A DNA stretch of 45,563 bases from a virus, in IMG/VR virus record IMGVR_UViG_3300036861_000371, positions 1 through 45,563 of that record. One strand, given 5' to 3'. A model generated the notes under the pieces. That model did no database searches. It had not been told where the DNA came from and saw nothing but the letters and a program-made list of their open reading frames with translations. This document shows, piece by piece, positions 1-45,563 of this stretch. How positions within the stretch are numbered: the stretch's first letter is position 1; each line of letters begins with the position of its first letter. Both the position numbers and the translations under genes were made by a program.

Positions 1-195
1 GATCCATGACTGAGCAAGGCCGTTCATCGCTTCCGTGAAGTAGCGCGAACATTTGGCGTTTACTGCCGTTGCACAGGGATCAAGGGTGAATTGAAACTCC
101 GCATTGAGTGCCGCGAACAGATCGGGCCGCGTTTCCCACTCTCGCCCGTTCCCGTTGTACCTCCCGTTGTTGCGGTGGCTCGCCGCGCCGAGGAC
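1..195. repeat. Terminal direct repeat, left copy
   Basis: Bases 1-195 match 45369-45563 except at one position, 128 (c) against 45496 (g). Both copies lie inside the same adenine methyltransferase gene, which reads through the junction. This fits a circular or circularly permuted genome whose contig ends overlap better than a physical terminal repeat. The left copy turns the conserved Thr-Pro-Pro of the methyltransferase into Thr-Arg-Pro, so the right copy is probably correct. Confidence 0.97.
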
Positions 196-282
196 GGCAG
201 GGTTGTTGGTTCCTGCTATGGTTCGCCGCCGCAAACGATTGCCGCTGGGCTCTCGGCGGTCCCGCTCACCGGGGGCCGTCAC
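1..282 (-). CDS. dam: DNA N-6-adenine methyltransferase (Dam), 5' part
   Basis: First 94 codons of a phage Dam-type adenine methyltransferase; the rest is at 45078-45368 and the full protein is 190 residues. The start is the GTG at 282-280, whose last bases form a GTGA overlap with the TGA of the gene before it. The first 45 or so residues are basic and look unstructured. Then come the family's Trp-Glu-Thr-Pro segment and the Leu-Asp-Pro-Cys-Ala segment. In this copy base 128 gives Arg where the other copy has the expected Pro. It probably methylates phage DNA to protect it from host restriction (family knowledge). It is last in the small-gene operon that follows the promoter at 1715-1743. 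Confidence 0.9.
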   Translation of the reverse strand, partial: MTAPGERDRREPSGNRLRRRTIAGTNNPAVLGAASHRNNGRYNGNGREWETRPDLFAALNAEFQFTLDPCATAVNAKCSRYFTEAMNGLAQSWI

Positions 283-539
283 TCGCGCACCAGCCCCACC
301 GCCGCCCCCGGCTCCACCGTCCCCTGCGCCTCCACCCGCTGCGTCTGATCTGGGTGAAGGCTGTGGACCCGGACGTTAAAGCCGTAGCCGTTCACGGCCC
401 GCACCACCATCGAATCGAGCACCGAGATGGTCTTGCCGTCCTCGAGCGTCTCGCCGTTCAGGAGCGCGTCCAACTGGTCGTGCAGCATCTGCCGTAGGCG
501 GCGCTTTGCGACCGCGGCATAGGTCTGCTTCTTCGCCAT
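279..539 (-). CDS. Hypothetical protein, 86 aa
   Basis: A small basic protein of 86 residues that I do not recognise. The start is the ATG at 539-537, which shares one base with the upstream stop (TGATG), so translation is probably coupled. The N-terminal half is charged and helix-prone (Met-Ala-Lys-Lys start, then an Arg/Leu-rich amphipathic stretch). The C-terminal half looks beta-rich. It ends in a GTGA overlap with the dam start, so the two are probably co-expressed. Confidence 0.75.
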   Translation of the reverse strand: MAKKQTYAAVAKRRLRQMLHDQLDALLNGETLEDGKTISVLDSMVVRAVNGYGFNVRVHSLHPDQTQRVEAQGTVEPGAAVGLVRE

Positions 540-982
540 CAGGAAACTCCATCGCAGGGACAGGGAATCGGCGCCCCGGTGCGCGAGCGCGCATAGGTCC
601 ACGGCTCGTGCTGGTCGCAGCGCCCCACATGCTTGAGGTGGCGGCACCGCTCGCAGCGGCTCGCGCTCATAGGGGTCCCGCCGCAGATGAACGGCGAGCC
701 GCGGCTGTAGGGGTGCGGCTCGTGCGCGTCGGTCCGCTCACAGCGGTCTTTCGTCGGCCACTGCGGGGCCACTTCCTCGATCGTGACGTAGGACTCCATC
801 TCGGCCGCTCGCAGGCCTTCGCGCCGCGCCATGTTGCGCCGCACGATGGTGGCGTGGAGCTCACAGCGTTCCCGGTCCTGGCTCGACATCTGGGCCTGCC
901 CGTGGAGGAACAGGATGTACCAGGGCTTCGTGGGGTCGACGCCCTCGTAGGGCTTCTCGGCGACAGAGGGCCCGGGCATCAT
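539..982 (-). CDS. Hypothetical protein with Cys-rich C-terminus, 147 aa
   Basis: The start is the first of two ATG codons at 982, in an ATGA overlap with the upstream gene. Residues 1-90 are mixed charged. From about residue 93 the chain is rich in Cys and His, with Cys pairs near Arg-Cys-Glu-Arg-Cys, a Gly-Arg-Cys-Asp-Gln-His segment and a final Pro-Cys-Pro-Cys, which suggests a zinc-binding tail. It belongs to a run of five small genes, at least three of them zinc-ribbon-like, between the promoter at 1715-1743 and dam. No function can be assigned. Confidence 0.75.
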   Translation of the reverse strand: MMPGPSVAEKPYEGVDPTKPWYILFLHGQAQMSSQDRERCELHATIVRRNMARREGLRAAEMESYVTIEEVAPQWPTKDRCERTDAHEPHPYSRGSPFICGGTPMSASRCERCRHLKHVGRCDQHEPWTYARSRTGAPIPCPCDGVS

Positions 983-1206
983 AGCGCCGGCACCGTGCCG
1001 GTGTGCTCGCAGGACCAGCAGCCGTGGCCGTCGCAGACGCCGCAGATCACCGACGCGAGGAAGGGGTCGGTAATCCGGTTCACATCGCGGCGGTCCATCT
1101 CGGTCGCGAAGGCCTGCGCGTGCTCGATCAGGCCCGCGTCCAGCGCGAAGGTGAACAGCACCTCGAGGTCGTGACGACTCAAGCTGCCGAGGTCGATGGC
1201 GGTCAT
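979..1206 (-). CDS. Small zinc-finger protein, 75 aa
   Basis: A 75-residue protein starting at the ATG at 1206 (ATGA overlap upstream). The C-terminus carries Cys-x2-Cys-x-Gly-x-Gly-Cys-x2-Cys followed by Thr-Gly, the pattern of the DnaJ-type zinc finger. The N-terminal 50 residues are predicted to be helical. A stand-alone zinc finger of this kind could bind nucleic acid or unfolded protein, but the sequence does not say which. Its neighbours on both sides are also small and Cys-rich. Confidence 0.78.
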   Translation of the reverse strand: MTAIDLGSLSRHDLEVLFTFALDAGLIEHAQAFATEMDRRDVNRITDPFLASVICGVCDGHGCWSCEHTGTVPAL

Positions 1207-1361
1207 GACTGTTCCTCCACTTCGGCGACGTGTAGGCCCGGCACGCACTGCTCGCAGTCACAATCTGAGCGGGGCCGATCCGCCCGGTGGCCGCACACCG
1301 CGCAGACGGTCGAGATAGACAGGTCGTTGAATTCGTGGCACCAACTGCACATGGCGGTCAT
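1203..1361 (-). CDS. Small zinc-ribbon protein, 52 aa
   Basis: This 52-residue protein starts at the ATG at 1361, inside an ATGA overlap. It has four Cys pairs: Cys-x2-Cys near residue 5, Cys-x2-Cys-Gly near residue 20, and Cys-x-Cys-x2-Cys around residues 33-38. That spacing suits one or two zinc sites. It has no recognisable homologue to me. The overlaps on both ends tie its expression to the run from 1687 to 279. Confidence 0.72.
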   Translation of the reverse strand: MTAMCSWCHEFNDLSISTVCAVCGHRADRPRSDCDCEQCVPGLHVAEVEEQS

Positions 1362-1687
1362 GAGACGAACCTCCGCCACCAGCCGCTCGTCCCGCAACGC
1401 GGGCAGATGGGGTTGTGGGGCAACGACGGCACGGTCCATTCGCGATCGCACTGGGCGCACCACCACACATCCGTGCGGGCAGCGCGAACGATCTGCTCAG
1501 CTTCTGCGCTCGTGATCCACCCACTGGCCACGTCCGGGCCGAAGGATGCGAGGACCTCTGTTTCCTCTGTGGTGAATCCGGGCAGCGTGAACTCGCTCAC
1601 GGTATCGCCTTTGTGTTTATGACATTTGCAGACGCCGAAGTGGCGATCCTTGTTCTTGCAGCGACACCGCACGGTCCGGGTGGTCAT
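1358..1687 (-). CDS. Zinc-ribbon protein, 109 aa, first gene after promoter P2
   Basis: The start is the ATG at 1687 because a GGAGAG ribosome site lies about 7 bases upstream and a promoter (1715-1743) lies just before that. Longer in-frame starts would lie upstream of the promoter. The N-terminus is Cys/His/Lys-rich (Arg-Cys-Arg-Cys, then Cys-Lys-Cys-His). The C-terminus has a Cys-x2-Cys ... Cys-x2-Cys-Gly zinc ribbon ending in aromatic residues. The middle is acidic and helical. It may be a small nucleic-acid-binding regulator (inference). Confidence 0.8.
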   Translation of the reverse strand: MTTRTVRCRCKNKDRHFGVCKCHKHKGDTVSEFTLPGFTTEETEVLASFGPDVASGWITSAEAEQIVRAARTDVWWCAQCDREWTVPSLPHNPICPRCGTSGWWRRFVS

Positions 1688-1707
1688 GGGGACTCTCCGA
1701 GAGAGGG

Positions 1708-1743
1708 GTGCTGAAGTATAGCACCGCTGCCGACGGTTGGCAA
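1708..1743 (-). promoter_or_regulatory. Predicted sigma70-type promoter P2
   Basis: On the minus strand TTGCCA (1743-1738) is followed after exactly 17 bases by TATACT (1720-1715). Transcription would start near 1708, about 20 bases before the ATG at 1687, and a GGAGAG site lies between. The 71-bp gap that holds it is one of the few real gaps in the gene chain. Confidence 0.75.
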
Positions 1744-1758
1744 CCCTACCGCACATTT

Positions 1759-2175
1759 TCACGCCTCCGCACCAACTGATTCGCCGTAATCGAGCAGGGG
1801 TTGCAACTGCAACTCGACCCGTGGTCGCACCGGGTCCTTCAAGAGCCGCGACCCGTCCCAGCTGACGATCTGCTTGTCGTTCTCGACAATGCCCCGGCTC
1901 TCCAGCAGGTCGGCGAGTCCTTGGTAGTAGCCGGCGGCATCGCCGCGCAGCGCCTCGCGGTAGAACAGGGCGCAGCAGTTGACCTCGCAGAGGATCGGGC
2001 CGTTGGCGAACCACGCCTCATGCTGGCCCACGTCGGGCCACTGGATGTCGGCTCGCTTCACCCAGTCGCGCCAGGCCTTGGACGGGAGCACGACGTGCCG
2101 GCCGCCGGCCGTGGCGAGCACGTTGCTCGTCTTTTTCGTGCGGGGCGCGCCGAGGATCACGAGGCTCGTTGTCAC
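1759..2175 (-). CDS. rusA: RusA-like Holliday junction resolvase
   Basis: A 138-residue protein that fits the RusA endodeoxyribonuclease family, which cuts Holliday junctions and branched phage DNA as a dimer. It has the usual early beta-strand with Gly-x-Pro-x-x-Lys-Lys near residues 9-15, then Arg-Gly-Asp at 77-79, an Asp at 89 in the following helix, and Asn-Asp-Lys-Gln-Ile at 99-103. These are the positions of the family's acidic metal-binding residues. The start is the GTG at 2175, overlapping the upstream stop as GTGA. It lies near the origin and recombination genes, as expected for a protein that clears branches before packaging. Length is close to the family's 120-140. Confidence 0.85.
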   Translation of the reverse strand: MTTSLVILGAPRTKKTSNVLATAGGRHVVLPSKAWRDWVKRADIQWPDVGQHEAWFANGPILCEVNCCALFYREALRGDAAGYYQGLADLLESRGIVENDKQIVSWDGSRLLKDPVRPRVELQLQPLLDYGESVGAEA

Positions 2176-2483
2176 GCGCACCCCTGGTGGTGGTAGTGGC
2201 CCTCCTCGCAAATCTCGTAGACATGCACCGGCCCGAGCGGTTTTTTGCGGGTGCGCTTGCCCGGCGCGAACATCGTGCAGCGCAGGATCGGAATCCGGTT
2301 GCCGCTCAAGCCCCCGAGGCCCGTCGCTCCGATGATCCCGGCGTCCATGACTTCGGCGACGCAGACCTCGAGGTGGGCCGGGTACTCCTTGGCGATGCGA
2401 TCACCGTCGAGCGGCCCGCCGAACACGTCGCGGAAGCGGTCGTCGGTGAGCTCGGGCTCAGCGGCCTCCCACTTGCGGCTCAC
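2172..2483 (-). CDS. Hypothetical protein, 103 aa
   Basis: The start is the GTG at 2483 in a GTGA overlap; the stop overlaps the RusA start in the same way. I do not recognise the fold. The middle contains a Gly-rich Ile-Ile-Gly-Ala-Thr-Gly-Leu-Gly-Gly stretch, then a basic segment (Gly-Lys-Arg-Thr-Arg-Lys-Lys). The end is His/Cys-rich (Cys-Glu-Glu-Gly-His-Tyr-His-His). Its place between a winged-helix protein and RusA suggests a role in DNA metabolism. Confidence 0.75.
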   Translation of the reverse strand: MSRKWEAAEPELTDDRFRDVFGGPLDGDRIAKEYPAHLEVCVAEVMDAGIIGATGLGGLSGNRIPILRCTMFAPGKRTRKKPLGPVHVYEICEEGHYHHQGCA

Positions 2484-2839
2484 AGCGGCCCTAGACGCCA
2501 GATGATGGTCTGGACCCCAGTCATCGGATTCGGCCGGCGACGCCCGGTGTCGTGTAATAGCCCGTGGTCCACGAGCTCCTTGCGCCGAGTGCCGATGCTC
2601 CGGTAGAGGCCCGGCCCGTAGCGTTCTCGGTAGAGGTCCACGAGCTCCGGGTCGGTCAGTTCCGCCCTCTCGCGGAACAGCGCCATGACCCGAGCGCGCA
2701 TCGAGGGCAGCGCCTTCGCCACCGCCTCCGCTCCAGCGTGCATGGTGTCCGAACCGTCGTGCCGCTTGCGCCCTATCGGCGACATGCCAGCGAGGGGACC
2801 CCGTTCTGGGGCGTCGAACAGCCCGGGCTGGTCGCTCAC
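2480..2839 (-). CDS. Winged-helix DNA-binding protein, 119 aa
   Basis: A 119-residue protein with a GTG start at 2839 (GTGA overlap with the replication initiator). Residues 45-118 look like a winged helix: a helix over the arginine-rich segment, a second helix from Leu-Thr-Asp-Pro-Glu-Leu, a recognition helix around Ile-Gly-Thr-Arg-Arg-Lys-Glu-Leu, then a beta wing ending in Ile-Ile-Trp-Arg-Leu. The N-terminal 40 residues look disordered. Next to an origin-carrying initiator it could be a helicase loader partner or a regulator, but no loader ATPase motif is present. Confidence 0.75.
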   Translation of the reverse strand: MSDQPGLFDAPERGPLAGMSPIGRKRHDGSDTMHAGAEAVAKALPSMRARVMALFRERAELTDPELVDLYRERYGPGLYRSIGTRRKELVDHGLLHDTGRRRPNPMTGVQTIIWRLGPL

Positions 2840-3609
2840 GTGAGGCCCGCCTGCCGGCGCTTCTCCTCACGCTTCGCGATGGCGATCTTGGTCCAGCCTT
2901 CCTCCTCGACCTCTTTCCTGGGCCGCTCGTCGATCAACCGGCGCTGCGGTTGACCGTTGCCGTGAGTTGCGGACTCGTCGTTCGGGTCGGACGCTGGTTT
3001 CTGGGGTAGAACGCCTCGGCGCAAAGCGCCCTCCACTGGCTGGATACCGTCGTTCTCTACTGCCTTTTGCCCCTGCTCGATAGAGCTAACTCTATTGCCT
3101 TCAGAGTCTAAGGCAGTAGAGGGCTGTTTCACAGCTTGAGAATCAAAGGCAGTAGAGAGAACCGTCGAAACGGTCCCCCGCACCGCCTCAAACGGTCTGC
3201 TGGAGCGTTTAAGATGGTCCCCCGCACCATCTGAAACGGTCTGTGGGAGCGGTTTACTTCGGAGGTGTGCGTCCAGCAGAGAACGCACCTGCTCGATCGC
3301 CGCAGGCGTCGGGCGCTCGGTGTGGAGGTGTGGCAGACCGGAAGGGAGAGTCGGACGCCAGCCCGGGCTCCGCTTCCCCGGGATTTTGATGCGCTCGTAG
3401 AAGCCGTAGGCGCCTAGGTGGGTGCGGTGGATTCGTACCGCGTTCTCGCTCATCCCGAGTCGCACGCCGAGTTGCGCATGTGTCAGCCAGCTGCCGACGC
3501 CCTGACGGTCCACCGTCCAGTCCTCCATCCAGATCAGTTTGGCCTCGGCCGGCAGGTCACGCGAAGCCCGGAAGGGCATGGTGTCGACTGCGGCGAGTCT
3601 CGCGGTCAC
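2836..3609 (-). CDS. Putative replication initiator (lambda O-like), origin inside gene
   Basis: A 257-residue protein with a GTG start at 3609 (GTGA overlap). Residues 20-75 resemble the N-terminal helix-turn-helix domain of phage initiators, with the turn around Leu-Gly-Met-Ser-Glu-Asn-Ala and the recognition helix after it. Residues 110-200 are low-complexity and hydrophilic, and their DNA carries four 22-bp repeats plus an AT-rich block (3055-3255). The C-terminus is Lys/Glu-rich and helical, where lambda O contacts the helicase loader. Known logic: lambda O binds iterons inside its own gene and recruits host DnaB. The absence of any phage polymerase or helicase fits such a host-dependent mode. 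The function is inferred from architecture, not from strong sequence identity. Confidence 0.7.
   Translation of the reverse strand: MTARLAAVDTMPFRASRDLPAEAKLIWMEDWTVDRQGVGSWLTHAQLGVRLGMSENAVRIHRTHLGAYGFYERIKIPGKRSPGWRPTLPSGLPHLHTERPTPAAIEQVRSLLDAHLRSKPLPQTVSDGAGDHLKRSSRPFEAVRGTVSTVLSTAFDSQAVKQPSTALDSEGNRVSSIEQGQKAVENDGIQPVEGALRRGVLPQKPASDPNDESATHGNGQPQRRLIDERPRKEVEEEGWTKIAIAKREEKRRQAGLT
3055..3158. repeat. AT-rich block with inverted pairs of an 11-12 bp repeat
   Basis: The motif CTCTACTGCCT occurs at 3055-3065, with one mismatch at 3090-3100, and in inverted orientation at 3111-3121 and 3147-3157. The order is forward, forward, reverse, reverse, with about 35 bases between members of each pair. 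The stretch is clearly richer in A and T than the rest of the window. It borders the 22-bp iterons and is a good candidate for the unwinding element of the origin. Confidence 0.7.
3168..3255. repeat. Four 22-bp dyad iterons, candidate replication origin
   Basis: Units begin at 3168, 3190, 3212 and 3234, a strict 22-bp period. Three begin AAACGGTC and the third AGATGGTC. Each unit is itself an imperfect inverted repeat; the third has perfect 7-base arms (AGATGGT and ACCATCT). In the first and third units the arms differ but still pair (CGGT/ACCG against TGGT/ACCA). The period is not a multiple of three, so the repeats cannot arise from a protein repeat. Their place inside the initiator gene mirrors lambda ori. 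Confidence 0.75.
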
Positions 3610-3896
3610 GCCGTCGGTTCCTCAAGGAGGTCGGCGAGTTCAGCCGCCATCCCACGAGACACGGGCATCGTCTCACGCTCAGAGGCGGCCTGGGCGCGGA
3701 GCCACTTGATCCAGAGTAGGCGTCGCACCTGACTCGGAACGTCGGGGCCAAAGTGCGGCCGTCGCTTCCCGGTTGGAGCGCGCAGGTTCTCCATTGTGAT
3801 TTCGGCGTTGCGGTGCGAGTTGGCGTGCGAGCGCAAAATAAGAAAACCCCCGAGCCGATTGTCGCGGAAATCCGGCCTGGGCGCTGGGCCAGACAC
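3606..3896 (-). CDS. Hypothetical protein, 96 aa (start uncertain)
   Basis: I chose the GTG at 3896 because GAGGT, the ribosome site seen before several other genes here, lies 7 bases upstream. A later ATG at 3794 would give 62 residues but has no visible ribosome site. The C-terminal 62 residues are clearly coding: a basic, helix-rich protein with an Arg-Arg-Leu-Leu-Trp-Ile-Lys-Trp-Leu helix. The first 34 codons run through a hairpin with a T-rich tail (3835-3919). The stop overlaps the initiator start as GTGA. No function is recognised; a small DNA-binding regulator is possible. Confidence 0.6.
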   Translation of the reverse strand: MSGPAPRPDFRDNRLGGFLILRSHANSHRNAEITMENLRAPTGKRRPHFGPDVPSQVRRLLWIKWLRAQAASERETMPVSRGMAAELADLLEEPTA

Positions 3897-3919
3897 GGAA
3901 ACGACCTCGTACTCGGGGG
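3835..3919 (-). terminator. Terminator-like long-loop hairpin or attenuator
   Basis: On the minus strand CCCCCGAG (3919-3912) can pair perfectly with CTCGGGGG (3854-3847), followed at once by TTTTCTTATTTT (3846-3835). The 57-base loop holds further short complementary arms (GTCG/CGAC and GGCC/GGCC). The likely GTG start of the next gene (3896) is inside the loop, so ribosomes on that gene would open the structure. Confidence 0.55.
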
Positions 3920-4129
3920 CAATCCGCCTCCGATCCAGCGCCCATCGTCATGTTCCCTGCGGGCGGTCGCCGTCCCGACGGCTGCTCGCCCCACCAATAT
4001 TCGCTCCGAATCCTCAGACGCGCAAGCCGTGCGACGGGGGGCCGTTCGGGTCGGTGGGAGTGCTCAGCTCGCCAACCCAGCCGGCGTGACGGCCTCGAGC
4101 CCTTGCGACACCGGGCCCGCCCCACGGTT
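3920..4129. other. Non-coding gap
   Basis: No open frame here looks coding. On the minus strand there is a weak promoter-like pair (TTGCGC, then GAATAT after 17 bases, near 3998-4026). I would not call it a promoter on this evidence. The gap ends in the hairpin at 3835-3919. Confidence 0.5.
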
Positions 4130-4654
4130 CTACAGGTTCAACTGCTCGCGGGCGCGTCGCATCGCCTCCGTGTCCTCGGTCCCGGCCACCGTCGCGCAGA
4201 CGGCGCACAAGTCCTCTTTGAAGGCCGGATCGTGGACCGTCTCTTTCCCGCAGCGCGCACACTTCCCTGCCGGCTTCGCGTGTGCGCCAAGCGCGGCCGG
4301 CTCGAGGAACGTCGCCGTCCCCTGGTAGCGATCGGTGTCCTGCGACCGCTCCACCTGCGCCTCGCCTTCCCACTGCTCGCAGCCGAGATGCTTCAGAAAC
4401 ACGCCCACTTCGACCTCGAAGCCCTCGGGCTTCACCATGCCCTGCCGAGCGATCCGCAGCTGCTTCTTGAAGGCGTGCGGGCCCTTGGGCACGACGCGCA
4501 TCCCGACGAGGGCGCCGTGGGGCAGCACGACCCAGGCCCAGGAGCCTTGCAGCTTCCAACTGCGCTCGCGCAGCCAGAGCCCGAGATCCTCAAGACGCTT
4601 CGTCCACTGGTGGTCCGGGTCGGCGGCCGTGAAGTCGGGATGTGGTTCAGACAT
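4130..4654 (-). CDS. Hypothetical protein with C-terminal zinc ribbon, 174 aa
   Basis: The start is the ATG at 4654, overlapping the upstream gene by 8 bases (ATGTCTGA). The N-terminal 120 residues are mixed alpha/beta with many Trp and charged residues. Residues 135-160 form a Cys-x2-Cys-Gly ... Cys-x2-Cys pair that would bind one zinc. The C-terminal helix is Arg/Glu-rich. The family is unknown to me. It is the last gene before the gap and hairpin at 3835-4129, so it may end an early transcription unit. Confidence 0.8.
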   Translation of the reverse strand: MSEPHPDFTAADPDHQWTKRLEDLGLWLRERSWKLQGSWAWVVLPHGALVGMRVVPKGPHAFKKQLRIARQGMVKPEGFEVEVGVFLKHLGCEQWEGEAQVERSQDTDRYQGTATFLEPAALGAHAKPAGKCARCGKETVHDPAFKEDLCAVCATVAGTEDTEAMRRAREQLNL

Positions 4655-5036
4655 CTTTCGCTCGCAGCGCCCGGGGCAGCACGTCGTCCAAGAGGCGCGT
4701 GACATGCGCGAGGTGCTCCTCGGTGCGCGTCAGATCGGCCTTGAAGCTCGGCCGCACTCCCTCGCGCCAGAGTTCGTCCATGAGCTCCTGCACGCCACCC
4801 TGCTCCTTTGCAAGAAAGATCGGGGGCTGTGGCGGGAAGAAACCGCCCGGCTCATCGTCGCGCACCTCGAGGGCCGTGACGGTGAGATGGCGCTTCACGT
4901 AGCCGACCGCTGGGTCGTGCTTCATCACGAACAGGAACAGGCCCCAGCCGTCGCTGGCCCAGTGCCGCCGGATCACAACGCGACCAGGCCCGATGGCCGA
5001 GAGGTCCGTGAAGGAGATGCGCCGGGGTTCGCTCAC
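4647..5036 (-). CDS. Conserved phage hypothetical protein, 129 aa
   Basis: The start is the GTG at 5036 (GTGA overlap). The C-terminal half has the segment Gln-Glu-Leu-Met-Asp-Glu-Leu-Trp followed by a Gly-x-Arg-Pro and a His-Leu helix. I recall this pattern from uncharacterised proteins of other proteobacterial phages (from memory). The N-terminal half looks like a beta-rich domain. No catalytic motif is evident. It sits among early genes downstream of the recombination pair. Confidence 0.78.
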   Translation of the reverse strand: MSEPRRISFTDLSAIGPGRVVIRRHWASDGWGLFLFVMKHDPAVGYVKRHLTVTALEVRDDEPGGFFPPQPPIFLAKEQGGVQELMDELWREGVRPSFKADLTRTEEHLAHVTRLLDDVLPRALRAKDV

Positions 5037-5143
5037 CAGACCCCCAAGAGGTGCATGAGTGCGGCCCCTGCGAAGGCGAGCCCAACCCAGAAGCGAAGTT
5101 CGGTCGGTCGCGCCGGTCGGTAGACCATTCGCACGGGGCTCAC
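5033..5143 (-). CDS. Small membrane protein, 36 aa
   Basis: A 36-residue open frame with a GTG start at 5143 and GTGA overlaps at both ends, which is the main evidence that it is real. Residues 14-34 form one hydrophobic segment (Phe-Trp-Val-Gly-Leu-Ala through Leu-Leu-Gly-Val), probably a single membrane span with a basic N-terminus inside. An ATG five codons later is an alternative start. Function unknown. Confidence 0.6.
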   Translation of the reverse strand: MSPVRMVYRPARPTELRFWVGLAFAGAALMHLLGVW

Positions 5144-5316
5144 GGGTACACCGCGAACCAGTTGCCTCGCGAGTCCATCAGCAGCCGCGCCCCGCAGCGC
5201 GCGCAGTGGTACTCGAAGCCGCAGGATGAGGCCGTGTTCCACCTGCCGGGCCCATCGGGTTTATGCCAGCCGAGGTACTCGAACAGGCGTTCCCACCATC
5301 GGAGGTCGCGCTTCAT
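5140..5316 (-). CDS. Small Trp-rich protein with Cys pair, 58 aa
   Basis: ATG at 5316 in an ATGA overlap; the TGA at 5142-5140 overlaps the next GTG. The protein begins Met-Lys-Arg-Asp-Leu-Arg-Trp-Trp and has a His-x-Cys-Ala-Arg-Cys-Gly motif in its centre with a third Cys before it, possibly one metal site. It is too short for most gene finders, but its overlaps with both neighbours support it. Function unknown. Confidence 0.65.
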   Translation of the reverse strand: MKRDLRWWERLFEYLGWHKPDGPGRWNTASSCGFEYHCARCGARLLMDSRGNWFAVYP

Positions 5317-5597
5317 GTCGTGGCGCCCTCGTCGGGCCAGCGTTTGGCGCGCTCGAGAATCCGCGCCCCGATGGCCGCCGCCATCTCGAAGCCCGCGCCG
5401 TGTCGGCCGTCCAGCGTCAACCGCGTCGCCAAGTCGGCGGCGATCTTGGCGCAGGCCCGCGTCTCATCCTCGACGGCGAGGTCGATCGCGGCGGCGACGG
5501 CGGTCACGATCTCCTCGGGGAGTTCGCCGTTGACTCGAAGCGACAGGGCCGCCTGGGCACGCTCTCTGGCGGTTGGTAATGCGCTCGTGTTCTCCAT
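5313..5597 (-). CDS. Hypothetical protein, 94 aa
   Basis: The start is the ATG at 5597 because GGGAGA lies 6 bases upstream; earlier in-frame codons lack such a site. The protein is almost all helical, Ala- and Glu-rich, with a long amphipathic region from residue 35 to 90. It could be a small dimeric or coiled-coil protein. It follows a 157-bp gap and begins a tightly overlapping group that runs to 4130. Confidence 0.75.
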   Translation of the reverse strand: MENTSALPTARERAQAALSLRVNGELPEEIVTAVAAAIDLAVEDETRACAKIAADLATRLTLDGRHGAGFEMAAAIGARILERAKRWPDEGATT

Positions 5598-5754
5598 CGG
5601 TTCTCCCGTGAGTGGGCGTCGAGGGCCCGGGCGGCCAGCTCTCTTTCTCGTTAGGCGGCTTGAGCAGACCTCGCGCAATTCCCTCGGCCTGCTCCCCTGC
5701 CCGCTGCGCCACGGATGAGGTCACCCGGTTCGGCGCCGGCCGGACCCGCGCCCG
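5598..5754. other. Gap without a supported gene
   Basis: A GTG-started frame on the minus strand (from about 5724) is open but continues deep into the next gene in another frame, so I do not accept it. The only signal I see is the GGGAGA ribosome site next to 5597. Confidence 0.5.
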
Positions 5755-6777
5755 TCAGTCGTCGGCTTGGCCGCCAAACGGCAGCTCGCCACCCTTGCCC
5801 TTCTTGCTGGGCTTGGGCTCTGCCGCCGGGGACGGCGGCTCCGTGGCCGCCGGCGTCGCGCTGATCTTCTCCCGCAACGCATCCGTTCCCCGGTCGGCTT
5901 TCTTGAAGCCCCCGTTCTTCCCTTTCGTCTCGAGCACCTCGGGCCACGTCGTCTCGCCATCCCGCAGCGCCTGGTAGATCGTGCGCAAGAGGCTGATCTC
6001 GGCTGGCGTCGAGCCCTCGAGCTTGTGGCCCAGATACTCCTCGAGGTCCGTCGGCTCGACGCCGATCGAGAAGAACGCATCGCACACGCGCTTGCGGGCG
6101 CTGGCCGGGTCCTTGGCGTCCTCCTTCAGCAGCGTCTCGGGCACGAGCTCCATCGCTTCCTCGAGAATGTCCGAGGGGAGCAGCCGGAGCGCGCCGGTGC
6201 GAATCGCCTTCGACACCATCGCGGCCTGCTTCACGAGCAGGTCGTCCTCGGTGGCGCGGATCAGGTAGACGGTGACGCCCTTGGTGTTCTGGCGTCGGCC
6301 GATGACCTCCTGCCCCTCGCGCACCTTCTGGCGCTCGACCGTTTTCTCGACGGTGATGTCGTGCGGGTAGGACAGGTTCGACTCCAGGTCGGTGACGGTG
6401 ACGCGCACGATGCGGCGCTCCTCGTCGTCGAACACGACCATCGTCTCGACGTAGGCGTTGCCCATCGCCCGCAGCGACTCCTCGGCGAAGCGGATGGAGG
6501 GCCCGACGATGCTCTTGCCCCCGACGGGCTTCGAGTAGCGGGCGCCTTCGGCGAAGCCGAGCCGCTTGCAGGCTTGCAGGATGCGCAGCCGCACGGTGTC
6601 CCAGCTGCGCGGGTTTTTCATCGCGACGAGGTAGCGGGCTTCGACCGAGGCCTTGGCCTGCGCGGCCACGGCGACCGAGGCCGTCTCGACAACGAGCGGG
6701 GTGCGCTCGGGGACGGTGGCGAGGGCGCTGCCCGGTTCGGTGGGCAGGGGTACGGGTTCCTGCGTTGGGGCGACCAT
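5755..6777 (-). CDS. Putative single-strand annealing recombinase, 340 aa
   Basis: The start is the ATG at 6777 with GGAGG 7 bases upstream. Residues 1-45 are Pro/Ala-rich. Residues 50-240 form the conserved core, with Met-Lys-x-Pro-Arg-Ser then Gly-Pro-Ser-Ile-Arg-Phe-Ala-Glu and a beta-rich Val-Arg-Val-Thr-Val-Thr-Asp-Leu-Glu run. The last 50 residues are Lys/Pro/Ala-rich and end in a Phe-Gly-Gly acidic tail like that of single-strand binding proteins. I recall the Ser-Ile-Arg-x-Ala-Glu core from uncharacterised prophage proteins next to exonucleases. Pairing with a YqaJ exonuclease just upstream is the classic exonuclease plus annealing-protein arrangement. The role is therefore inferred mainly from context. 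Confidence 0.65.
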   Translation of the reverse strand: MVAPTQEPVPLPTEPGSALATVPERTPLVVETASVAVAAQAKASVEARYLVAMKNPRSWDTVRLRILQACKRLGFAEGARYSKPVGGKSIVGPSIRFAEESLRAMGNAYVETMVVFDDEERRIVRVTVTDLESNLSYPHDITVEKTVERQKVREGQEVIGRRQNTKGVTVYLIRATEDDLLVKQAAMVSKAIRTGALRLLPSDILEEAMELVPETLLKEDAKDPASARKRVCDAFFSIGVEPTDLEEYLGHKLEGSTPAEISLLRTIYQALRDGETTWPEVLETKGKNGGFKKADRGTDALREKISATPAATEPPSPAAEPKPSKKGKGGELPFGGQADD

Positions 6778-6793
6778 GCGGACCTCCAGAGAG

Positions 6794-7765
6794 TTAGTCG
6801 ACGAACCTGCTACGGAACACACGGGTCGCCGGGCGCACGAACGCCTTCACCGGCACCTCGTCCTGGTGCTTCCACGTCAGCGTGCCGAACGGCCCTTCGA
6901 CGCCCATGCGATCCGCGATGAACTCTTTCAGTTGCGCCTTGCGCTGCGACTCGCGGGCCTCGAGCGCCTTGATGTCGGCCTGAATCATCTGCAGGTCCCG
7001 CGCCCAGTCGTTGACGACGCTCGTCGCTTTCACGATTTCGCTCGTGTGGCCGGGGTAGGTGCGGAACAGGAAGCGGTGATCGGACTCGGCCCCGGTGAAG
7101 GGCGGATGTACGCCAGCTTGGACGTGGTTGAACCAGAAGGCGCGCACCGACTCGTAGAGGCCGGCGTGAATCGCGGCGTCGGCCCGGAGCGTGTACTCGC
7201 GGTAGTCGTTGCCGCCGAGCAGCACGGCCACGTCCCACCGCTTGAGGCCCGACACCATCATGCCCCAGTGACACTGCGCGGCGACGGCGTGCGGCACTTC
7301 GTCGGTGCCGTGCTCGCCCCAGGCGTCGCGATTGTAGAGGCCGCGGCTCTTGCACTCAAGACCCCACCGTTCGGCACCAAGGGCGTCGCGGATCAGGGCC
7401 GCAATGCCTTCGCCGACTTCCTCGCTTTGCGCCTCCTTGGACGGGTGCTGCAAGTTCATGCCGATCACAAGGCGATCCGGGGTAGCCAGCATCCACGGCT
7501 CCGGGCCTATCTCCGTGTCGCATGTGCGGAGCGTGGCCTCAGGGTGCCGCTCGGCGTACTCGTCGGCGATCACCGCCTCGAGCCGATGACCCCAGCGCGT
7601 GTAGCGGTTCTCCGGCATCGGCTCCGCTTGGCTGGTCTTGTCGAGAAACACGTCGAGCGCGGTGCGATAGGAGTCGAGCCCGAGGATCGCGGGCACTTCG
7701 CTGGCGCCGATGCCCTGCTTGCGCAGCGCCAGCTGTTCGGCGGTTAGGCCAAGGGACGTTGCCAT
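6794..7765 (-). CDS. YqaJ-type viral exonuclease
   Basis: A 323-residue protein of the YqaJ/lambda-exonuclease family, which resects double-stranded DNA ends for recombination. The motifs are in order: Gly-Ile-Gly-Ala-Ser-Glu at 18-23, Trp-Gly-His-Arg-Leu-Glu with Glu63, Ala-Thr-Pro-Asp with Asp97, and Leu-Glu-Cys-Lys with Glu137 and Lys139. The last three are the metal-binding and catalytic set of the fold. The C-terminus is a Lys/Glu coiled region followed by a beta-rich tail. The ATG at 7765 has an AGAGG ribosome site. A longer reading would run through the small gene and promoter upstream. Confidence 0.9.
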   Translation of the reverse strand: MATSLGLTAEQLALRKQGIGASEVPAILGLDSYRTALDVFLDKTSQAEPMPENRYTRWGHRLEAVIADEYAERHPEATLRTCDTEIGPEPWMLATPDRLVIGMNLQHPSKEAQSEEVGEGIAALIRDALGAERWGLECKSRGLYNRDAWGEHGTDEVPHAVAAQCHWGMMVSGLKRWDVAVLLGGNDYREYTLRADAAIHAGLYESVRAFWFNHVQAGVHPPFTGAESDHRFLFRTYPGHTSEIVKATSVVNDWARDLQMIQADIKALEARESQRKAQLKEFIADRMGVEGPFGTLTWKHQDEVPVKAFVRPATRVFRSRFVD

Positions 7766-7905
7766 TGGGGGGACCTCTGAGAGAGAGGAGGACGATGGAG
7801 CCGGGACCAGGCCCGCATCTTGTGCGTCTTGTTGAGGTACATCTTGCGGGCGTTTTTCGAGCGGACGAGCTTGCCGCAGCCACAGGCACAGAGACGCTTG
7901 TCCAT
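7744..7905 (-). CDS. Small Cys-rich basic protein, 53 aa, possibly leaderless
   Basis: The ATG at 7905 opens a 53-codon frame that begins with a Lys/Arg-rich Cys-x-Cys-x-Cys-Gly-Lys cluster at residues 6-12, then a basic Lys-Asn-Ala-Arg-Lys-Met-Tyr-Leu-Asn-Lys segment. This resembles the small Cys-Gly-Cys-Gly zinc proteins common in phages. No ribosome site is seen. The predicted start of promoter P1 falls on or one base before the A of the ATG, so the mRNA may be leaderless. Its last 21 bases overlap the exonuclease start. Confidence 0.6.
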   Translation of the reverse strand: MDKRLCACGCGKLVRSKNARKMYLNKTHKMRAWSRLHRPPLSQRSPQWQRPLA

Positions 7906-7940
7906 GCAGGGAAAGTACGCAGGTTGGCAACGGCTGTCAA
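7905..7940 (-). promoter_or_regulatory. Predicted early promoter P1
   Basis: Minus strand: a perfect TTGACA (7940-7935), exactly 17 bases, then TACTTT (7917-7912). Transcription would begin at about 7905 and read the exonuclease, annealing-protein and origin genes. GCCGTTGNCA occurs twice in tandem around the -35 box. An AT-rich phased block lies directly upstream. This is the best promoter in the window. Confidence 0.82.
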
Positions 7941-7943
7941 CGG

Positions 7944-7984
7944 CTAGACGTTCTATATATCAGTATATACCAGTATATGTCTAG
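7944..7984. repeat. AT-rich phased repeats within an inverted repeat (UP element or operator)
   Basis: CTAGAC (7944-7949) and GTCTAG (7979-7984) are perfect inverted arms. Between them, three 10-bp units (7951, 7961, 7971) repeat, two of them starting CAGTATAT. The 10-base step puts them on one face of the helix, just upstream of the P1 -35 box. It may be an UP element or a binding site for a regulator. The right arm contains the stop codon of the spanin-like gene. Confidence 0.65.
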
Positions 7985-8499
7985 AAGTGTCGCCCGCAGA
8001 CGACGGCCGCCCCGAGGCCGTGGCCGATCCCCTCGACGGCCCCGAGGCCCACCGTGCAGCCCCAGCGGCGCGGGCGCGACACCTTGAGGCCTTCCCGCAG
8101 CAGTGCCTGCAGGCTGTCACCCCGGCGCCGCTCGAGCTGCACTCGCTGCTCGCACAGGCTCACGGCCAGCATCAGAGTGTCGGTGGCGGCCATACAGAGG
8201 CCGAACCCCTCGCGTAGGTCCGCCAGGCCGGCGGCGGTGTCCCCGTGGACGAGCAGCGTCTCGCTTTGCAGGCGCAGGGTGTCGACCCGCACGAGGATCT
8301 TTGTGACGGTTTTCACTTGGACGTGCTGCACGAGCGCGAGGCTATCGGAGCGTAGGCGCCACACCTCAGCCAGCGCCAGCCCATCCTCGCTGCGCTGGCG
8401 CCACACGGCGAGCTGGTCCGACTGGTAGCGCGTGTACCACCAGCTGAGCCCCACGAGCACCACGAGGCCCCCCACCAGCAGCCGCCCGAGCCGACTCAT
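7981..8499 (-). CDS. Spanin-like membrane-anchored coiled-coil protein, 172 aa
   Basis: ATG at 8499. Residues 5-24 form one hydrophobic span (Leu-Leu-Val-Gly-Gly-Leu through Ser-Trp-Trp), followed by an Arg/Gln/Leu-rich region with long heptad-like stretches, then a Gly-rich hydrophobic C-terminus (145-172) with Trp-Gly-Cys and a final Cys. An inner-membrane anchor, a periplasmic coiled coil and a place just after the endolysin are the usual setting of phage spanins, which fuse inner and outer membranes in lysis. The start forms an ATGA overlap with the stop of the displaced endolysin 3' end (8496-8573), showing that the two were once coupled. A separate outer lipoprotein partner was not found. 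Confidence 0.6.
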   Translation of the reverse strand: MSRLGRLLVGGLVVLVGLSWWYTRYQSDQLAVWRQRSEDGLALAEVWRLRSDSLALVQHVQVKTVTKILVRVDTLRLQSETLLVHGDTAAGLADLREGFGLCMAATDTLMLAVSLCEQRVQLERRRGDSLQALLREGLKVSRPRRWGCTVGLGAVEGIGHGLGAAVVCGRHF

Positions 8500-8573
8500 G
8501 CGGCCGCCCGCGTCCAGCGGATGCAGCGGTCCTCGGGCTTCAACGTGCGCTCCCGGGCGAATACGCCCCAACC
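8496..8573 (-). pseudogene. Displaced original 3' end of the endolysin gene
   Basis: These bases encode Gly-Trp-Gly, then about 22 residues ending Arg-Trp-Thr-Arg-Ala-Ala-Ala and TGA. They align with the last 25 residues of the present endolysin (9100-9180): about 14 identities, including Gly-Trp-Gly, Glu-Asp-Arg and Ile-Arg-Trp-Thr-Arg-Ala. No start serves it now, as an HNH gene lies between it and the endolysin. Its TGA overlaps the spanin ATG in the style of the rest of the genome, so this was probably the original gene end. Confidence 0.8.
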
Positions 8574-9180
8574 TATATTGCAGTCATGGCATGGACACCA
8601 GAAAAAGCGCACGCCTACTACCTGGAACACAGAGAGCAGATCAAGCAGAAGGTGCGCGATCGGTATCGTGCTTTGGGGGAAACTGAATTGGCGCGTCGGC
8701 GTGAACTGCGTCTCAAGAACAGGGATCGAGTACTGGCGCAGAAACTCCGCTATCGAGAAACCCGCCGGGCCGAGCTGGTTCGGAAGGCCCTTGCCTGGAA
8801 ACAAGCCAATGCAGATCGATGGGCGCATAACATTGCTTTGGAACGGGCTCGCAGATTTGGCGTTGAGATCCGTCTCACAGCCAAAGCGTGGCTGGCCATT
8901 GTACAGCACTACAGAGGGCTGTGTGCTTACTGCGGGGGAGCTCCGCGCGTGAGGTGCGGCGTCGATCATTTGATCCCACTTGAACGAGGGGGACCGCACT
9001 CCATCGAGAACGTTCTTCCCGCCTGCGGTAAGTGCAACGCCAGCAAAAAGAACCGCACTCCACTGGAGTGGATTCTGAGTGGTGCGCCAAGATCTCATCT
9101 CACGTTCCGACTGCACGGGTCCATCGAATAAATCGATCCTCAGCTCGCATCGAACGGCGACGCGGATAACAACCCCACCC
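8574..9180. mobile_element. HNH homing-type insertion with replacement endolysin 3' end
   Basis: About 600 bp between the two homologous endolysin ends. It carries the only convincing plus-strand gene of the window (HNH endonuclease, 8586-9131) and, on the other strand, a complete 3' end for the endolysin. It is visibly richer in A/T than its flanks. The boundaries are set where the two endolysin ends stop matching, at the Gly-Trp-Gly codons; they are accurate to perhaps 10 bases. Confidence 0.7.
8586..9131 (+). CDS. HNH endonuclease (homing type)
   Basis: A 181-residue protein. Residues 1-95 are long, highly charged helices rich in Arg, Lys and Glu, probably DNA-binding. Residues 110-160 form a zinc-stabilised HNH nuclease: Cys-Ala-Tyr-Cys, then Val-Asp-His-Leu-Ile-Pro-Leu, Gly-Gly, Asn-Val-Leu-Pro-Ala-Cys and Lys-Cys-Asn-x3-Lys. 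The second Cys pair and the His and Asn of the beta-beta-alpha metal fold are all present. It runs against the direction of every other gene. A TATATT lies 7 bases before the start, but no good -35 box or ribosome site is seen. It overlaps the endolysin 3' end tail-to-tail by 32 bases. Confidence 0.92.
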   Translation: MAWTPEKAHAYYLEHREQIKQKVRDRYRALGETELARRRELRLKNRDRVLAQKLRYRETRRAELVRKALAWKQANADRWAHNIALERARRFGVEIRLTAKAWLAIVQHYRGLCAYCGGAPRVRCGVDHLIPLERGGPHSIENVLPACGKCNASKKNRTPLEWILSGAPRSHLTFRLHGSIE

Positions 9181-9588
9181 CTCCCTTGTAGCCCCGGCAC
9201 CGGGAGGCGCCGCATTGCCTTCAATCGTCAGGTACTCAGACCCCTGAACTTCCGCCACGAACCCGACATGCCCGAATCGCTTCAGCTCCGGATGCCAGAC
9301 GATGAAGAGATCGCCGGCGCCGGGAGAAAGCTCGAGGTAGTGATTCTGCTCGGCCCACTTCGCGAGTACCGCTACGCTGGCGGTCCGCGGGCATGGCCAT
9401 TGATAGCCGAGGGCCTGGCGCCCCACCTGGCCGACAAAGCAGGCGCACCAGGGGTACGCGCCCTTGGGGTCGAGGCCACACTCGCGCACGAAGTAGTCAA
9501 TCTCCACTCCCCGGTTGGAGCCCAGCGGCACTTCGCGCACCTGCAGGTAGCGCCGCGCTTCGGTGAGGACTCGCTCGACCAGCGTCAT
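9100..9588 (-). CDS. Endolysin with CHAP-like amidase/peptidase domain
   Basis: A 162-residue protein of the Cys/His peptidoglycan hydrolase type (CHAP-like). Pro-Trp-Cys-Ala-Cys-Phe-Val gives the nucleophile Cys48, Phe-Gly-His-Val-Gly-Phe gives His107, and Ile-Glu-Gly-Asn gives Asn125. There is no separate wall-binding domain and no signal peptide, so it would need a holin to reach the wall. The start is the ATG at 9588 in an ATGA overlap with the holin-like gene. The last 25 residues come from the HNH insertion; the older version survives at 8496-8573. The catalytic domain itself is upstream of the insertion and intact. Confidence 0.88.
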   Translation of the reverse strand: MTLVERVLTEARRYLQVREVPLGSNRGVEIDYFVRECGLDPKGAYPWCACFVGQVGRQALGYQWPCPRTASVAVLAKWAEQNHYLELSPGAGDLFIVWHPELKRFGHVGFVAEVQGSEYLTIEGNAAPPGAGATREGWGCYPRRRSMRAEDRFIRWTRAVGT

Positions 9589-10085
9589 TCGGTCGGCTCG
9601 ACGTCGCCGCCAATCTGGCGACGGGCCGCGACCTCAGCGTTGGCAACGGTTGCAGCGGTCTTGCCCAGTGCATCGACCGTGCCACCGCCTTTCGTCGACG
9701 CCCAGACCTTGAAGCCGGACAGGCCGAACGGCATCCCGAACACGAGCGCGGCGTAGGCCAGGAGCGCGGCGGTCATCAGCGCGCAGGACTTCACGAGCGG
9801 GTTCAGCGTGTCGACGCTGATCGGCACGATGCCCTTCGCCGCGAGGTTGGCGAGCCGCTGGACCGCCCCGCAGGTTTCGACCACCTCCTTGCCGAACATC
9901 GCGAGGCCCACGAGGCCGAACCCGAAGGCCACCGTCGAGAGGATCTTGCTGTGGTTGGGGCGGCCATCCCGATCGTTCAGGTCGAGCCAGTGAAAGGCCC
10001 AGGAGATGAGCGGGTCAACCGTTTTCCGCAGGACACGATTCAGGAGTCGGCGACGCTGAATGGCTTCCGCTTCACTTGTCGGCAT
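9585..10085 (-). CDS. Membrane protein of the lysis cassette, 166 aa
   Basis: The ATG at 10085 has GAGGA 6 bases upstream and overlaps the preceding gene by 14 bases. After an Arg-rich N-terminus there are two hydrophobic spans, about residues 49-70 and 100-127. The C-terminal 35 residues are polar. Its place directly before the endolysin suggests a holin or holin-associated protein, though 166 residues with a long N-terminal region is large for a typical holin. Confidence 0.7.
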   Translation of the reverse strand: MPTSEAEAIQRRRLLNRVLRKTVDPLISWAFHWLDLNDRDGRPNHSKILSTVAFGFGLVGLAMFGKEVVETCGAVQRLANLAAKGIVPISVDTLNPLVKSCALMTAALLAYAALVFGMPFGLSGFKVWASTKGGGTVDALGKTAATVANAEVAARRQIGGDVEPTE

Positions 10086-10302
10086 CGGCGTCCTCGCGTT
10101 TGCGGCTCGACCACCGGGTGATTTCGCCCACAATCCGGTAGAGCGCGCCCATCAGGCCGGCGAACACCAGGAGCCCCGCTCGAGTGACGACGAAGATGAT
10201 CTGGTCGCCTTCCTGCATGAAGCTCGCGAGCAGCGCGGCGAGGCCGGCCGCCAGGGCGAAGATGAGCGCGGCAAGATTCTTACTCCGAGTGGCCGGCTTC
10301 AC
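10072..10302 (-). CDS. Holin-like protein, 76 aa, two membrane spans
   Basis: GTG start at 10302, overlapping the upstream gene by 23 bases. Residues 9-30 and 36-58 are strongly hydrophobic, separated by a short Gln-Glu-Gly-Asp turn. The N-terminus is basic and the C-terminus is a charged Arg-Lys-Arg-Glu-Asp-Ala tail. Size, two spans and charged tail fit a class II holin, the protein that opens the inner membrane at the time of lysis. Assignment rests on topology and context. Confidence 0.7.
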   Translation of the reverse strand: MKPATRSKNLAALIFALAAGLAALLASFMQEGDQIIFVVTRAGLLVFAGLMGALYRIVGEITRWSSRKREDADADK

Positions 10303-10579
10303 GCGCTCGCCGTTCCCGCACCTCTCGCGCTTGCCGCTGCCGCTCGGCTTCCTCGAGGCTCTCGAGGCGCAGGTGGAGGCGGTCCTGGTCGGCGCGGTAG
10401 ACCTTCAACTCCTCAAGGAGGTCGCCCTGGATGTCGGCGATCTTGCCGGCGATCCACTCGCGGTCGTTGAACGAGAGGCCGGTCACGAGGCGGCGGCGGG
10501 CGAACAGCGAGACGGTGACGGGCACCGCGACCACGACGGCGGCGAGCACGATCGCCCAGGGTAAAAGGAGCGGGGTCAT
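10280..10579 (-). CDS. Membrane-anchored coiled-coil protein, 99 aa
   Basis: ATG at 10579 in an ATGA overlap with the giant gene. Residues 4-27 are one hydrophobic span near the N-terminus. Residues 45-99 are a Glu/Arg/Leu-rich coiled coil. The layout is that of a small inner-membrane spanin or a holin accessory protein. A second spanin-like protein lies after the endolysin, so which of the two acts as the inner spanin cannot be decided from sequence. Confidence 0.65.
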   Translation of the reverse strand: MTPLLLPWAIVLAAVVVAVPVTVSLFARRRLVTGLSFNDREWIAGKIADIQGDLLEELKVYRADQDRLHLRLESLEEAERQRQAREVRERRAREAGHSE

Positions 10580-13500
10580 GGGCGCATCCGGGGTGCCGCC
10601 ATCCGCGGCGCCCGCGGCGCACTGCGCCCGCCGCCGCCCCCAGTCCGCTTGCGGCTCAGGGTGGAAATCCAGAGACGCTGTTCCTCGGGCGTGCCCAGCG
10701 CGTAGACCTGTTCCGCCTGCTCGAGGCTCAGCGCCTTGAAGCGCGTCATCAGCGGCGGCTCCTGCATCTTGCGCAGCGCGTCGGCGACTTGGCCGGAACG
10801 CAGCCCGAGGGCCTGCAACTGACGCTGGGCCTCTTGGTAGTCGATGTCGCCGTTGCGGAAGGCTTCCGTGACCCGGTATCGCTGGTCACCCATCTCGACT
10901 TCCTCGGGCGTGCGCTGACCACGTTGCCGGCGCGAAAACTCAGCCATGAGGTTCTGGGCCGGCGTCGCCACGAATTCACGAGGAGCGGGACTGATGCCCG
11001 CAAACCCCGGCAGCGTTCCCAGCACGCCGGTTTCACCACGGCGCCGCGCCTCGGCAATGTTCTGCAGCGAGATGGGTTCGTTGCTCTTGGCCGTGAACGC
11101 CGCGATCTGCTCAAGCACCGTCGACCAGTCGGCCGTCGGGTCGTATACCTGGTCGCCGTAGTACGTCCGGTTCGTCCCGAGCGCGTAGGCCCAGTGCAGC
11201 CCCGGGCTGAGTTTGTTGCCGAGCGTCTGCCACGGATGGTGCGACCAGGCGTAGAGGTCGTGCATAATGTAGCCCGGCAGCCGGTAGCGATTCTCGTTGC
11301 CGGAGCGGTCTTTGGTTCCATCCCGGAAGGCGAGGAAGTCCTTGCCCTCCGGCCACTCGCCAGTCAGCAGATAGGTCAGCAGGCCGTTGAAGATCGCGAG
11401 CCCGGCGAAGGCCGCCAACCAGTAGCGCAAGCTCGAGGTCCCGATCGGCGGCAGGTTCTTCGCCCCACCGACCGCCTGACGCGCCAACCGACCCGCTTGC
11501 CGCACGCCCCGCGCCGCCAGCACAAGCGTGCCGCCCGTCCACCCGGGCGCGAGGAACACGAACTGCGCGAGGTCCTTCGCCACGTTGTTGATGAAGTGGT
11601 TCTCGTACTGCACCTGGCCAAAACGGTAGTCCATTTCCTTCACGATGTCGCCCATGACGCGCCGGACTTCTTCGATCGGCGTCCCCGCCGGCAGCTTCCG
11701 CAACGCCCGCTCGGCCGCGATGTAGGTCGCGAACGCCTTCTGGTGCGGCACGTAGAAGCCCATCGTCGGGAAGGACGCCCCCTCGATCGCCGCCCACACG
11801 GCATCGAACGGCACGCGGACGGCCCCTGAGAGTCGGCGCCCGAGGCTCTCCCCGTGCAGGGCATCCCGCAGAGCGGCCTTGAAGCGCGCCCGACGGTCGC
11901 CAGCCCACAACTCGCTGCGCCGGGTCGAGCGGAATCCGCCCTGGATCATCGCGTCGAGCACGCGGGCGAGCTCCGGGTGGGTGCCGCGCCGCTCGTACTC
12001 CTCCATGATGCGACGGCCGAGGATCGGCCCGCGCACCGCCACAACGCCCGCCTGCGGCAAGCGACCGAGCGCCGCCTCCGAGAACATCGCCTCTTGGGCG
12101 ATCACCGTGCCGTGGAAGCCTGAGAGTCCGAGGATCATCTGCGCCGCCGCTTGGCCCGGAGCCATCAGGGCATCATAGATCGCGTGGCCCCGCAGCCCGC
12201 GGGACAGCGCGTTGTTCCAGATCGCGGCCGACTGTGGCGGCGCGTAGAAGTGGCCCATGATGCGTCGGCCAAAGACCGGGATTTTCTCACCCTCCACCGT
12301 CATCTCGCGCGGGCCGTAGATCGTGAAGGCCGGATCGCGTCCGTCGCCCACGCGCACCCACTCGCCCGTGGCGTCAGTCGGCGGCTCCTGGCCGAGCATC
12401 ACCTTCTTGGCCCGGCCAGCGCGGAGTTCCTCGAGCACCATGCGGCGTCCGTCGATCGCCCGCTGCATCTCGGCAAACTTCAGCAGCTGCGAGTCGACGA
12501 AGTTGTAGGTCAGCGGCACGAGGCCAGCGCGCAGGCCGTCGGCGAATGCGTCGAACGTCCGATGCTTCGCGAACGTTTTCGGCCCCTCCAGCGGTCGACG
12601 CCCGAACACCCGGGCAAGGAAAGACTGCTGCTGCTTCGGCGTCCCTTTCCAGTAGCGCCCGACGTAGTGCGCGATGGTGGGCTCGAGAATGCCGAGATCC
12701 TCGAGGACCGCCGAGTACTGGGCGGTCAGCGCATGGAAGGCGTCGATGGCTCCCGGGGGAATGCCGAGGCGCTGCGTCCGCAGCCGTGTGCCTGGCGCAC
12801 CCCAGTGCTCGACATCATCCCACAGCTGCGCCGCCTGGCGCTTGGTGAGCCTGCCGACGGCCTTGGAGAGGGCCCGGAGCGACTCTTGGGCGCGGGTCAG
12901 TTCCATCGCGCCCCGGGCGCGGCCGGCGCGGATCGTTCCGGCGGTGGCCTTGGCGACCTCGCCGAAGGACTCGGGGTTGAACACGGCGCGCAGGGCCTCG
13001 ACCACCCGCGTCACGGAGAGCGGCGCGCCCCGACCTTCCAATCCGGCCGCCTCAGGGAGCGGGAGGTCTTTGTCGAGCTCCTCGCCGGCCGAGCCGATAG
13101 GGCCCGTCTCGGGCGGGACGTTCGGTGGGCCGTAGGGGGTCGACGGCTCGAATACTTGGTGCGCGATGGCCGGCTTCGCTTCGGGGACGGGGCGGAACGC
13201 CCCCTGCTCATACGCAGACAGCCAGCGCGGACGCTGGGTCGCCGCGTCCTGCGCGACTTGGAACACGTCGTTCACGCCTCGCACCCCGCGCAGTACCGTC
13301 GTGGCGCGGTGGAGCACTTCGCCGGGACCCACGACGACGTAGACGTGATCGGCGGCGAGCGCCGCGATCCGCTCCGGCAACCAGCGGTCGATGTCCTTCA
13401 GTGCGGCCGTCGTGTGCGGCTCGAGCGCGATACTCACGGCCTGGCCGTTCATGTACAGCACGTCGAAGCGGCCCTCGGGCAGGATGCCGCTCGTCGCCAC

Positions 13501-16500
13501 GATCAGGTCGGCCACATCCTCGCTGCGGATGTATCGCTCACCGCTATAAGCGATACCGCCGGCCTTGGCCTCGGGGCCGTGGGTCGCCGTCCAGTCCTGC
13601 GGGTCCGGCTCGCGGGGCACGGTGACTGGGTGGAGCTCAAACTGGTCGCCCAAGTGCTTGATGTAGGTGCCGGTGATGTCGTCAGTGACGAGGTGGCCGC
13701 GGAGCCGGAGGCCTTCGTCAGTGAGGCGCTTGCCGACGTAGCCCGTGATGGCGATGTCGTCGTCCGAGACAGTCGGGTTCCCGCTCGGGTGGTTGTGAAT
13801 CAACTCGGCCTCGGGCGCGCCGATTTCCTTCATGCGAGCGATGAGCACGTCGGCGAAGTCCTCCCGTATCTTCACCGCGTTGATCGCCCCGCTGGAATGC
13901 ATCTGGTGCTCGAGCACGGTGCCGTCAGATCCGCGCAAGGCGAAGTGGAATCGCTCGGTCGCCGGGCTGCGGAACGGCCACATGAGGCCGTGCAGTTCCT
14001 GCGGGGTCTGGGGGTTCTGGCCCTTGATCATCACCCAAGCTTTCGGCTCCGCCGCACGAGCCACCGCCGCCTCGCGGGCGACGGGATCGAGCGGCACGGG
14101 GCGCGGCTCACCGAACAACTCCAGCTGCGCCATGCGGCCCGCTTCGCGCACCACCTCGAGCGCCGCGGCCTTCCCCTGCTCGGCACTGCCGAAGGTGATC
14201 GCCGTATGCTGGCCGAGGTTCGCCTCGATCCCTGCGTAAGGTTTCGGCTCGAGCAGGGTATGCGCCCCGCCCTGATGGAGTTCCTGCCGGAACGCCCGGG
14301 TGGCCGCCACCTGCTGTTCCGGTCCTCCGGTGTAGGTGCGGAACGGGATGCCGCGGCGCCGGAGAATGTCGGTCACGGCCGGGGGGGCGTCCTCGGGAAT
14401 CACGGCCCCCGCGAATTCGTCGAAGTGGACGGGGCGCGGCGGCTTGCCCTCGAAGTACGAGACCGGCATGTCCATGATCGCCGAGGCGATCGTCACGCCA
14501 TCGTCGACGAGCTCGGCCGGCACGTCCTGAAACCCCTCGCGCTCCAACTCGCGACGCAGGGCGGTCGCCGTGCGTCCGCGCTTCATAGCCGCAGCTCCCC
14601 AGCGCCCGATGGCGCGATGCACGGCGTCGAGCCCTTCCCAGACCTGGCCGAAGGCCCCGCCTCGATAGGCGTCCGGGCGGTAATACTGGACGATGGCCGT
14701 CCGCCACTCGTCCTGCGCATCCTCGAACAGCTTCCGCGCCGCCTCGACTTCGGCCTTCGGCCGCACGCCCGCCTCGACCGCGTTGCGCAGCCAGGCCAGG
14801 TCGGGGATGCGTCTCGCCATCGCCGCCCGGGCAGCCCCCGGCCCGAACGTCATGCCCCCCTCTTTCCCGGGGACGACATCGGTCGCCGCCGCGACATTCT
14901 CCAAGGTGTATGGCACCTTGCGGCGCCCCAGTCGCACGGACGGCGTGCCAAGCAACGGTTTGACCTGCTCGTCGAGCCAGTCGTGGAAGCCCGTCTCGCT
15001 GGGCGTCGCCTTCTTCAGCACCTTCTCCGTGCGGCCCCGATCCACTTCTCGTGTGCCGATGCGCGCCTGGTCGTCCATGATGCGATCGCCATGCGCGAAG
15101 TGGAGTTCCGGCTCCGGTCCTTCCTCGAACATGTTCTCCATCGCGCCGTGCCGGGCGATCGCTCGGTGCTCGGGGTCCTTGTACTCTTGGACGAGATGCT
15201 GCTCGACCGCCTCACGAGCGGCTGCGCTGAGAGCCCGCCAGTACTCGTCGCCCGGGCGCGCTCCGTGGTCGACACCACGCTCGGCGAAGAAATCACGCAG
15301 TGCCGGCGCTCTCGAAAGCGGATAGCGCAGCGGCGTGGCCCGCATCCGCGGCTTCGCGGCGATCCCCTGCTCTGCGAGATAAAGGGCGCGGGCTGCGAGC
15401 GAGCGACGCAGCAGACTCTGCACTTCGGCGGGTCGGGGCCCCGTCGCCCGGTTGACGAGTTCGTCCCAGACCTGCGAAACGACGTGCCGCTCGTCGTAAA
15501 TCTCCGTGCCGGGCCGCAGGCGGTCGACGAATCGCTGCGCCACGGCGCTGCGCACCTTCGGGTACTCGGGTGGCGGATTGCGGCCGGTGTAGGCGTCCGA
15601 GGGATAGATCGGCGTCTGCGTCGGATCGGCGAGTTCGCGCTTGCCGATGAGCGTGATGGGACCGTAGCCCTCGAGGCCCTGCTGCTCGGGCACGATGGCA
15701 AGCGACGGCGCGGGCAGTCCGCCGAGACGGTCCGCGGCAGTTAGGTTCTCCGCGCTCAGGTTGTGCAAGGCAGACAGGCGTGGTGCCGGCACATCGGCGA
15801 CTGATTCGGGTTCCGCTGTGGGCGGTTGCGGCTCGCCCACCTGGCCCCGTCGCCCGAGTTCGGCCTGCAGCGCCGCCACGTCTCGGCGGACCTTCTCGGC
15901 ATACGGCTGCATCTCGGCAGGCCACTGCGGACTCTCGGCGAGTGCCGCCCGCGCCCTGTCGAGTAGCCGCTGCAGCGATGCCGGTTCCTCGAGACGCAAG
16001 TTGACGCCGGGCATACTCGGCAGCGGGACCGCCCCGTAGGCTTGCCGCTTCGGCTCGCCGGTCTGCATCCCCCGGCGTTCCTCGGTGCGCTCGTACAGAT
16101 CGTCGATGGTGACGCCGCGCCGCTGGAGCTCCTGCTCGACCTCGCCCATCAGCCGGCCCGCCGTCTTGACGGTGCCGATCGCTCGCCCGGCCTTGCCCGT
16201 CACGGCGGTGCCGCTCACCACGCCCTCGCTGCCCGAATCGCCGCCGCCCGTCTTGCGGCGCGCCCAGCCCATGATCCCCTTGCCCGCTACCTGCTGTGCC
16301 GCATCAATGCGGTCGACGAGCTCCAGCCAGCGGGCCTCGAGGTCAGCGTTCGACATCTTCGCGTACTTGGGGTTCGACTCCGGCACCGCTTCGGGGTGCG
16401 GACCACGACCACGCTTCGGCTTGCGACCACCGGCGGGTTCCTGCGGTTCGGTGCGGAGCGGCTCCGGGGCCGGGGCTTCAGTCGCCTCAACTGGTACAAC

Positions 16501-18276
16501 TGGTACAGGCGGTACAGCTGGTACGGTCGGCCGGGCGGCTGGCGCTGGAGCCGCCGAGGCGCGATAGCGTGGATTGCCTTCTGGGTCGTAGGACCGCTCG
16601 ACCAGGCCTGCCTCGACGAGTCGCCCGATCGCGTCTCTCGGCTCCGTCGTGGCGGGACCACGACCACGGGGCGTCCGGCGGTAGGAGCGAACAATCTCGG
16701 GAATCGTCAGCCCGGGGCGTCGCTCAATGATCTGCAGCAAGTGCGTGGCGAGTGGCCCGACCTGCTTGTTGAGTTCGGCCTCACGCTCGCCGCGTGTCAC
16801 TTGCTGCCCCGGTGCGGGCGCTGCCTGCTCCTCTGCCTGGCGCAGTCGGTCGGCCGTCGTCTCGATGCGCGCCGGCGGCGGGGCGACAACCTCCGGCGTC
16901 GGCTCGGGCGGCACCCGGGCCGCGCCACCCGTCTCGCGTCGGAGAAACTCCTCGGGTGTCGGCGTCGGCGGCACCCGCTCCCGTTCCTGGCGCGCCGCAA
17001 AACTCTGCTCGTAAGGCGGCGTCTGGGAGAGTTCGGGATGGGTCGGACCGGGCGGCAGACCCCGGGGCGAAATCGGGGTTTCGACACGGGGGGCAGGCAC
17101 GACCGCCTGAGGCGGCGTTTGCGGCCTCGGAGCCGGTTGGGGCCGTTCTGGCACAGGGACTGGCTCCGGCGTCGCTGGGGCTGGAGCGGGCGCAGGCGCT
17201 GGCCGTTCTGGCGGTGGTTGGGCAGGCTGGCGTGGCTGGGCGGTCGCGGCCTGCCGCGCCGCTGCCCGCCGACGGTCCTCCTCGGCCCGGATCTCCCGCT
17301 CAGCTCGCGCCTGCTCGGCCTGGCGCGCCGCCCGTTCGGCCCGCGCCGACGGTTTGGCTCCCAGTTCCCGTAGCGCCGCCTCCTTGGCTTCGTTGGCCCG
17401 CAAAAAGTCGAGCGAGGTCTGGAGCTGGTCAGCCGACCCGCCGCGCCGCACCCGTTCTTCGGCCGGCACGTCGGGGTGGGTTCGCTGCGCCGCTTCCACG
17501 TAGGCGCGCTGCACGTCCTCCACCGTGGCCGTGGTACGGTCCAACCCGAGGTCGGCGAAGGGGTCGGTGCCTGGTGCCGGACGGGGCGGCTCAGGCCGTG
17601 GCGCGCCCAGCCGCGGACGCGCTGGCTCCGGCCCCCGACCGAGTTGCGGCGGCGCTGCTGCGGCAGGGGTGCGACCCGGCACCAGGTCCCGCAGTCCGTA
17701 GGCCAGCATCGCCGACTGCCCGAACGCCTCCGGGTCGCCGAAGCCGGCGCGCTCGAGCGTCGGGAACGGATTGAGTCCCTGCAGAAACGTCGCGCCGGCC
17801 GACGGCTCCGGTGGCTGGCCTGCAGCCGCTCGAGCGACGGCTTGGCGCGCCATTTCCTCGCGGTAGGCCGGGCCGGTGAAGCCGCTCCCCACCGCCTCCA
17901 AGCCCCCACGCACAAAGCCCGGGATGCCGCGGATGAGTTCCAGCGCGCCCAACGCGCCACCGACGGCCGCCGTCCGAGGTGAGGGATGATAGACGGGCCC
18001 GCCGATGCGGCCAGCGCGGATCGGCTCGGCGGTGGCGATGTCCTGGGCGGCTTCGTTGGCTGGGTAGAACACGCCGCGCACGTTCTGGTACTGCGGCTCG
18101 GCCATCTCACCGACGGCGGCGTGCCGCGCCATGAGCAGCTGGTCGAGCCGCTGCCGGACGCGATCTAGCGGCGGGCTGAGTTCGGGAGCGGCCTCGGGTT
18201 CGAGTCCTGCGAGCGAGTCGAGTTGCTGGCGGACACGATCGAGCGACGGGCGGACGGGCGCGACGGGAGGCGCCAC
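10576..18276 (-). CDS. Giant virion-associated polyvalent protein with J-domain and JAMM domain, 2,566 aa
   Basis: The largest gene, 17 percent of the genome. The start is the GTG at 18276. In order: two short Leu-Asp-Arg-Val-Arg-Gln repeats (11-20, 36-45); a Gly-rich hydrophobic segment (103-135); a J-domain-like helix with His-Pro-Asp at 267-269; a charged coiled coil (305-345); Pro-rich linkers to about 500; a winged-helix-like region (505-575); a JAMM metalloprotease signature with His1494, His1496, Ser1504 and Asp1507 in a RadC-like His-Asn-His-Pro-Ser-Gly setting; and helical regions with two hydrophobic stretches (about 2234-2256 and 2284-2306). Its place between tail and lysis genes fits proteins ejected into the host with DNA. 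Polyvalent proteins of this kind often carry several enzymatic domains against host defence (family knowledge). The specific roles are inference. Confidence 0.8.
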   Translation of the reverse strand: MAPPVAPVRPSLDRVRQQLDSLAGLEPEAAPELSPPLDRVRQRLDQLLMARHAAVGEMAEPQYQNVRGVFYPANEAAQDIATAEPIRAGRIGGPVYHPSPRTAAVGGALGALELIRGIPGFVRGGLEAVGSGFTGPAYREEMARQAVARAAAGQPPEPSAGATFLQGLNPFPTLERAGFGDPEAFGQSAMLAYGLRDLVPGRTPAAAAPPQLGRGPEPARPRLGAPRPEPPRPAPGTDPFADLGLDRTTATVEDVQRAYVEAAQRTHPDVPAEERVRRGGSADQLQTSLDFLRANEAKEAALRELGAKPSARAERAARQAEQARAEREIRAEEDRRRAAARQAATAQPRQPAQPPPERPAPAPAPAPATPEPVPVPERPQPAPRPQTPPQAVVPAPRVETPISPRGLPPGPTHPELSQTPPYEQSFAARQERERVPPTPTPEEFLRRETGGAARVPPEPTPEVVAPPPARIETTADRLRQAEEQAAPAPGQQVTRGEREAELNKQVGPLATHLLQIIERRPGLTIPEIVRSYRRTPRGRGPATTEPRDAIGRLVEAGLVERSYDPEGNPRYRASAAPAPAARPTVPAVPPVPVVPVEATEAPAPEPLRTEPQEPAGGRKPKRGRGPHPEAVPESNPKYAKMSNADLEARWLELVDRIDAAQQVAGKGIMGWARRKTGGGDSGSEGVVSGTAVTGKAGRAIGTVKTAGRLMGEVEQELQRRGVTIDDLYERTEERRGMQTGEPKRQAYGAVPLPSMPGVNLRLEEPASLQRLLDRARAALAESPQWPAEMQPYAEKVRRDVAALQAELGRRGQVGEPQPPTAEPESVADVPAPRLSALHNLSAENLTAADRLGGLPAPSLAIVPEQQGLEGYGPITLIGKRELADPTQTPIYPSDAYTGRNPPPEYPKVRSAVAQRFVDRLRPGTEIYDERHVVSQVWDELVNRATGPRPAEVQSLLRRSLAARALYLAEQGIAAKPRMRATPLRYPLSRAPALRDFFAERGVDHGARPGDEYWRALSAAAREAVEQHLVQEYKDPEHRAIARHGAMENMFEEGPEPELHFAHGDRIMDDQARIGTREVDRGRTEKVLKKATPSETGFHDWLDEQVKPLLGTPSVRLGRRKVPYTLENVAAATDVVPGKEGGMTFGPGAARAAMARRIPDLAWLRNAVEAGVRPKAEVEAARKLFEDAQDEWRTAIVQYYRPDAYRGGAFGQVWEGLDAVHRAIGRWGAAAMKRGRTATALRRELEREGFQDVPAELVDDGVTIASAIMDMPVSYFEGKPPRPVHFDEFAGAVIPEDAPPAVTDILRRRGIPFRTYTGGPEQQVAATRAFRQELHQGGAHTLLEPKPYAGIEANLGQHTAITFGSAEQGKAAALEVVREAGRMAQLELFGEPRPVPLDPVAREAAVARAAEPKAWVMIKGQNPQTPQELHGLMWPFRSPATERFHFALRGSDGTVLEHQMHSSGAINAVKIREDFADVLIARMKEIGAPEAELIHNHPSGNPTVSDDDIAITGYVGKRLTDEGLRLRGHLVTDDITGTYIKHLGDQFELHPVTVPREPDPQDWTATHGPEAKAGGIAYSGERYIRSEDVADLIVATSGILPEGRFDVLYMNGQAVSIALEPHTTAALKDIDRWLPERIAALAADHVYVVVGPGEVLHRATTVLRGVRGVNDVFQVAQDAATQRPRWLSAYEQGAFRPVPEAKPAIAHQVFEPSTPYGPPNVPPETGPIGSAGEELDKDLPLPEAAGLEGRGAPLSVTRVVEALRAVFNPESFGEVAKATAGTIRAGRARGAMELTRAQESLRALSKAVGRLTKRQAAQLWDDVEHWGAPGTRLRTQRLGIPPGAIDAFHALTAQYSAVLEDLGILEPTIAHYVGRYWKGTPKQQQSFLARVFGRRPLEGPKTFAKHRTFDAFADGLRAGLVPLTYNFVDSQLLKFAEMQRAIDGRRMVLEELRAGRAKKVMLGQEPPTDATGEWVRVGDGRDPAFTIYGPREMTVEGEKIPVFGRRIMGHFYAPPQSAAIWNNALSRGLRGHAIYDALMAPGQAAAQMILGLSGFHGTVIAQEAMFSEAALGRLPQAGVVAVRGPILGRRIMEEYERRGTHPELARVLDAMIQGGFRSTRRSELWAGDRRARFKAALRDALHGESLGRRLSGAVRVPFDAVWAAIEGASFPTMGFYVPHQKAFATYIAAERALRKLPAGTPIEEVRRVMGDIVKEMDYRFGQVQYENHFINNVAKDLAQFVFLAPGWTGGTLVLAARGVRQAGRLARQAVGGAKNLPPIGTSSLRYWLAAFAGLAIFNGLLTYLLTGEWPEGKDFLAFRDGTKDRSGNENRYRLPGYIMHDLYAWSHHPWQTLGNKLSPGLHWAYALGTNRTYYGDQVYDPTADWSTVLEQIAAFTAKSNEPISLQNIAEARRRGETGVLGTLPGFAGISPAPREFVATPAQNLMAEFSRRQRGQRTPEEVEMGDQRYRVTEAFRNGDIDYQEAQRQLQALGLRSGQVADALRKMQEPPLMTRFKALSLEQAEQVYALGTPEEQRLWISTLSRKRTGGGGGRSAPRAPRMAAPRMRP

Positions 18277-18280
18277 CGGG

Positions 18281-19348
18281 TCACCGCCCCGCTTGGCGCA
18301 GTGCCGTGTCTACGTCGCCCGGGTCGTAGCCCTCGCGCAGCAGCATCGCCCGGATCTGTTCGGTGCGGACCGTTTGGTACTTCGGCAGCCGCAGGAGCGC
18401 CGCGAGCTGTTCCACCTGGCCGCCGGGCGCGGCGGCGGTGGTCGTGTCCTGTGGTGCTTGGACCGGGGCACCGACGGCGGCAGGAGCCGCACTCGTATCG
18501 GCGGGCGCGGCGTAGGCCTCGGGCCGGAACCCTCGCGCCTGCTGATGCCCGCGAGCCGGCGACCCGCCGTAGAAATGCTCGCCGGTGTCCTCGGGCGGGC
18601 GCTCGTCCTCCCCGACCTGGATGTCCTCGGGCTTGAGCGACCCCTCGTGGAGGCGCTGCGCCAGCGCGAGCCGCTCGCGAGCCGGCACCCGGTAGCCCGC
18701 AAACTTCCCGTCGGGTCCGACGATGGTCATCAGGTCGTCGACGATCTTCGTCGCTTCCGGCAGGGTCAGCTGCGTCCGCGCTGCGGGCGTCGGGTACTTC
18801 GCCCGGAGCCGGGCCTCCGTCGCAGCCAACGCTTCGCGACGCTTGATCCCTTCGGGCGACAAGGGGTCGATGTCCCGCGGCGCTCGGTAGGTGGGAGGCT
18901 GGACCATGCCGGAGCCGTACAGCAGTGCTTCCTCGTCCGATGGGTCGACGCCGGCATTCCGGCCCAGGAGTTCGCCAGCCCGCTGCGCCATCGTGGCTTC
19001 GGTCGAGAGGGGGGCGTTGAGTCGCGTCGGCGGTTTCCCGCCCAGATACTGGCCCGGCGTGCGGAAGCCCGTCGGGGCCTGCAGGTAGCGGCCGACCTCC
19101 TGGCGCAGGCCCTGCACGCGACGGTACTCCTGCTGCTGCTCGGCGAAGGTCGTCGCTTCCTGTTCGGCCCGCGTCGCGGCGCGAGAGGCCTCGGCCTCCT
19201 GGCGTCGGGACTCGAGTTGCCGCAGGGTCAGCAGCTCGTCCTCGAGCCGGGCGCGCCGTCGGTTCGAGCGGATGTTCTCCTTGAACGCATAGCCGCGCTC
19301 GCCGCCTTCGACGAGGCCCTCGAGCAGGCCCGCCCAGGCGTCACTCAT
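18281..19348 (-). CDS. Putative internal virion protein, coiled coil, 355 aa
   Basis: ATG at 19348 (ATGA overlap). Residues 25-85 are a long Arg/Glu/Gln coiled coil. Residues 90-260 are mixed with many Pro. Residues 265-320 are an Ala/Pro/Thr linker, and the last 35 residues are a helical Gln-Leu-Ala-Ala-Leu-Leu region. No enzyme motif is seen. Lying between the small virion genes and the giant polyvalent protein, it is probably another internal or ejected protein, by analogy with the helical internal core proteins of podoviruses. Confidence 0.65.
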   Translation of the reverse strand: MSDAWAGLLEGLVEGGERGYAFKENIRSNRRRARLEDELLTLRQLESRRQEAEASRAATRAEQEATTFAEQQQEYRRVQGLRQEVGRYLQAPTGFRTPGQYLGGKPPTRLNAPLSTEATMAQRAGELLGRNAGVDPSDEEALLYGSGMVQPPTYRAPRDIDPLSPEGIKRREALAATEARLRAKYPTPAARTQLTLPEATKIVDDLMTIVGPDGKFAGYRVPARERLALAQRLHEGSLKPEDIQVGEDERPPEDTGEHFYGGSPARGHQQARGFRPEAYAAPADTSAAPAAVGAPVQAPQDTTTAAAPGGQVEQLAALLRLPKYQTVRTEQIRAMLLREGYDPGDVDTALRQAGR

Positions 19349-19842
19349 GCGAGTTCGTCGATGTTGCCGTAGGTCGCATCCGACGCCCCGGCCCCACCAC
19401 CTAACTTCCCGCTGATGTCGTAACCCGCCTTGGCGCCCGCCGGGCCGCCCGCGAAGAACCCGATTCCTGCACCGAGTACGCTCCCGACGGCCTTCAGTAA
19501 CGCTCCCCGTCGCCGACGCCGCGCCTCATCTTCGGCAAACTTCTGCCGCCGCGCCGCCAATCCCCCCTCGAGGCCAGCCGCGCTCGCCTGCTTGGCGTAG
19601 GCCCCGATCATCGCGCCGTACTTGCCCGCCACGTCGCCCAGTGCCACGGTCGTGCCGCCCGAGCGCAGCCCACCGATTTCGTTGAGCCCACCGAGCGTCG
19701 ATCCGACCTCTTTCAGAAACTCGGGCTTCAGCGCCTCGCCGTACCCCTGCACGCCCTCGCGCAAGTACTCCTGCGCCTCAGGCACATACGAGAACGGGCT
19801 GTCGACGGGGCGACCCTTGGCATCGCGGGTCAGGCCGGGCAT
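19345..19842 (-). CDS. Putative internal virion protein with Gly-rich hydrophobic segment, 165 aa
   Basis: The start is the ATG at 19842, one base overlapping the previous stop; a TTG one codon earlier is possible. Residues 85-110 are a highly basic Arg-rich helix. Residues 112-140 are a Gly/Ala-rich hydrophobic segment of the glycine-zipper type (Ala-Gly-Ile-Gly-Phe-Phe-Ala-Gly-Gly) that could insert into membranes. Such segments occur in ejection proteins that help DNA cross the envelope. Assignment is by feature and position only. Confidence 0.65.
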   Translation of the reverse strand: MPGLTRDAKGRPVDSPFSYVPEAQEYLREGVQGYGEALKPEFLKEVGSTLGGLNEIGGLRSGGTTVALGDVAGKYGAMIGAYAKQASAAGLEGGLAARRQKFAEDEARRRRRGALLKAVGSVLGAGIGFFAGGPAGAKAGYDISGKLGGGAGASDATYGNIDELA

Positions 19843-20294
19843 CAAATGCCTCCCGACTGTGAGAGGACGTGCGCCTCAAAAGCCGAGATGCCGAGCCGGA
19901 GCAGATCCTGCTTCCGTCGCTCAGCGCGCTCCGGTGAGATGTCGGCGTTGCGCATCAGACCGCCGCCGAGCCGGGTCAGGGCCTCGCCGATCGCGGCGTT
20001 GACCATCGCGTCGTCGCCTTCGGTGTCGGCATCGGGATCTTCGGGCGGGGCGCTGCCGGTGCCGCTCTGGCCCGCGCCGCCGGTGCGGATGGCCCCAAGC
20101 CGACGCAGGTGGTGGCTCTCGTCGATCGAGGTTGCTCCGACGTAGCTGTACGGCTCCGCGCCCTGGTCGGGCGTCGGGCGGCCCATCGGGGAGCCGGGCA
20201 GGCCCGCCGGGGCCATGCGGAGCATCCGGCCCACCTGCCGCGGGTCCGGGGCGGGTTGCTGTGGGAAGGGGCTGAAGCCGAAACCTGAGCTCAT
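19842..20294 (-). CDS. Hypothetical virion-region protein, 150 aa
   Basis: ATG at 20294 (ATGA overlap). The first 90 residues are Pro/Gly-rich and look disordered. Residues 95-150 are helical and begin with an acidic stretch (Asp-Ala-Asp-Thr-Glu-Gly-Asp-Asp). No domain is recognised. Its neighbours suggest a virion-associated role. Confidence 0.65.
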   Translation of the reverse strand: MSSGFGFSPFPQQPAPDPRQVGRMLRMAPAGLPGSPMGRPTPDQGAEPYSYVGATSIDESHHLRRLGAIRTGGAGQSGTGSAPPEDPDADTEGDDAMVNAAIGEALTRLGGGLMRNADISPERAERRKQDLLRLGISAFEAHVLSQSGGI

Positions 20295-20788
20295 GGTTGT
20301 GCTCGCAATGTACGAAGTTGGAGGCTGACACGCGACAATTCCGGGTCCAGAGCCCCGTCGCCGATCACGCGAATCTCCACCTGCTGGTCGAGGCCTGTGG
20401 GGATGATCGTCGTCCAGGCACCCGCGACGGTCGCCGCCCCGGCCCCGGCCATCGCCACCCGGGCGAGCTCCTTCGAGTTGGTCAGGTCGTACACCGTGAC
20501 CTGCACAGGCCCGGCCGCGGTGGCGTCACCGCGAACGACGACCCGCACCTGATCGACGCCCGCATCAGAGAAATCGAGAAACACCCGGCTGAACGCCAAC
20601 GCCGTGCCCGCCCCGGCCGCTGCGTTCGTGACCACATACGGGGTCGCCTCGGCCAAGAGACACACGTCGGTGAGGCTGACCATCTTCCCGAGCAACGCCC
20701 GCAGCGTGTCGACCACTTTGCGCAAGGGGCCCGGCTCCGGCCGTTCGGCAAACTCGACGACGGTGCCCCGCCGCTCGCTGGCACTCAT
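20291..20788 (-). CDS. Beta-rich structural protein, 165 aa
   Basis: ATG at 20788 (ATGA overlap). Residues 1-40 are charged and helical. From residue 48 the sequence alternates hydrophobic and polar residues in short strands (Val-Arg-Val-Val-Val-Arg, Val-Gln-Val-Thr-Val-Tyr, Val-Glu-Ile-Arg-Val-Ile), typical of a jelly-roll or beta-sandwich. It is co-expressed with the next gene, which has a similar build; both may be small tail or capsid-surface proteins. Confidence 0.7.
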   Translation of the reverse strand: MSASERRGTVVEFAERPEPGPLRKVVDTLRALLGKMVSLTDVCLLAEATPYVVTNAAAGAGTALAFSRVFLDFSDAGVDQVRVVVRGDATAAGPVQVTVYDLTNSKELARVAMAGAGAATVAGAWTTIIPTGLDQQVEIRVIGDGALDPELSRVSLQLRTLRAQP

Positions 20789-21201
20789 CGGAACGCCCGC
20801 CGCTCGACGGGATAGAACTCGGCCCCCGAGAACTGCACCGCCGCGTCGTAACTCGTCACTTCGACCTTCACCTGAAAGTCCGATCCAGGATCGTTCAAGG
20901 GCACGATCATCAGCGGCGCCTCCCCGACGCCGAGCGTTCGGCTAATCACCGTGCTCTCGCCGCCGTCGCGAATCGCCGTGAAGCGCACCGTCACGGCACC
21001 CGTGTGAGCCACCTGCTGCACCAACCGGCGCAGCTTGTAGTAGGCCGCGAGGCGGCCGAGCCGCAGCGAATTGGTGACGTAGAACGGCACGAAGGCTGTG
21101 CCGCCCGTCCCGTCGAGCGCCGCCGAGTCCTTCACCACCGCCGGATCGTCAAGGCTGAAGATTTTGCCCCCCACCGCCTGAAAGCCGTAGAAGGGGATCA
21201 T
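20785..21201 (-). CDS. Beta-rich structural protein, 138 aa
   Basis: ATG at 21201 (ATGA overlap). The chain is mostly predicted beta strands with a central Arg-rich helix (Leu-Arg-Leu-Gly-Arg-Leu-Ala-Ala-Tyr-Tyr-Lys-Leu-Arg-Arg-Leu). The second half alternates hydrophobic and polar residues. No named family comes to mind. Following directly on the large tail protein gene, it is probably a minor tail component. Confidence 0.7.
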   Translation of the reverse strand: MIPFYGFQAVGGKIFSLDDPAVVKDSAALDGTGGTAFVPFYVTNSLRLGRLAAYYKLRRLVQQVAHTGAVTVRFTAIRDGGESTVISRTLGVGEAPLMIVPLNDPGSDFQVKVEVTSYDAAVQFSGAEFYPVERRAFR

Positions 21202-23153
21202 GGAGCCTCGAAGGTCACGGTGTCGACCTGGCAGGTCGCCGGCCCGCCGCTGAACAGGGCGTAGGTCACCCGCAGCCGCAGGTCCGTGTAGTCGGTGATG
21301 CTGTCCGCCTGGCCGCCGGTCAGCGTGTACTCGTAGTCGCGGAAGGTGCTGTCGAGGTTCGAGGTCGAGAGCGTCGCCTTGACGACCGCGCCCTGCATCA
21401 GCTCCACGGTGAAGCTGTCCGAGGCCGTGCCGGCCGCAAGGCGCGCTCGAGCGCGGATGATGTGGCCCACGTTGGTCGAGCGGTCGGTGACGTTCGCGAG
21501 GCCCACGGTGAAGGCCTTGGACCCCGACACCGGCACCGTGTTTTGGGTGTAGTCCTCGAAGTGGTTCGGGTACTCGTCGAGCAGCTGGTAGAGTGGGGCC
21601 GAGCTCCAGCCGTCGGCATTGTCGACATCCGAATCGGGCTGCGCGATCTGAATCGCGAGGGTCGTGACGCTCTGGTCAGCGGTGTAGGCCGAGAACACGC
21701 CGTTCTTCTTGTGCCGGACCCGCCACTGGTAGGCGTTCGTGGGTTTCCGGCCCGTCACAACGTAGGTCGCCACGCCCGCCGCCACGGTGGTTTTCAGGTT
21801 CCAGGACCCGCCGCCGGTGACATCCTTCTCCCAGTACTCCGTCTCGGCCGTCGCGTCGCCGTTCGTCCAGTTGGCGGTCCAGCCTTGGCTATGGATCAGC
21901 GTGGTCGACGGGGCGCTCGGGCCCGCGCTCGGGCCCTGGGCCGAAGTCGACGCCACCGTCACCGCCGAGAAAAAGCGCACCGACGAGCCCGTCACCTTCC
22001 AGTCCGGTTGCCACACCTGCCGCGCCGTGTCCCAGGCGAGCAGCACCCAGGGGTAGCTCGTATCCGGTGCGCCAGCCGTGACGTGGACGCCGAACAGCAC
22101 TAGGCGGCGCTCGGGGTGGTAGCGCACCCACGCCAAGTCCAGCCGGTCGATGCCCTGCCACGTCGATTGCCGCGGCCCCATCAGCGAGTCGACGCTGAAC
22201 CCGTCGGTGCGGAACGGCCCCTCCTTCCCGATGCCGTACCAGTAGCCCTCGGCCTGCTCGAGCGCGAGCGGGTTCTCGATGCCGTAGCCGTGCGTGTTCT
22301 GCACCCCCTCGACCTGGTACTGCCAGCCCGGGTAGGCGCGCCCGAAGCCCGACACCCGGTAGATCTCGTTCGCCTTGGCGACGAGCAGCAGGCCGCGGCC
22401 CTTCTTCATGCCGGTCACCCGGTCGTCCTTCGCCCCGATCGTGTTGTAGGCGTCCTTGTCGAACCCGTCGGCGGCGTAGGGGGACCTCGCGAGGAAGCTG
22501 TGTCGCACGAGCGCCGGCGCATCGGGATTCGTCTCGTCGCCGTACCCGGCCATGAACAGGACGTTGTTGTACTCCTCGACGCAGTAGGGCTTCGGGATTG
22601 CGGCCGCGCCGGCGGATGGGTCGAAGTCGAACGTCTGGGTGATGATGCCGGGCGGGATCACGGCGTCGATCTCGACCATGTGTTTGCGGCTGGAGTAGTT
22701 CGGGTCGGCATCGCTGACGTAGAGCTTCTCGAACAGGCTGGCGAACACGGGACGCCCCGGACTGCTGACCTGCCAAGTGCCCGTGCCCGCCGGGAACACG
22801 GTGCGCGAGAGCGCCTCCGAGGCCCCCGCAAACGCCATGTCGGAGGTCAGCGCGTAGGCGTAGTGCTTGTCCTGCGTGTCCGACCAGCCGATGACGACGG
22901 CGCCCGTCTTGGCTTTCGGTGCGCCGCCCAGCACATGCGTCAACTCGGCCGGCGTGCCCTGGTCGTCGTGCAGCGTGAGCACGATGCGCGAGCCGCCTCG
23001 GGTCGCGAGCCGCGGTGCCCGCTCCGGCACGAGGTTCTCGCCCGCCGCCAACGTCCCGCGAGGGATCAGCGACGGGTCGTCGACGTTCTCGATCACCCCG
23101 GCGATCCAGGGCGGGTGTGGGAGCGGACGCGCCAGGAGATTGGTGGGGCTCAT
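21198..23153 (-). CDS. Large tail (nozzle/tubular-like) protein with fibronectin-like domain, 651 aa
   Basis: ATG at 23153 (ATGA overlap); earlier in-frame codons lie in another gene. Residues 10-400 look like a multi-bladed beta structure with repeated Gly-Tyr-Gly, Trp and Tyr motifs, among them Glu-Ile-Tyr-Arg-Val-Ser-Gly-Phe-Gly and Asp-Gly-Phe-Ser-Val-Asp-Ser. I associate this with podovirus tail tubular B or stabilisation proteins that line the DNA exit channel. Residues 411-498 form a fibronectin type III-like domain, and 505-651 a second beta-sandwich. The last two may bind the cell surface. The call rests on composition, size and position. Confidence 0.7.
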   Translation of the reverse strand: MSPTNLLARPLPHPPWIAGVIENVDDPSLIPRGTLAAGENLVPERAPRLATRGGSRIVLTLHDDQGTPAELTHVLGGAPKAKTGAVVIGWSDTQDKHYAYALTSDMAFAGASEALSRTVFPAGTGTWQVSSPGRPVFASLFEKLYVSDADPNYSSRKHMVEIDAVIPPGIITQTFDFDPSAGAAAIPKPYCVEEYNNVLFMAGYGDETNPDAPALVRHSFLARSPYAADGFDKDAYNTIGAKDDRVTGMKKGRGLLLVAKANEIYRVSGFGRAYPGWQYQVEGVQNTHGYGIENPLALEQAEGYWYGIGKEGPFRTDGFSVDSLMGPRQSTWQGIDRLDLAWVRYHPERRLVLFGVHVTAGAPDTSYPWVLLAWDTARQVWQPDWKVTGSSVRFFSAVTVASTSAQGPSAGPSAPSTTLIHSQGWTANWTNGDATAETEYWEKDVTGGGSWNLKTTVAAGVATYVVTGRKPTNAYQWRVRHKKNGVFSAYTADQSVTTLAIQIAQPDSDVDNADGWSSAPLYQLLDEYPNHFEDYTQNTVPVSGSKAFTVGLANVTDRSTNVGHIIRARARLAAGTASDSFTVELMQGAVVKATLSTSNLDSTFRDYEYTLTGGQADSITDYTDLRLRVTYALFSGGPATCQVDTVTFEAP

Positions 23154-24208
23154 GCGGCGATCTCGTCCCAGCAGGCGTAGCCGCGCATGTCGGTGCCCGA
23201 CCCTTGCACGAGGTAGGCGAGCGCCAGTGCCGACCCCGGCACGACGGTCCACGGGAACCCGCCGGGCATCCGGTCCCAGTGCGGTGTGCGGTGGTCGGTC
23301 GACTCCCGAGAGGGCAACCCGAGCCACTGCGCTTTCGTCTCGTCGCCCATCGCAGCCAGCGTGTCGCCGATGCCGTTGTTCGTGAAGTTCATGCCGCGCA
23401 GCACGCCCGCAATCGCCGTGGCGTCCGTCTCGTCGAGCCGGAAGGCGTTCGCGATCTTCTGCGTCCCACCGCCGCCCAGCGTGAACGGGGTAGTCGTGCG
23501 CACCATGCTGTTCATCGCGCCGGCGCTCGGCTGGTCAGACCCACCACCCGCCAGCCCCAGCTCGTAGACCCGGAGATTCACCCCCGACCCCAGCGGGTTC
23601 TCCAACTGGACGATGGGCCCGCCGTTCGTGCTGCCTGGCGTCAGCACCTCGGCGTAGATCGGCGACACCGGCGTGATGGCGCTGTCCACGCCGGCTTGGT
23701 TGTTGGCCGCCTCGTCCCAGACGCCATAGATCCGCATCGTCTTGTCGGCGCCGTTGGTGTCGAAGGAAAACTCGAGCGCCGAGAGCGGGGCCACGACGAG
23801 CGGGAAGGCCCGCCGCTCGCGCACCGTCACCGGGTCCCACTTGGCTTGCCCCGACCAGGCCGGCTGCCCCGACCAGTGCGCCGCCGATTCGGCAATGATC
23901 GACCCGACATCGGGCGCGCCCCGTAGGAGGCCGTTGATGGCCGTGGCGTCCAGCTGGTTCAGCCGCCGAGCGGCTGCGGACTTCAACCCGCCCGACCCAC
24001 CGAGGTCGACGGGCGAGGCCGTGCGCTTCATGCGGATGATTGGGACGCCGGCAATCGGGTCGGCCCCGATCGTGGCTTTCAGCTCGTAGACGTAGAGGTT
24101 CTTCGAGCCGTTTGTGTTCTTGAGTTGGATGTAGGCCGGGTGGCTCGCGTCACCGGCGACCCGGATGCACCCGATGACGGGCGACACCGGCAGCGTCTGG
24201 ACGCTCAC
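23150..24208 (-). CDS. Tail protein of two tandem homologous domains, 352 aa
   Basis: GTG at 24208 (GTGA overlap). The protein is a duplication. The first half (about 1-170) and second half (about 180-352) share Gly-Gly-x3-x-Arg-Leu-x-x-x-Asp-Ala-Thr-Ala-Ile, a Leu-Arg-Gly segment, and an ending of the type Tyr-x-x-Trp-Asp-Glu-x-Ala. The preceding gene (24205-25020) ends in a third copy of the same domain. The domains are beta-rich, with Leu-x-Val-Tyr-Glu-Leu strands. A trimeric fibre or tail decoration is likely (inference). Confidence 0.75.
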   Translation of the reverse strand: MSVQTLPVSPVIGCIRVAGDASHPAYIQLKNTNGSKNLYVYELKATIGADPIAGVPIIRMKRTASPVDLGGSGGLKSAAARRLNQLDATAINGLLRGAPDVGSIIAESAAHWSGQPAWSGQAKWDPVTVRERRAFPLVVAPLSALEFSFDTNGADKTMRIYGVWDEAANNQAGVDSAITPVSPIYAEVLTPGSTNGGPIVQLENPLGSGVNLRVYELGLAGGGSDQPSAGAMNSMVRTTTPFTLGGGGTQKIANAFRLDETDATAIAGVLRGMNFTNNGIGDTLAAMGDETKAQWLGLPSRESTDHRTPHWDRMPGGFPWTVVPGSALALAYLVQGSGTDMRGYACWDEIAA

Positions 24209-25020
24209 GCCACCTCATCCCAGACCGCATAGGCGCGCACCGCCCGATTCGTGCCCGCCACGTCGGTCGAGATTTCGATGGCCGAGCCCGGGGCCAAGGT
24301 CCACGGGAATGAGCCGGGCGCCCGAATGTAGGTCGGCTGCCAGCCCGCGATCGCCTCCTGCGCGGCCCCGCCTTCCCACTCCGCGTTCGCCTGGCTGATG
24401 ATGGCCCCGAGGTTCGAGTTGCCGATGAGCGTCGCGCCGATGGCCGTCACGTCCGTCTCGTCGAGGCGGAAGGGGACCCCGTTGTTGTTTGTCCCGCCGC
24501 CGAGACTCGTCGGCCCCGTCACCGAGCGTACCCGGATCTGCCCGGCGTTACCCTCGTTCGGGATCGAGACGGCGAGTTCGTAAATCTTCATCTTCTTGTT
24601 CGGCCCCGACGGGTTCAGCAGCTGGATGAAGGCCGGGTGCGTCGCGTCGCCCGAGGTCTTGACCGTGCCATAGATGCCGTTCGAGGGCACGAAGAACCCG
24701 CCGGTGCCGGTCAGGAGCCGGAGCCATCCGGTGTTCGTGTCGGCGCCGCTCGCCTTGTAGTAGACGCCATCGCCCGTGCTCGAGCTGTAGACATCGCCCA
24801 CCTGGCCGTTCACCACGCCCTCGGGCGACCCCGCGCCGACGACGAGGCCGATGCCGCGCCCGGCCGCCAGTAACTCGGCCAGCAGGGCGTGAACCTTCGC
24901 GGGATAACTGAGGGTGGTCAGCAGGGCCGGGTAGGAGAGCTCGCACTCGGCGGTGAGGCGGCCGGCGCAGATGCCGTCCTCCTGCTGACCGAGGTTGTTC
25001 CAGGGGTACTTGGCGCTCAC
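24205..25020 (-). CDS. Tail fibre-like protein, 271 aa
   Basis: GTG at 25020. Residues 1-53 form an N-terminal helical module with Leu-Gly-Gln-Gln-Glu-Asp, also present at the start of the protein at 25339-26241; it may anchor both to the tail. Residues 60-105 are a short beta-rich linker (Gly-Asp-Val-Tyr-Ser-Ser then Tyr-Tyr-Lys-Ala). Residues 106-271 are one copy of the domain that occurs twice in the next protein, ending in Val-Trp-Asp-Glu-Val-Ala. Confidence 0.75.
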   Translation of the reverse strand: MSAKYPWNNLGQQEDGICAGRLTAECELSYPALLTTLSYPAKVHALLAELLAAGRGIGLVVGAGSPEGVVNGQVGDVYSSSTGDGVYYKASGADTNTGWLRLLTGTGGFFVPSNGIYGTVKTSGDATHPAFIQLLNPSGPNKKMKIYELAVSIPNEGNAGQIRVRSVTGPTSLGGGTNNNGVPFRLDETDVTAIGATLIGNSNLGAIISQANAEWEGGAAQEAIAGWQPTYIRAPGSFPWTLAPGSAIEISTDVAGTNRAVRAYAVWDEVA

Positions 25021-25024
25021 GGGC

Positions 25025-25342
25025 TCAGCCCTTCTTGTCGGCGGGAGGCTCTGCGGGCTTCGGCGGGTTCGCGGCGTCCCAGGCGGCGCAGGCCGTCTGG
25101 TCGAGCAGCGTCAGACGGTTGCCCTCGAGGTTGGCGTTGGAGAACACCTTCACGCCGTGGCCGGTCAGGATGCCGATCATGCATGCCTGCATCCGCTGCT
25201 TCAACTCGTCGATGGCGCGGCTGTATTCCTCAAGCGCCTCGACCTGCTCGGGCTTCAGCGTGACCTTGACCTCACGGGGCGTGGGCCGCTTCGTGGCCTT
25301 GATCGCGGCGGCGCGCTTCAGGACGCGGAGGTTGGCTCTCAT
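25025..25342 (-). CDS. Hypothetical basic protein, 105 aa
   Basis: ATG at 25342 in an ATGA overlap with the fibre-like gene. The N-terminal 25 residues are very basic. The middle is an acidic helix with Glu-Ala-Leu-Glu-Glu-Tyr-Ser-Arg-Ala. The C-terminus is a Pro/Lys tail. It sits between two fibre-like genes that share an N-terminal module, so it may be a chaperone or a connector for them (inference). Confidence 0.65.
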   Translation of the reverse strand: MRANLRVLKRAAAIKATKRPTPREVKVTLKPEQVEALEEYSRAIDELKQRMQACMIGILTGHGVKVFSNANLEGNRLTLLDQTACAAWDAANPPKPAEPPADKKG

Positions 25343-26241
25343 GTGAGCGGCCCGACGGTCACGCCGTTGATCCGAACGAACAGGCCCGTAGTGGTGGTCC
25401 ACATATCGCCGTCGGTCGGGCTCGATGGCGCGGCGCCGTGCGGCAGGTTCAACCCGGCGCCGCCGCTCGCGCTCGCCACCGTGGTGAACTTGCCACGGCT
25501 CACGAAGATGGCCCCGCCGCTGTTGATGACGAAGTTGTCAGCCGTGTTGCCGCTGTCGCGAAAGATCAGCGCCGTGGGGCCGGAGATGATCTGGGCGTTG
25601 GTGGCACTGAACTTCAGGTCGCCGCCGAAGCTCACCTGGCCGAGGCCGGTCTTGATGGCGAAGGCCCCGGTGCCGGTCACGTTGTCGATGTTTATTCCAA
25701 TGTTCCCTGTACCACCTACGTTGATGGGGTTGATGTAAAGGCCGTACACGGTTCCTATCGTGCCGCTGCCGATCTGTCCCGACACCGCGCCGTCGATAGT
25801 GATCGCCCGGAAGTTGTTCACGGCGACGGCCCCTGAGAGTTGCGGCTGCCCCACCCGGTAACCCCACAGGTTGGTGACCCCGAAGGAGGCGAACATTTGC
25901 ATGTGCGCCCCAACCGTGAACGAGCTTGAGGCGTTGGCGGTGACGTTCCAGAGGCTGCCGTAAAAACCGCCGCCAAGGCTCGTTGGCGTCCAGTTTACCG
26001 TTAGCCCGACCTCTGGCTGTAGCGCCTGACCGACCGTCAGCGGACCTGGATTGACCGTCAGTGAACTGACGCTCGTCGCCCCGCCTAGTTCCGCGACCGC
26101 CTCGGCCAGCGCCGCATCGCGCCGCGCGGACATCCCCAACGTCTCGAGCCCCGGCAGGTTGAGCGCGATCTGCGCCGACAACCGCGCCGACGCCACCGCA
26201 TCCTCCTGCTGCCCCAGCCCCGTCCAGCTGTAGACGCCCAC
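25339..26241 (-). CDS. Tail fibre/spike-like protein, 300 aa
   Basis: GTG at 26241. Residues 1-52 are homologous to the start of the protein at 24205-25020 (Trp-x-x-Leu-Gly-Gln-Gln-Glu-Asp, then a Leu-rich helix). Residues 55-300 are rich in Gly, Asn, Thr and Val with repeated Gly-Thr-Gly-Asn-Ile-Gly-Ile-Asn-like strands, as in beta-helical tail fibres. The C-terminal part has the Gly-Asp-Met-Trp-Thr-Thr-Thr-Thr-Gly-Leu-Phe-Val-Arg-Ile pattern seen near the ends of fibres. It probably contributes to host recognition. Confidence 0.75.
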   Translation of the reverse strand: MGVYSWTGLGQQEDAVASARLSAQIALNLPGLETLGMSARRDAALAEAVAELGGATSVSSLTVNPGPLTVGQALQPEVGLTVNWTPTSLGGGFYGSLWNVTANASSSFTVGAHMQMFASFGVTNLWGYRVGQPQLSGAVAVNNFRAITIDGAVSGQIGSGTIGTVYGLYINPINVGGTGNIGINIDNVTGTGAFAIKTGLGQVSFGGDLKFSATNAQIISGPTALIFRDSGNTADNFVINSGGAIFVSRGKFTTVASASGGAGLNLPHGAAPSSPTDGDMWTTTTGLFVRINGVTVGPLT

Positions 26242-26244
26242 GGC

Positions 26245-26595
26245 TCAGACGCTCGCCACCACGACGCCGACGCGGCCCGTCACGCCACCCGTCCCAGACG
26301 CCGCGAGCTCGACGCTCAACTGCTCGCCGAGGCCGCTGTGCGGCCACAACGGCAACGGCACCCGGAGCGGCATCTCGAGCGCCGCGTTCCAGCGGATGTT
26401 CTTGATGACCGTCGTGCCGAGCTTCACCTGGATCAGCTTGAACGCCGCCGCCGGTGCCGCCGAGTAGTCGGCCTCGATCCAGGCGAGGAAGTGCCGCACG
26501 CTGCCGATCGCGGCGACGGTGGCCGTGGCGAGGCCGTTGTCCACGTCGGTGGACTCGACAAACCGCCCGTTGGCGGCGAGGGCAACGTCAATCAC
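26245..26595 (-). CDS. Small structural protein, 116 aa, paralogue of 34174-34524
   Basis: GTG at 26595 (GTGA overlap). It shares with the protein at 34174-34524 the segments Glu-Ser-x3-Asp-Asn, Arg-His-Phe, Ile-Glu-Ala-x-Tyr-Ser-Ala-Ala and Ala-Ser-Gly-Thr-Gly-Gly-x-Thr-Gly at matching positions, and both are nearly the same length. The fold looks like a beta-sandwich. Two copies 8 kb apart suggest two related small virion proteins at different sites of the particle. Confidence 0.75.
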   Translation of the reverse strand: MIDVALAANGRFVESTDVDNGLATATVAAIGSVRHFLAWIEADYSAAPAAAFKLIQVKLGTTVIKNIRWNAALEMPLRVPLPLWPHSGLGEQLSVELAASGTGGVTGRVGVVVASV

Positions 26596-27287
26596 AGATA
26601 CGCTCCTGCGCCCTGCGTCAGGCGCGTGCGAGAGGCTTGGGTCCCCCGACTCCCCACATGCGCAAACAGCGCCGCCCGACGATCACGCCACCGCTGCTCG
26701 AGCTTCGCCGGCACCCGGCTTTCCCCGCCGAGCTCGAAAGCGAACAGCGCCTCGAGCGCCACCACGTCGAGATACCGCTTCGGGATGCCGACGATGACCG
26801 AACTGTCGCTGGCGAGGTCGATCGGCCAGTAGCCGTAGCGCAGCCAGATCGGGTTCGCGGCCGTCGTGTCCTTGCTCGTCTGCAGCACCGCCGCCTCGTC
26901 CTCGCCCGTGAAGGCAAAGTAGCCGCTGCCGGCGTCGCGCAGCTCCTCGAGCCGCGCCTCGAACAGCATCGCGCCGTCCTCGGTGTCGAAGCGGACTTCC
27001 AGCCAGTGGGCGAAGTCGGTGATCGCCACGGCCTGGGTCGCGAGGCTGTAGAGATGCCCCGTGACCGGCGTGTCGGCGGCCAGGATCTGAAACTTGGAGA
27101 GGTAGCCGCGGTTGGTTTCGTGAATCTCGCCGATGAGGCCGTCGATGGCCTGCTGGACGATGGGGTCCAAGACGGCCGAGACGCCGGTCGTCGGCACGCC
27201 GGCGGTGACATCGCCGTACATCGGGTCGTCGATCGTGGTGGCGAGGTAGTTACGGAGGCTCGCCTTGACCTCGGCCCGCGTCGCCAC
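26592..27287 (-). CDS. Putative head-tail adaptor / tail tubular A-like protein, 231 aa
   Basis: GTG at 27287. The protein begins with helices (Arg-Ala-Glu-Val-Lys-Ala-Ser-Leu-Arg-Asn-Tyr-Leu), has a central alpha/beta region, and ends with a helical Leu-Glu-Ala-Leu-Phe-Ala-Phe-Glu-Leu segment and a basic tail. Length and position, downstream of capsid and upstream of the tail nozzle gene, match podovirus adaptor proteins that join the portal to the tail. No diagnostic motif is visible. Confidence 0.6.
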   Translation of the reverse strand: MATRAEVKASLRNYLATTIDDPMYGDVTAGVPTTGVSAVLDPIVQQAIDGLIGEIHETNRGYLSKFQILAADTPVTGHLYSLATQAVAITDFAHWLEVRFDTEDGAMLFEARLEELRDAGSGYFAFTGEDEAAVLQTSKDTTAANPIWLRYGYWPIDLASDSSVIVGIPKRYLDVVALEALFAFELGGESRVPAKLEQRWRDRRAALFAHVGSRGTQASRTRLTQGAGAYL

Positions 27288-27290
27288 GGG

Positions 27291-27782
27291 TTAGTGCCCG
27301 CTCCGGTACCGATCGCTGTAGTCCTGCTGCCGCTTCAAGGCCGCCCGCGCCGCCGCCACCCGTCGCCGAGCATCGACCGAGCCCAGCGCGCCCCGCATCT
27401 CTCGACTCGCTTCACCTGCCGGGGCGGCGTCCTTCTTGGCCTCCTCCAACTGCTGCACCCGAGCGGCCTCCCCGCGGGTCCGCGGCTTCGGTTCCCCGCC
27501 CGTCGTGTCGGCAAAGTTGTAGTGCCGCAACCCACCCGCCACCTCTTTCGCGAGCGTCATCGCCGCGCCCCGATCGTTCGCATCGCCCGCTGGGGGCCGC
27601 TTCATGCCCGTCACCTCGCCGTGATAGGGCGAGTGGTGGACCGGCTGCCGCCCACGCTTCAGATGCACGCCCTGGATCGTGCCCTTGTTGGCTGACGCAT
27701 AGAACACCCGCTCGCCCTTCTCGTCCCCGTACTGGCGGCGCATCGACTCGAGGATCTTCGAGCCCTTTCGGGTCAGGGGCAT
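27291..27782 (-). CDS. Conserved phage hypothetical protein, 163 aa
   Basis: ATG at 27782. The N-terminal 40 residues have Gly-Ser-Lys-Ile-Leu-Glu-Ser-Met, then Tyr-Gly-x-Glu-Lys-Gly-Glu-x-Val-Phe-Tyr-Ala-Ser-x-Asn-Lys-Gly-Thr-Ile. I know this motif from small proteins in the head gene blocks of many phages; its function is not established. The C-terminal half is a highly charged Arg/Glu/Ala helix. Confidence 0.75.
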   Translation of the reverse strand: MPLTRKGSKILESMRRQYGDEKGERVFYASANKGTIQGVHLKRGRQPVHHSPYHGEVTGMKRPPAGDANDRGAAMTLAKEVAGGLRHYNFADTTGGEPKPRTRGEAARVQQLEEAKKDAAPAGEASREMRGALGSVDARRRVAAARAALKRQQDYSDRYRSGH

Positions 27783-27785
27783 CGC

Positions 27786-28088
27786 TCAGCCCTCCTTTTC
27801 GACCGGCACGCGCTTGCGGTGCTTCCGCTTCGGCTTCGTCAGCCCGCCGAGGTTCACGTCGGGCGCACTGCCGAGACTCGGCACGGGAGGCGCGGTCACG
27901 GCCGCCGCCGCATCCCGCTTCTCCTTCGCCTTGATCCGCAGCTTCAGGAAGCGCCAATGCACGAGCTCCACGTCGTCCCGCCAGGCCTTCGTGTTCAAGA
28001 GCCAGTCGACGAACTCGGCCACCATGTCGTCGTCCCACTCCCGCGGCACGAACGCCTGCAGATCCCAATCCCATTCCCTGATCTTCAT
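27786..28088 (-). CDS. Hypothetical protein, 100 aa
   Basis: ATG at 28088 (ATGA overlap). The first 60 residues are acidic and Trp-rich (Glu-Trp-Asp-Trp-Asp-Leu, then Trp-Asp-Asp-Asp). The last 30 are strongly basic (Lys-Pro-Lys-Arg-Lys-His-Arg-Lys-Arg). The charge split suggests an interaction with both protein and DNA. It lies among head-completion genes. Confidence 0.7.
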   Translation of the reverse strand: MKIREWDWDLQAFVPREWDDDMVAEFVDWLLNTKAWRDDVELVHWRFLKLRIKAKEKRDAAAAVTAPPVPSLGSAPDVNLGGLTKPKRKHRKRVPVEKEG

Positions 28089-28591
28089 GCTGCCGCCTCC
28101 TCGCGCTGCTGGAAGGTCCGGCCATGCTCGTCGACCAGCTGCACGCCGACGCTCACCTGCTGCGTGCCCCGCATCCGCGGGAGCCGGTCCAGATACATCT
28201 CGGCCCACAGCGCCCCGGCCGCGTCGTAGCGCGCCTTCCGGAGGGCCTGGTTCGCCCGGTAGCGCCGCAGCACCTCGCGCCGCGTCGTCCCGGCGCCGTC
28301 CCAGCGGTTCCCGACGAACGTCTGCTCCATGTTGCGGCAGACTTCCTCGAGGGCGGCATCGTCCAGGTCGCGAAACGGCGGCAGGCCTGTCACCGGGTCC
28401 TTCGGCACCGGGGTCCGTGTGCCGTCGGGGGCCTCGGTGTAGAAGCGCCCGAAGAACTGTGAACGGGGAATCCCATCTGCGGAACCCAGGATGAACTCCC
28501 AGCGCCCCAGCAGGTAGTTGAAGCGCAGGTCCGCCTGCGGATCGACTTCGCGCAGGCGGACCAGCCACTCCGGTTTCAGTCGCGCCGGCAC
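28085..28591 (-). CDS. Hypothetical head-region protein, 168 aa
   Basis: GTG at 28591, one base into the previous stop. The first part has Leu-Arg-Phe-Asn-Tyr-Leu-Leu-Gly-Arg-Trp-Glu-Phe, a beta-strand pair; residues 70-130 are helical and Arg-rich; the end is Glu/Gln-rich. I do not recognise the family. Its position after the capsid gene suggests head completion. Confidence 0.7.
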   Translation of the reverse strand: MPARLKPEWLVRLREVDPQADLRFNYLLGRWEFILGSADGIPRSQFFGRFYTEAPDGTRTPVPKDPVTGLPPFRDLDDAALEEVCRNMEQTFVGNRWDGAGTTRREVLRRYRANQALRKARYDAAGALWAEMYLDRLPRMRGTQQVSVGVQLVDEHGRTFQQREEAAA

Positions 28592-29139
28592 TACTGCACC
28601 GGCAAGAGGGCGATGAGGTCGGGCCCGTCGACGTGCGTCACGCTCACGAGGTTGCCCGTCGGGGCCCCTGGCGGCGTCAGGTCGTCGGTCGTCGCATCCC
28701 AGATGCCGCCGGACCCTGTGACGATCTTCAGGTAGCCGACCACGATCTGGTTATCGGGACCCTCGGGCAGGAGGTCGGTGCCGATGTTCTGGTCGGCCGC
28801 CTTCGTGATCGTGAGCGCCCCGCCCGAGGCGATCGTCAGCACGAACCAGGCCTGCTTCGACGCGGCCACGTCGTGCGTGGTGGCCGTGAAGGCTGTCTCG
28901 GTCGCCGCCTTGGAGGCCTTCAGCCCCCGCGTGGCGTAGGTGAACAACTCGTTGCGCCACGTCTTGGCCGAGGTCGTGCCGGTCTTGACCGCCGGCGCAC
29001 TCGTCAGGCACCCCGGCATTCCGAACTGGGCGTGGGCGACGAGCTTGTTCACCAGCAACCGCAGCCGGTCCTCGACCGATCCCTGTTGGGACACCTTCCC
29101 GACGGGGACCGTCGTGGTGGATTCAGGAAAACCGGGCAT
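28591..29139 (-). CDS. Putative capsid decoration or minor head protein, 182 aa
   Basis: ATG at 29139 with GGGGAG 8 bases upstream. It is the first gene after the capsid gene and follows the hairpin at 29163-29194. Residues 1-45 contain a helix; the rest alternates short strands with Thr/Ala-rich loops (Ala-Trp-Phe-Val-Leu-Thr-Ile-Ala-Ser-Gly-Gly-Ala-Leu-Thr-Ile). A beta-rich surface protein in this position is often a decoration protein, but the sequence does not prove it. Confidence 0.6.
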   Translation of the reverse strand: MPGFPESTTTVPVGKVSQQGSVEDRLRLLVNKLVAHAQFGMPGCLTSAPAVKTGTTSAKTWRNELFTYATRGLKASKAATETAFTATTHDVAASKQAWFVLTIASGGALTITKAADQNIGTDLLPEGPDNQIVVGYLKIVTGSGGIWDATTDDLTPPGAPTGNLVSVTHVDGPDLIALLPVQ

Positions 29140-29150
29140 CGCGTACTCCC

Positions 29151-29194
29151 CTGAAAGAGAAGCGGGGACTGGAGCTAAGTCGCCCCAGCCCCCG
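29151..29194 (-). terminator. Terminator-like hairpin after the capsid gene
   Basis: Minus strand: CGGGGGCTGG (29194-29185) pairs with CCAGTCCCCG (29172-29163) over ten positions with one G-U pair and a 12-base loop. The pyrimidine-rich run CTTCTCTTT follows. A partial terminator here would set capsid mRNA above that of downstream genes. Confidence 0.65.
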
Positions 29195-29215
29195 AGTCAG
29201 TCCTCTCCGCTACGG

Positions 29216-30589
29216 TCAGACCGCCTTGTCGATCGCGGCCACGTCGTTCAGATCCTCGACCACGGCGTTCGCGTTCCGCTGCACCGTGATGAGGTTCCAG
29301 TACTTGCGGATGTACCCCTCGATCGAGTCCTTGTCGACCACGCGATCAAAGGTCGCGCCATCCATGTCCGCCCAGTCCGTGCCGACGAGATCGGCCAGCC
29401 GGAACGACCCCGTGTTCAGCAGGAACAGCCGGGAGTTGGGGCAATCGTTGTCGCCGACGACGGGAATCGACCCGCCGCCGTGGATGATCGACGCCAGCGG
29501 CTTGTAGCCGCCCTTCAGCTGGGTGTCCTGCCCCTCGATGCGGCGCAGCGGCAGGAAGATTTCCGAGTACTTGAGGATGATGCCCGGCCGGCAGACGGCC
29601 AGGTCCGGCGTCATGCGACTGCGCGCCCGCACCTGCTCGATCGCCTGCATGACGAGCGAGTCGGAGATGTCACGCAGCGTGCCGGAGTTGTGGAGCCGGA
29701 CGCTTTTCCACGGCCCCGTCGCCGGGATCGTCTCGAAGGTGCCCGAGTCCTTGACCGAGGCTAGGAGGCCCTGCGCCTCGAGCGCGATCGAGTTGTCGGT
29801 GTCAGACGTGGCGCGGACCACCACGTCGCCGTTCGAGGTCGTCACCGAGCTCGAGACGGTGATCGTGCCGGCCGAATTGTCGACGGCGGTGATGGTGCGC
29901 GGGCCGCCGGCGCGCTTCGTGACGACAGTCGAGTCGTAGAACTCCACCAGGTCGCCCACATAGAAGTGCCGGGTGCCGAGCCCGCCGTTCACGACGCCGT
30001 AGTCGGCCGTCGGCGTCTGCGTGGCCGACGCGACCCCCGTCGTGATCGACGCCACCACACCGTTGCCGGCGCAGAACATCTGGCGGTTGACTTCGAGATC
30101 GTGCTGCTGGAGGCGATCCGACATCGTTTCGGACAGGGCGGGCCGATAGGAGCCCTGCTGCTTTTTCGTGACTTCGATCGCCAGGCCGTCGAGCGCCATC
30201 CGGGTGTAGGTCCGCACCACGGTCGCCTGCCCCTGATCGTAGAGGCCCTGCGAGGCGGGCGGCAGCGACTTGTTCGCCCCGGCGTTGGCCGACGCGCCCC
30301 CGATCTGCGTCTTGACGCCGAAGATCCAGAGCCGGCCCGTGAACTGGGCGTTCTCGAGCTTCGAGAACTGGCCCTTCAGCGGTGTCTCAGGGTTGATGAG
30401 CTGGACGTAGATGTTGGTGAAGTAGTCTTTCGCCAGGTCGTTCAACTCGGTCATGGTCGTGGGCGTCACCGCCCCGATCATGAGCAAGTACTCGGTGTGG
30501 TGGAGTCGGTGACCGAACAGCAGCGTGAGGAGGAGGCTGGCGGCCACCAGGCCGACCCGCCACAGCAGGTCGCGTGTGCAAGGCTTCAT
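29216..30589 (-). CDS. Major capsid protein, 457 aa from the first start
   Basis: A 400-plus residue protein directly after a scaffold-type gene. The Asn-Pro-Glu-Thr-Pro-Leu region, a Gly/Ala-rich loop near residue 100 and beta-rich middle domains suit a coat protein. The ATG at 30589 has a good GAGGT ribosome site, but it adds a hydrophobic stretch (about residues 8-28) that is odd for a capsid subunit. Later ATG codons at 30481 (421 aa) and 30454 (412 aa) would omit it but have weaker sites. The extension may be cleaved, unused, or a translated leader. The capsid call rests on order (portal, scaffold, capsid) and size. Confidence 0.8.
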   Translation of the reverse strand: MKPCTRDLLWRVGLVAASLLLTLLFGHRLHHTEYLLMIGAVTPTTMTELNDLAKDYFTNIYVQLINPETPLKGQFSKLENAQFTGRLWIFGVKTQIGGASANAGANKSLPPASQGLYDQGQATVVRTYTRMALDGLAIEVTKKQQGSYRPALSETMSDRLQQHDLEVNRQMFCAGNGVVASITTGVASATQTPTADYGVVNGGLGTRHFYVGDLVEFYDSTVVTKRAGGPRTITAVDNSAGTITVSSSVTTSNGDVVVRATSDTDNSIALEAQGLLASVKDSGTFETIPATGPWKSVRLHNSGTLRDISDSLVMQAIEQVRARSRMTPDLAVCRPGIILKYSEIFLPLRRIEGQDTQLKGGYKPLASIIHGGGSIPVVGDNDCPNSRLFLLNTGSFRLADLVGTDWADMDGATFDRVVDKDSIEGYIRKYWNLITVQRNANAVVEDLNDVAAIDKAV

Positions 30590-30609
30590 CGGGAACCTCG
30601 AGCTAGGGG

Positions 30610-31719
30610 TCAGTCACGTCGAGCGTTCCAGGCCGCGTTCACGTCCGGCAATTCGCGGGGCGAGAACGGCTTGACCTTTTTCTCCGCTGCGGCTGGGGCG
30701 GCGGGCTGCCCGGTTACTACCGGGGGAGCCGCGGCGCGCTTCAGCGCGTGCTCGGTCGCTCGATTGTGCTGGCCGGCGGGGTCTGTCAGGGAAGCGACTT
30801 GGGCCCGCAACGCGGCGTTCTCTACAGCCAGAGGCGACGTGCTCGAGGTGAGATAGCGTGCCTCCTGCTCGAAAATATGACGCACGACTTCGGGGTCAAG
30901 CCCCGCCTGCCCCGATTCCAGCGCCTGCGAGTAAATCGCCCGCACCCGGTCCAGGTCGACGTGCTGGTAGGCGGGCTCGTTGCCGATGTCGATGATCCAC
31001 CCGGCCGCCTCCGAGACGCTTTGCACCAGCGCCTCGCGGTCGCGGGTCTGCTGCTCCACTTCGTCGACGGCGGCCCGCTCGCGCCCCTTCAGCGCATCCT
31101 CGAACACCTTGGCGTACTCGGGGTCGGAGGCCAGCAGCTGGAGGTGGTTCTGGTAGGCCTCCCACTTCACGGGGTCTTTCTGCGCGTCGCGGAACTTCCC
31201 GATTTCCTCGTTCAGGAACTTCTCGCGGGCCTCGACCCGAGCGCGATCAGCCACGAGCGTCGCGGCGTGCTGCTCCAACTCGCGCCGATTCGCGCCGAGC
31301 GTCGCCTGCTTGCGGCTGTAGTCCTCCTCGAGCATCGAACTCGCGAGGGCGTCTTTGGCGGGCCGGTAGACGATCTCGCCGTTGACCTTGAGCGGCACCT
31401 TGGCTTTGGCCGGGATCTTGAGGACTTCTGCGGGCTTGTCGCCTTCGGCTTCGGCGAGGATAGCCTCGATGAACTCCTCGACTTCGGCGGCCGTCGCTGG
31501 CGGTGCCGGAGCAGTCGGCGCCGATGGGGGTGGCTCAGGTGCGGGCGCTGCGGCGGCGGGTGGAGGAGGCGGTGGCGCGGCGGGCGCAGGCGGGGCCGGC
31601 GCGGGCTCAGGGGCCGCCTTGCCTGCCTTCACCCAGTCGTCTTTCACCTGCCGCGCCACCTGCTCCAATTCCGGCACGTTGCCCACGCCGGGGCCGCCGG
31701 TTTCCGGTGTCTTGCTCAT
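30610..31719 (-). CDS. Scaffolding protein, 369 aa
   Basis: ATG at 31719 (ATGA overlap with the portal). Residues 35-80 are a Pro/Ala linker. Residues 85-125 are acidic then mixed. Residues 130-300 are long charged coiled coil with Glu-Gln-His, Arg-Glu and Lys-Phe patterns. The C-terminal 60 residues are basic. Such acidic/helical proteins just before the capsid gene act as internal scaffolds for head assembly and leave before or during packaging. The basic C-terminus matches the coat-binding ends known in P22-like scaffolds. Confidence 0.8.
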   Translation of the reverse strand: MSKTPETGGPGVGNVPELEQVARQVKDDWVKAGKAAPEPAPAPPAPAAPPPPPPAAAAPAPEPPPSAPTAPAPPATAAEVEEFIEAILAEAEGDKPAEVLKIPAKAKVPLKVNGEIVYRPAKDALASSMLEEDYSRKQATLGANRRELEQHAATLVADRARVEAREKFLNEEIGKFRDAQKDPVKWEAYQNHLQLLASDPEYAKVFEDALKGRERAAVDEVEQQTRDREALVQSVSEAAGWIIDIGNEPAYQHVDLDRVRAIYSQALESGQAGLDPEVVRHIFEQEARYLTSSTSPLAVENAALRAQVASLTDPAGQHNRATEHALKRAAAPPVVTGQPAAPAAAEKKVKPFSPRELPDVNAAWNARRD

Positions 31720-34007
31720 GTACTCGGTCCTTCCGGTTTCGTGGGTTCGCCGGGCTTCGCTTCATCCTCGCCCTGCGTCGCGCCCGCCGCTTGGGTCATG
31801 ACCTGCATCAGCATCATCCGGTGCTCCGCACTGTGCAGGAGCGCGGCCTCGCGCACCGGCCACGGTTTCGTGTTGTCGAGGCTCAGTTCCTGATGTACCT
31901 GGATGTGAATCAGGTGGTCGTCGTCCGCTGGCAAGAGCAGCGGCGTCTTGTCGACGTTGATGAGCGCCATGCCGAGCGCGGCCGTGGGTGTCTCAGGCGG
32001 GGCCGGAATCTGCACCACTTGCCCGCGCTCGATCGCGAGGTTCTCCATGCGCGCCCGGGCGTAGTGCCGGGTCTGGCTCTCGAACACGCCTTCTACGCCG
32101 CGGCCCAGATCCATCAGCATCAGCCCTTGGCGGGGGTCGATGTACTGCTTGTCGATGAACTCTTTGATTTCCGCCCGCATCGCGGCCTGCGACGTGGGCC
32201 GGAAGCCCTCGAGGTCGATGTCCACCTCGTCGGGGTCGGGCAGATCCGGGCCCGTCACGCCCTCGATCAGGAAGCCGAGATCGGGCCGATGCACGGGAAT
32301 CCACCGCTGCTCGTTCGCCCCGTAGCCCCAGACGGCATACTTCAGTTGGTGGCGGCCCCAGAGCTTGAGCGAGGTCTTGAGGTTGCGCACGGGGTCGTGG
32401 AGCTGCGCGTTCTCGGCTTCCTGCAGGTACTGCACGGCCACGCCGGAATCGACGCCGGGCGGCACTTGGCCGCGCTGAATCTCGTGGAACGCCCCGATGT
32501 CGAACATCGTCGCCTTGGCTTCTTGAATCAGCCGCCAGCGGCTGGCGTTGAAGCCGGGCGGGGGCACGCGCTGCACCACGTCGCCAATCGGGCGGTTCGA
32601 GAGCGCACTTGTCGTCGGAATCTTGATGTGCGCGCCCGCCATGTTCGTGATCTGATCGGACAGTCCGGGGACGTTCCACATGATCCACTGCCCCACGCCC
32701 GCCCGCATCTGCTCCTCGATTTCCGCTTCCCACTGCCGATTGATGACCTTCTGCGGCATGATGAGGTCCTCGACCGTGCCGCGGCCGTAGCCATCGAAGG
32801 GCCGACGCTCGTCGTAGACCGGCACGAACGGCACGAAGCCCTGCGGCAGCCCCTCCTCCTCGGGGCTTGAGGGAAACAGCAATTCCGTCCCGCAGACAAC
32901 GATCAGCCGCCCCTGCGGCAGGAGCTCGCTCGGCTCCTCCCAGTACTCGGTCAGGAGCGTCGTGTCCTTGTCGGGCACTTGGCCGCCGCGGCTCGAGGCG
33001 AGGTCGCCGCCCGGGCTTGTCACGCCGAGCGTCGACGACAGGCTCTTGATGATGCGCTCGTAGTTGCGCCCGGCGGTCGAGCCAGCGAGCGAGCTCACGT
33101 TCTTCGCCCGCTCCCCGTACCGCTCCTTGACGACAGAAATCGGCACGATCTCCGAGTCCAAGAGCCAGCGGAAGCCCTCGTCGGGCAGGAAGCCCCAGGC
33201 GTCGGGGTTCAGTCGGATGTTAAAGATCGAGCGGAGCGCGGTGTCGGTGTCGCCCGGGCGGTAGCGAAACACGCCCTCCGTATCGACGGGCGCCGGCTGG
33301 CCCTGCTCGTCGTAGAGCGGCTGGCCCTGCTTGTCGACCGGGTACTCGAGCACGATGGGCTGGCCGGCCTGCGGGTTCGGTTGCCCCTGCGCATCGACGG
33401 GCGGCTGCAGCAGCCCCTGCGGGTGCGGGAGCACCATCGTCGCTGGTGTCAGGGGGCCGATGCGGGGGTTCCAGAAGCTTTTCAGCGCCGCGACGCCCGA
33501 GTGAAAGGCGAACCAGAGTCCCTGGCGGACCTTGGCGTCCATGTCCGTCTTTTCCCAGCGGTTCTTCAGGAAGTTGGTGCAGGTCGTCGCCTGGTCGCGG
33601 GCCTCGTGGTCGTTCCCCGTGGGGATGGTGCGCCACATGAGCTCGGCCGACACCATGCGCTGAGCGCGGCTCCGCAGGATCGGGCGGACGTAGTTCATCG
33701 TGACGAGCAGGCGCCCCTCGGGGACGATCTGGTCGCGCCACGCCTTGTCCCGATTCGTCCAGTCGATGTGCTGGCGACCGTCGGAGAACAGGAAGGCCTG
33801 CGTCGCCCGCTTGTAGCGGAGCATCGCGTCGCCTTCGCTGTCGGTCAGGAGCGTCTGCACATAGTCGGCTTTTTGCCTGGGCGTGGCGTCGAAGCCCGGG
33901 TAGTTGCCGCCGCGGGTGTCGAATAGGCGCTGCGCGAACGTCTTGAGACGCTCGCCGAGGCCGGGCCTGCCGCCCGGCGGGGCCATCAGGGTGCCGGGTG
34001 CCATCAT
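31716..34007 (-). CDS. Portal protein, 763 aa
   Basis: The start is the first of two ATG codons at 34007 (ATGA overlap). The length matches large P22-type portals (about 700-760). Early segments include Ala-Asp-Tyr-Val-Gln-Thr-Leu and Trp-x-Phe-Ala-Phe-His-Ser-Gly-Val; the middle has several Trp-rich segments; residues 540-600 (Gln-Tyr-Leu-Gln-Glu-Ala-Glu-Asn-Ala-Gln) form the long helix typical of the portal stem and crown. The C-terminus is Gln/Met/Glu-rich and ends in an acidic Pro-rich tail. It would form the dodecameric DNA channel and dock the terminase. Confidence 0.85.
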   Translation of the reverse strand: MMAPGTLMAPPGGRPGLGERLKTFAQRLFDTRGGNYPGFDATPRQKADYVQTLLTDSEGDAMLRYKRATQAFLFSDGRQHIDWTNRDKAWRDQIVPEGRLLVTMNYVRPILRSRAQRMVSAELMWRTIPTGNDHEARDQATTCTNFLKNRWEKTDMDAKVRQGLWFAFHSGVAALKSFWNPRIGPLTPATMVLPHPQGLLQPPVDAQGQPNPQAGQPIVLEYPVDKQGQPLYDEQGQPAPVDTEGVFRYRPGDTDTALRSIFNIRLNPDAWGFLPDEGFRWLLDSEIVPISVVKERYGERAKNVSSLAGSTAGRNYERIIKSLSSTLGVTSPGGDLASSRGGQVPDKDTTLLTEYWEEPSELLPQGRLIVVCGTELLFPSSPEEEGLPQGFVPFVPVYDERRPFDGYGRGTVEDLIMPQKVINRQWEAEIEEQMRAGVGQWIMWNVPGLSDQITNMAGAHIKIPTTSALSNRPIGDVVQRVPPPGFNASRWRLIQEAKATMFDIGAFHEIQRGQVPPGVDSGVAVQYLQEAENAQLHDPVRNLKTSLKLWGRHQLKYAVWGYGANEQRWIPVHRPDLGFLIEGVTGPDLPDPDEVDIDLEGFRPTSQAAMRAEIKEFIDKQYIDPRQGLMLMDLGRGVEGVFESQTRHYARARMENLAIERGQVVQIPAPPETPTAALGMALINVDKTPLLLPADDDHLIHIQVHQELSLDNTKPWPVREAALLHSAEHRMMLMQVMTQAAGATQGEDEAKPGEPTKPEGPST

Positions 34008-34177
34008 CCACCCCTCCGCAGGCTATCGGCGATGCCGACCCAGAGCGATTGCCGGCGCTGCTCCTCCCACGGATCGGCCACCGTCGGCTCGACGGCCTGT
34101 GCCCGACGCGAGCGGAACACGAGGCGCAGCACCCAGCCCCAGCTGCGTCGGACCCAGAACCCCCGGAACCACTTCAT
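34004..34177 (-). CDS. Small Trp-rich basic protein, 57 aa
   Basis: ATG at 34177 in an ATGA overlap; its stop overlaps the portal start in the same way. The first 30 residues are rich in Arg and Trp (Lys-Trp-Phe-Arg-Gly-Phe-Trp-Val-Arg-Arg) and could be an amphipathic membrane-contacting helix. No function is known. Confidence 0.65.
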   Translation of the reverse strand: MKWFRGFWVRRSWGWVLRLVFRSRRAQAVEPTVADPWEEQRRQSLWVGIADSLRRGG

Positions 34178-34524
34178 GCGGACGCTACCCACATGGCGGC
34201 CACGCCGGTGATCCCGCCCGTCCCGCTCGCCTCGAGCGCCACCGACACCTGCGTGTTGTAGTCGCCATGCACCAGCAGCGGGAAGTTGTGGACGAAGGGC
34301 CCGCGGGCGAAGTCCCAGCGATACGTCTTGGTCACGGTGGCGCCTCCGACGACGCGGGTCACGGTGATGTTCTTCAGGGCCGAGACGGCCGCCGAGTAGT
34401 GCGCTTCGATGCCGCCGATGAAGTGCCGCGTCGCCGCCGTCGCCGCCTTGGCGATCGTCGCCGTGGCGTTGTCGGCCGCACTGCTCTCCAGTACGTCGCC
34501 ATTGAGAAGGACTTCTGCCAACAT
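34174..34524 (-). CDS. Small structural protein, 116 aa, paralogue of 26245-26595
   Basis: ATG at 34524. It shares length and conserved segments with the protein at 26245-26595 (Glu-Ser, Asp-Asn, Arg-His-Phe-Ile, Ile-Glu-Ala-His-Tyr-Ser-Ala-Ala, and Ser-Gly-Thr-Gly-Gly-Ile-Thr-Gly near the end). A beta-sandwich is likely. One copy lies upstream of the portal and the other in the tail block, so they may occupy two places in the virion. Confidence 0.75.
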   Translation of the reverse strand: MLAEVLLNGDVLESSAADNATATIAKAATAATRHFIGGIEAHYSAAVSALKNITVTRVVGGATVTKTYRWDFARGPFVHNFPLLVHGDYNTQVSVALEASGTGGITGVAAMWVASA

Positions 34525-34650
34525 CTAGCGGCTCGCGTGCGCGAACACGTCAGCGATCAGGCCCGCCACCCACTTCGAGATCCACAGGCCCATACCGAAG
34601 AAGATGCCGCACAGGAAGTCGCCCAGCATACCACGGGAGCTAATCGCCAT
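34525..34650 (-). CDS. Small membrane protein, 41 aa
   Basis: A short open frame with a very good ribosome site (GAGGTGA about 4 bases before the ATG at 34650) and a tight fit between neighbours. Residues 8-35 are hydrophobic and Gly-rich (Leu-Gly-Asp-Phe-Leu-Cys-Gly-Ile-Phe-Phe-Gly-Met-Gly), one membrane span. Function unknown. Confidence 0.65.
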   Translation of the reverse strand: MAISSRGMLGDFLCGIFFGMGLWISKWVAGLIADVFAHASR

Positions 34651-34653
34651 AGG

Positions 34654-35118
34654 TCACCTCAGGAATCCGGTCCACTGCGGCGCATCGTCCTGCCACGCCC
34701 GGTCCATCGGGTCGGACGGGCCACCTCCCGCCCCGGCGGTCAGGTCCGCCGCACTCGAGAATACCACGCTGGCGGCGGCCGCCAGACTGATGGCGGTTGA
34801 CAGCGCGGCGGCGGTCGTAAACGCCACCGTCGCAGCTGCGGCCATCTGAATCGCGGTGGTGAGCGAGGCAGCGGTCGTGAAGGCCACCGTCGCCGTCGCC
34901 ACGAGCGTAATCGAAGTCGTGAGGCTGGCCGCCGTGGTGAAGGCCACCGAGGCCGACGCGGCCATCGTGATCGAGGTCGAGAGGTCCGCGACCGTCGTAA
35001 ATGCGACCGTGGCCGTCGCCGTGCCGAGGTCGCCCGACGGGACGGCGCTCGCCGCCAGTATCCACGGCGCGGGCCCGACGAGGACAACGGACGGGAACGC
35101 CCGACCATGCCGCGCCAT
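34654..35118 (-). CDS. Protein with five tandem 20-residue beta repeats, 154 aa
   Basis: ATG at 35118. Residues 34-128 are five copies of a 20-residue unit with the core Thr-Val-Ala-Phe-Thr-Thr-Ala-Ala-Ser-Leu-Thr-Thr-Ile (34, 54, 74, 94 and a shortened 114). Each unit looks like two short strands with Ala/Thr turns, as in a small solenoid or stacked beta layer. The ends are different: a hydrophobic N-terminus, and an acidic, Trp-containing C-terminus. It sits in a block of small structural genes before the portal. Confidence 0.75.
   Translation of the reverse strand: MARHGRAFPSVVLVGPAPWILAASAVPSGDLGTATATVAFTTVADLSTSITMAASASVAFTTAASLTTSITLVATATVAFTTAASLTTAIQMAAAATVAFTTAAALSTAISLAAAASVVFSSAADLTAGAGGGPSDPMDRAWQDDAPQWTGFLR
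34735..35019. repeat. 60-bp tandem DNA repeat encoding the 20-residue units
   Basis: The five protein repeats are mirrored by a 60-bp DNA repeat (conserved GTGGTGAAGGCCACCG-like core). The differences between units are mostly conservative or synonymous, so the array probably spreads by unequal recombination and may vary in copy number between related phages. Confidence 0.7.
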
Positions 35119-35121
35119 CGG

Positions 35122-35586
35122 CTAGCCGCGGGACCACTTGATCCAGGCGAGCACGTTCACGGCCGCCGTCACATTGATGCGGAGCAGGAACGAGTCGGCG
35201 GCATCGGCGCCCGGCGACTCCTCCTCGAGGCCCAGCGGATTCTGCCGCACGAACAGGCCCATGTACTGTGGGACGTAGACGCCGGCGTGGATCGTGTAGG
35301 TCGTGCCCTCGGCCGAGAAGTTCTGCCCCACCGTGAGCCCGTGGGCCTGCGTCCGGCCCTTGACCTGGGTCGTGACCGCCGTGCCGTTCCCCGTGCCGGC
35401 CGTCGTCTCGTCGGACGTGCCCCACTCGAAGGTGGCCGGGACGGCCGTCGCCGTCACCCCATCCATCGACACGCCGATTTCGTGGACCTTCAGGAAGAAC
35501 CCGGTCGGCGTGATGAGCTTCAGGACGGTCTTGGCCCCAGTCGTGGCGGCAAAGACGGTGTTGCGGGTGACATAGACGGCATCCAC
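35122..35586 (-). CDS. Structural protein, 154 aa
   Basis: The GTG at 35586 has a near-perfect AAGGAGG site upstream, which suggests high expression. The protein is beta-rich throughout, with Thr/Val/Gly strands, and ends in Ala-Trp-Ile-Lys-Trp-Ser-Arg-Gly. Uncharged surface-like composition and strong expression suggest a capsid-surface or fibre-base protein. No family is recognised. Confidence 0.7.
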   Translation of the reverse strand: MDAVYVTRNTVFAATTGAKTVLKLITPTGFFLKVHEIGVSMDGVTATAVPATFEWGTSDETTAGTGNGTAVTTQVKGRTQAHGLTVGQNFSAEGTTYTIHAGVYVPQYMGLFVRQNPLGLEEESPGADAADSFLLRINVTAAVNVLAWIKWSRG

Positions 35587-35598
35587 GGGTCGGCCTCC

Positions 35599-36885
35599 TT
35601 ACCAGCTCGCCGCACGGTGCGCGGCATCTAAGACGACAGTCGGACGGGGCGGCGGAACAACGGCAGCCGGCGTGTCCCCGCAGGCGACGTACCAGGCGAA
35701 ATTAGCTGACGGGTCTGCATCATTCTGGGTCAACGTGAAGCCGTCGGAATCAAAGCTCGTCCAGTCGATATGCCCATCGACGGTATCTCCGAGTCCCAAG
35801 TTGAGGTATACCTTGTCGAAGTCGATCGCCGTGGCGACTTCCATATTGGCAAGGCCGTCCTCATCCATGTGCGCCTGGGCGTGATGCGTCGATCCGTCGG
35901 TCGCCCCGATCGAGAGCTGGTCGTGGACGGTGCTGTTGGGCGACGTGCTGACGGCCTGGAGCCCGGACACAGCGAGGATCGCTTTGGGCGTGTAGCCGAA
36001 GCCCGATTCGACGATGGTGCCGGTCGTGGTACGCGTCGTGAAGTCGCCGACCGTCCAGCTACCGCCCTGGATCACCAGCGCCACCGCATTCACGCCGGTG
36101 CGCGTTGTGATGAGCCGGTTCAACTGGAAGCCGTTCGAGAGCCAAGCCGAAAATTCAGCCCGGTTCTGTGCTGCCGCAGGCGAGTTGATGGCCCCCGACC
36201 AGTCGGCCCACACCTCGCCGGCGAGGCAGTACACCATCGTATCGGAGCTCGCCGAGGCTTGGTCTTGCCCGCCCGACCAGACGTGTTCGTCGGTCGTGCC
36301 CGTGCAGGCGCCAAAGAACAGCGCCGCGCCGGCGGCGTCCACGATGGGGGCGGGCCCAAGCTCGTTGACGGCGGCGAGGAACAGCACCGTGCCCTGGAAA
36401 CCCACCGTCGTGAAGTCGATCGTGCCCGTCCCGGTGCCAATGTCGATCTCCACGACGGTCGCGTTGGTGATGTCGGCGCCGCCGAACAGGATCACGCCCA
36501 CCGTCGTGTCCACCGGCATCACATCGGTCACCCGGAACACGCAGGTCGTGCCGGTGATCGACTGAATGTCGATCTTGCCGTCGATCGTCGTCGAGTCGGT
36601 CGCCGCCGTGAGCACCACCGTCGTGTCTTGTAGGAACTCGTTGCCGGAGCCCGCGGCGGCCCCGTTCACGCTCATGTAGCCAACACAGCGTCGGTTCGTG
36701 GTCGAGGTAAAGAACCCGATGCTCGTGCGGTGCGTCGCCAGCCCCACCGCATCGGTCGCCTCGCCGCGGCCCGTGTGGAAGCAGATGCCCGCCTTTGTCG
36801 TGAAGCCGGGCGTCAGCGTGTAATCGGTGTTCACGGCGTCGGCCGTCAGCGAGCGGAAGGTGCCAACGAAAACAGAGAGCGCCAT
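35599..36885 (-). CDS. Putative receptor-binding or appendage protein, 428 aa
   Basis: ATG at 36885, one base into the previous stop (TGATG). A beta-rich Thr/Gly/Asp protein with two similar-looking halves, each containing Gly-Phe then Thr-Lys-Ala or Pro-Lys-Ala. I recall uncharacterised phage appendage proteins with a Gly-Phe-x-Pro-Lys-Ala motif. The C-terminal 40 residues carry Pro-rich and His/Trp segments. Its place ahead of the portal in a block of surface-type genes, apart from the fibre genes at 24-26 kb, suggests a second set of particle surface proteins. Confidence 0.65.
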   Translation of the reverse strand: MALSVFVGTFRSLTADAVNTDYTLTPGFTTKAGICFHTGRGEATDAVGLATHRTSIGFFTSTTNRRCVGYMSVNGAAAGSGNEFLQDTTVVLTAATDSTTIDGKIDIQSITGTTCVFRVTDVMPVDTTVGVILFGGADITNATVVEIDIGTGTGTIDFTTVGFQGTVLFLAAVNELGPAPIVDAAGAALFFGACTGTTDEHVWSGGQDQASASSDTMVYCLAGEVWADWSGAINSPAAAQNRAEFSAWLSNGFQLNRLITTRTGVNAVALVIQGGSWTVGDFTTRTTTGTIVESGFGYTPKAILAVSGLQAVSTSPNSTVHDQLSIGATDGSTHHAQAHMDEDGLANMEVATAIDFDKVYLNLGLGDTVDGHIDWTSFDSDGFTLTQNDADPSANFAWYVACGDTPAAVVPPPRPTVVLDAAHRAASW

Positions 36886-37091
36886 CAGCGCAGCCCGACG
36901 GGTCGAAAGCGCAACGTGGCGCAGGAGCAGCGATCGACCACCTCGCCGAGCCGCCCGATAGACACAATAGCCGCCGGCTGCGGGCAGGGCGGCGCGTGCT
37001 CGAGGTGAATCAACCGCCACTGGAAGCTGAGCGCCTGGATCGTCAGCCGCAGATCGTCGCGCCAGCCGGGCCGGAGGTTGACCCACGTCAC
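36885..37091 (-). CDS. Hypothetical protein, 68 aa
   Basis: GTG at 37091 in a GTGA overlap. The N-terminus is Trp/Arg-rich; the middle has two Cys-containing segments (Pro-Pro-Cys-Pro and Arg-Cys-Ser-Cys). No motif is recognised; it may be a small connector or chaperone of the adjacent appendage protein. Confidence 0.6.
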   Translation of the reverse strand: MTWVNLRPGWRDDLRLTIQALSFQWRLIHLEHAPPCPQPAAIVSIGRLGEVVDRCSCATLRFRPVGLR

Positions 37092-37375
37092 ACGCCGAGG
37101 CGCGACTTGAGCGTCGCCACTGTCTGATACGCGAGGCCGGCGTCGGCCAGGAGCAGCACGTCGTGGACTTCGGGCCCCGTCAGCGGGTTCACGAGGTCAT
37201 CGAAGCGGGCGTTCAACGCGACCGCATCGGCCGTCGCGGCGGCGTCGAGCTGGAAAGTGCTGACGATCTGCTGCGCGGTCACCTTGCCGCGCTTGCGCTC
37301 GGCCAAGGCCGCCTGGAACGCATGGACGGGCAACTTGGGTTCCTCGAGCCGCAGGATGCGTTCGTAGAGCCCCAT
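37088..37375 (-). CDS. Hypothetical helical protein, 95 aa
   Basis: ATG at 37375, one base into the previous stop. Mostly helical and Leu/Ala-rich, with an acidic middle. I do not know the family. In tailed phages short helical proteins between fibre genes often act as assembly chaperones, but nothing here shows that directly. Confidence 0.65.
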   Translation of the reverse strand: MGLYERILRLEEPKLPVHAFQAALAERKRGKVTAQQIVSTFQLDAAATADAVALNARFDDLVNPLTGPEVHDVLLLADAGLAYQTVATLKSRLGV

Positions 37376-37785
37376 CAGGCGACGATGTAGTCGAGGGCCC
37401 CGATGGCGAAGAACGGCGCCGGGTCCCCGTTGTTGATGTTCTTCGAGGCCGCGAGCGACCCGTAGATCAGCATGTTGCCCACCGTCGTGGCGTCGAACAG
37501 CGCCTGGTGCGTCACGAGGCCCCAGTTCGCCGAGGGCGTCGGGAAGGTGAGCGCCGCCGCGTTATCGGTGAGTCCATCGGTCGAGCTCGCTGCGGTCCAG
37601 TTCGCGTCCAAGGGGTCCCGCTGGACCCGGGCGTAGCTGCCCCCTGTCACCTCGGTGCCGCCACCCGCCTCGCCTGGTGCCGCCGTGAACAAGGCCACCG
37701 CCAGCACCGTGGGTTTCGTGAACGAGGCCGTGCGAAAGATGTGGGCCCGGATCTGGCCCTCGAGGTAGTCAGTCGCTTGGCTCAT
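37375..37785 (-). CDS. Conserved phage tail/appendage protein, 136 aa
   Basis: ATG at 37785. The order Tyr-Leu-Glu-x-x-Ile-x-x-His-Ile-Phe-Arg, then Leu-Phe-Thr-Ala-Ala-Pro-Gly-Glu, then Gly-Thr-Glu-Val-Thr-Gly-Gly-Ser-Tyr-Ala-Arg-Val, then Phe-Pro-x-x-x-x-x-Trp-Gly-x-Val-Thr-His is one I know from a widespread family of phage structural proteins of about 120-140 residues. Function is uncharacterised; location suggests a minor particle component. Confidence 0.78.
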   Translation of the reverse strand: MSQATDYLEGQIRAHIFRTASFTKPTVLAVALFTAAPGEAGGGTEVTGGSYARVQRDPLDANWTAASSTDGLTDNAAALTFPTPSANWGLVTHQALFDATTVGNMLIYGSLAASKNINNGDPAPFFAIGALDYIVA

Positions 37786-38177
37786 GGCTCACCCACCACC
37801 ACGAAGGGATACGCCCGGATGCCGCGCTCCCAGTCCAGTGCCCGCCGCAGATCGTCCAGCGACAGCTGCGCCGGCCAGTAGGACTCGGCTTCGCCGTAGC
37901 GCACGATGTAGAGGGCGGTGATCCAGTCGAGCTTCGGCGTGGCCCAGACCTGCACCGTGGGCCCGAATCGCTGCGCCATCCGCTCGGCCCAAGCGGTGAC
38001 GGCCCCCAGTTCGGTATGGTCGGCGAGGAACGCTTTCCAGCGGGCCTTGCGATCCGTCGCAATGATGGGCGCCGCGCCGGTGCCATGCACCTCGAACAGC
38101 GCCCGCTCGCGCTCGCGGAGTTCCTCGTGCAGTGCAGCGTCGACGGGCAGCGGGGTCGGTGGCAGGTCGGCCTTCAC
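37782..38177 (-). CDS. Hypothetical protein, 131 aa
   Basis: GTG at 38177 (GTGA overlap). Mixed alpha/beta with Trp-rich segments (Ala-Arg-Trp-Lys-Ala-Phe-Leu and Leu-Asp-Trp-Glu-Arg-Gly). The C-terminus is a short hydrophobic strand, Tyr-Pro-Phe-Val-Val-Val-Gly. No family is recognised. Confidence 0.7.
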   Translation of the reverse strand: MKADLPPTPLPVDAALHEELRERERALFEVHGTGAAPIIATDRKARWKAFLADHTELGAVTAWAERMAQRFGPTVQVWATPKLDWITALYIVRYGEAESYWPAQLSLDDLRRALDWERGIRAYPFVVVGEP

Positions 38178-38395
38178 GCGAGCCCCACGCCGGCCGTGTA
38201 CGGCTTCCCCTTCTCGGTCTTACAGCCCTTCGCTCGGCACTCGAAGTCGAAGTGCAGGACCGACGGCCGGGCTTCCCCGGGCGCGACCTGGACGACGTAC
38301 TCGGCGCCGCAGTTCGGGCAACTGAACGGCTTGCCGCGGTCCGGCGCGGCTTTGGGGTCGTCCTTCGGGACGACGGTGATTGTGACATCGCCCAC
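38174..38395 (-). CDS. Zinc-ribbon protein, 73 aa
   Basis: I place the start at the GTG at 38395, as GAGGGGGTGG lies just upstream. A first beta-strand is followed by Cys-Pro-Asn-Cys-Gly and, 20 residues on, Glu-Cys-x4-Cys, which together give one zinc site. The gene just before it has the same plan, so the two may be an old duplication. Confidence 0.7.
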   Translation of the reverse strand: MGDVTITVVPKDDPKAAPDRGKPFSCPNCGAEYVVQVAPGEARPSVLHFDFECRAKGCKTEKGKPYTAGVGLA

Positions 38396-38406
38396 GGGCC
38401 ACCCCC

Positions 38407-38703
38407 TCAGATGACGGGCAGATTCGCGTTGTGGTAGTCGCAGCTGGTGCAGGTGAAGTCCACGACCCAAGTGCCCGGCGTGGGCTGGTCTGGCTCGTAT
38501 ACGTCGTGCTTAACGCCGCAGTTGGGGCAGGGGCGCCGGCGCCAGCCTTCGCGGACTTCACCGGCCGCCAGCACGATGGCCGCGACTTCTGGAGCCCTCC
38601 CGCCCTTGGGAACCGTCGCCTCCTCGTCAAACTCCTCGCGGTCGAGTTCCTGCAGGCTCTCCGGCCCGAGGTCCTCGGCGTCCGCCTTTTTCTTACCGGC
38701 CAT
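38407..38703 (-). CDS. Zinc-ribbon protein with acidic N-terminus, 98 aa
   Basis: ATG at 38703 with AGGAGG 7 bases upstream. Residues 1-35 are Lys- then Asp/Glu-rich and probably disordered. Residues 58-92 form a Cys-Pro-Asn-Cys-Gly ... Cys-x2-Cys zinc ribbon with a beta hairpin between. Its strong ribosome site suggests solid expression. Like its neighbour, it could modify transcription, but that is only a guess. Confidence 0.72.
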   Translation of the reverse strand: MAGKKKADAEDLGPESLQELDREEFDEEATVPKGGRAPEVAAIVLAAGEVREGWRRRPCPNCGVKHDVYEPDQPTPGTWVVDFTCTSCDYHNANLPVI

Positions 38704-38727
38704 CGCGGGCCTCCTACGGGTGCAGGT

Positions 38728-39144
38728 TCACGCCTTGTACTCCTCCTGCTCGCACCGCTTCACCCAGTTGTGGTTGGCGCAGAGCACCTGGAATCGCTCT
38801 GGCTGGGTCATAATCATACGCCAGTATTGGTGCGCAGCCAAACTGTTGCGCTCCACCCGGTCCCCAGGCTGGGGCTCCCGGTGGTCAATTTGGAGGGCGC
38901 GGGCATCATTCCAGTCGCATCCGGGCCATTCGCATCGACCGCCGAGCAGCATCAGTGCCCGGATGCGCGCCCGTTCGACTAGGCGACGCCGCGTGGCTCG
39001 CCCTGCTTCGGTTCGCAGGTACGCCACGTTCCTCGCAACGTTCTTTGCTCGCGCACGAACACCCTTTTCCGATTGGTGGTAGCGCCGCTGCGCAGCCGAT
39101 CCCGGACGTGGCGGCGGTGGCAGATAAGAAATGGCGTAGGTCAT
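38728..39144 (-). CDS. HNH endonuclease, 138 aa
   Basis: ATG at 39144 (ATGA overlap). Residues 15-65 are basic helices. Residues 69-130 hold a minimal HNH fold: Gly-Gly-Arg-Cys-x3-Gly-Cys, then Leu-Gln-Ile-Asp-His-Arg-Glu, then Leu-Cys-Ala-Asn-His-Asn-x3-Lys. It runs with the other genes and is AT-richer than its surroundings, so it may be a recent arrival. HNH proteins near terminase genes can also assist packaging by nicking (known for some phages); sequence alone cannot choose between the two. Confidence 0.85.
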   Translation of the reverse strand: MTYAISYLPPPPRPGSAAQRRYHQSEKGVRARAKNVARNVAYLRTEAGRATRRRLVERARIRALMLLGGRCEWPGCDWNDARALQIDHREPQPGDRVERNSLAAHQYWRMIMTQPERFQVLCANHNWVKRCEQEEYKA

Positions 39145-39500
39145 GGATGCTCGTTGTCGAGTTCAAGAAGAATCGTAGGGATGCTCTTGCCCTTCGCGAG
39201 CTCAAACCGCATCCGCTCAGCGAGAACGTGCCGATGCTCAGGGTCCTCCCAGGCGGCTACTTCCTCAGCGAGTGGTCCCGGCAGCGGATCTTGCGGCGGC
39301 AGCGGCGGGCTGGGCCGGGCTGGCACCACCGCGCCTTCCCGCCAAGCATGAACAAGGCGGTCGGTGGCGACCGCTTCCGCCTTCTGGGCCCGCTCGACCT
39401 CGCGCTTCAGCAGCCGCACCGTTTCCTCGCGAGCGAGCCACGACGCCAAGGCAGACAGCGCCGCGACCACGAGATAGACGACGAGGCCCTCGAGGATCAC
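39141..39500 (-). CDS. Membrane-anchored coiled-coil protein, 119 aa
   Basis: GTG at 39500 (GTGA overlap). Residues 4-22 are a hydrophobic span, then a Glu/Lys/Arg coiled coil to residue 55, a Pro-rich linker, and a charged helix to the end. The layout resembles inner-membrane spanin or assembly proteins, but the gene is far from the lysis block, so I leave the role open. Confidence 0.65.
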   Translation of the reverse strand: MILEGLVVYLVVAALSALASWLAREETVRLLKREVERAQKAEAVATDRLVHAWREGAVVPARPSPPLPPQDPLPGPLAEEVAAWEDPEHRHVLAERMRFELAKGKSIPTILLELDNEHP

Positions 39501-39748
39501 GCGAAGATCATCCGCTCAACCTGCGCCCGGCTCGCCTCGACCTGCGCCCACTGCAGTTCCGTCCAGCCCAGTTCCCGCGCCTCAAGCCAGCTGTGCGGCG
39601 CGCTCCACTCCGGTGGCCGCAGGTAAATCGCATCGGCTTGCACCGCGAAGTCGCCGCGAGCCTCGTGGTAGGCGTTGTGGGCTTCCCACTTCGTCCCGGG
39701 CATTTCCCCGCCACAGGTGGCGCAGTGCATCCACTTCGGCCACTGCAT
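39497..39748 (-). CDS. Hypothetical protein with Cys-x2-Cys, 83 aa
   Basis: ATG at 39748, overlapping the upstream TAA by one base (TAATG). The N-terminus has Cys-Ala-Thr-Cys-Gly-Gly, then a conserved-looking Trp/His region and a long helix with Ala-Gln-Val-Glu. Only two Cys are visible, so a zinc site would need the nearby His residues. No family known. Confidence 0.65.
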   Translation of the reverse strand: MQWPKWMHCATCGGEMPGTKWEAHNAYHEARGDFAVQADAIYLRPPEWSAPHSWLEARELGWTELQWAQVEASRAQVERMIFA

Positions 39749-39954
39749 TACCGTTTGTCCGGGGGCAGCGGGCCGAACGGGGAACGGCCGGCGCCCACGT
39801 TGACGCTCACGTAGTGCTCGACCAGCAGGCCGAACGCCAGCACGCCCACCGCGGCGTACTTGCCCTGAAACGGCACGCCGGCCGCCACCAGCCAGATCAC
39901 CAACGTGACCACCTCGACGGCCGTGAAGATCACCACGCCTGTGAACGCTTTCAT
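39748..39954 (-). CDS. Two-span membrane protein, 68 aa
   Basis: ATG at 39954 with GAGG 8 bases upstream. Residues 5-25 and 33-52 are strongly hydrophobic with a short Pro/Gly loop between, and the C-terminus is short and basic. It has the topology of a small holin but sits after the large terminase, far from the endolysin. It may be a second holin or an unrelated membrane factor. Confidence 0.65.
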   Translation of the reverse strand: MKAFTGVVIFTAVEVVTLVIWLVAAGVPFQGKYAAVGVLAFGLLVEHYVSVNVGAGRSPFGPLPPDKR

Positions 39955-39968
39955 GTCGGTGCCTCGGG

Positions 39969-41588
39969 TTAGAGTGGTCGGAACGGGCCCTTGTGCTTCC
40001 CCTGCGTCCGCTCGAGCAGCTCGTCAAACTCGTCGGCCGCCTTCCGGCTCAACGGGTCGAGCTTCTCCCGCTCGCGCTTCAAGGTGATGTCCTCGGGCGC
40101 TGGCGTAAAGGGCCGCACGAGCTCGAGGTAGCGCAGCGGGTCTACGCAGTCGTCCCGCTCCTTGATCGGCGTGTCGGGTGGGGCGTCCTCTTTCTGCCGG
40201 TATTGCCGCAGCTCCCACATGATCCGCGACTCGTTGAATTGCACGCCCTCCCAGGTCCACAGGCTCACCAAGTTGGACAGGAAGAACAGGTGCGGCGCGC
40301 CCTTCTGGCCGTTGTAGGGATGCGGGTGCTCGGGGTCGATCCAGGCCGCCCGCCGAATCAACTCGATCGAGGCCTTCACCGAGCCCGCGTCCTTCGGCAC
40401 CGCTTTGCAGTAGATGCCCACGTCGGCCAGGTTCAGGATCGCCTGCGCCCCGGCCCCGCCCGGGTCCGCCCAGAAGTCGACGAGCGGCGTCACCTGGCCC
40501 GCGTCGATCTTGGGCGCCTTCTCGAGCGCCGGCGCAATGCGCCGCCCCCACGCCATCAGGATCTGTCGGTAGCCATCAGCGTGCAGTCGGTCGGGCAGGT
40601 TCTCGGCATAGTGCTCGCCCACGACGTACTGGTTGCCCAAGTGGTCGACGGCACACAGCAGGGCGCCGTGACGCTTGTTCGGGTCGGCCAGGAAGAACCA
40701 CGAGTAGGGCCGGTCGTCGGGCAGCTGCGGGATGATGTAGGGGCTCGTGCGGTTGCCGGCCAAGAGGTCGGCGAACATCGGGAAGATCAGCCCCTCGGTG
40801 AATCCGTACTTGCCATAGAGCCGCGCTGACCGCTCAGACTCGGAGATGCTGGGGTCGGCGGCCAGGCGCCGGACGCCGCCGCCGGCCACCGACTGCGGGT
40901 TGTCGGCCATGCCCATCTCGATCACGGCCATCTCGGGCTTGCGCACCCAGACCCGCGGGGCGACTTGGTACTCGGGCTGGACGGTCGGGGTGTAGAGCGC
41001 CCCATAGGTCCAGGTGATCCCGTTCAGGGGCGTGAACAGGAACACGCAGACCCCGTTCGTGCCGGCGAGACGCTGCATCGCCGAGCTGTAGAGTCGGCGG
41101 TCAAGCGGCTCCTCGTCGAACAGTACGAGATCCACCATGTCCGACTCGAAGGCCATGAAGCCCTGCTCCTGCGACTTGCCCCACAGCGTGTTGCCGTCGG
41201 CGTGGGCGTCGTCCCAAGTCAGCACCGGGTGCGGCGTGCTGGCGTAGTGGTGCGGCAGGCCGGCGAACACCTCGTGCAGCACGCGATCTTCCCAGTTCGA
41301 TTGCCACTTCTCGTGCAGGTTGGGGCTGACCCAGAGCTTCAGTGGCCGATTGTCAGGGTCGCGGAGCCGGGCGTAGATCGGCCCCTCGCGGCGCACGAGG
41401 CGGCTCACGATGCCGAGGCCGACGGTCGTCTTACCGGACTGGTTGCCGCCCAGCACCATGAGGTGATCGGTGGCGAGGCTGAGGGCGTACTGCTGCTGCA
41501 GGTGGTAGGGGAACGCGCCGAGGGGCCCGAAGTTCGTGAGGGCTTCGTCAAACTGTTCGACGAGGGCGTGGTCGACGGGTGTGGTCAG
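39969..41588 (-). CDS. terL: Terminase large subunit, 539 aa
   Basis: The DNA packaging motor. Walker A is Gly-Gly-Asn-Gln-Ser-Gly-Lys-Thr-Thr (47-55) and Walker B is Leu-Val-Leu-Phe-Asp-Glu-Glu (154-160). The C-terminal nuclease has acidic residues in Phe-Phe-Leu-Ala-Asp (302) and Phe-Trp-Ala-Asp (375). An ATG at 41459 would begin one residue before Walker A's first strand and cut off the family's adenine-binding segment, so translation must begin earlier. The frame is open to 41610 but contains no ATG, GTG or TTG. A CTG at 41588 overlaps a TGA as CTGA, the same geometry as the other couplings here, so I start it there. An N-terminal Gln-rich helix (28-36) supports this. Confidence 0.9.
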   Translation of the reverse strand: MTTPVDHALVEQFDEALTNFGPLGAFPYHLQQQYALSLATDHLMVLGGNQSGKTTVGLGIVSRLVRREGPIYARLRDPDNRPLKLWVSPNLHEKWQSNWEDRVLHEVFAGLPHHYASTPHPVLTWDDAHADGNTLWGKSQEQGFMAFESDMVDLVLFDEEPLDRRLYSSAMQRLAGTNGVCVFLFTPLNGITWTYGALYTPTVQPEYQVAPRVWVRKPEMAVIEMGMADNPQSVAGGGVRRLAADPSISESERSARLYGKYGFTEGLIFPMFADLLAGNRTSPYIIPQLPDDRPYSWFFLADPNKRHGALLCAVDHLGNQYVVGEHYAENLPDRLHADGYRQILMAWGRRIAPALEKAPKIDAGQVTPLVDFWADPGGAGAQAILNLADVGIYCKAVPKDAGSVKASIELIRRAAWIDPEHPHPYNGQKGAPHLFFLSNLVSLWTWEGVQFNESRIMWELRQYRQKEDAPPDTPIKERDDCVDPLRYLELVRPFTPAPEDITLKREREKLDPLSRKAADEFDELLERTQGKHKGPFRPL

Positions 41589-41629
41589 AGGAGGGCTGCC
41601 CTGAGAATGTTAGGCCTTGCGGCCATCAT
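41585..41629 (-). CDS. Possible 14-codon leader ORF of terL
   Basis: ATG-ATG at 41629, GGGG six or so bases upstream, then 12 more codons and a TGA that overlaps the CTG start of the terminase as CTGA. If translated, it would deliver ribosomes to the unusual start. The same frame is open further upstream, to 41830, but that part runs through the promoter at 41702-41737. Confidence 0.4.
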   Translation of the reverse strand: MMAARPNILRAALL

Positions 41630-41647
41630 TGATCCCCGAGTCTTGTT

Positions 41648-41663
41648 CCCAACCGGGGTTGGG
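41648..41663. promoter_or_regulatory. Hairpin in the terL leader
   Basis: A perfect 6-bp stem with a CCCG loop (minus strand). No T-run follows, so it is not a terminator. It lies between the predicted transcript start (41702) and the leader ATG, where it could affect mRNA stability or the CTG start. Confidence 0.45.
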
Positions 41664-41676
41664 CGCGGGCCTCGGC

Positions 41677-41700
41677 AATTGTCTGGTTCCATCCTCAGGA
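41677..41700. repeat. 24-bp direct repeat, copy 1 (candidate packaging or regulator site)
   Basis: AATTGTCTGGTTCCATCCTC and four more bases. It matches 42572-42595 at 20 of 24 positions, in the same orientation, 895 bp apart; terS lies between the two copies. Confidence 0.55.
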
Positions 41701-41701
41701 C

Positions 41702-41737
41702 AGGAACGAAACTACGAATCGCCGTGGCAAGCGTCAA
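41702..41737 (-). promoter_or_regulatory. Predicted promoter P3 upstream of terL
   Basis: Minus strand: TTGACG (41737-41732), 17 bases, TAGTTT (41714-41709), with a start near 41702. This is weaker than P1 but has the same spacing. It would drive the terminase, head and tail genes. Confidence 0.6.
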
Positions 41738-41973
41738 GCAAGCAGCTGGGAGGGTGTCGTCGGCGGTGCTTCGCGCCTCCCATGCACGCGGCTGACAGGC
41801 CATCATAGGACCGCGCTGGACCGCCGGCACCGAGAGTGGAGGTTCTCGAGCAGACCGTCACGAAGGCTCGGAACAGAGACTCACGGCATGACGCACCGCC
41901 GCCGGGCAATCCTACCGCTTGTCTCGCCCGCCGATACGTGCCTCGGCCGCGGGCCGAACAACCGAAGGCGAGA

Positions 41974-42483
41974 TTACTTCCCGTTCCCCTTCTCGGGCTT
42001 CACGACCTTGCCCTGCACCTGCAGCTCGATCATCTGCCGCTGCTTGAATAGACGCGCAATCTCCTGGCGATCGACCGGGAGCATTGTGATGACCCGCGGC
42101 AAGAGCTCCATCACGCGCTGCACCATTGCCTCCCCCGTCGGTCGGCTCTTGGCGTCGTCGATCTGCAGCTCTTGCGGCGGCTTGCCGTGGCCGTGCTCAG
42201 CCAACAGTTTCACGGCGTAGAGGCGGTCCCGCACGTTGGGCTTCGCTTGTAGCACGCGAGCATCCTCGCCGTCGCCCACGATCATCTCGTCGACTGCAGT
42301 CCCGTCGATTACGCTCACCACGAAATCGAGGCCCTTGGCGCGCTCGAGGGCTTCGCGGCAGGCGCGGCGCCACCGCTCGACGGGCCGACCGCCAGCCCCG
42401 GTGCCACCAGGCAGGAGGGCCCCGCCGTGGGGCTGCGGCACCTTCGCCACCGAGGTTTGCACCGAGGTTTTGTGCTTAGCCAT
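41974..42483 (-). CDS. terS: Putative terminase small subunit, 169 aa
   Basis: ATG at 42483. A basic N-terminus with Gly-Gly-Thr-Gly-Ala-Gly-Gly-Arg-Pro, a common opening in small terminases, is followed by helices (Arg-Arg-Ala-Cys-Arg-Glu-Ala-Leu-Glu-Arg), a central Asp/Glu region, and a C-terminal coiled segment (Arg-Leu-Phe-Lys-Gln-Arg-Gln-Met-Ile-Glu-Leu) with a Lys-rich end that could contact the large subunit. The helix-turn-helix is not clear-cut. The call rests on position upstream of terL and on length. Confidence 0.7.
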   Translation of the reverse strand: MAKHKTSVQTSVAKVPQPHGGALLPGGTGAGGRPVERWRRACREALERAKGLDFVVSVIDGTAVDEMIVGDGEDARVLQAKPNVRDRLYAVKLLAEHGHGKPPQELQIDDAKSRPTGEAMVQRVMELLPRVITMLPVDRQEIARLFKQRQMIELQVQGKVVKPEKGNGK

Positions 42484-42991
42484 GCGAGAAATCCAGTTCT
42501 TGGCGGCCTCCGTCTGACTCGTACAGTGCAGCGGCCCAGTCGTCCCACTCGTCCGGTCCCGGCTCCGATCGAATTGTCTGGTCCCACTCACAGGATTCGA
42601 GGTACGCTGCTCTGCGGTGTGTGCTGTAGAATCGTGGTCGGCTCGGGTCGTCGGTCGGAGCTGTAGGCCGTGGTTCGTTCGCCCACTCGGCGTATTGCGC
42701 CTGGAGGATCTGCGCCTGACGAATCCGCTCTGTGTCCGCCACCAGCCGACGCTCACACTGAGCCAGCATAGCGAGAGGTCGCGCTTCCGGCCCGATAAGG
42801 CCCGCCTTCCGCAGCCGAGCAAGCGCCTGCTTCTGGCGTGTCGTCGCCTTACTGAGGGCGGCTAGGAGCGGCTTGCGCAGCGGACCAGGCGTATAGGCCA
42901 GCACCCAGGCGTCATGCTGCGTTGGCGTCATCAGCGCCCCATCCTCGTAGGTACGGAGCGCCTCAAGCAACGTCTCAAGCAGATCAGCCAC
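42476..42991 (-). CDS. Hypothetical helical protein, 171 aa
   Basis: GTG at 42991, overlapping the upstream stop by 8 bases. Residues 1-95 are helical, rich in Leu, Ala, Arg and Gln. The C-terminal 50 residues are acidic and Trp/Tyr-rich. The second copy of the 24-bp repeat (42572-42595) lies inside it. Packaging-related function is possible from context only. Confidence 0.7.
   Translation of the reverse strand: MADLLETLLEALRTYEDGALMTPTQHDAWVLAYTPGPLRKPLLAALSKATTRQKQALARLRKAGLIGPEARPLAMLAQCERRLVADTERIRQAQILQAQYAEWANEPRPTAPTDDPSRPRFYSTHRRAAYLESCEWDQTIRSEPGPDEWDDWAAALYESDGGRQELDFSHG
42572..42595. repeat. 24-bp direct repeat, copy 2
   Basis: Matches 41677-41700 at 20 of 24 positions, beginning with the same 11 bases. 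This copy is inside a coding gene, the other is not, so the match is not explained by shared protein sequence. Confidence 0.55.
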
Positions 42992-43553
42992 GGGCTGGGT
43001 CGGTCTCCGTCATACCGCTGATGATCGCGCCGTCCTTGAACAGGTCCACCTGCGCGTTGTTGGCTGACAAGTTGAACATCCGCAGGTCGGGCGTCCAGAG
43101 GCCCCAGCGACCCACGATTTCGGAGAATTCCTCGACATCGTGCCGGCGTATCCCGTAGCGGCCTTCGTCGTCGCGAACGCAGTGGCAGAGCTCGTGATCG
43201 ACGAGCGCGATCCGCTGCGGTGGGGAGAGCGCACCCCAGGTCGACCAGTTGAATTCGATGATGAAGTCGAATTCGCTCAGGTACCGGAGCTTCGCCGAGG
43301 CGCGCTGCGCCACCCCCAACCGCACCCGCCCTCCACGCTCAAGTTGCTCGCGGTAGAGGTAGGCGATCGAGGCACGCGCTAGGTGTGTGTGGTAGCCGTG
43401 GATCAGGCCCCGGGCGATCGCGAGCGGCTGGTCGGCGGCCTGGAAGGCTTCGCCCTCGGGCCAGGTGCCGATGATCGGGACTTCGCGAACGGCGCGGGTG
43501 AGTTCCTCGGCGACGGCCGAGAGCGCCTTGGGGAGCACGAGGGGTGCGAGCAT
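42984..43553 (-). CDS. Putative phage metallopeptidase, 189 aa
   Basis: ATG at 43553 with GGAGG 5 bases upstream. It has the zinc-protease signature His-Glu-Leu-Cys-His (120-124) followed 14 residues later by His-Asp-Val-Glu-Glu-Phe and then Gly-Arg-Trp-Gly-Leu-Trp. That order is typical of a family of predicted phage metallopeptidases of this length (PF18894-like, recalled from memory). Its substrate is unknown; candidates are phage assembly proteins or host factors. It lies just before the terminase genes. Confidence 0.82.
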   Translation of the reverse strand: MLAPLVLPKALSAVAEELTRAVREVPIIGTWPEGEAFQAADQPLAIARGLIHGYHTHLARASIAYLYREQLERGGRVRLGVAQRASAKLRYLSEFDFIIEFNWSTWGALSPPQRIALVDHELCHCVRDDEGRYGIRRHDVEEFSEIVGRWGLWTPDLRMFNLSANNAQVDLFKDGAIISGMTETDPARG

Positions 43554-43627
43554 CAGACCTCCAAAGTAACGGGCTTCGCGGCGTGGTCGATCCCCAACAG
43601 GGAGAGTTGCTGGGCCGTCGCCGTCAT
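43553..43627 (-). CDS. Possible 24-codon peptide
   Basis: ATG at 43627 in an ATGA overlap with the methyltransferase stop; its TGA shares a base with the metallopeptidase ATG. Both junctions follow the genome's coupling pattern. The peptide begins Met-Thr-Ala-Thr-Ala, as the methyltransferase does. It may exist mainly to carry ribosomes to the next gene. Confidence 0.5.
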   Translation of the reverse strand: MTATAQQLSLLGIDHAAKPVTLEV

Positions 43628-44277
43628 GCCGGATACCTCAGGATTTCCAGCAACCGCTGGCCGATCCACTCCGTATACGCTGGGGGGATCGCCTGCGACA
43701 ATTCCTTGCGCGTCATCCAATCAATTCCCATCGCTTCCCGCATTTCGTCCACGCTCACACACCTTCCGAACTTGGCGCGGTGGTAGCTATTGGTCCCGTT
43801 CCCATAGACGCCAATCGTCTGCCCCCGGCGATGTTGGCAAGGCGGGGCGAGCAGACCAAAGCTCGTCTGAAAATAACGATGGCGATTGAGATCGAACTTT
43901 CCCGTCTTGAGCCCAAAGCTCGCCCCGCACAGTTGGATCGCTGAAGGCAGCGGCGCCCCGACAACATTCTCCACGATCCACGGCAGACCGGACGCCCGCA
44001 AGCGCGCCAAGGTCTCGGGCACTAGTTCCGGGGCGTTCGGATGCGAGCCGTTATTGCGCGAGATTGAGTAGGCTTGACAGGGCGGGCTCGCATGGATTAC
44101 GGCGAAGCCCTCCAGCCGATACGTCATGGCGTCCGCTTGGTGAAATTCGAACGGATACCGCGGCTGGGGTTTGATATCGACACCCACCACGTCGAACCCA
44201 GCGCGATGGTAACCGACAGCCGCGCCGCCGGCGCCACAGAATAAATCAAGGATTCGGGGGCGGGCCGTCGCCGTCAT
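43624..44277 (-). CDS. DNA cytosine-5 methyltransferase, 217 aa
   Basis: Transfers a methyl group to cytosine C5. Motif I is Leu-Asp-Leu-Phe-Cys-Gly-Ala-Gly-Gly (10-18), motif IV Pro-Pro-Cys-Gln with the catalytic Cys67, motif VI Glu-Asn-Val (103-105), motif VIII is Asn-Arg-His-Arg-Tyr-Phe (131-136), and motif X is Ile-Pro-Pro-Ala-Tyr-Thr-Glu-Trp-Ile-Gly near the end. The target recognition region is very short, which is usual for compact phage enzymes. ATG at 44277 (ATGA overlap). No partner restriction enzyme is present, so a protective role is likely. Confidence 0.93.
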   Translation of the reverse strand: MTATARPRILDLFCGAGGAAVGYHRAGFDVVGVDIKPQPRYPFEFHQADAMTYRLEGFAVIHASPPCQAYSISRNNGSHPNAPELVPETLARLRASGLPWIVENVVGAPLPSAIQLCGASFGLKTGKFDLNRHRYFQTSFGLLAPPCQHRRGQTIGVYGNGTNSYHRAKFGRCVSVDEMREAMGIDWMTRKELSQAIPPAYTEWIGQRLLEILRYPA

Positions 44278-44525
44278 GGAGCCGTCTCCGCCCCGCTCAT
44301 GTCGGCCAATACGCCCGGATGCTCTGCCGCAAACCGCTGAAAGAACTCCTCGGGGCTCAACTCCACCGGCCCCGGCCCGATGCTCACCGTATTGTTGGGC
44401 GCGTACTGCGCCAACGTGACCCGCGACGGAGCGCCTTCCCGGAACGCCATGTCCCATTCGGTGCGCCAGCCGTTGGCGCTGGTAATCCGAAACACGATGT
44501 TGAGTTGCGCCGGGCGGTGCCTCAT
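44274..44525 (-). CDS. Hypothetical protein, 83 aa
   Basis: ATG at 44525 (ATGA overlap). The N-terminal half looks like a beta sheet (Asn-Ile-Val-Phe-Arg-Ile-Thr) with Trp residues; the C-terminal half is a helix with Pro-Glu-Glu-Phe-Phe-Gln-Arg-Phe. Unknown family. Confidence 0.7.
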   Translation of the reverse strand: MRHRPAQLNIVFRITSANGWRTEWDMAFREGAPSRVTLAQYAPNNTVSIGPGPVELSPEEFFQRFAAEHPGVLADMSGAETAP

Positions 44526-44599
44526 GTCGGCTCCTGGGGCGCGGCCTGTTGGTCGAGCAGCGCCTCGATCTCCGGCTCGCTCAGCCGCTGGTCAGTCAT
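44522..44599 (-). CDS. Possible 25-codon peptide
   Basis: ATG at 44599, overlapping the upstream TGA by 8 bases (ATGACTGA, the same junction as at 44842-44849), and ending in an ATGA overlap. The peptide is acidic with Glu-Pro-Glu-Ile-Glu-Ala-Leu-Leu. Its existence rests on these junctions. Confidence 0.5.
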   Translation of the reverse strand: MTDQRLSEPEIEALLDQQAAPQEPT

Positions 44600-44849
44600 G
44601 CCCTGCTTCCGTGTCTATGTCTGGATCGCTGGCGATCTGTTCACGCAACCGCGCTCGGCTAACCTTCAATTGAACCCGAATGAACCCACACGATGCACAC
44701 GTTCCTGTTCCTTCATCCCACCCGGCCCAATTCAAGCACTTCGGGCAGATGATGCCAGGACAGGAATACGCGCCCCGAGTGTTCAGTCCCCGCCAAGTGT
44801 GCGGTTGGTGCGAATCCTTGTTGCGACATTTACTGGGGCGGTCAGTCAT
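44592..44849 (-). CDS. Zinc-ribbon protein, 85 aa
   Basis: ATG at 44849 (ATGACTGA overlap). The middle has Cys-Pro-x-x-Ile-Cys-Pro-Lys-Cys and Cys-Ala-Ser-Cys-Gly, one zinc site with a spare Cys. The C-terminal helix is basic. The gene is clearly AT-richer than the late genes. It belongs to the early/accessory block of small zinc proteins that surrounds dam. Confidence 0.75.
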   Translation of the reverse strand: MTDRPSKCRNKDSHQPHTWRGLNTRGAYSCPGIICPKCLNWAGWDEGTGTCASCGFIRVQLKVSRARLREQIASDPDIDTEAGHD

Positions 44850-45081
44850 CGCGCACCCGAGCGAGCACCCGCTCAATTTCGTGTGCCGCTGCGGCTTCGC
44901 CCTGAACCCATACCGCATTCATTTCTGGGTCGCGCTTAATATTGACCATTCGCAGCACGGCGCGGGCCGCCCGGAGTTCAGCCAGGAGCGCCGCCGCGTA
45001 ATCCGGCATTTCGCCGGGATGCGTCTGCTGCACATGGGCGATCCGTTCCGCAATGGTAGGCAGGTCCAGCAGGTTATTCAT
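44842..45081 (-). CDS. Hypothetical helical protein, 79 aa
   Basis: ATG at 45081 in an ATGA overlap with the dam stop. Two or three helices rich in Ala, Arg and Glu with one short strand (Ala-Val-Leu-Arg-Met-Val). No family is recognised. Coupled with dam on one side and the zinc protein on the other. Confidence 0.7.
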   Translation of the reverse strand: MNNLLDLPTIAERIAHVQQTHPGEMPDYAAALLAELRAARAVLRMVNIKRDPEMNAVWVQGEAAAAHEIERVLARVRDD

Positions 45082-45563
45082 CCCTCGGTCCCCTTCTCTC
45101 GGAGCAGCGCCGCCGCCGCCCGCCATACCACAACGACAGATGGAAAAAATCCACTGGCGCGGTAAGGTCCGCCCGTGAGAAATCTCACTCGCCCCCGGAT
45201 ATAACGGACCTCCGCGTGGCCGACTACGTCAGCATGCCACCAAGCTAGGTCGGTTGACGCAGGCAATAGCCCGACGACGAGTGCCCCCGCAGATGCTTCG
45301 CGACGCGCCTTTGCGACCCAAGCAGCGACCTCGCGTCCGTAAGGCGGATTCATGAACACGCGTTCGCCGATCCATGACTGAGCAAGGCCGTTCATCGCTT
45401 CCGTGAAGTAGCGCGAACATTTGGCGTTTACTGCCGTTGCACAGGGATCAAGGGTGAATTGAAACTCCGCATTGAGTGCCGCGAACAGATCGGGCGGCGT
45501 TTCCCACTCTCGCCCGTTCCCGTTGTACCTCCCGTTGTTGCGGTGGCTCGCCGCGCCGAGGAC
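45078..45563 (-). CDS. dam: DNA N-6-adenine methyltransferase (Dam), main part
   Basis: Codons 30-190 of dam; codons 1-94 are also present at 1-282. In order: Glu-Trp-Glu-Thr-Pro-Pro-Asp-Leu-Phe, the S-adenosylmethionine-side segment Leu-Asp-Pro-Cys-Ala, and the catalytic Asn-Pro-Pro-Tyr-Gly, followed by Leu-Leu-Pro-Ala-Ser-Thr-Asp and Phe-Phe-Pro-Ser-Val-Val-Val-Val-Trp. This is the order of phage Dam proteins. It lies between accessory genes of higher A/T content. Expected role: protection of phage DNA from host nucleases, or effects on timing through methylated sites. Confidence 0.92.
   Translation of the reverse strand, partial: VLGAASHRNNGRYNGNGREWETPPDLFAALNAEFQFTLDPCATAVNAKCSRYFTEAMNGLAQSWIGERVFMNPPYGREVAAWVAKARREASAGALVVGLLPASTDLAWWHADVVGHAEVRYIRGRVRFLTGGPYRASGFFPSVVVVWRAAAALLREKGTEG
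45369..45563. repeat. Terminal direct repeat, right copy
   Basis: See the left copy (1-195). This copy encodes the expected Thr-Pro-Pro of the methyltransferase (g at 45496), which makes it the more trustworthy one. Confidence 0.97.

Follow-up and report, generated by a model that had tools for sequence, protein, structure and literature searches.

A probable sigma70-type early promoter with a phased AT-rich element at the lysis/early recombination junction of an uncultured caudate phage

The virus record IMGVR_UViG_3300036861_000371 from IMG/VR (45,563 nucleotides, 68% GC) was analyzed over its full length, which we refer to as the window. Nearly all of its genes lie on the minus strand, and between the last lysis gene and the first early genes is a short gap that includes both promoter-like hexamers and the most AT-rich stretch of the window. 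This locus raises the question of what starts early transcription in this phage, and of what the AT-rich repeat next to that start contributes.

A promoter-like sequence between lysis and early recombination genes

Genes in the window are ordered as methyltransferase, terminase, portal, capsid, a 2566-aa protein, CHAP endolysin, small membrane protein, the gap, a 53-aa open reading frame (ORF), YqaJ, and phrog_3657. The last gene before the gap (7981..8499, minus strand) follows the endolysin and encodes a small membrane-anchored protein, which may be spanin-like on the two grounds of its position and an N-terminal hydrophobic stretch, and whose C-terminus is related to positions 2429-3085 of L008, one of the related loci described below. 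On the other side, a YqaJ/RecE-like exonuclease gene (6794..7765, minus strand; PF09588, E = 3e-21; phrog_434, E = 3e-64) belongs to an early recombination module, and it is followed by the phrog_3657 gene (5755..6822, minus strand) both here and in relatives. The gene order on its two sides thus identifies the 76-bp gap as a late/early junction. Elsewhere in the window, the 2566-aa protein (10576-18276, minus strand) carries PBECR5 nuclease-like and RadC domains and is probably a polyvalent protein. An HNH/endonuclease VII-like gene on the plus strand (8586-9131), flanked by the genes of the CHAP endolysin and the small membrane protein, is probably a mobile homing gene, and ORF 2836-3609 includes an AT-richer stretch (3060-3200) with repeated CTCTACTGCCTT words. 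A search of the window for tRNA genes found none.

Read directly along the minus strand, the junction has the order CTAGACATATACTGGTATATACTGATATATAGAACGTCTAGCCG-TTGACA-GCCGTTGCCAACCTGCG-TACTTT-CCCTGC-ATG, and the positions at which a first-pass annotation of this DNA had placed TTGACA, a 17-bp spacer, TACTTT, and the ATG are right. Its description of this promoter as near consensus holds for the -35 hexamer TTGACA (7935..7940, minus strand), which matches the consensus at 6/6 positions and is the sole minus-strand copy (three in the whole window), and for the spacer, whose 17 bp fall inside the 16-18 range of sigma70. The same description is overstated for the -10 hexamer TACTTT (7912..7917, minus strand), which matches TATAAT at 3/6 positions, with A2 and T6 kept. 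A cut-off of at least 4/6 for the -10 is common rather than an absolute requirement; TACTTT falls short of it, and a consensus scan at this threshold accordingly omits the site. Six nucleotides, CCCTGC, separate the -10 from the ATG (7905-7903).

We also scored the site with a weight matrix built on general E. coli-like frequencies, which may not suit the sigma factor of the host. On this E. coli-like scale TTGACA-17-TACTTT reaches 11.5 and ranks third on the minus strand; by chance, such a score is expected 0.125 times per window with both strands counted, and ~0.0001 times in the 76-bp gap. Nine matrix matches exceed 8.7, and all of them run in the direction of the genes, with none on the plus strand. 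The site had also been proposed as the master early promoter, a rank that is less well supported, given other sites in the window. The best sigma70-type site by the matrix is TTGCCA-17-TATACT with a TG extended -10 (1715-1743, minus strand), followed by the Shine-Dalgarno (SD) sequence GGAGAG and an ATG at 1687, and another candidate, TTGACG-17-TAGTTT (41709-41737, minus strand), lies in the ~500-bp gap upstream of the terminase gene, where it may be a late promoter. A 10-mer, GTTGCCAACC, is common to the sites at 7931 and 1744 (~2% by chance), which is a weak hint of common regulation. Among early promoters, that at 7905 is probably the first, and not demonstrably the only or the strongest one.

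The same slot in related phages

Searches of IMG/VR with YqaJ and phrog_3657 retrieved four related loci (L002, L008, L017, and L018) along with more distant ones. In all four, a divergently encoded HTH protein and a control region occupy the same slot, after a lysis gene and before YqaJ and phrog_3657, and this control region is repeat-bearing in every compared relative. Phage_CI_repr was detected above cut-off in L002, with weaker HTH matches in the other three; the repressors of L002, L017, and L018 are mutually related, and that of L002 is also related to that of L008. The small first gene of each of the four loci differs in sequence from the 53-aa ORF of the window. Facing the early genes are TTGACG-17-TACATT in L017 (matrix score 11.9), TTGACA-17-CATTGT in L008 (9.75), and TTGCGG-17-TACTTT in L018 (5.3), the last with the same -10 as the window at the aligned place, while the L002 slot yielded no convincing promoter by the matrix. 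The relatives' repressor, operator, and early promoter thus occupy the slot in which the window has its promoter. This synteny gives good support to the earlier proposal of an early promoter, and by position the window promoter would be the equivalent of those of the relatives.

The promoter sequence of the window itself was found in no close relative. Among annotated phages the window has no nucleotide relatives, and among genome contigs one distant relative only. Within the retrieved set, the two flanks of the slot in L017 and L018 are essentially 100% identical, against 52-54% identity over the DNA-binding part of the repressor and the operator/promoter (L017 4301-4487), a difference that looks like an immunity-region swap. 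In a further locus, L007, positions 4600-4692 resemble a tRNA in its 3' part (GGTTCGACTCCCCTCGGCTCCA); they lie immediately upstream of the small gene that precedes YqaJ.

The slot between lysis and early recombination genes, in the window as in its relatives, has the position of a lambda-type immunity region. The relatives display the rest of such a region as well: their HTH repressor gene is divergently oriented, the intergenic region carries repeats, an early promoter points toward a small first gene, and near-identical phages show a region swap. The window, unlike a lambda-type immunity region, has its AT repeat upstream of the -35, and its 76-bp gap contains no gene, so that the adjacent repressor is absent. 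No HTH_3 or CI-type repressor is recognizable anywhere in the record, and comparison with the relatives' repressors revealed no remnant in the window, with chance matches only. Neither a tyrosine integrase nor a serine resolvase was found in the window. However, the absence of repressor and integrase is no proof of a virulent phage, as the contig may be incomplete.

The phased AT-rich element upstream of the -35

The AT-rich element adjoining the promoter (7944..7984, minus strand), a candidate UP element or operator, has TATATA-type repeats phased at 10 bp and is bounded by CTAGAC/GTCTAG. The 41-mer at 7945-7985 has the lowest GC content of any in the window (29% vs 68%), and it holds six of the eight ATATA matches of the window and all of its TATATA matches (both strands counted). 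The 10-bp phasing reported in the first-pass annotation is real by a shuffle test, since the 15 of 20 lag-10 matches were reached in 0 of 3000 dinucleotide shuffles; when any lag of 7-13 is allowed, comparable periodicity occurs in 1% of shuffles. The 6-bp inverted arms described alongside it, CTAGAC/GTCTAG, are exact, yet at chance level (15% of shuffles). No second copy of the element was found within the window, and an exact search for the repeat in viral contigs returned no match. A terminator or hairpin reading of the repeat was rejected, its folding being no better than that of shuffles.

Relative to a start at 7905, the element spans -39 to -79 and covers the UP-element zone at about -38 to -59. 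In the UP elements of strong promoters, to which alpha-CTD binds, AT-rich DNA likewise adjoins the -35, here from -39. Standard UP elements consist of A- and T-tracts and end short of -79, whereas the repeat in the window is an alternating TATATA in 10-bp phase that extends to -79. This position would suit a UP element and an operator alike, without favoring either.

In the latter case, the element would bind an unrecognized repressor or activator, whose gene would lie at another place in the phage, outside the contig, or in the host, and the promoter would still be a regulated switch. We regard this as a serious possibility, if at somewhat less than even odds, and one that is compatible with the best explanation given below, from which it differs solely in what the AT element does. 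An operator is suggested by imperfect palindromes that overlap and by 10-bp direct repeats, and likewise by the repeats in the control regions of the relatives and the presence of GTTGCCAACC in the 1743 promoter too. On the other hand, the record has no HTH_3 or CI repressor to act on it, the AT repeats are placed upstream of the -35 and not across the promoter, and the element is single-copy in the window. A second repeat is placed differently: the direct repeat CCGTTGACAG/CCGTTGCCAA, which ends in GTTGCCAAC (7923..7943, minus strand; 10-bp spacing, 8/10 matches), covers the -35 and the spacer and is itself a possible operator. This CCGTTGMCA repeat thus overlaps the -35, upstream of which the AT repeat sits.

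Transcription start, first gene, and overall reading

From its spacing, as the seventh base after the -10 hexamer, the predicted transcription start is the A of the ATG at 7905 (minus strand). The first gene downstream, a 53-aa Cys-rich ORF (MDKRLCACGCGKLVRSK...; 7744..7905, minus strand) with a CxCGCGK motif, starts at this same base, and no Shine-Dalgarno sequence was found before its ATG, in agreement with the small Cys-rich gene without a ribosome site that had been noted there. Missing SD sequences are, however, common in this record, with none at 13 of the 29 listed start sites (this one among them). Family-profile and relative searches returned no family match and no significant relative for the 53-aa ORF, and an AlphaFold model made without an alignment is of low confidence (pLDDT 69, pTM 0.32).

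With this geometry, a leaderless first mRNA is plausible, although we put it forward tentatively, as a prediction from spacing. For leaderless early phage transcripts, the one directly relevant case found in the literature is the telomere phage PY54: RACE in its immB region identified a single leaderless mRNA species for cI and another for cro, both starting at the AUG (PMC4488713), so that a leaderless first early gene is possible. PY54, however, has a CI/Cro pair there, whereas the early genes of the window begin with a Cys-rich ORF that has no relatives and whose leaderless start is a prediction. The leaderless lambda cI mRNA from PRM likewise has its AUG at +1, as predicted here, but serves repressor maintenance, whereas the transcript in the window would be early lytic.

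Alternatively, transcription may start inside the AT element, from a weaker candidate, TAGACA-18-TATATA (7954..7983, minus strand), acting as the real or a tandem promoter, in which case the leader would be ~40 nt long and the first mRNA not leaderless. This candidate scores 8.73 with an extended -10 TG, and the first genes of all four relatives do carry a leader and an SD-like stretch. We nonetheless consider it unlikely: its score is clearly below that of TTGACA-17-TACTTT and of a kind expected ~4 times per window by chance, its TATATA -10 is without the T at position 6, and the leader it would produce would likewise be without an SD sequence. Further down the scale of probability, the AT repeat may serve as an origin of replication or melt the DNA for some other purpose, with the promoter secondary. 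The unique, AT-rich, and helically phased repeats of an otherwise GC-rich genome, located beside recombination genes, would fit this improbable scenario, but a GC-skew inflection is absent, no recognized replication initiator is nearby, and the location directly upstream of the -35 offers a simpler account. Least probable of all is a chance promoter look-alike in the intergenic gap, for which the weak -10 by consensus and the site numbers of consensus scans, not far above chance across the window, might speak, but which the tiny expectation for the gap under the E. coli-like matrix and the synteny with the relatives' control regions argue against.

Overall, we favor, with a probability of roughly 0.7, a sigma70-type promoter that starts the early genes of a caudate phage from the lysis/early recombination junction, as read from its sequence and gene context. 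Host RNA polymerase would bind TTGACA-17-TACTTT and start transcription at 7905 or within 1-2 bases, and the leftward transcript would include the 53-aa ORF, the YqaJ exonuclease, phrog_3657, and the following genes. The slot contains no repressor gene, and the control DNA is reduced to the 76-bp gap with its AT-rich element. From its place directly before the -35, this element most likely makes the promoter stronger through alpha-CTD/UP contact or binds a regulator. A bolder scenario, in which a CI-type repressor was lost from the slot and the early promoter was re-armed by the phased TATATA array to yield a constitutively strong leaderless transcript, amounting to a natural lysogeny-to-lytic conversion confined to this locus, strikes us as distinctly unlikely. 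The promoter is probably of a familiar, ordinary type, and its twist would lie in the AT-rich phased repeat, which is real and unexplained, and in the missing repressor.

For this uncultured phage group, early control is thereby assigned to a defined locus. Two near-identical relatives appear to show this slot swapped as an immunity cassette, and the slot is thus a concrete place to ask how lysogeny is acquired or lost in such phages.

Follow-up and report, generated by a model that had tools for sequence, protein, structure and literature searches.

A giant polyvalent protein of a short-tailed phage with a predicted J-domain

In the viral DNA analysed here (the window, a stretch of 45,563 nucleotides), a single gene beside the virion genes encodes a protein of 2,566 residues. 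A sequence-only reading likened this protein to the internal proteins that podoviruses eject and saw in it a J-domain-like segment. The locus thereby raises the question of whether a short-tailed phage injects a giant protein equipped to recruit the host chaperone DnaK.

The giant gene and its slot

The giant gene (P0001) occupies window 10576..18276 on the minus strand. It is composed of 2,566 codons without a stop, begins with GTG 4 bp past the stop codon (18281) of the upstream gene, and displays one coding-like pattern of GC by codon position over its full length. The coordinates and the length in the sequence-only reading are both right. A 195-bp direct terminal repeat with one mismatch is present at window 1-195 and 45369-45563, so the 45.5-kb record is probably a complete genome and the share of one sixth (7.7 of 45.5 kb) ascribed to the gene is fair.

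The gene lies between tail and lysis genes, as had been claimed. Upstream on the same strand are the terminase, a P22-type portal, the major head protein, and a conserved tail module spanning 18281-27287. The part of this region next to the giant gene (18281..23327, minus) contains tail and internal-protein genes that comparison shows to be common to related phages, and its segment 21198-23327 shares 44-47% identity with relatives. The lysis cassette downstream (9100..10579, minus) encodes two small membrane proteins (10280-10579 and 10072-10302, minus) and a CHAP-domain endolysin (9100-9588, minus). The phage is short-tailed. Elsewhere in the window, a putative phage metallopeptidase (42984-43553, minus; PF18894, E=9e-28) is adjoined by a C5-cytosine methylase-like gene (43624-44457), and a YqaJ-like viral recombinase/exonuclease is encoded at 6794-7930 (minus; E=5e-21).

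Two giants of known phages occupy the same slot. By tblastn, gp32 of Cobetia phage Carin1 (2,854 aa) and the giant of Acinetobacter phage Ab9 (2,839 aa) are homologous to the window protein over about residues 789-1343, with about 30% identity. Both follow the tail nozzle, small internal proteins, and a lysozyme, and precede the tailspike and lysis genes, which supports the proposed likeness to ejected podovirus proteins. However, the two giants contain neither a J-domain nor RadC by Pfam. In place of these come LPD22, a GNAT domain, and further regions, and the N- and C-terminal parts of both giants are unrelated to the window protein by BLAST.

In phages with related capsid genes, whose major head proteins are 64-76% identical to that of the window, the slot is mostly occupied by unrelated proteins. 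The occupant has 1,269 residues in G056 (portal 69% identical), 1,419 in G007, 2,072 in G005, and 1,376 with an LPD38 domain in G010; other phages carry two shorter proteins. None of ten records with related capsid genes matches the giant protein. Between near relatives the entire content of the slot is swapped in a mosaic manner, a pattern that injected effectors caught up in an arms race would be expected to show. Side by side with window 10576-18276, the unrelated replacements lie at L154:893-4699, L017:1352-5608, L018:3748-7875, and L015:4761-10976, although portal and head are about 45-76% identical.

Peptides taken from the complete sequence and from its C-terminal third brought up no close relative of the whole protein in viral contigs, and a search of genome contigs returned one distant relative only. 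The C-terminal third has no relatives in viral-contig peptide searches, profile tiling, or Pfam searches of pieces. A relationship of this third to LPD38 was rejected for lack of an LPD38 match by Pfam, though one phage of the group (L018) possesses LPD38.

Domains and class of the giant protein

The best-defined part of the chain was overlooked in the sequence-only reading. Residues 834-979 (15340..15777, minus) form a PBECR5 domain (PF18814, E=1.9e-18), scoring 67.7 bits against a cut-off of 25. A histidine in the N-terminal helix and a Thr/Ser at the C-terminal site are conserved in alignment A2. PBECR domains are predicted RNases (PMC5512222). The domain belongs to a wider conserved module, residues 830-1345 (14242..15789, minus), in which PBECR5 is followed by a region ending in the YFEGKPPRPVHFDEFAGAVIP block. 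A profile of the module matches proteins at 79 distinct viral loci among the best 80 of 153 matches, and many of these proteins are giants of 2,400-5,500 aa.

Residues 1436-1532 (13681..13971, minus) constitute a RadC-type JAB/JAMM domain. The Pfam RadC profile (PF04002) matches with E=5.8e-8 on the whole protein and 8.4e-10 on the isolated piece, scoring 33-39 bits against a cut-off of 22.1. The motif HNHPSGNPTVSDDD at residue 1494 provides the full H-x-H-x7-S-x2-D signature, in which HNHPSG is followed by S-x2-D as in the RadC family. Unlike that family, the window protein contains a lone JAB domain within a giant chain, and the NCBIfam RadC match (E about 4e-6 over the domain) stays under the full-length cut-offs. 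The JAMM signature had been called complete, and it is; it had also been called that of a protease. Because the motif belongs to the RadC family, a protease is unproven, and we dropped the strict "JAMM protease" reading in favour of a RadC-type JAB. The substrate of the RadC clade is unsettled. Iyer et al. 2017 (PMC5512222) argue that the clade lacks the groove for the ubiquitin tail and that its targets are nucleic acids or nucleotides.

A giant chain in which RadC comes after PBECR5, encoded next to virion genes, has the build of the polyvalent proteins (Iyer et al. 2017, PMC5512222), a known class that was missed together with PBECR5. The genes for such proteins neighbour virion genes, and their products are believed to be packed into the particle and injected along with the phage DNA (PMC5512222). 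The window protein shares with the PBECR5 giants its very large size, its place beside virion genes, and the combination of a PBECR domain with other, unrelated enzymatic domains, and its module 830-1345 is homologous to theirs. The large polypeptide combines at least two biochemically unrelated domains (PBECR5, RadC, and the J-domain described below), and its gene has virion genes nearby: those for the portal, the major head protein, and the conserved tail, all upstream and on its own strand. The protein is a polyvalent giant of this class with an added J-domain; the main text of the 2017 paper mentions no DnaJ, DnaK, or J-domain (PMC5512222). That paper places RadC only in polyvalent proteins of conjugative elements, whereas here it occurs in viral giant frames: 7 of the 44 viral records tested carry it in the same open frame as PBECR5. 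Loci with RadC-JAB and PBECR5 in one polypeptide are L039, L040, L056, L061, L062/L063, L066, and L070.

The remaining regions are less sharply defined. Residues 309-494 (16795..17352, minus) are a Pro/Ala/Arg-rich linker that is probably disordered, judging from its composition. Residues 495-625 (16402..16794, minus) probably form a winged helix: MarR/winged-helix families alone match them in Pfam and MarR-type proteins are their sole matches among PDB sequences. This agrees with the winged-helix-like region proposed earlier, which E-values of 0.005-0.14 leave suggestive. Hydrophobic segments had been reported near the end of the protein; one of them is clear, a probable membrane-spanning segment at residues 2285-2306 (11359..11424, minus) in the orphan C-terminal third, and the others are not apparent. 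Pfam identifies no zincin metallopeptidase in the 2,566-residue protein, and no polymerase or transglycosylase domain was found in it. Permissive profile tiling of other giants gave weak, overlapping matches in the linker, which is of low complexity. Since controls with reversed and with shuffled sequence also produced matches, down to E=8e-5, only the PBECR5-module and RadC matches from the tiling were accepted.

The N terminus contains a duplicated motif, LDRVRQQLD (residues 12-20) and LDRVRQRLD (37-45; together 18142..18243, minus), whose score was reached by 0 of 60 shuffles. The motif is absent from the other ORFs of the window. Many of the giants compared here start with two copies of a short motif that differs from phage to phage, for example TFDDLWNAP/TFDDLWNTP in L064 and SIIESARKA twice in L091. 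An N-terminal duplication is present in 13 of 58 giants at p<=0.02, with about one expected (L017, L018, L042, L048, L062, L064, L065, L066, L068, L070, L085, L087, and L091), and the motifs were not found in the N termini of other ORFs at the same loci. One idea is that the duplication serves as a docking or packaging signal.

The J-domain and its Hsp70-binding determinants

The J-domain spans residues 238-308 (17353..17565, minus), with a His-Pro-Asp (HPD) tripeptide at 267-269. HPD occurs once in the 2,566 residues, against a chance expectation of about 0.2. On the whole protein, Pfam gives a weak DnaJ match (241-277, E=0.033). On the isolated piece, DnaJ (PF00226) is the sole family listed up to E=10, with E=4.3e-4, 20.8 bits, and an alignment to profile positions 3-55 (53 of 63 positions). 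The DnaJ model alone, searched against the whole genome, matches the segment with E=1.5e-5. The scores of 20.8-21.1 bits fall below the Pfam gathering cut-off of 27.8 bits and mark the domain as divergent, though the E-values are 4e-4 and 1.5e-5; the cut-off is a curation threshold and not a defining feature of the J fold. Against PDB sequences, the 71-residue segment yields 27 matches; bar one or two, 26 of these either are J-domain chains, by annotation or as known ones, or contain such a chain, and the best 13 are all J-domain proteins.

Structure prediction, which the sequence-only reading had named as the test that could refute a J-domain, recovered the helix pair. An AF2 model of the 71 residues, built from a two-row alignment only (the second row being a sequence from a phage with related capsid genes), has a pLDDT of 84.9 and a pTM of 0.69, and its helices 15-28 and 45-70 flank the HPD. 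The order helix II, HPD loop, helix III is that of the J fold. The 21 best Foldseek matches of the model are all J-domains, the best with E 0.02 and probability 1.00. By VIA, the model superimposes on 6rzy with Z 7.8 and an rmsd of 2.7 over 63 residues, where unrelated rows reach Z 5.2, and it gives Z 6.9 to the DnaK-bound J-domain of 5nro. An earlier single-sequence AF2 model of 104 residues (pLDDT 75) had non-significant Foldseek results in which J-domains were mixed with unrelated matches, an ambiguity that the shorter two-row prediction resolves.

The segment could instead be a chance similarity in Ala/Arg-rich sequence, or the gene product might not be a virion protein at all. The sub-threshold Pfam score fits such an explanation, as does an N-terminal third without relatives outside the J segment. 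Yet the isolated-piece and genome-level E-values, the near-exclusive J matches among PDB sequences, the confidently predicted fold, and the occurrence of another J-like domain in a giant of the equivalent slot all speak against it, and we regard it as very unlikely. The presence of a J-domain, as the sequence-only reading proposed, is highly probable.

Binding of DnaK is a separate matter. In E. coli DnaJ, DnaK is contacted by the basic residues K26-R27 of helix II. Aligned with Thermus DnaJ 2, the phage protein has RAYVEAA where DnaJ 2 has RAYKRLA, with V-E in place of this K-R. The loss bears on function more than on membership of the fold, and stimulation of DnaK may therefore be weak. The 1,419-residue slot protein of G007 (L017:1352-5608, minus) contains a J-like domain as well, recognised by a profile match (22.5 bits, E=4.9e-6). 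There the basic residues are kept, and HEA stands in place of HPD. Each of the two J cases found is thus without one half of the canonical Hsp70-binding determinants.

This pattern would be expected if DnaK binding were unselected. The injected polyvalent protein could then carry its J-domain as a helical adaptor, degenerate or put to a new use, for binding some other protein of the virion or the host without driving the Hsp70 cycle. Both the V-E replacement here and the loss of HPD with retained basic residues in the related phage are in keeping with an adaptor. On the other hand, HPD is fully intact in the window protein although it is otherwise easily lost, and the long Pro-rich linker after the J-domain would correspond to the layout of recruiter-type J-proteins. 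We consider an adaptor a minority possibility. Recruitment of DnaK by the phage J-domain is a possible hypothesis, with HPD intact and helix II altered to V-E, and the chance that such recruitment is productive seems slightly short of even.

Probable ejection and the possible use of DnaK

Packaging of the protein in the particle and its injection are likely. A precedent for size is the vRNAP of N4, about 3,500 aa: when folded, the enzyme would not fit through the tail by which it is ejected, and refolding is thought to take place in the cell (PMC12633501). Like N4 gp50 and the T7-like ejection proteins, the window protein would be a giant stored in the head and released through a short tail; unlike them, it has no polymerase or transglycosylase domain, and no sequence relation to them was detected.

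The reading that we favour, with modest confidence, is that of an ejected protein with several effector domains, whose J-domain enlists host Hsp70 either to refold the chain or to pull it inward. The polyvalent protein would be packed in the head alongside the internal (ejection) proteins and would leave it before the DNA or together with it. The duplicated N-terminal motif, as a docking site, and the orphan C-terminal third, which is partly membrane-seeking, may hold it in the virion and the ejectosome. In the cytoplasm, PBECR5, a predicted metal-independent RNase, and RadC/JAB would be early-acting effectors, and DNA binding, going by the families matched, may fall to the winged helix. The J-domain, near the N terminus and followed by a linker of about 190 Pro/Ala/Arg-rich residues, would be well placed to catch DnaK in the cytoplasm. 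As the chain emerges, the recruited chaperone could pull in or refold a protein threaded largely unfolded through the narrow tail. Alternatively, DnaK might be brought to a target.

DnaK might also be needed before ejection, on the nascent chain, to keep the 2,566-residue protein soluble until packaging. For the J-proteins of jumbo phages, a part in folding and assembly is predicted (PMC7824862), which lends some weight to such a function. Giants of equal or larger size, however, exist without a detectable J-domain: none of the 79 PBECR5 records (from the best 80 of 153 matches) has a J match in a giant, and the one weak, partial match, in G013, lies in a separate 323-residue frame. A J-domain is therefore not a general need of ejecting giants, and a role in assembly is unlikely.

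Phage J-proteins are already known as free proteins. Rki of phage RB43 binds DnaK (PMC3486835) and, like the window protein, contains a J-domain with HPD. It suggests a further use of the domain, as an effector that diverts host DnaK after injection, for instance by stabilising a heat-shock factor or disturbing host proteostasis, and the adjacent predicted RNase and RadC domains are effector-like too. However, Rki, which belongs to the type III J-proteins, was studied as a free protein made in the cell (PMC3486835), whereas the J-domain here is a module of a giant, probably a virion protein injected in low copy, and is without the helix-II basic pair. No substrate region was recognised in the giant protein. 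Diversion of DnaK is slightly less probable still than a role in assembly.

A J-domain inside a polyvalent giant is new here, and the literature covered by our search, which was incomplete, yielded no description of an ejected phage protein with a J-domain. The DnaJ part in the DNA polymerase of HMO-2011-type phages is the central (zinc) domain, not a J-domain (PMC9038755).

A putative chaperone-recruiting module is added to the known parts of polyvalent proteins, and RadC domains are shown in viral giants. For N4 vRNAP, the literature leaves open how very large ejected proteins get through a tail of 3-4 nm and gain activity (PMC12633501). For at least some phages, a built-in J-domain would be a concrete, testable answer, with the classical loss-of-function mutation at hand in HPD. 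More speculatively, some short-tailed phages may carry their own Hsp70 recruiter in an ejected giant, and the captured DnaK would be both ratchet and refolding machine, possibly drawing the particle contents in. If HPD-dependent recruitment of DnaK during ejection is true, the J-giant would be of much greater interest.
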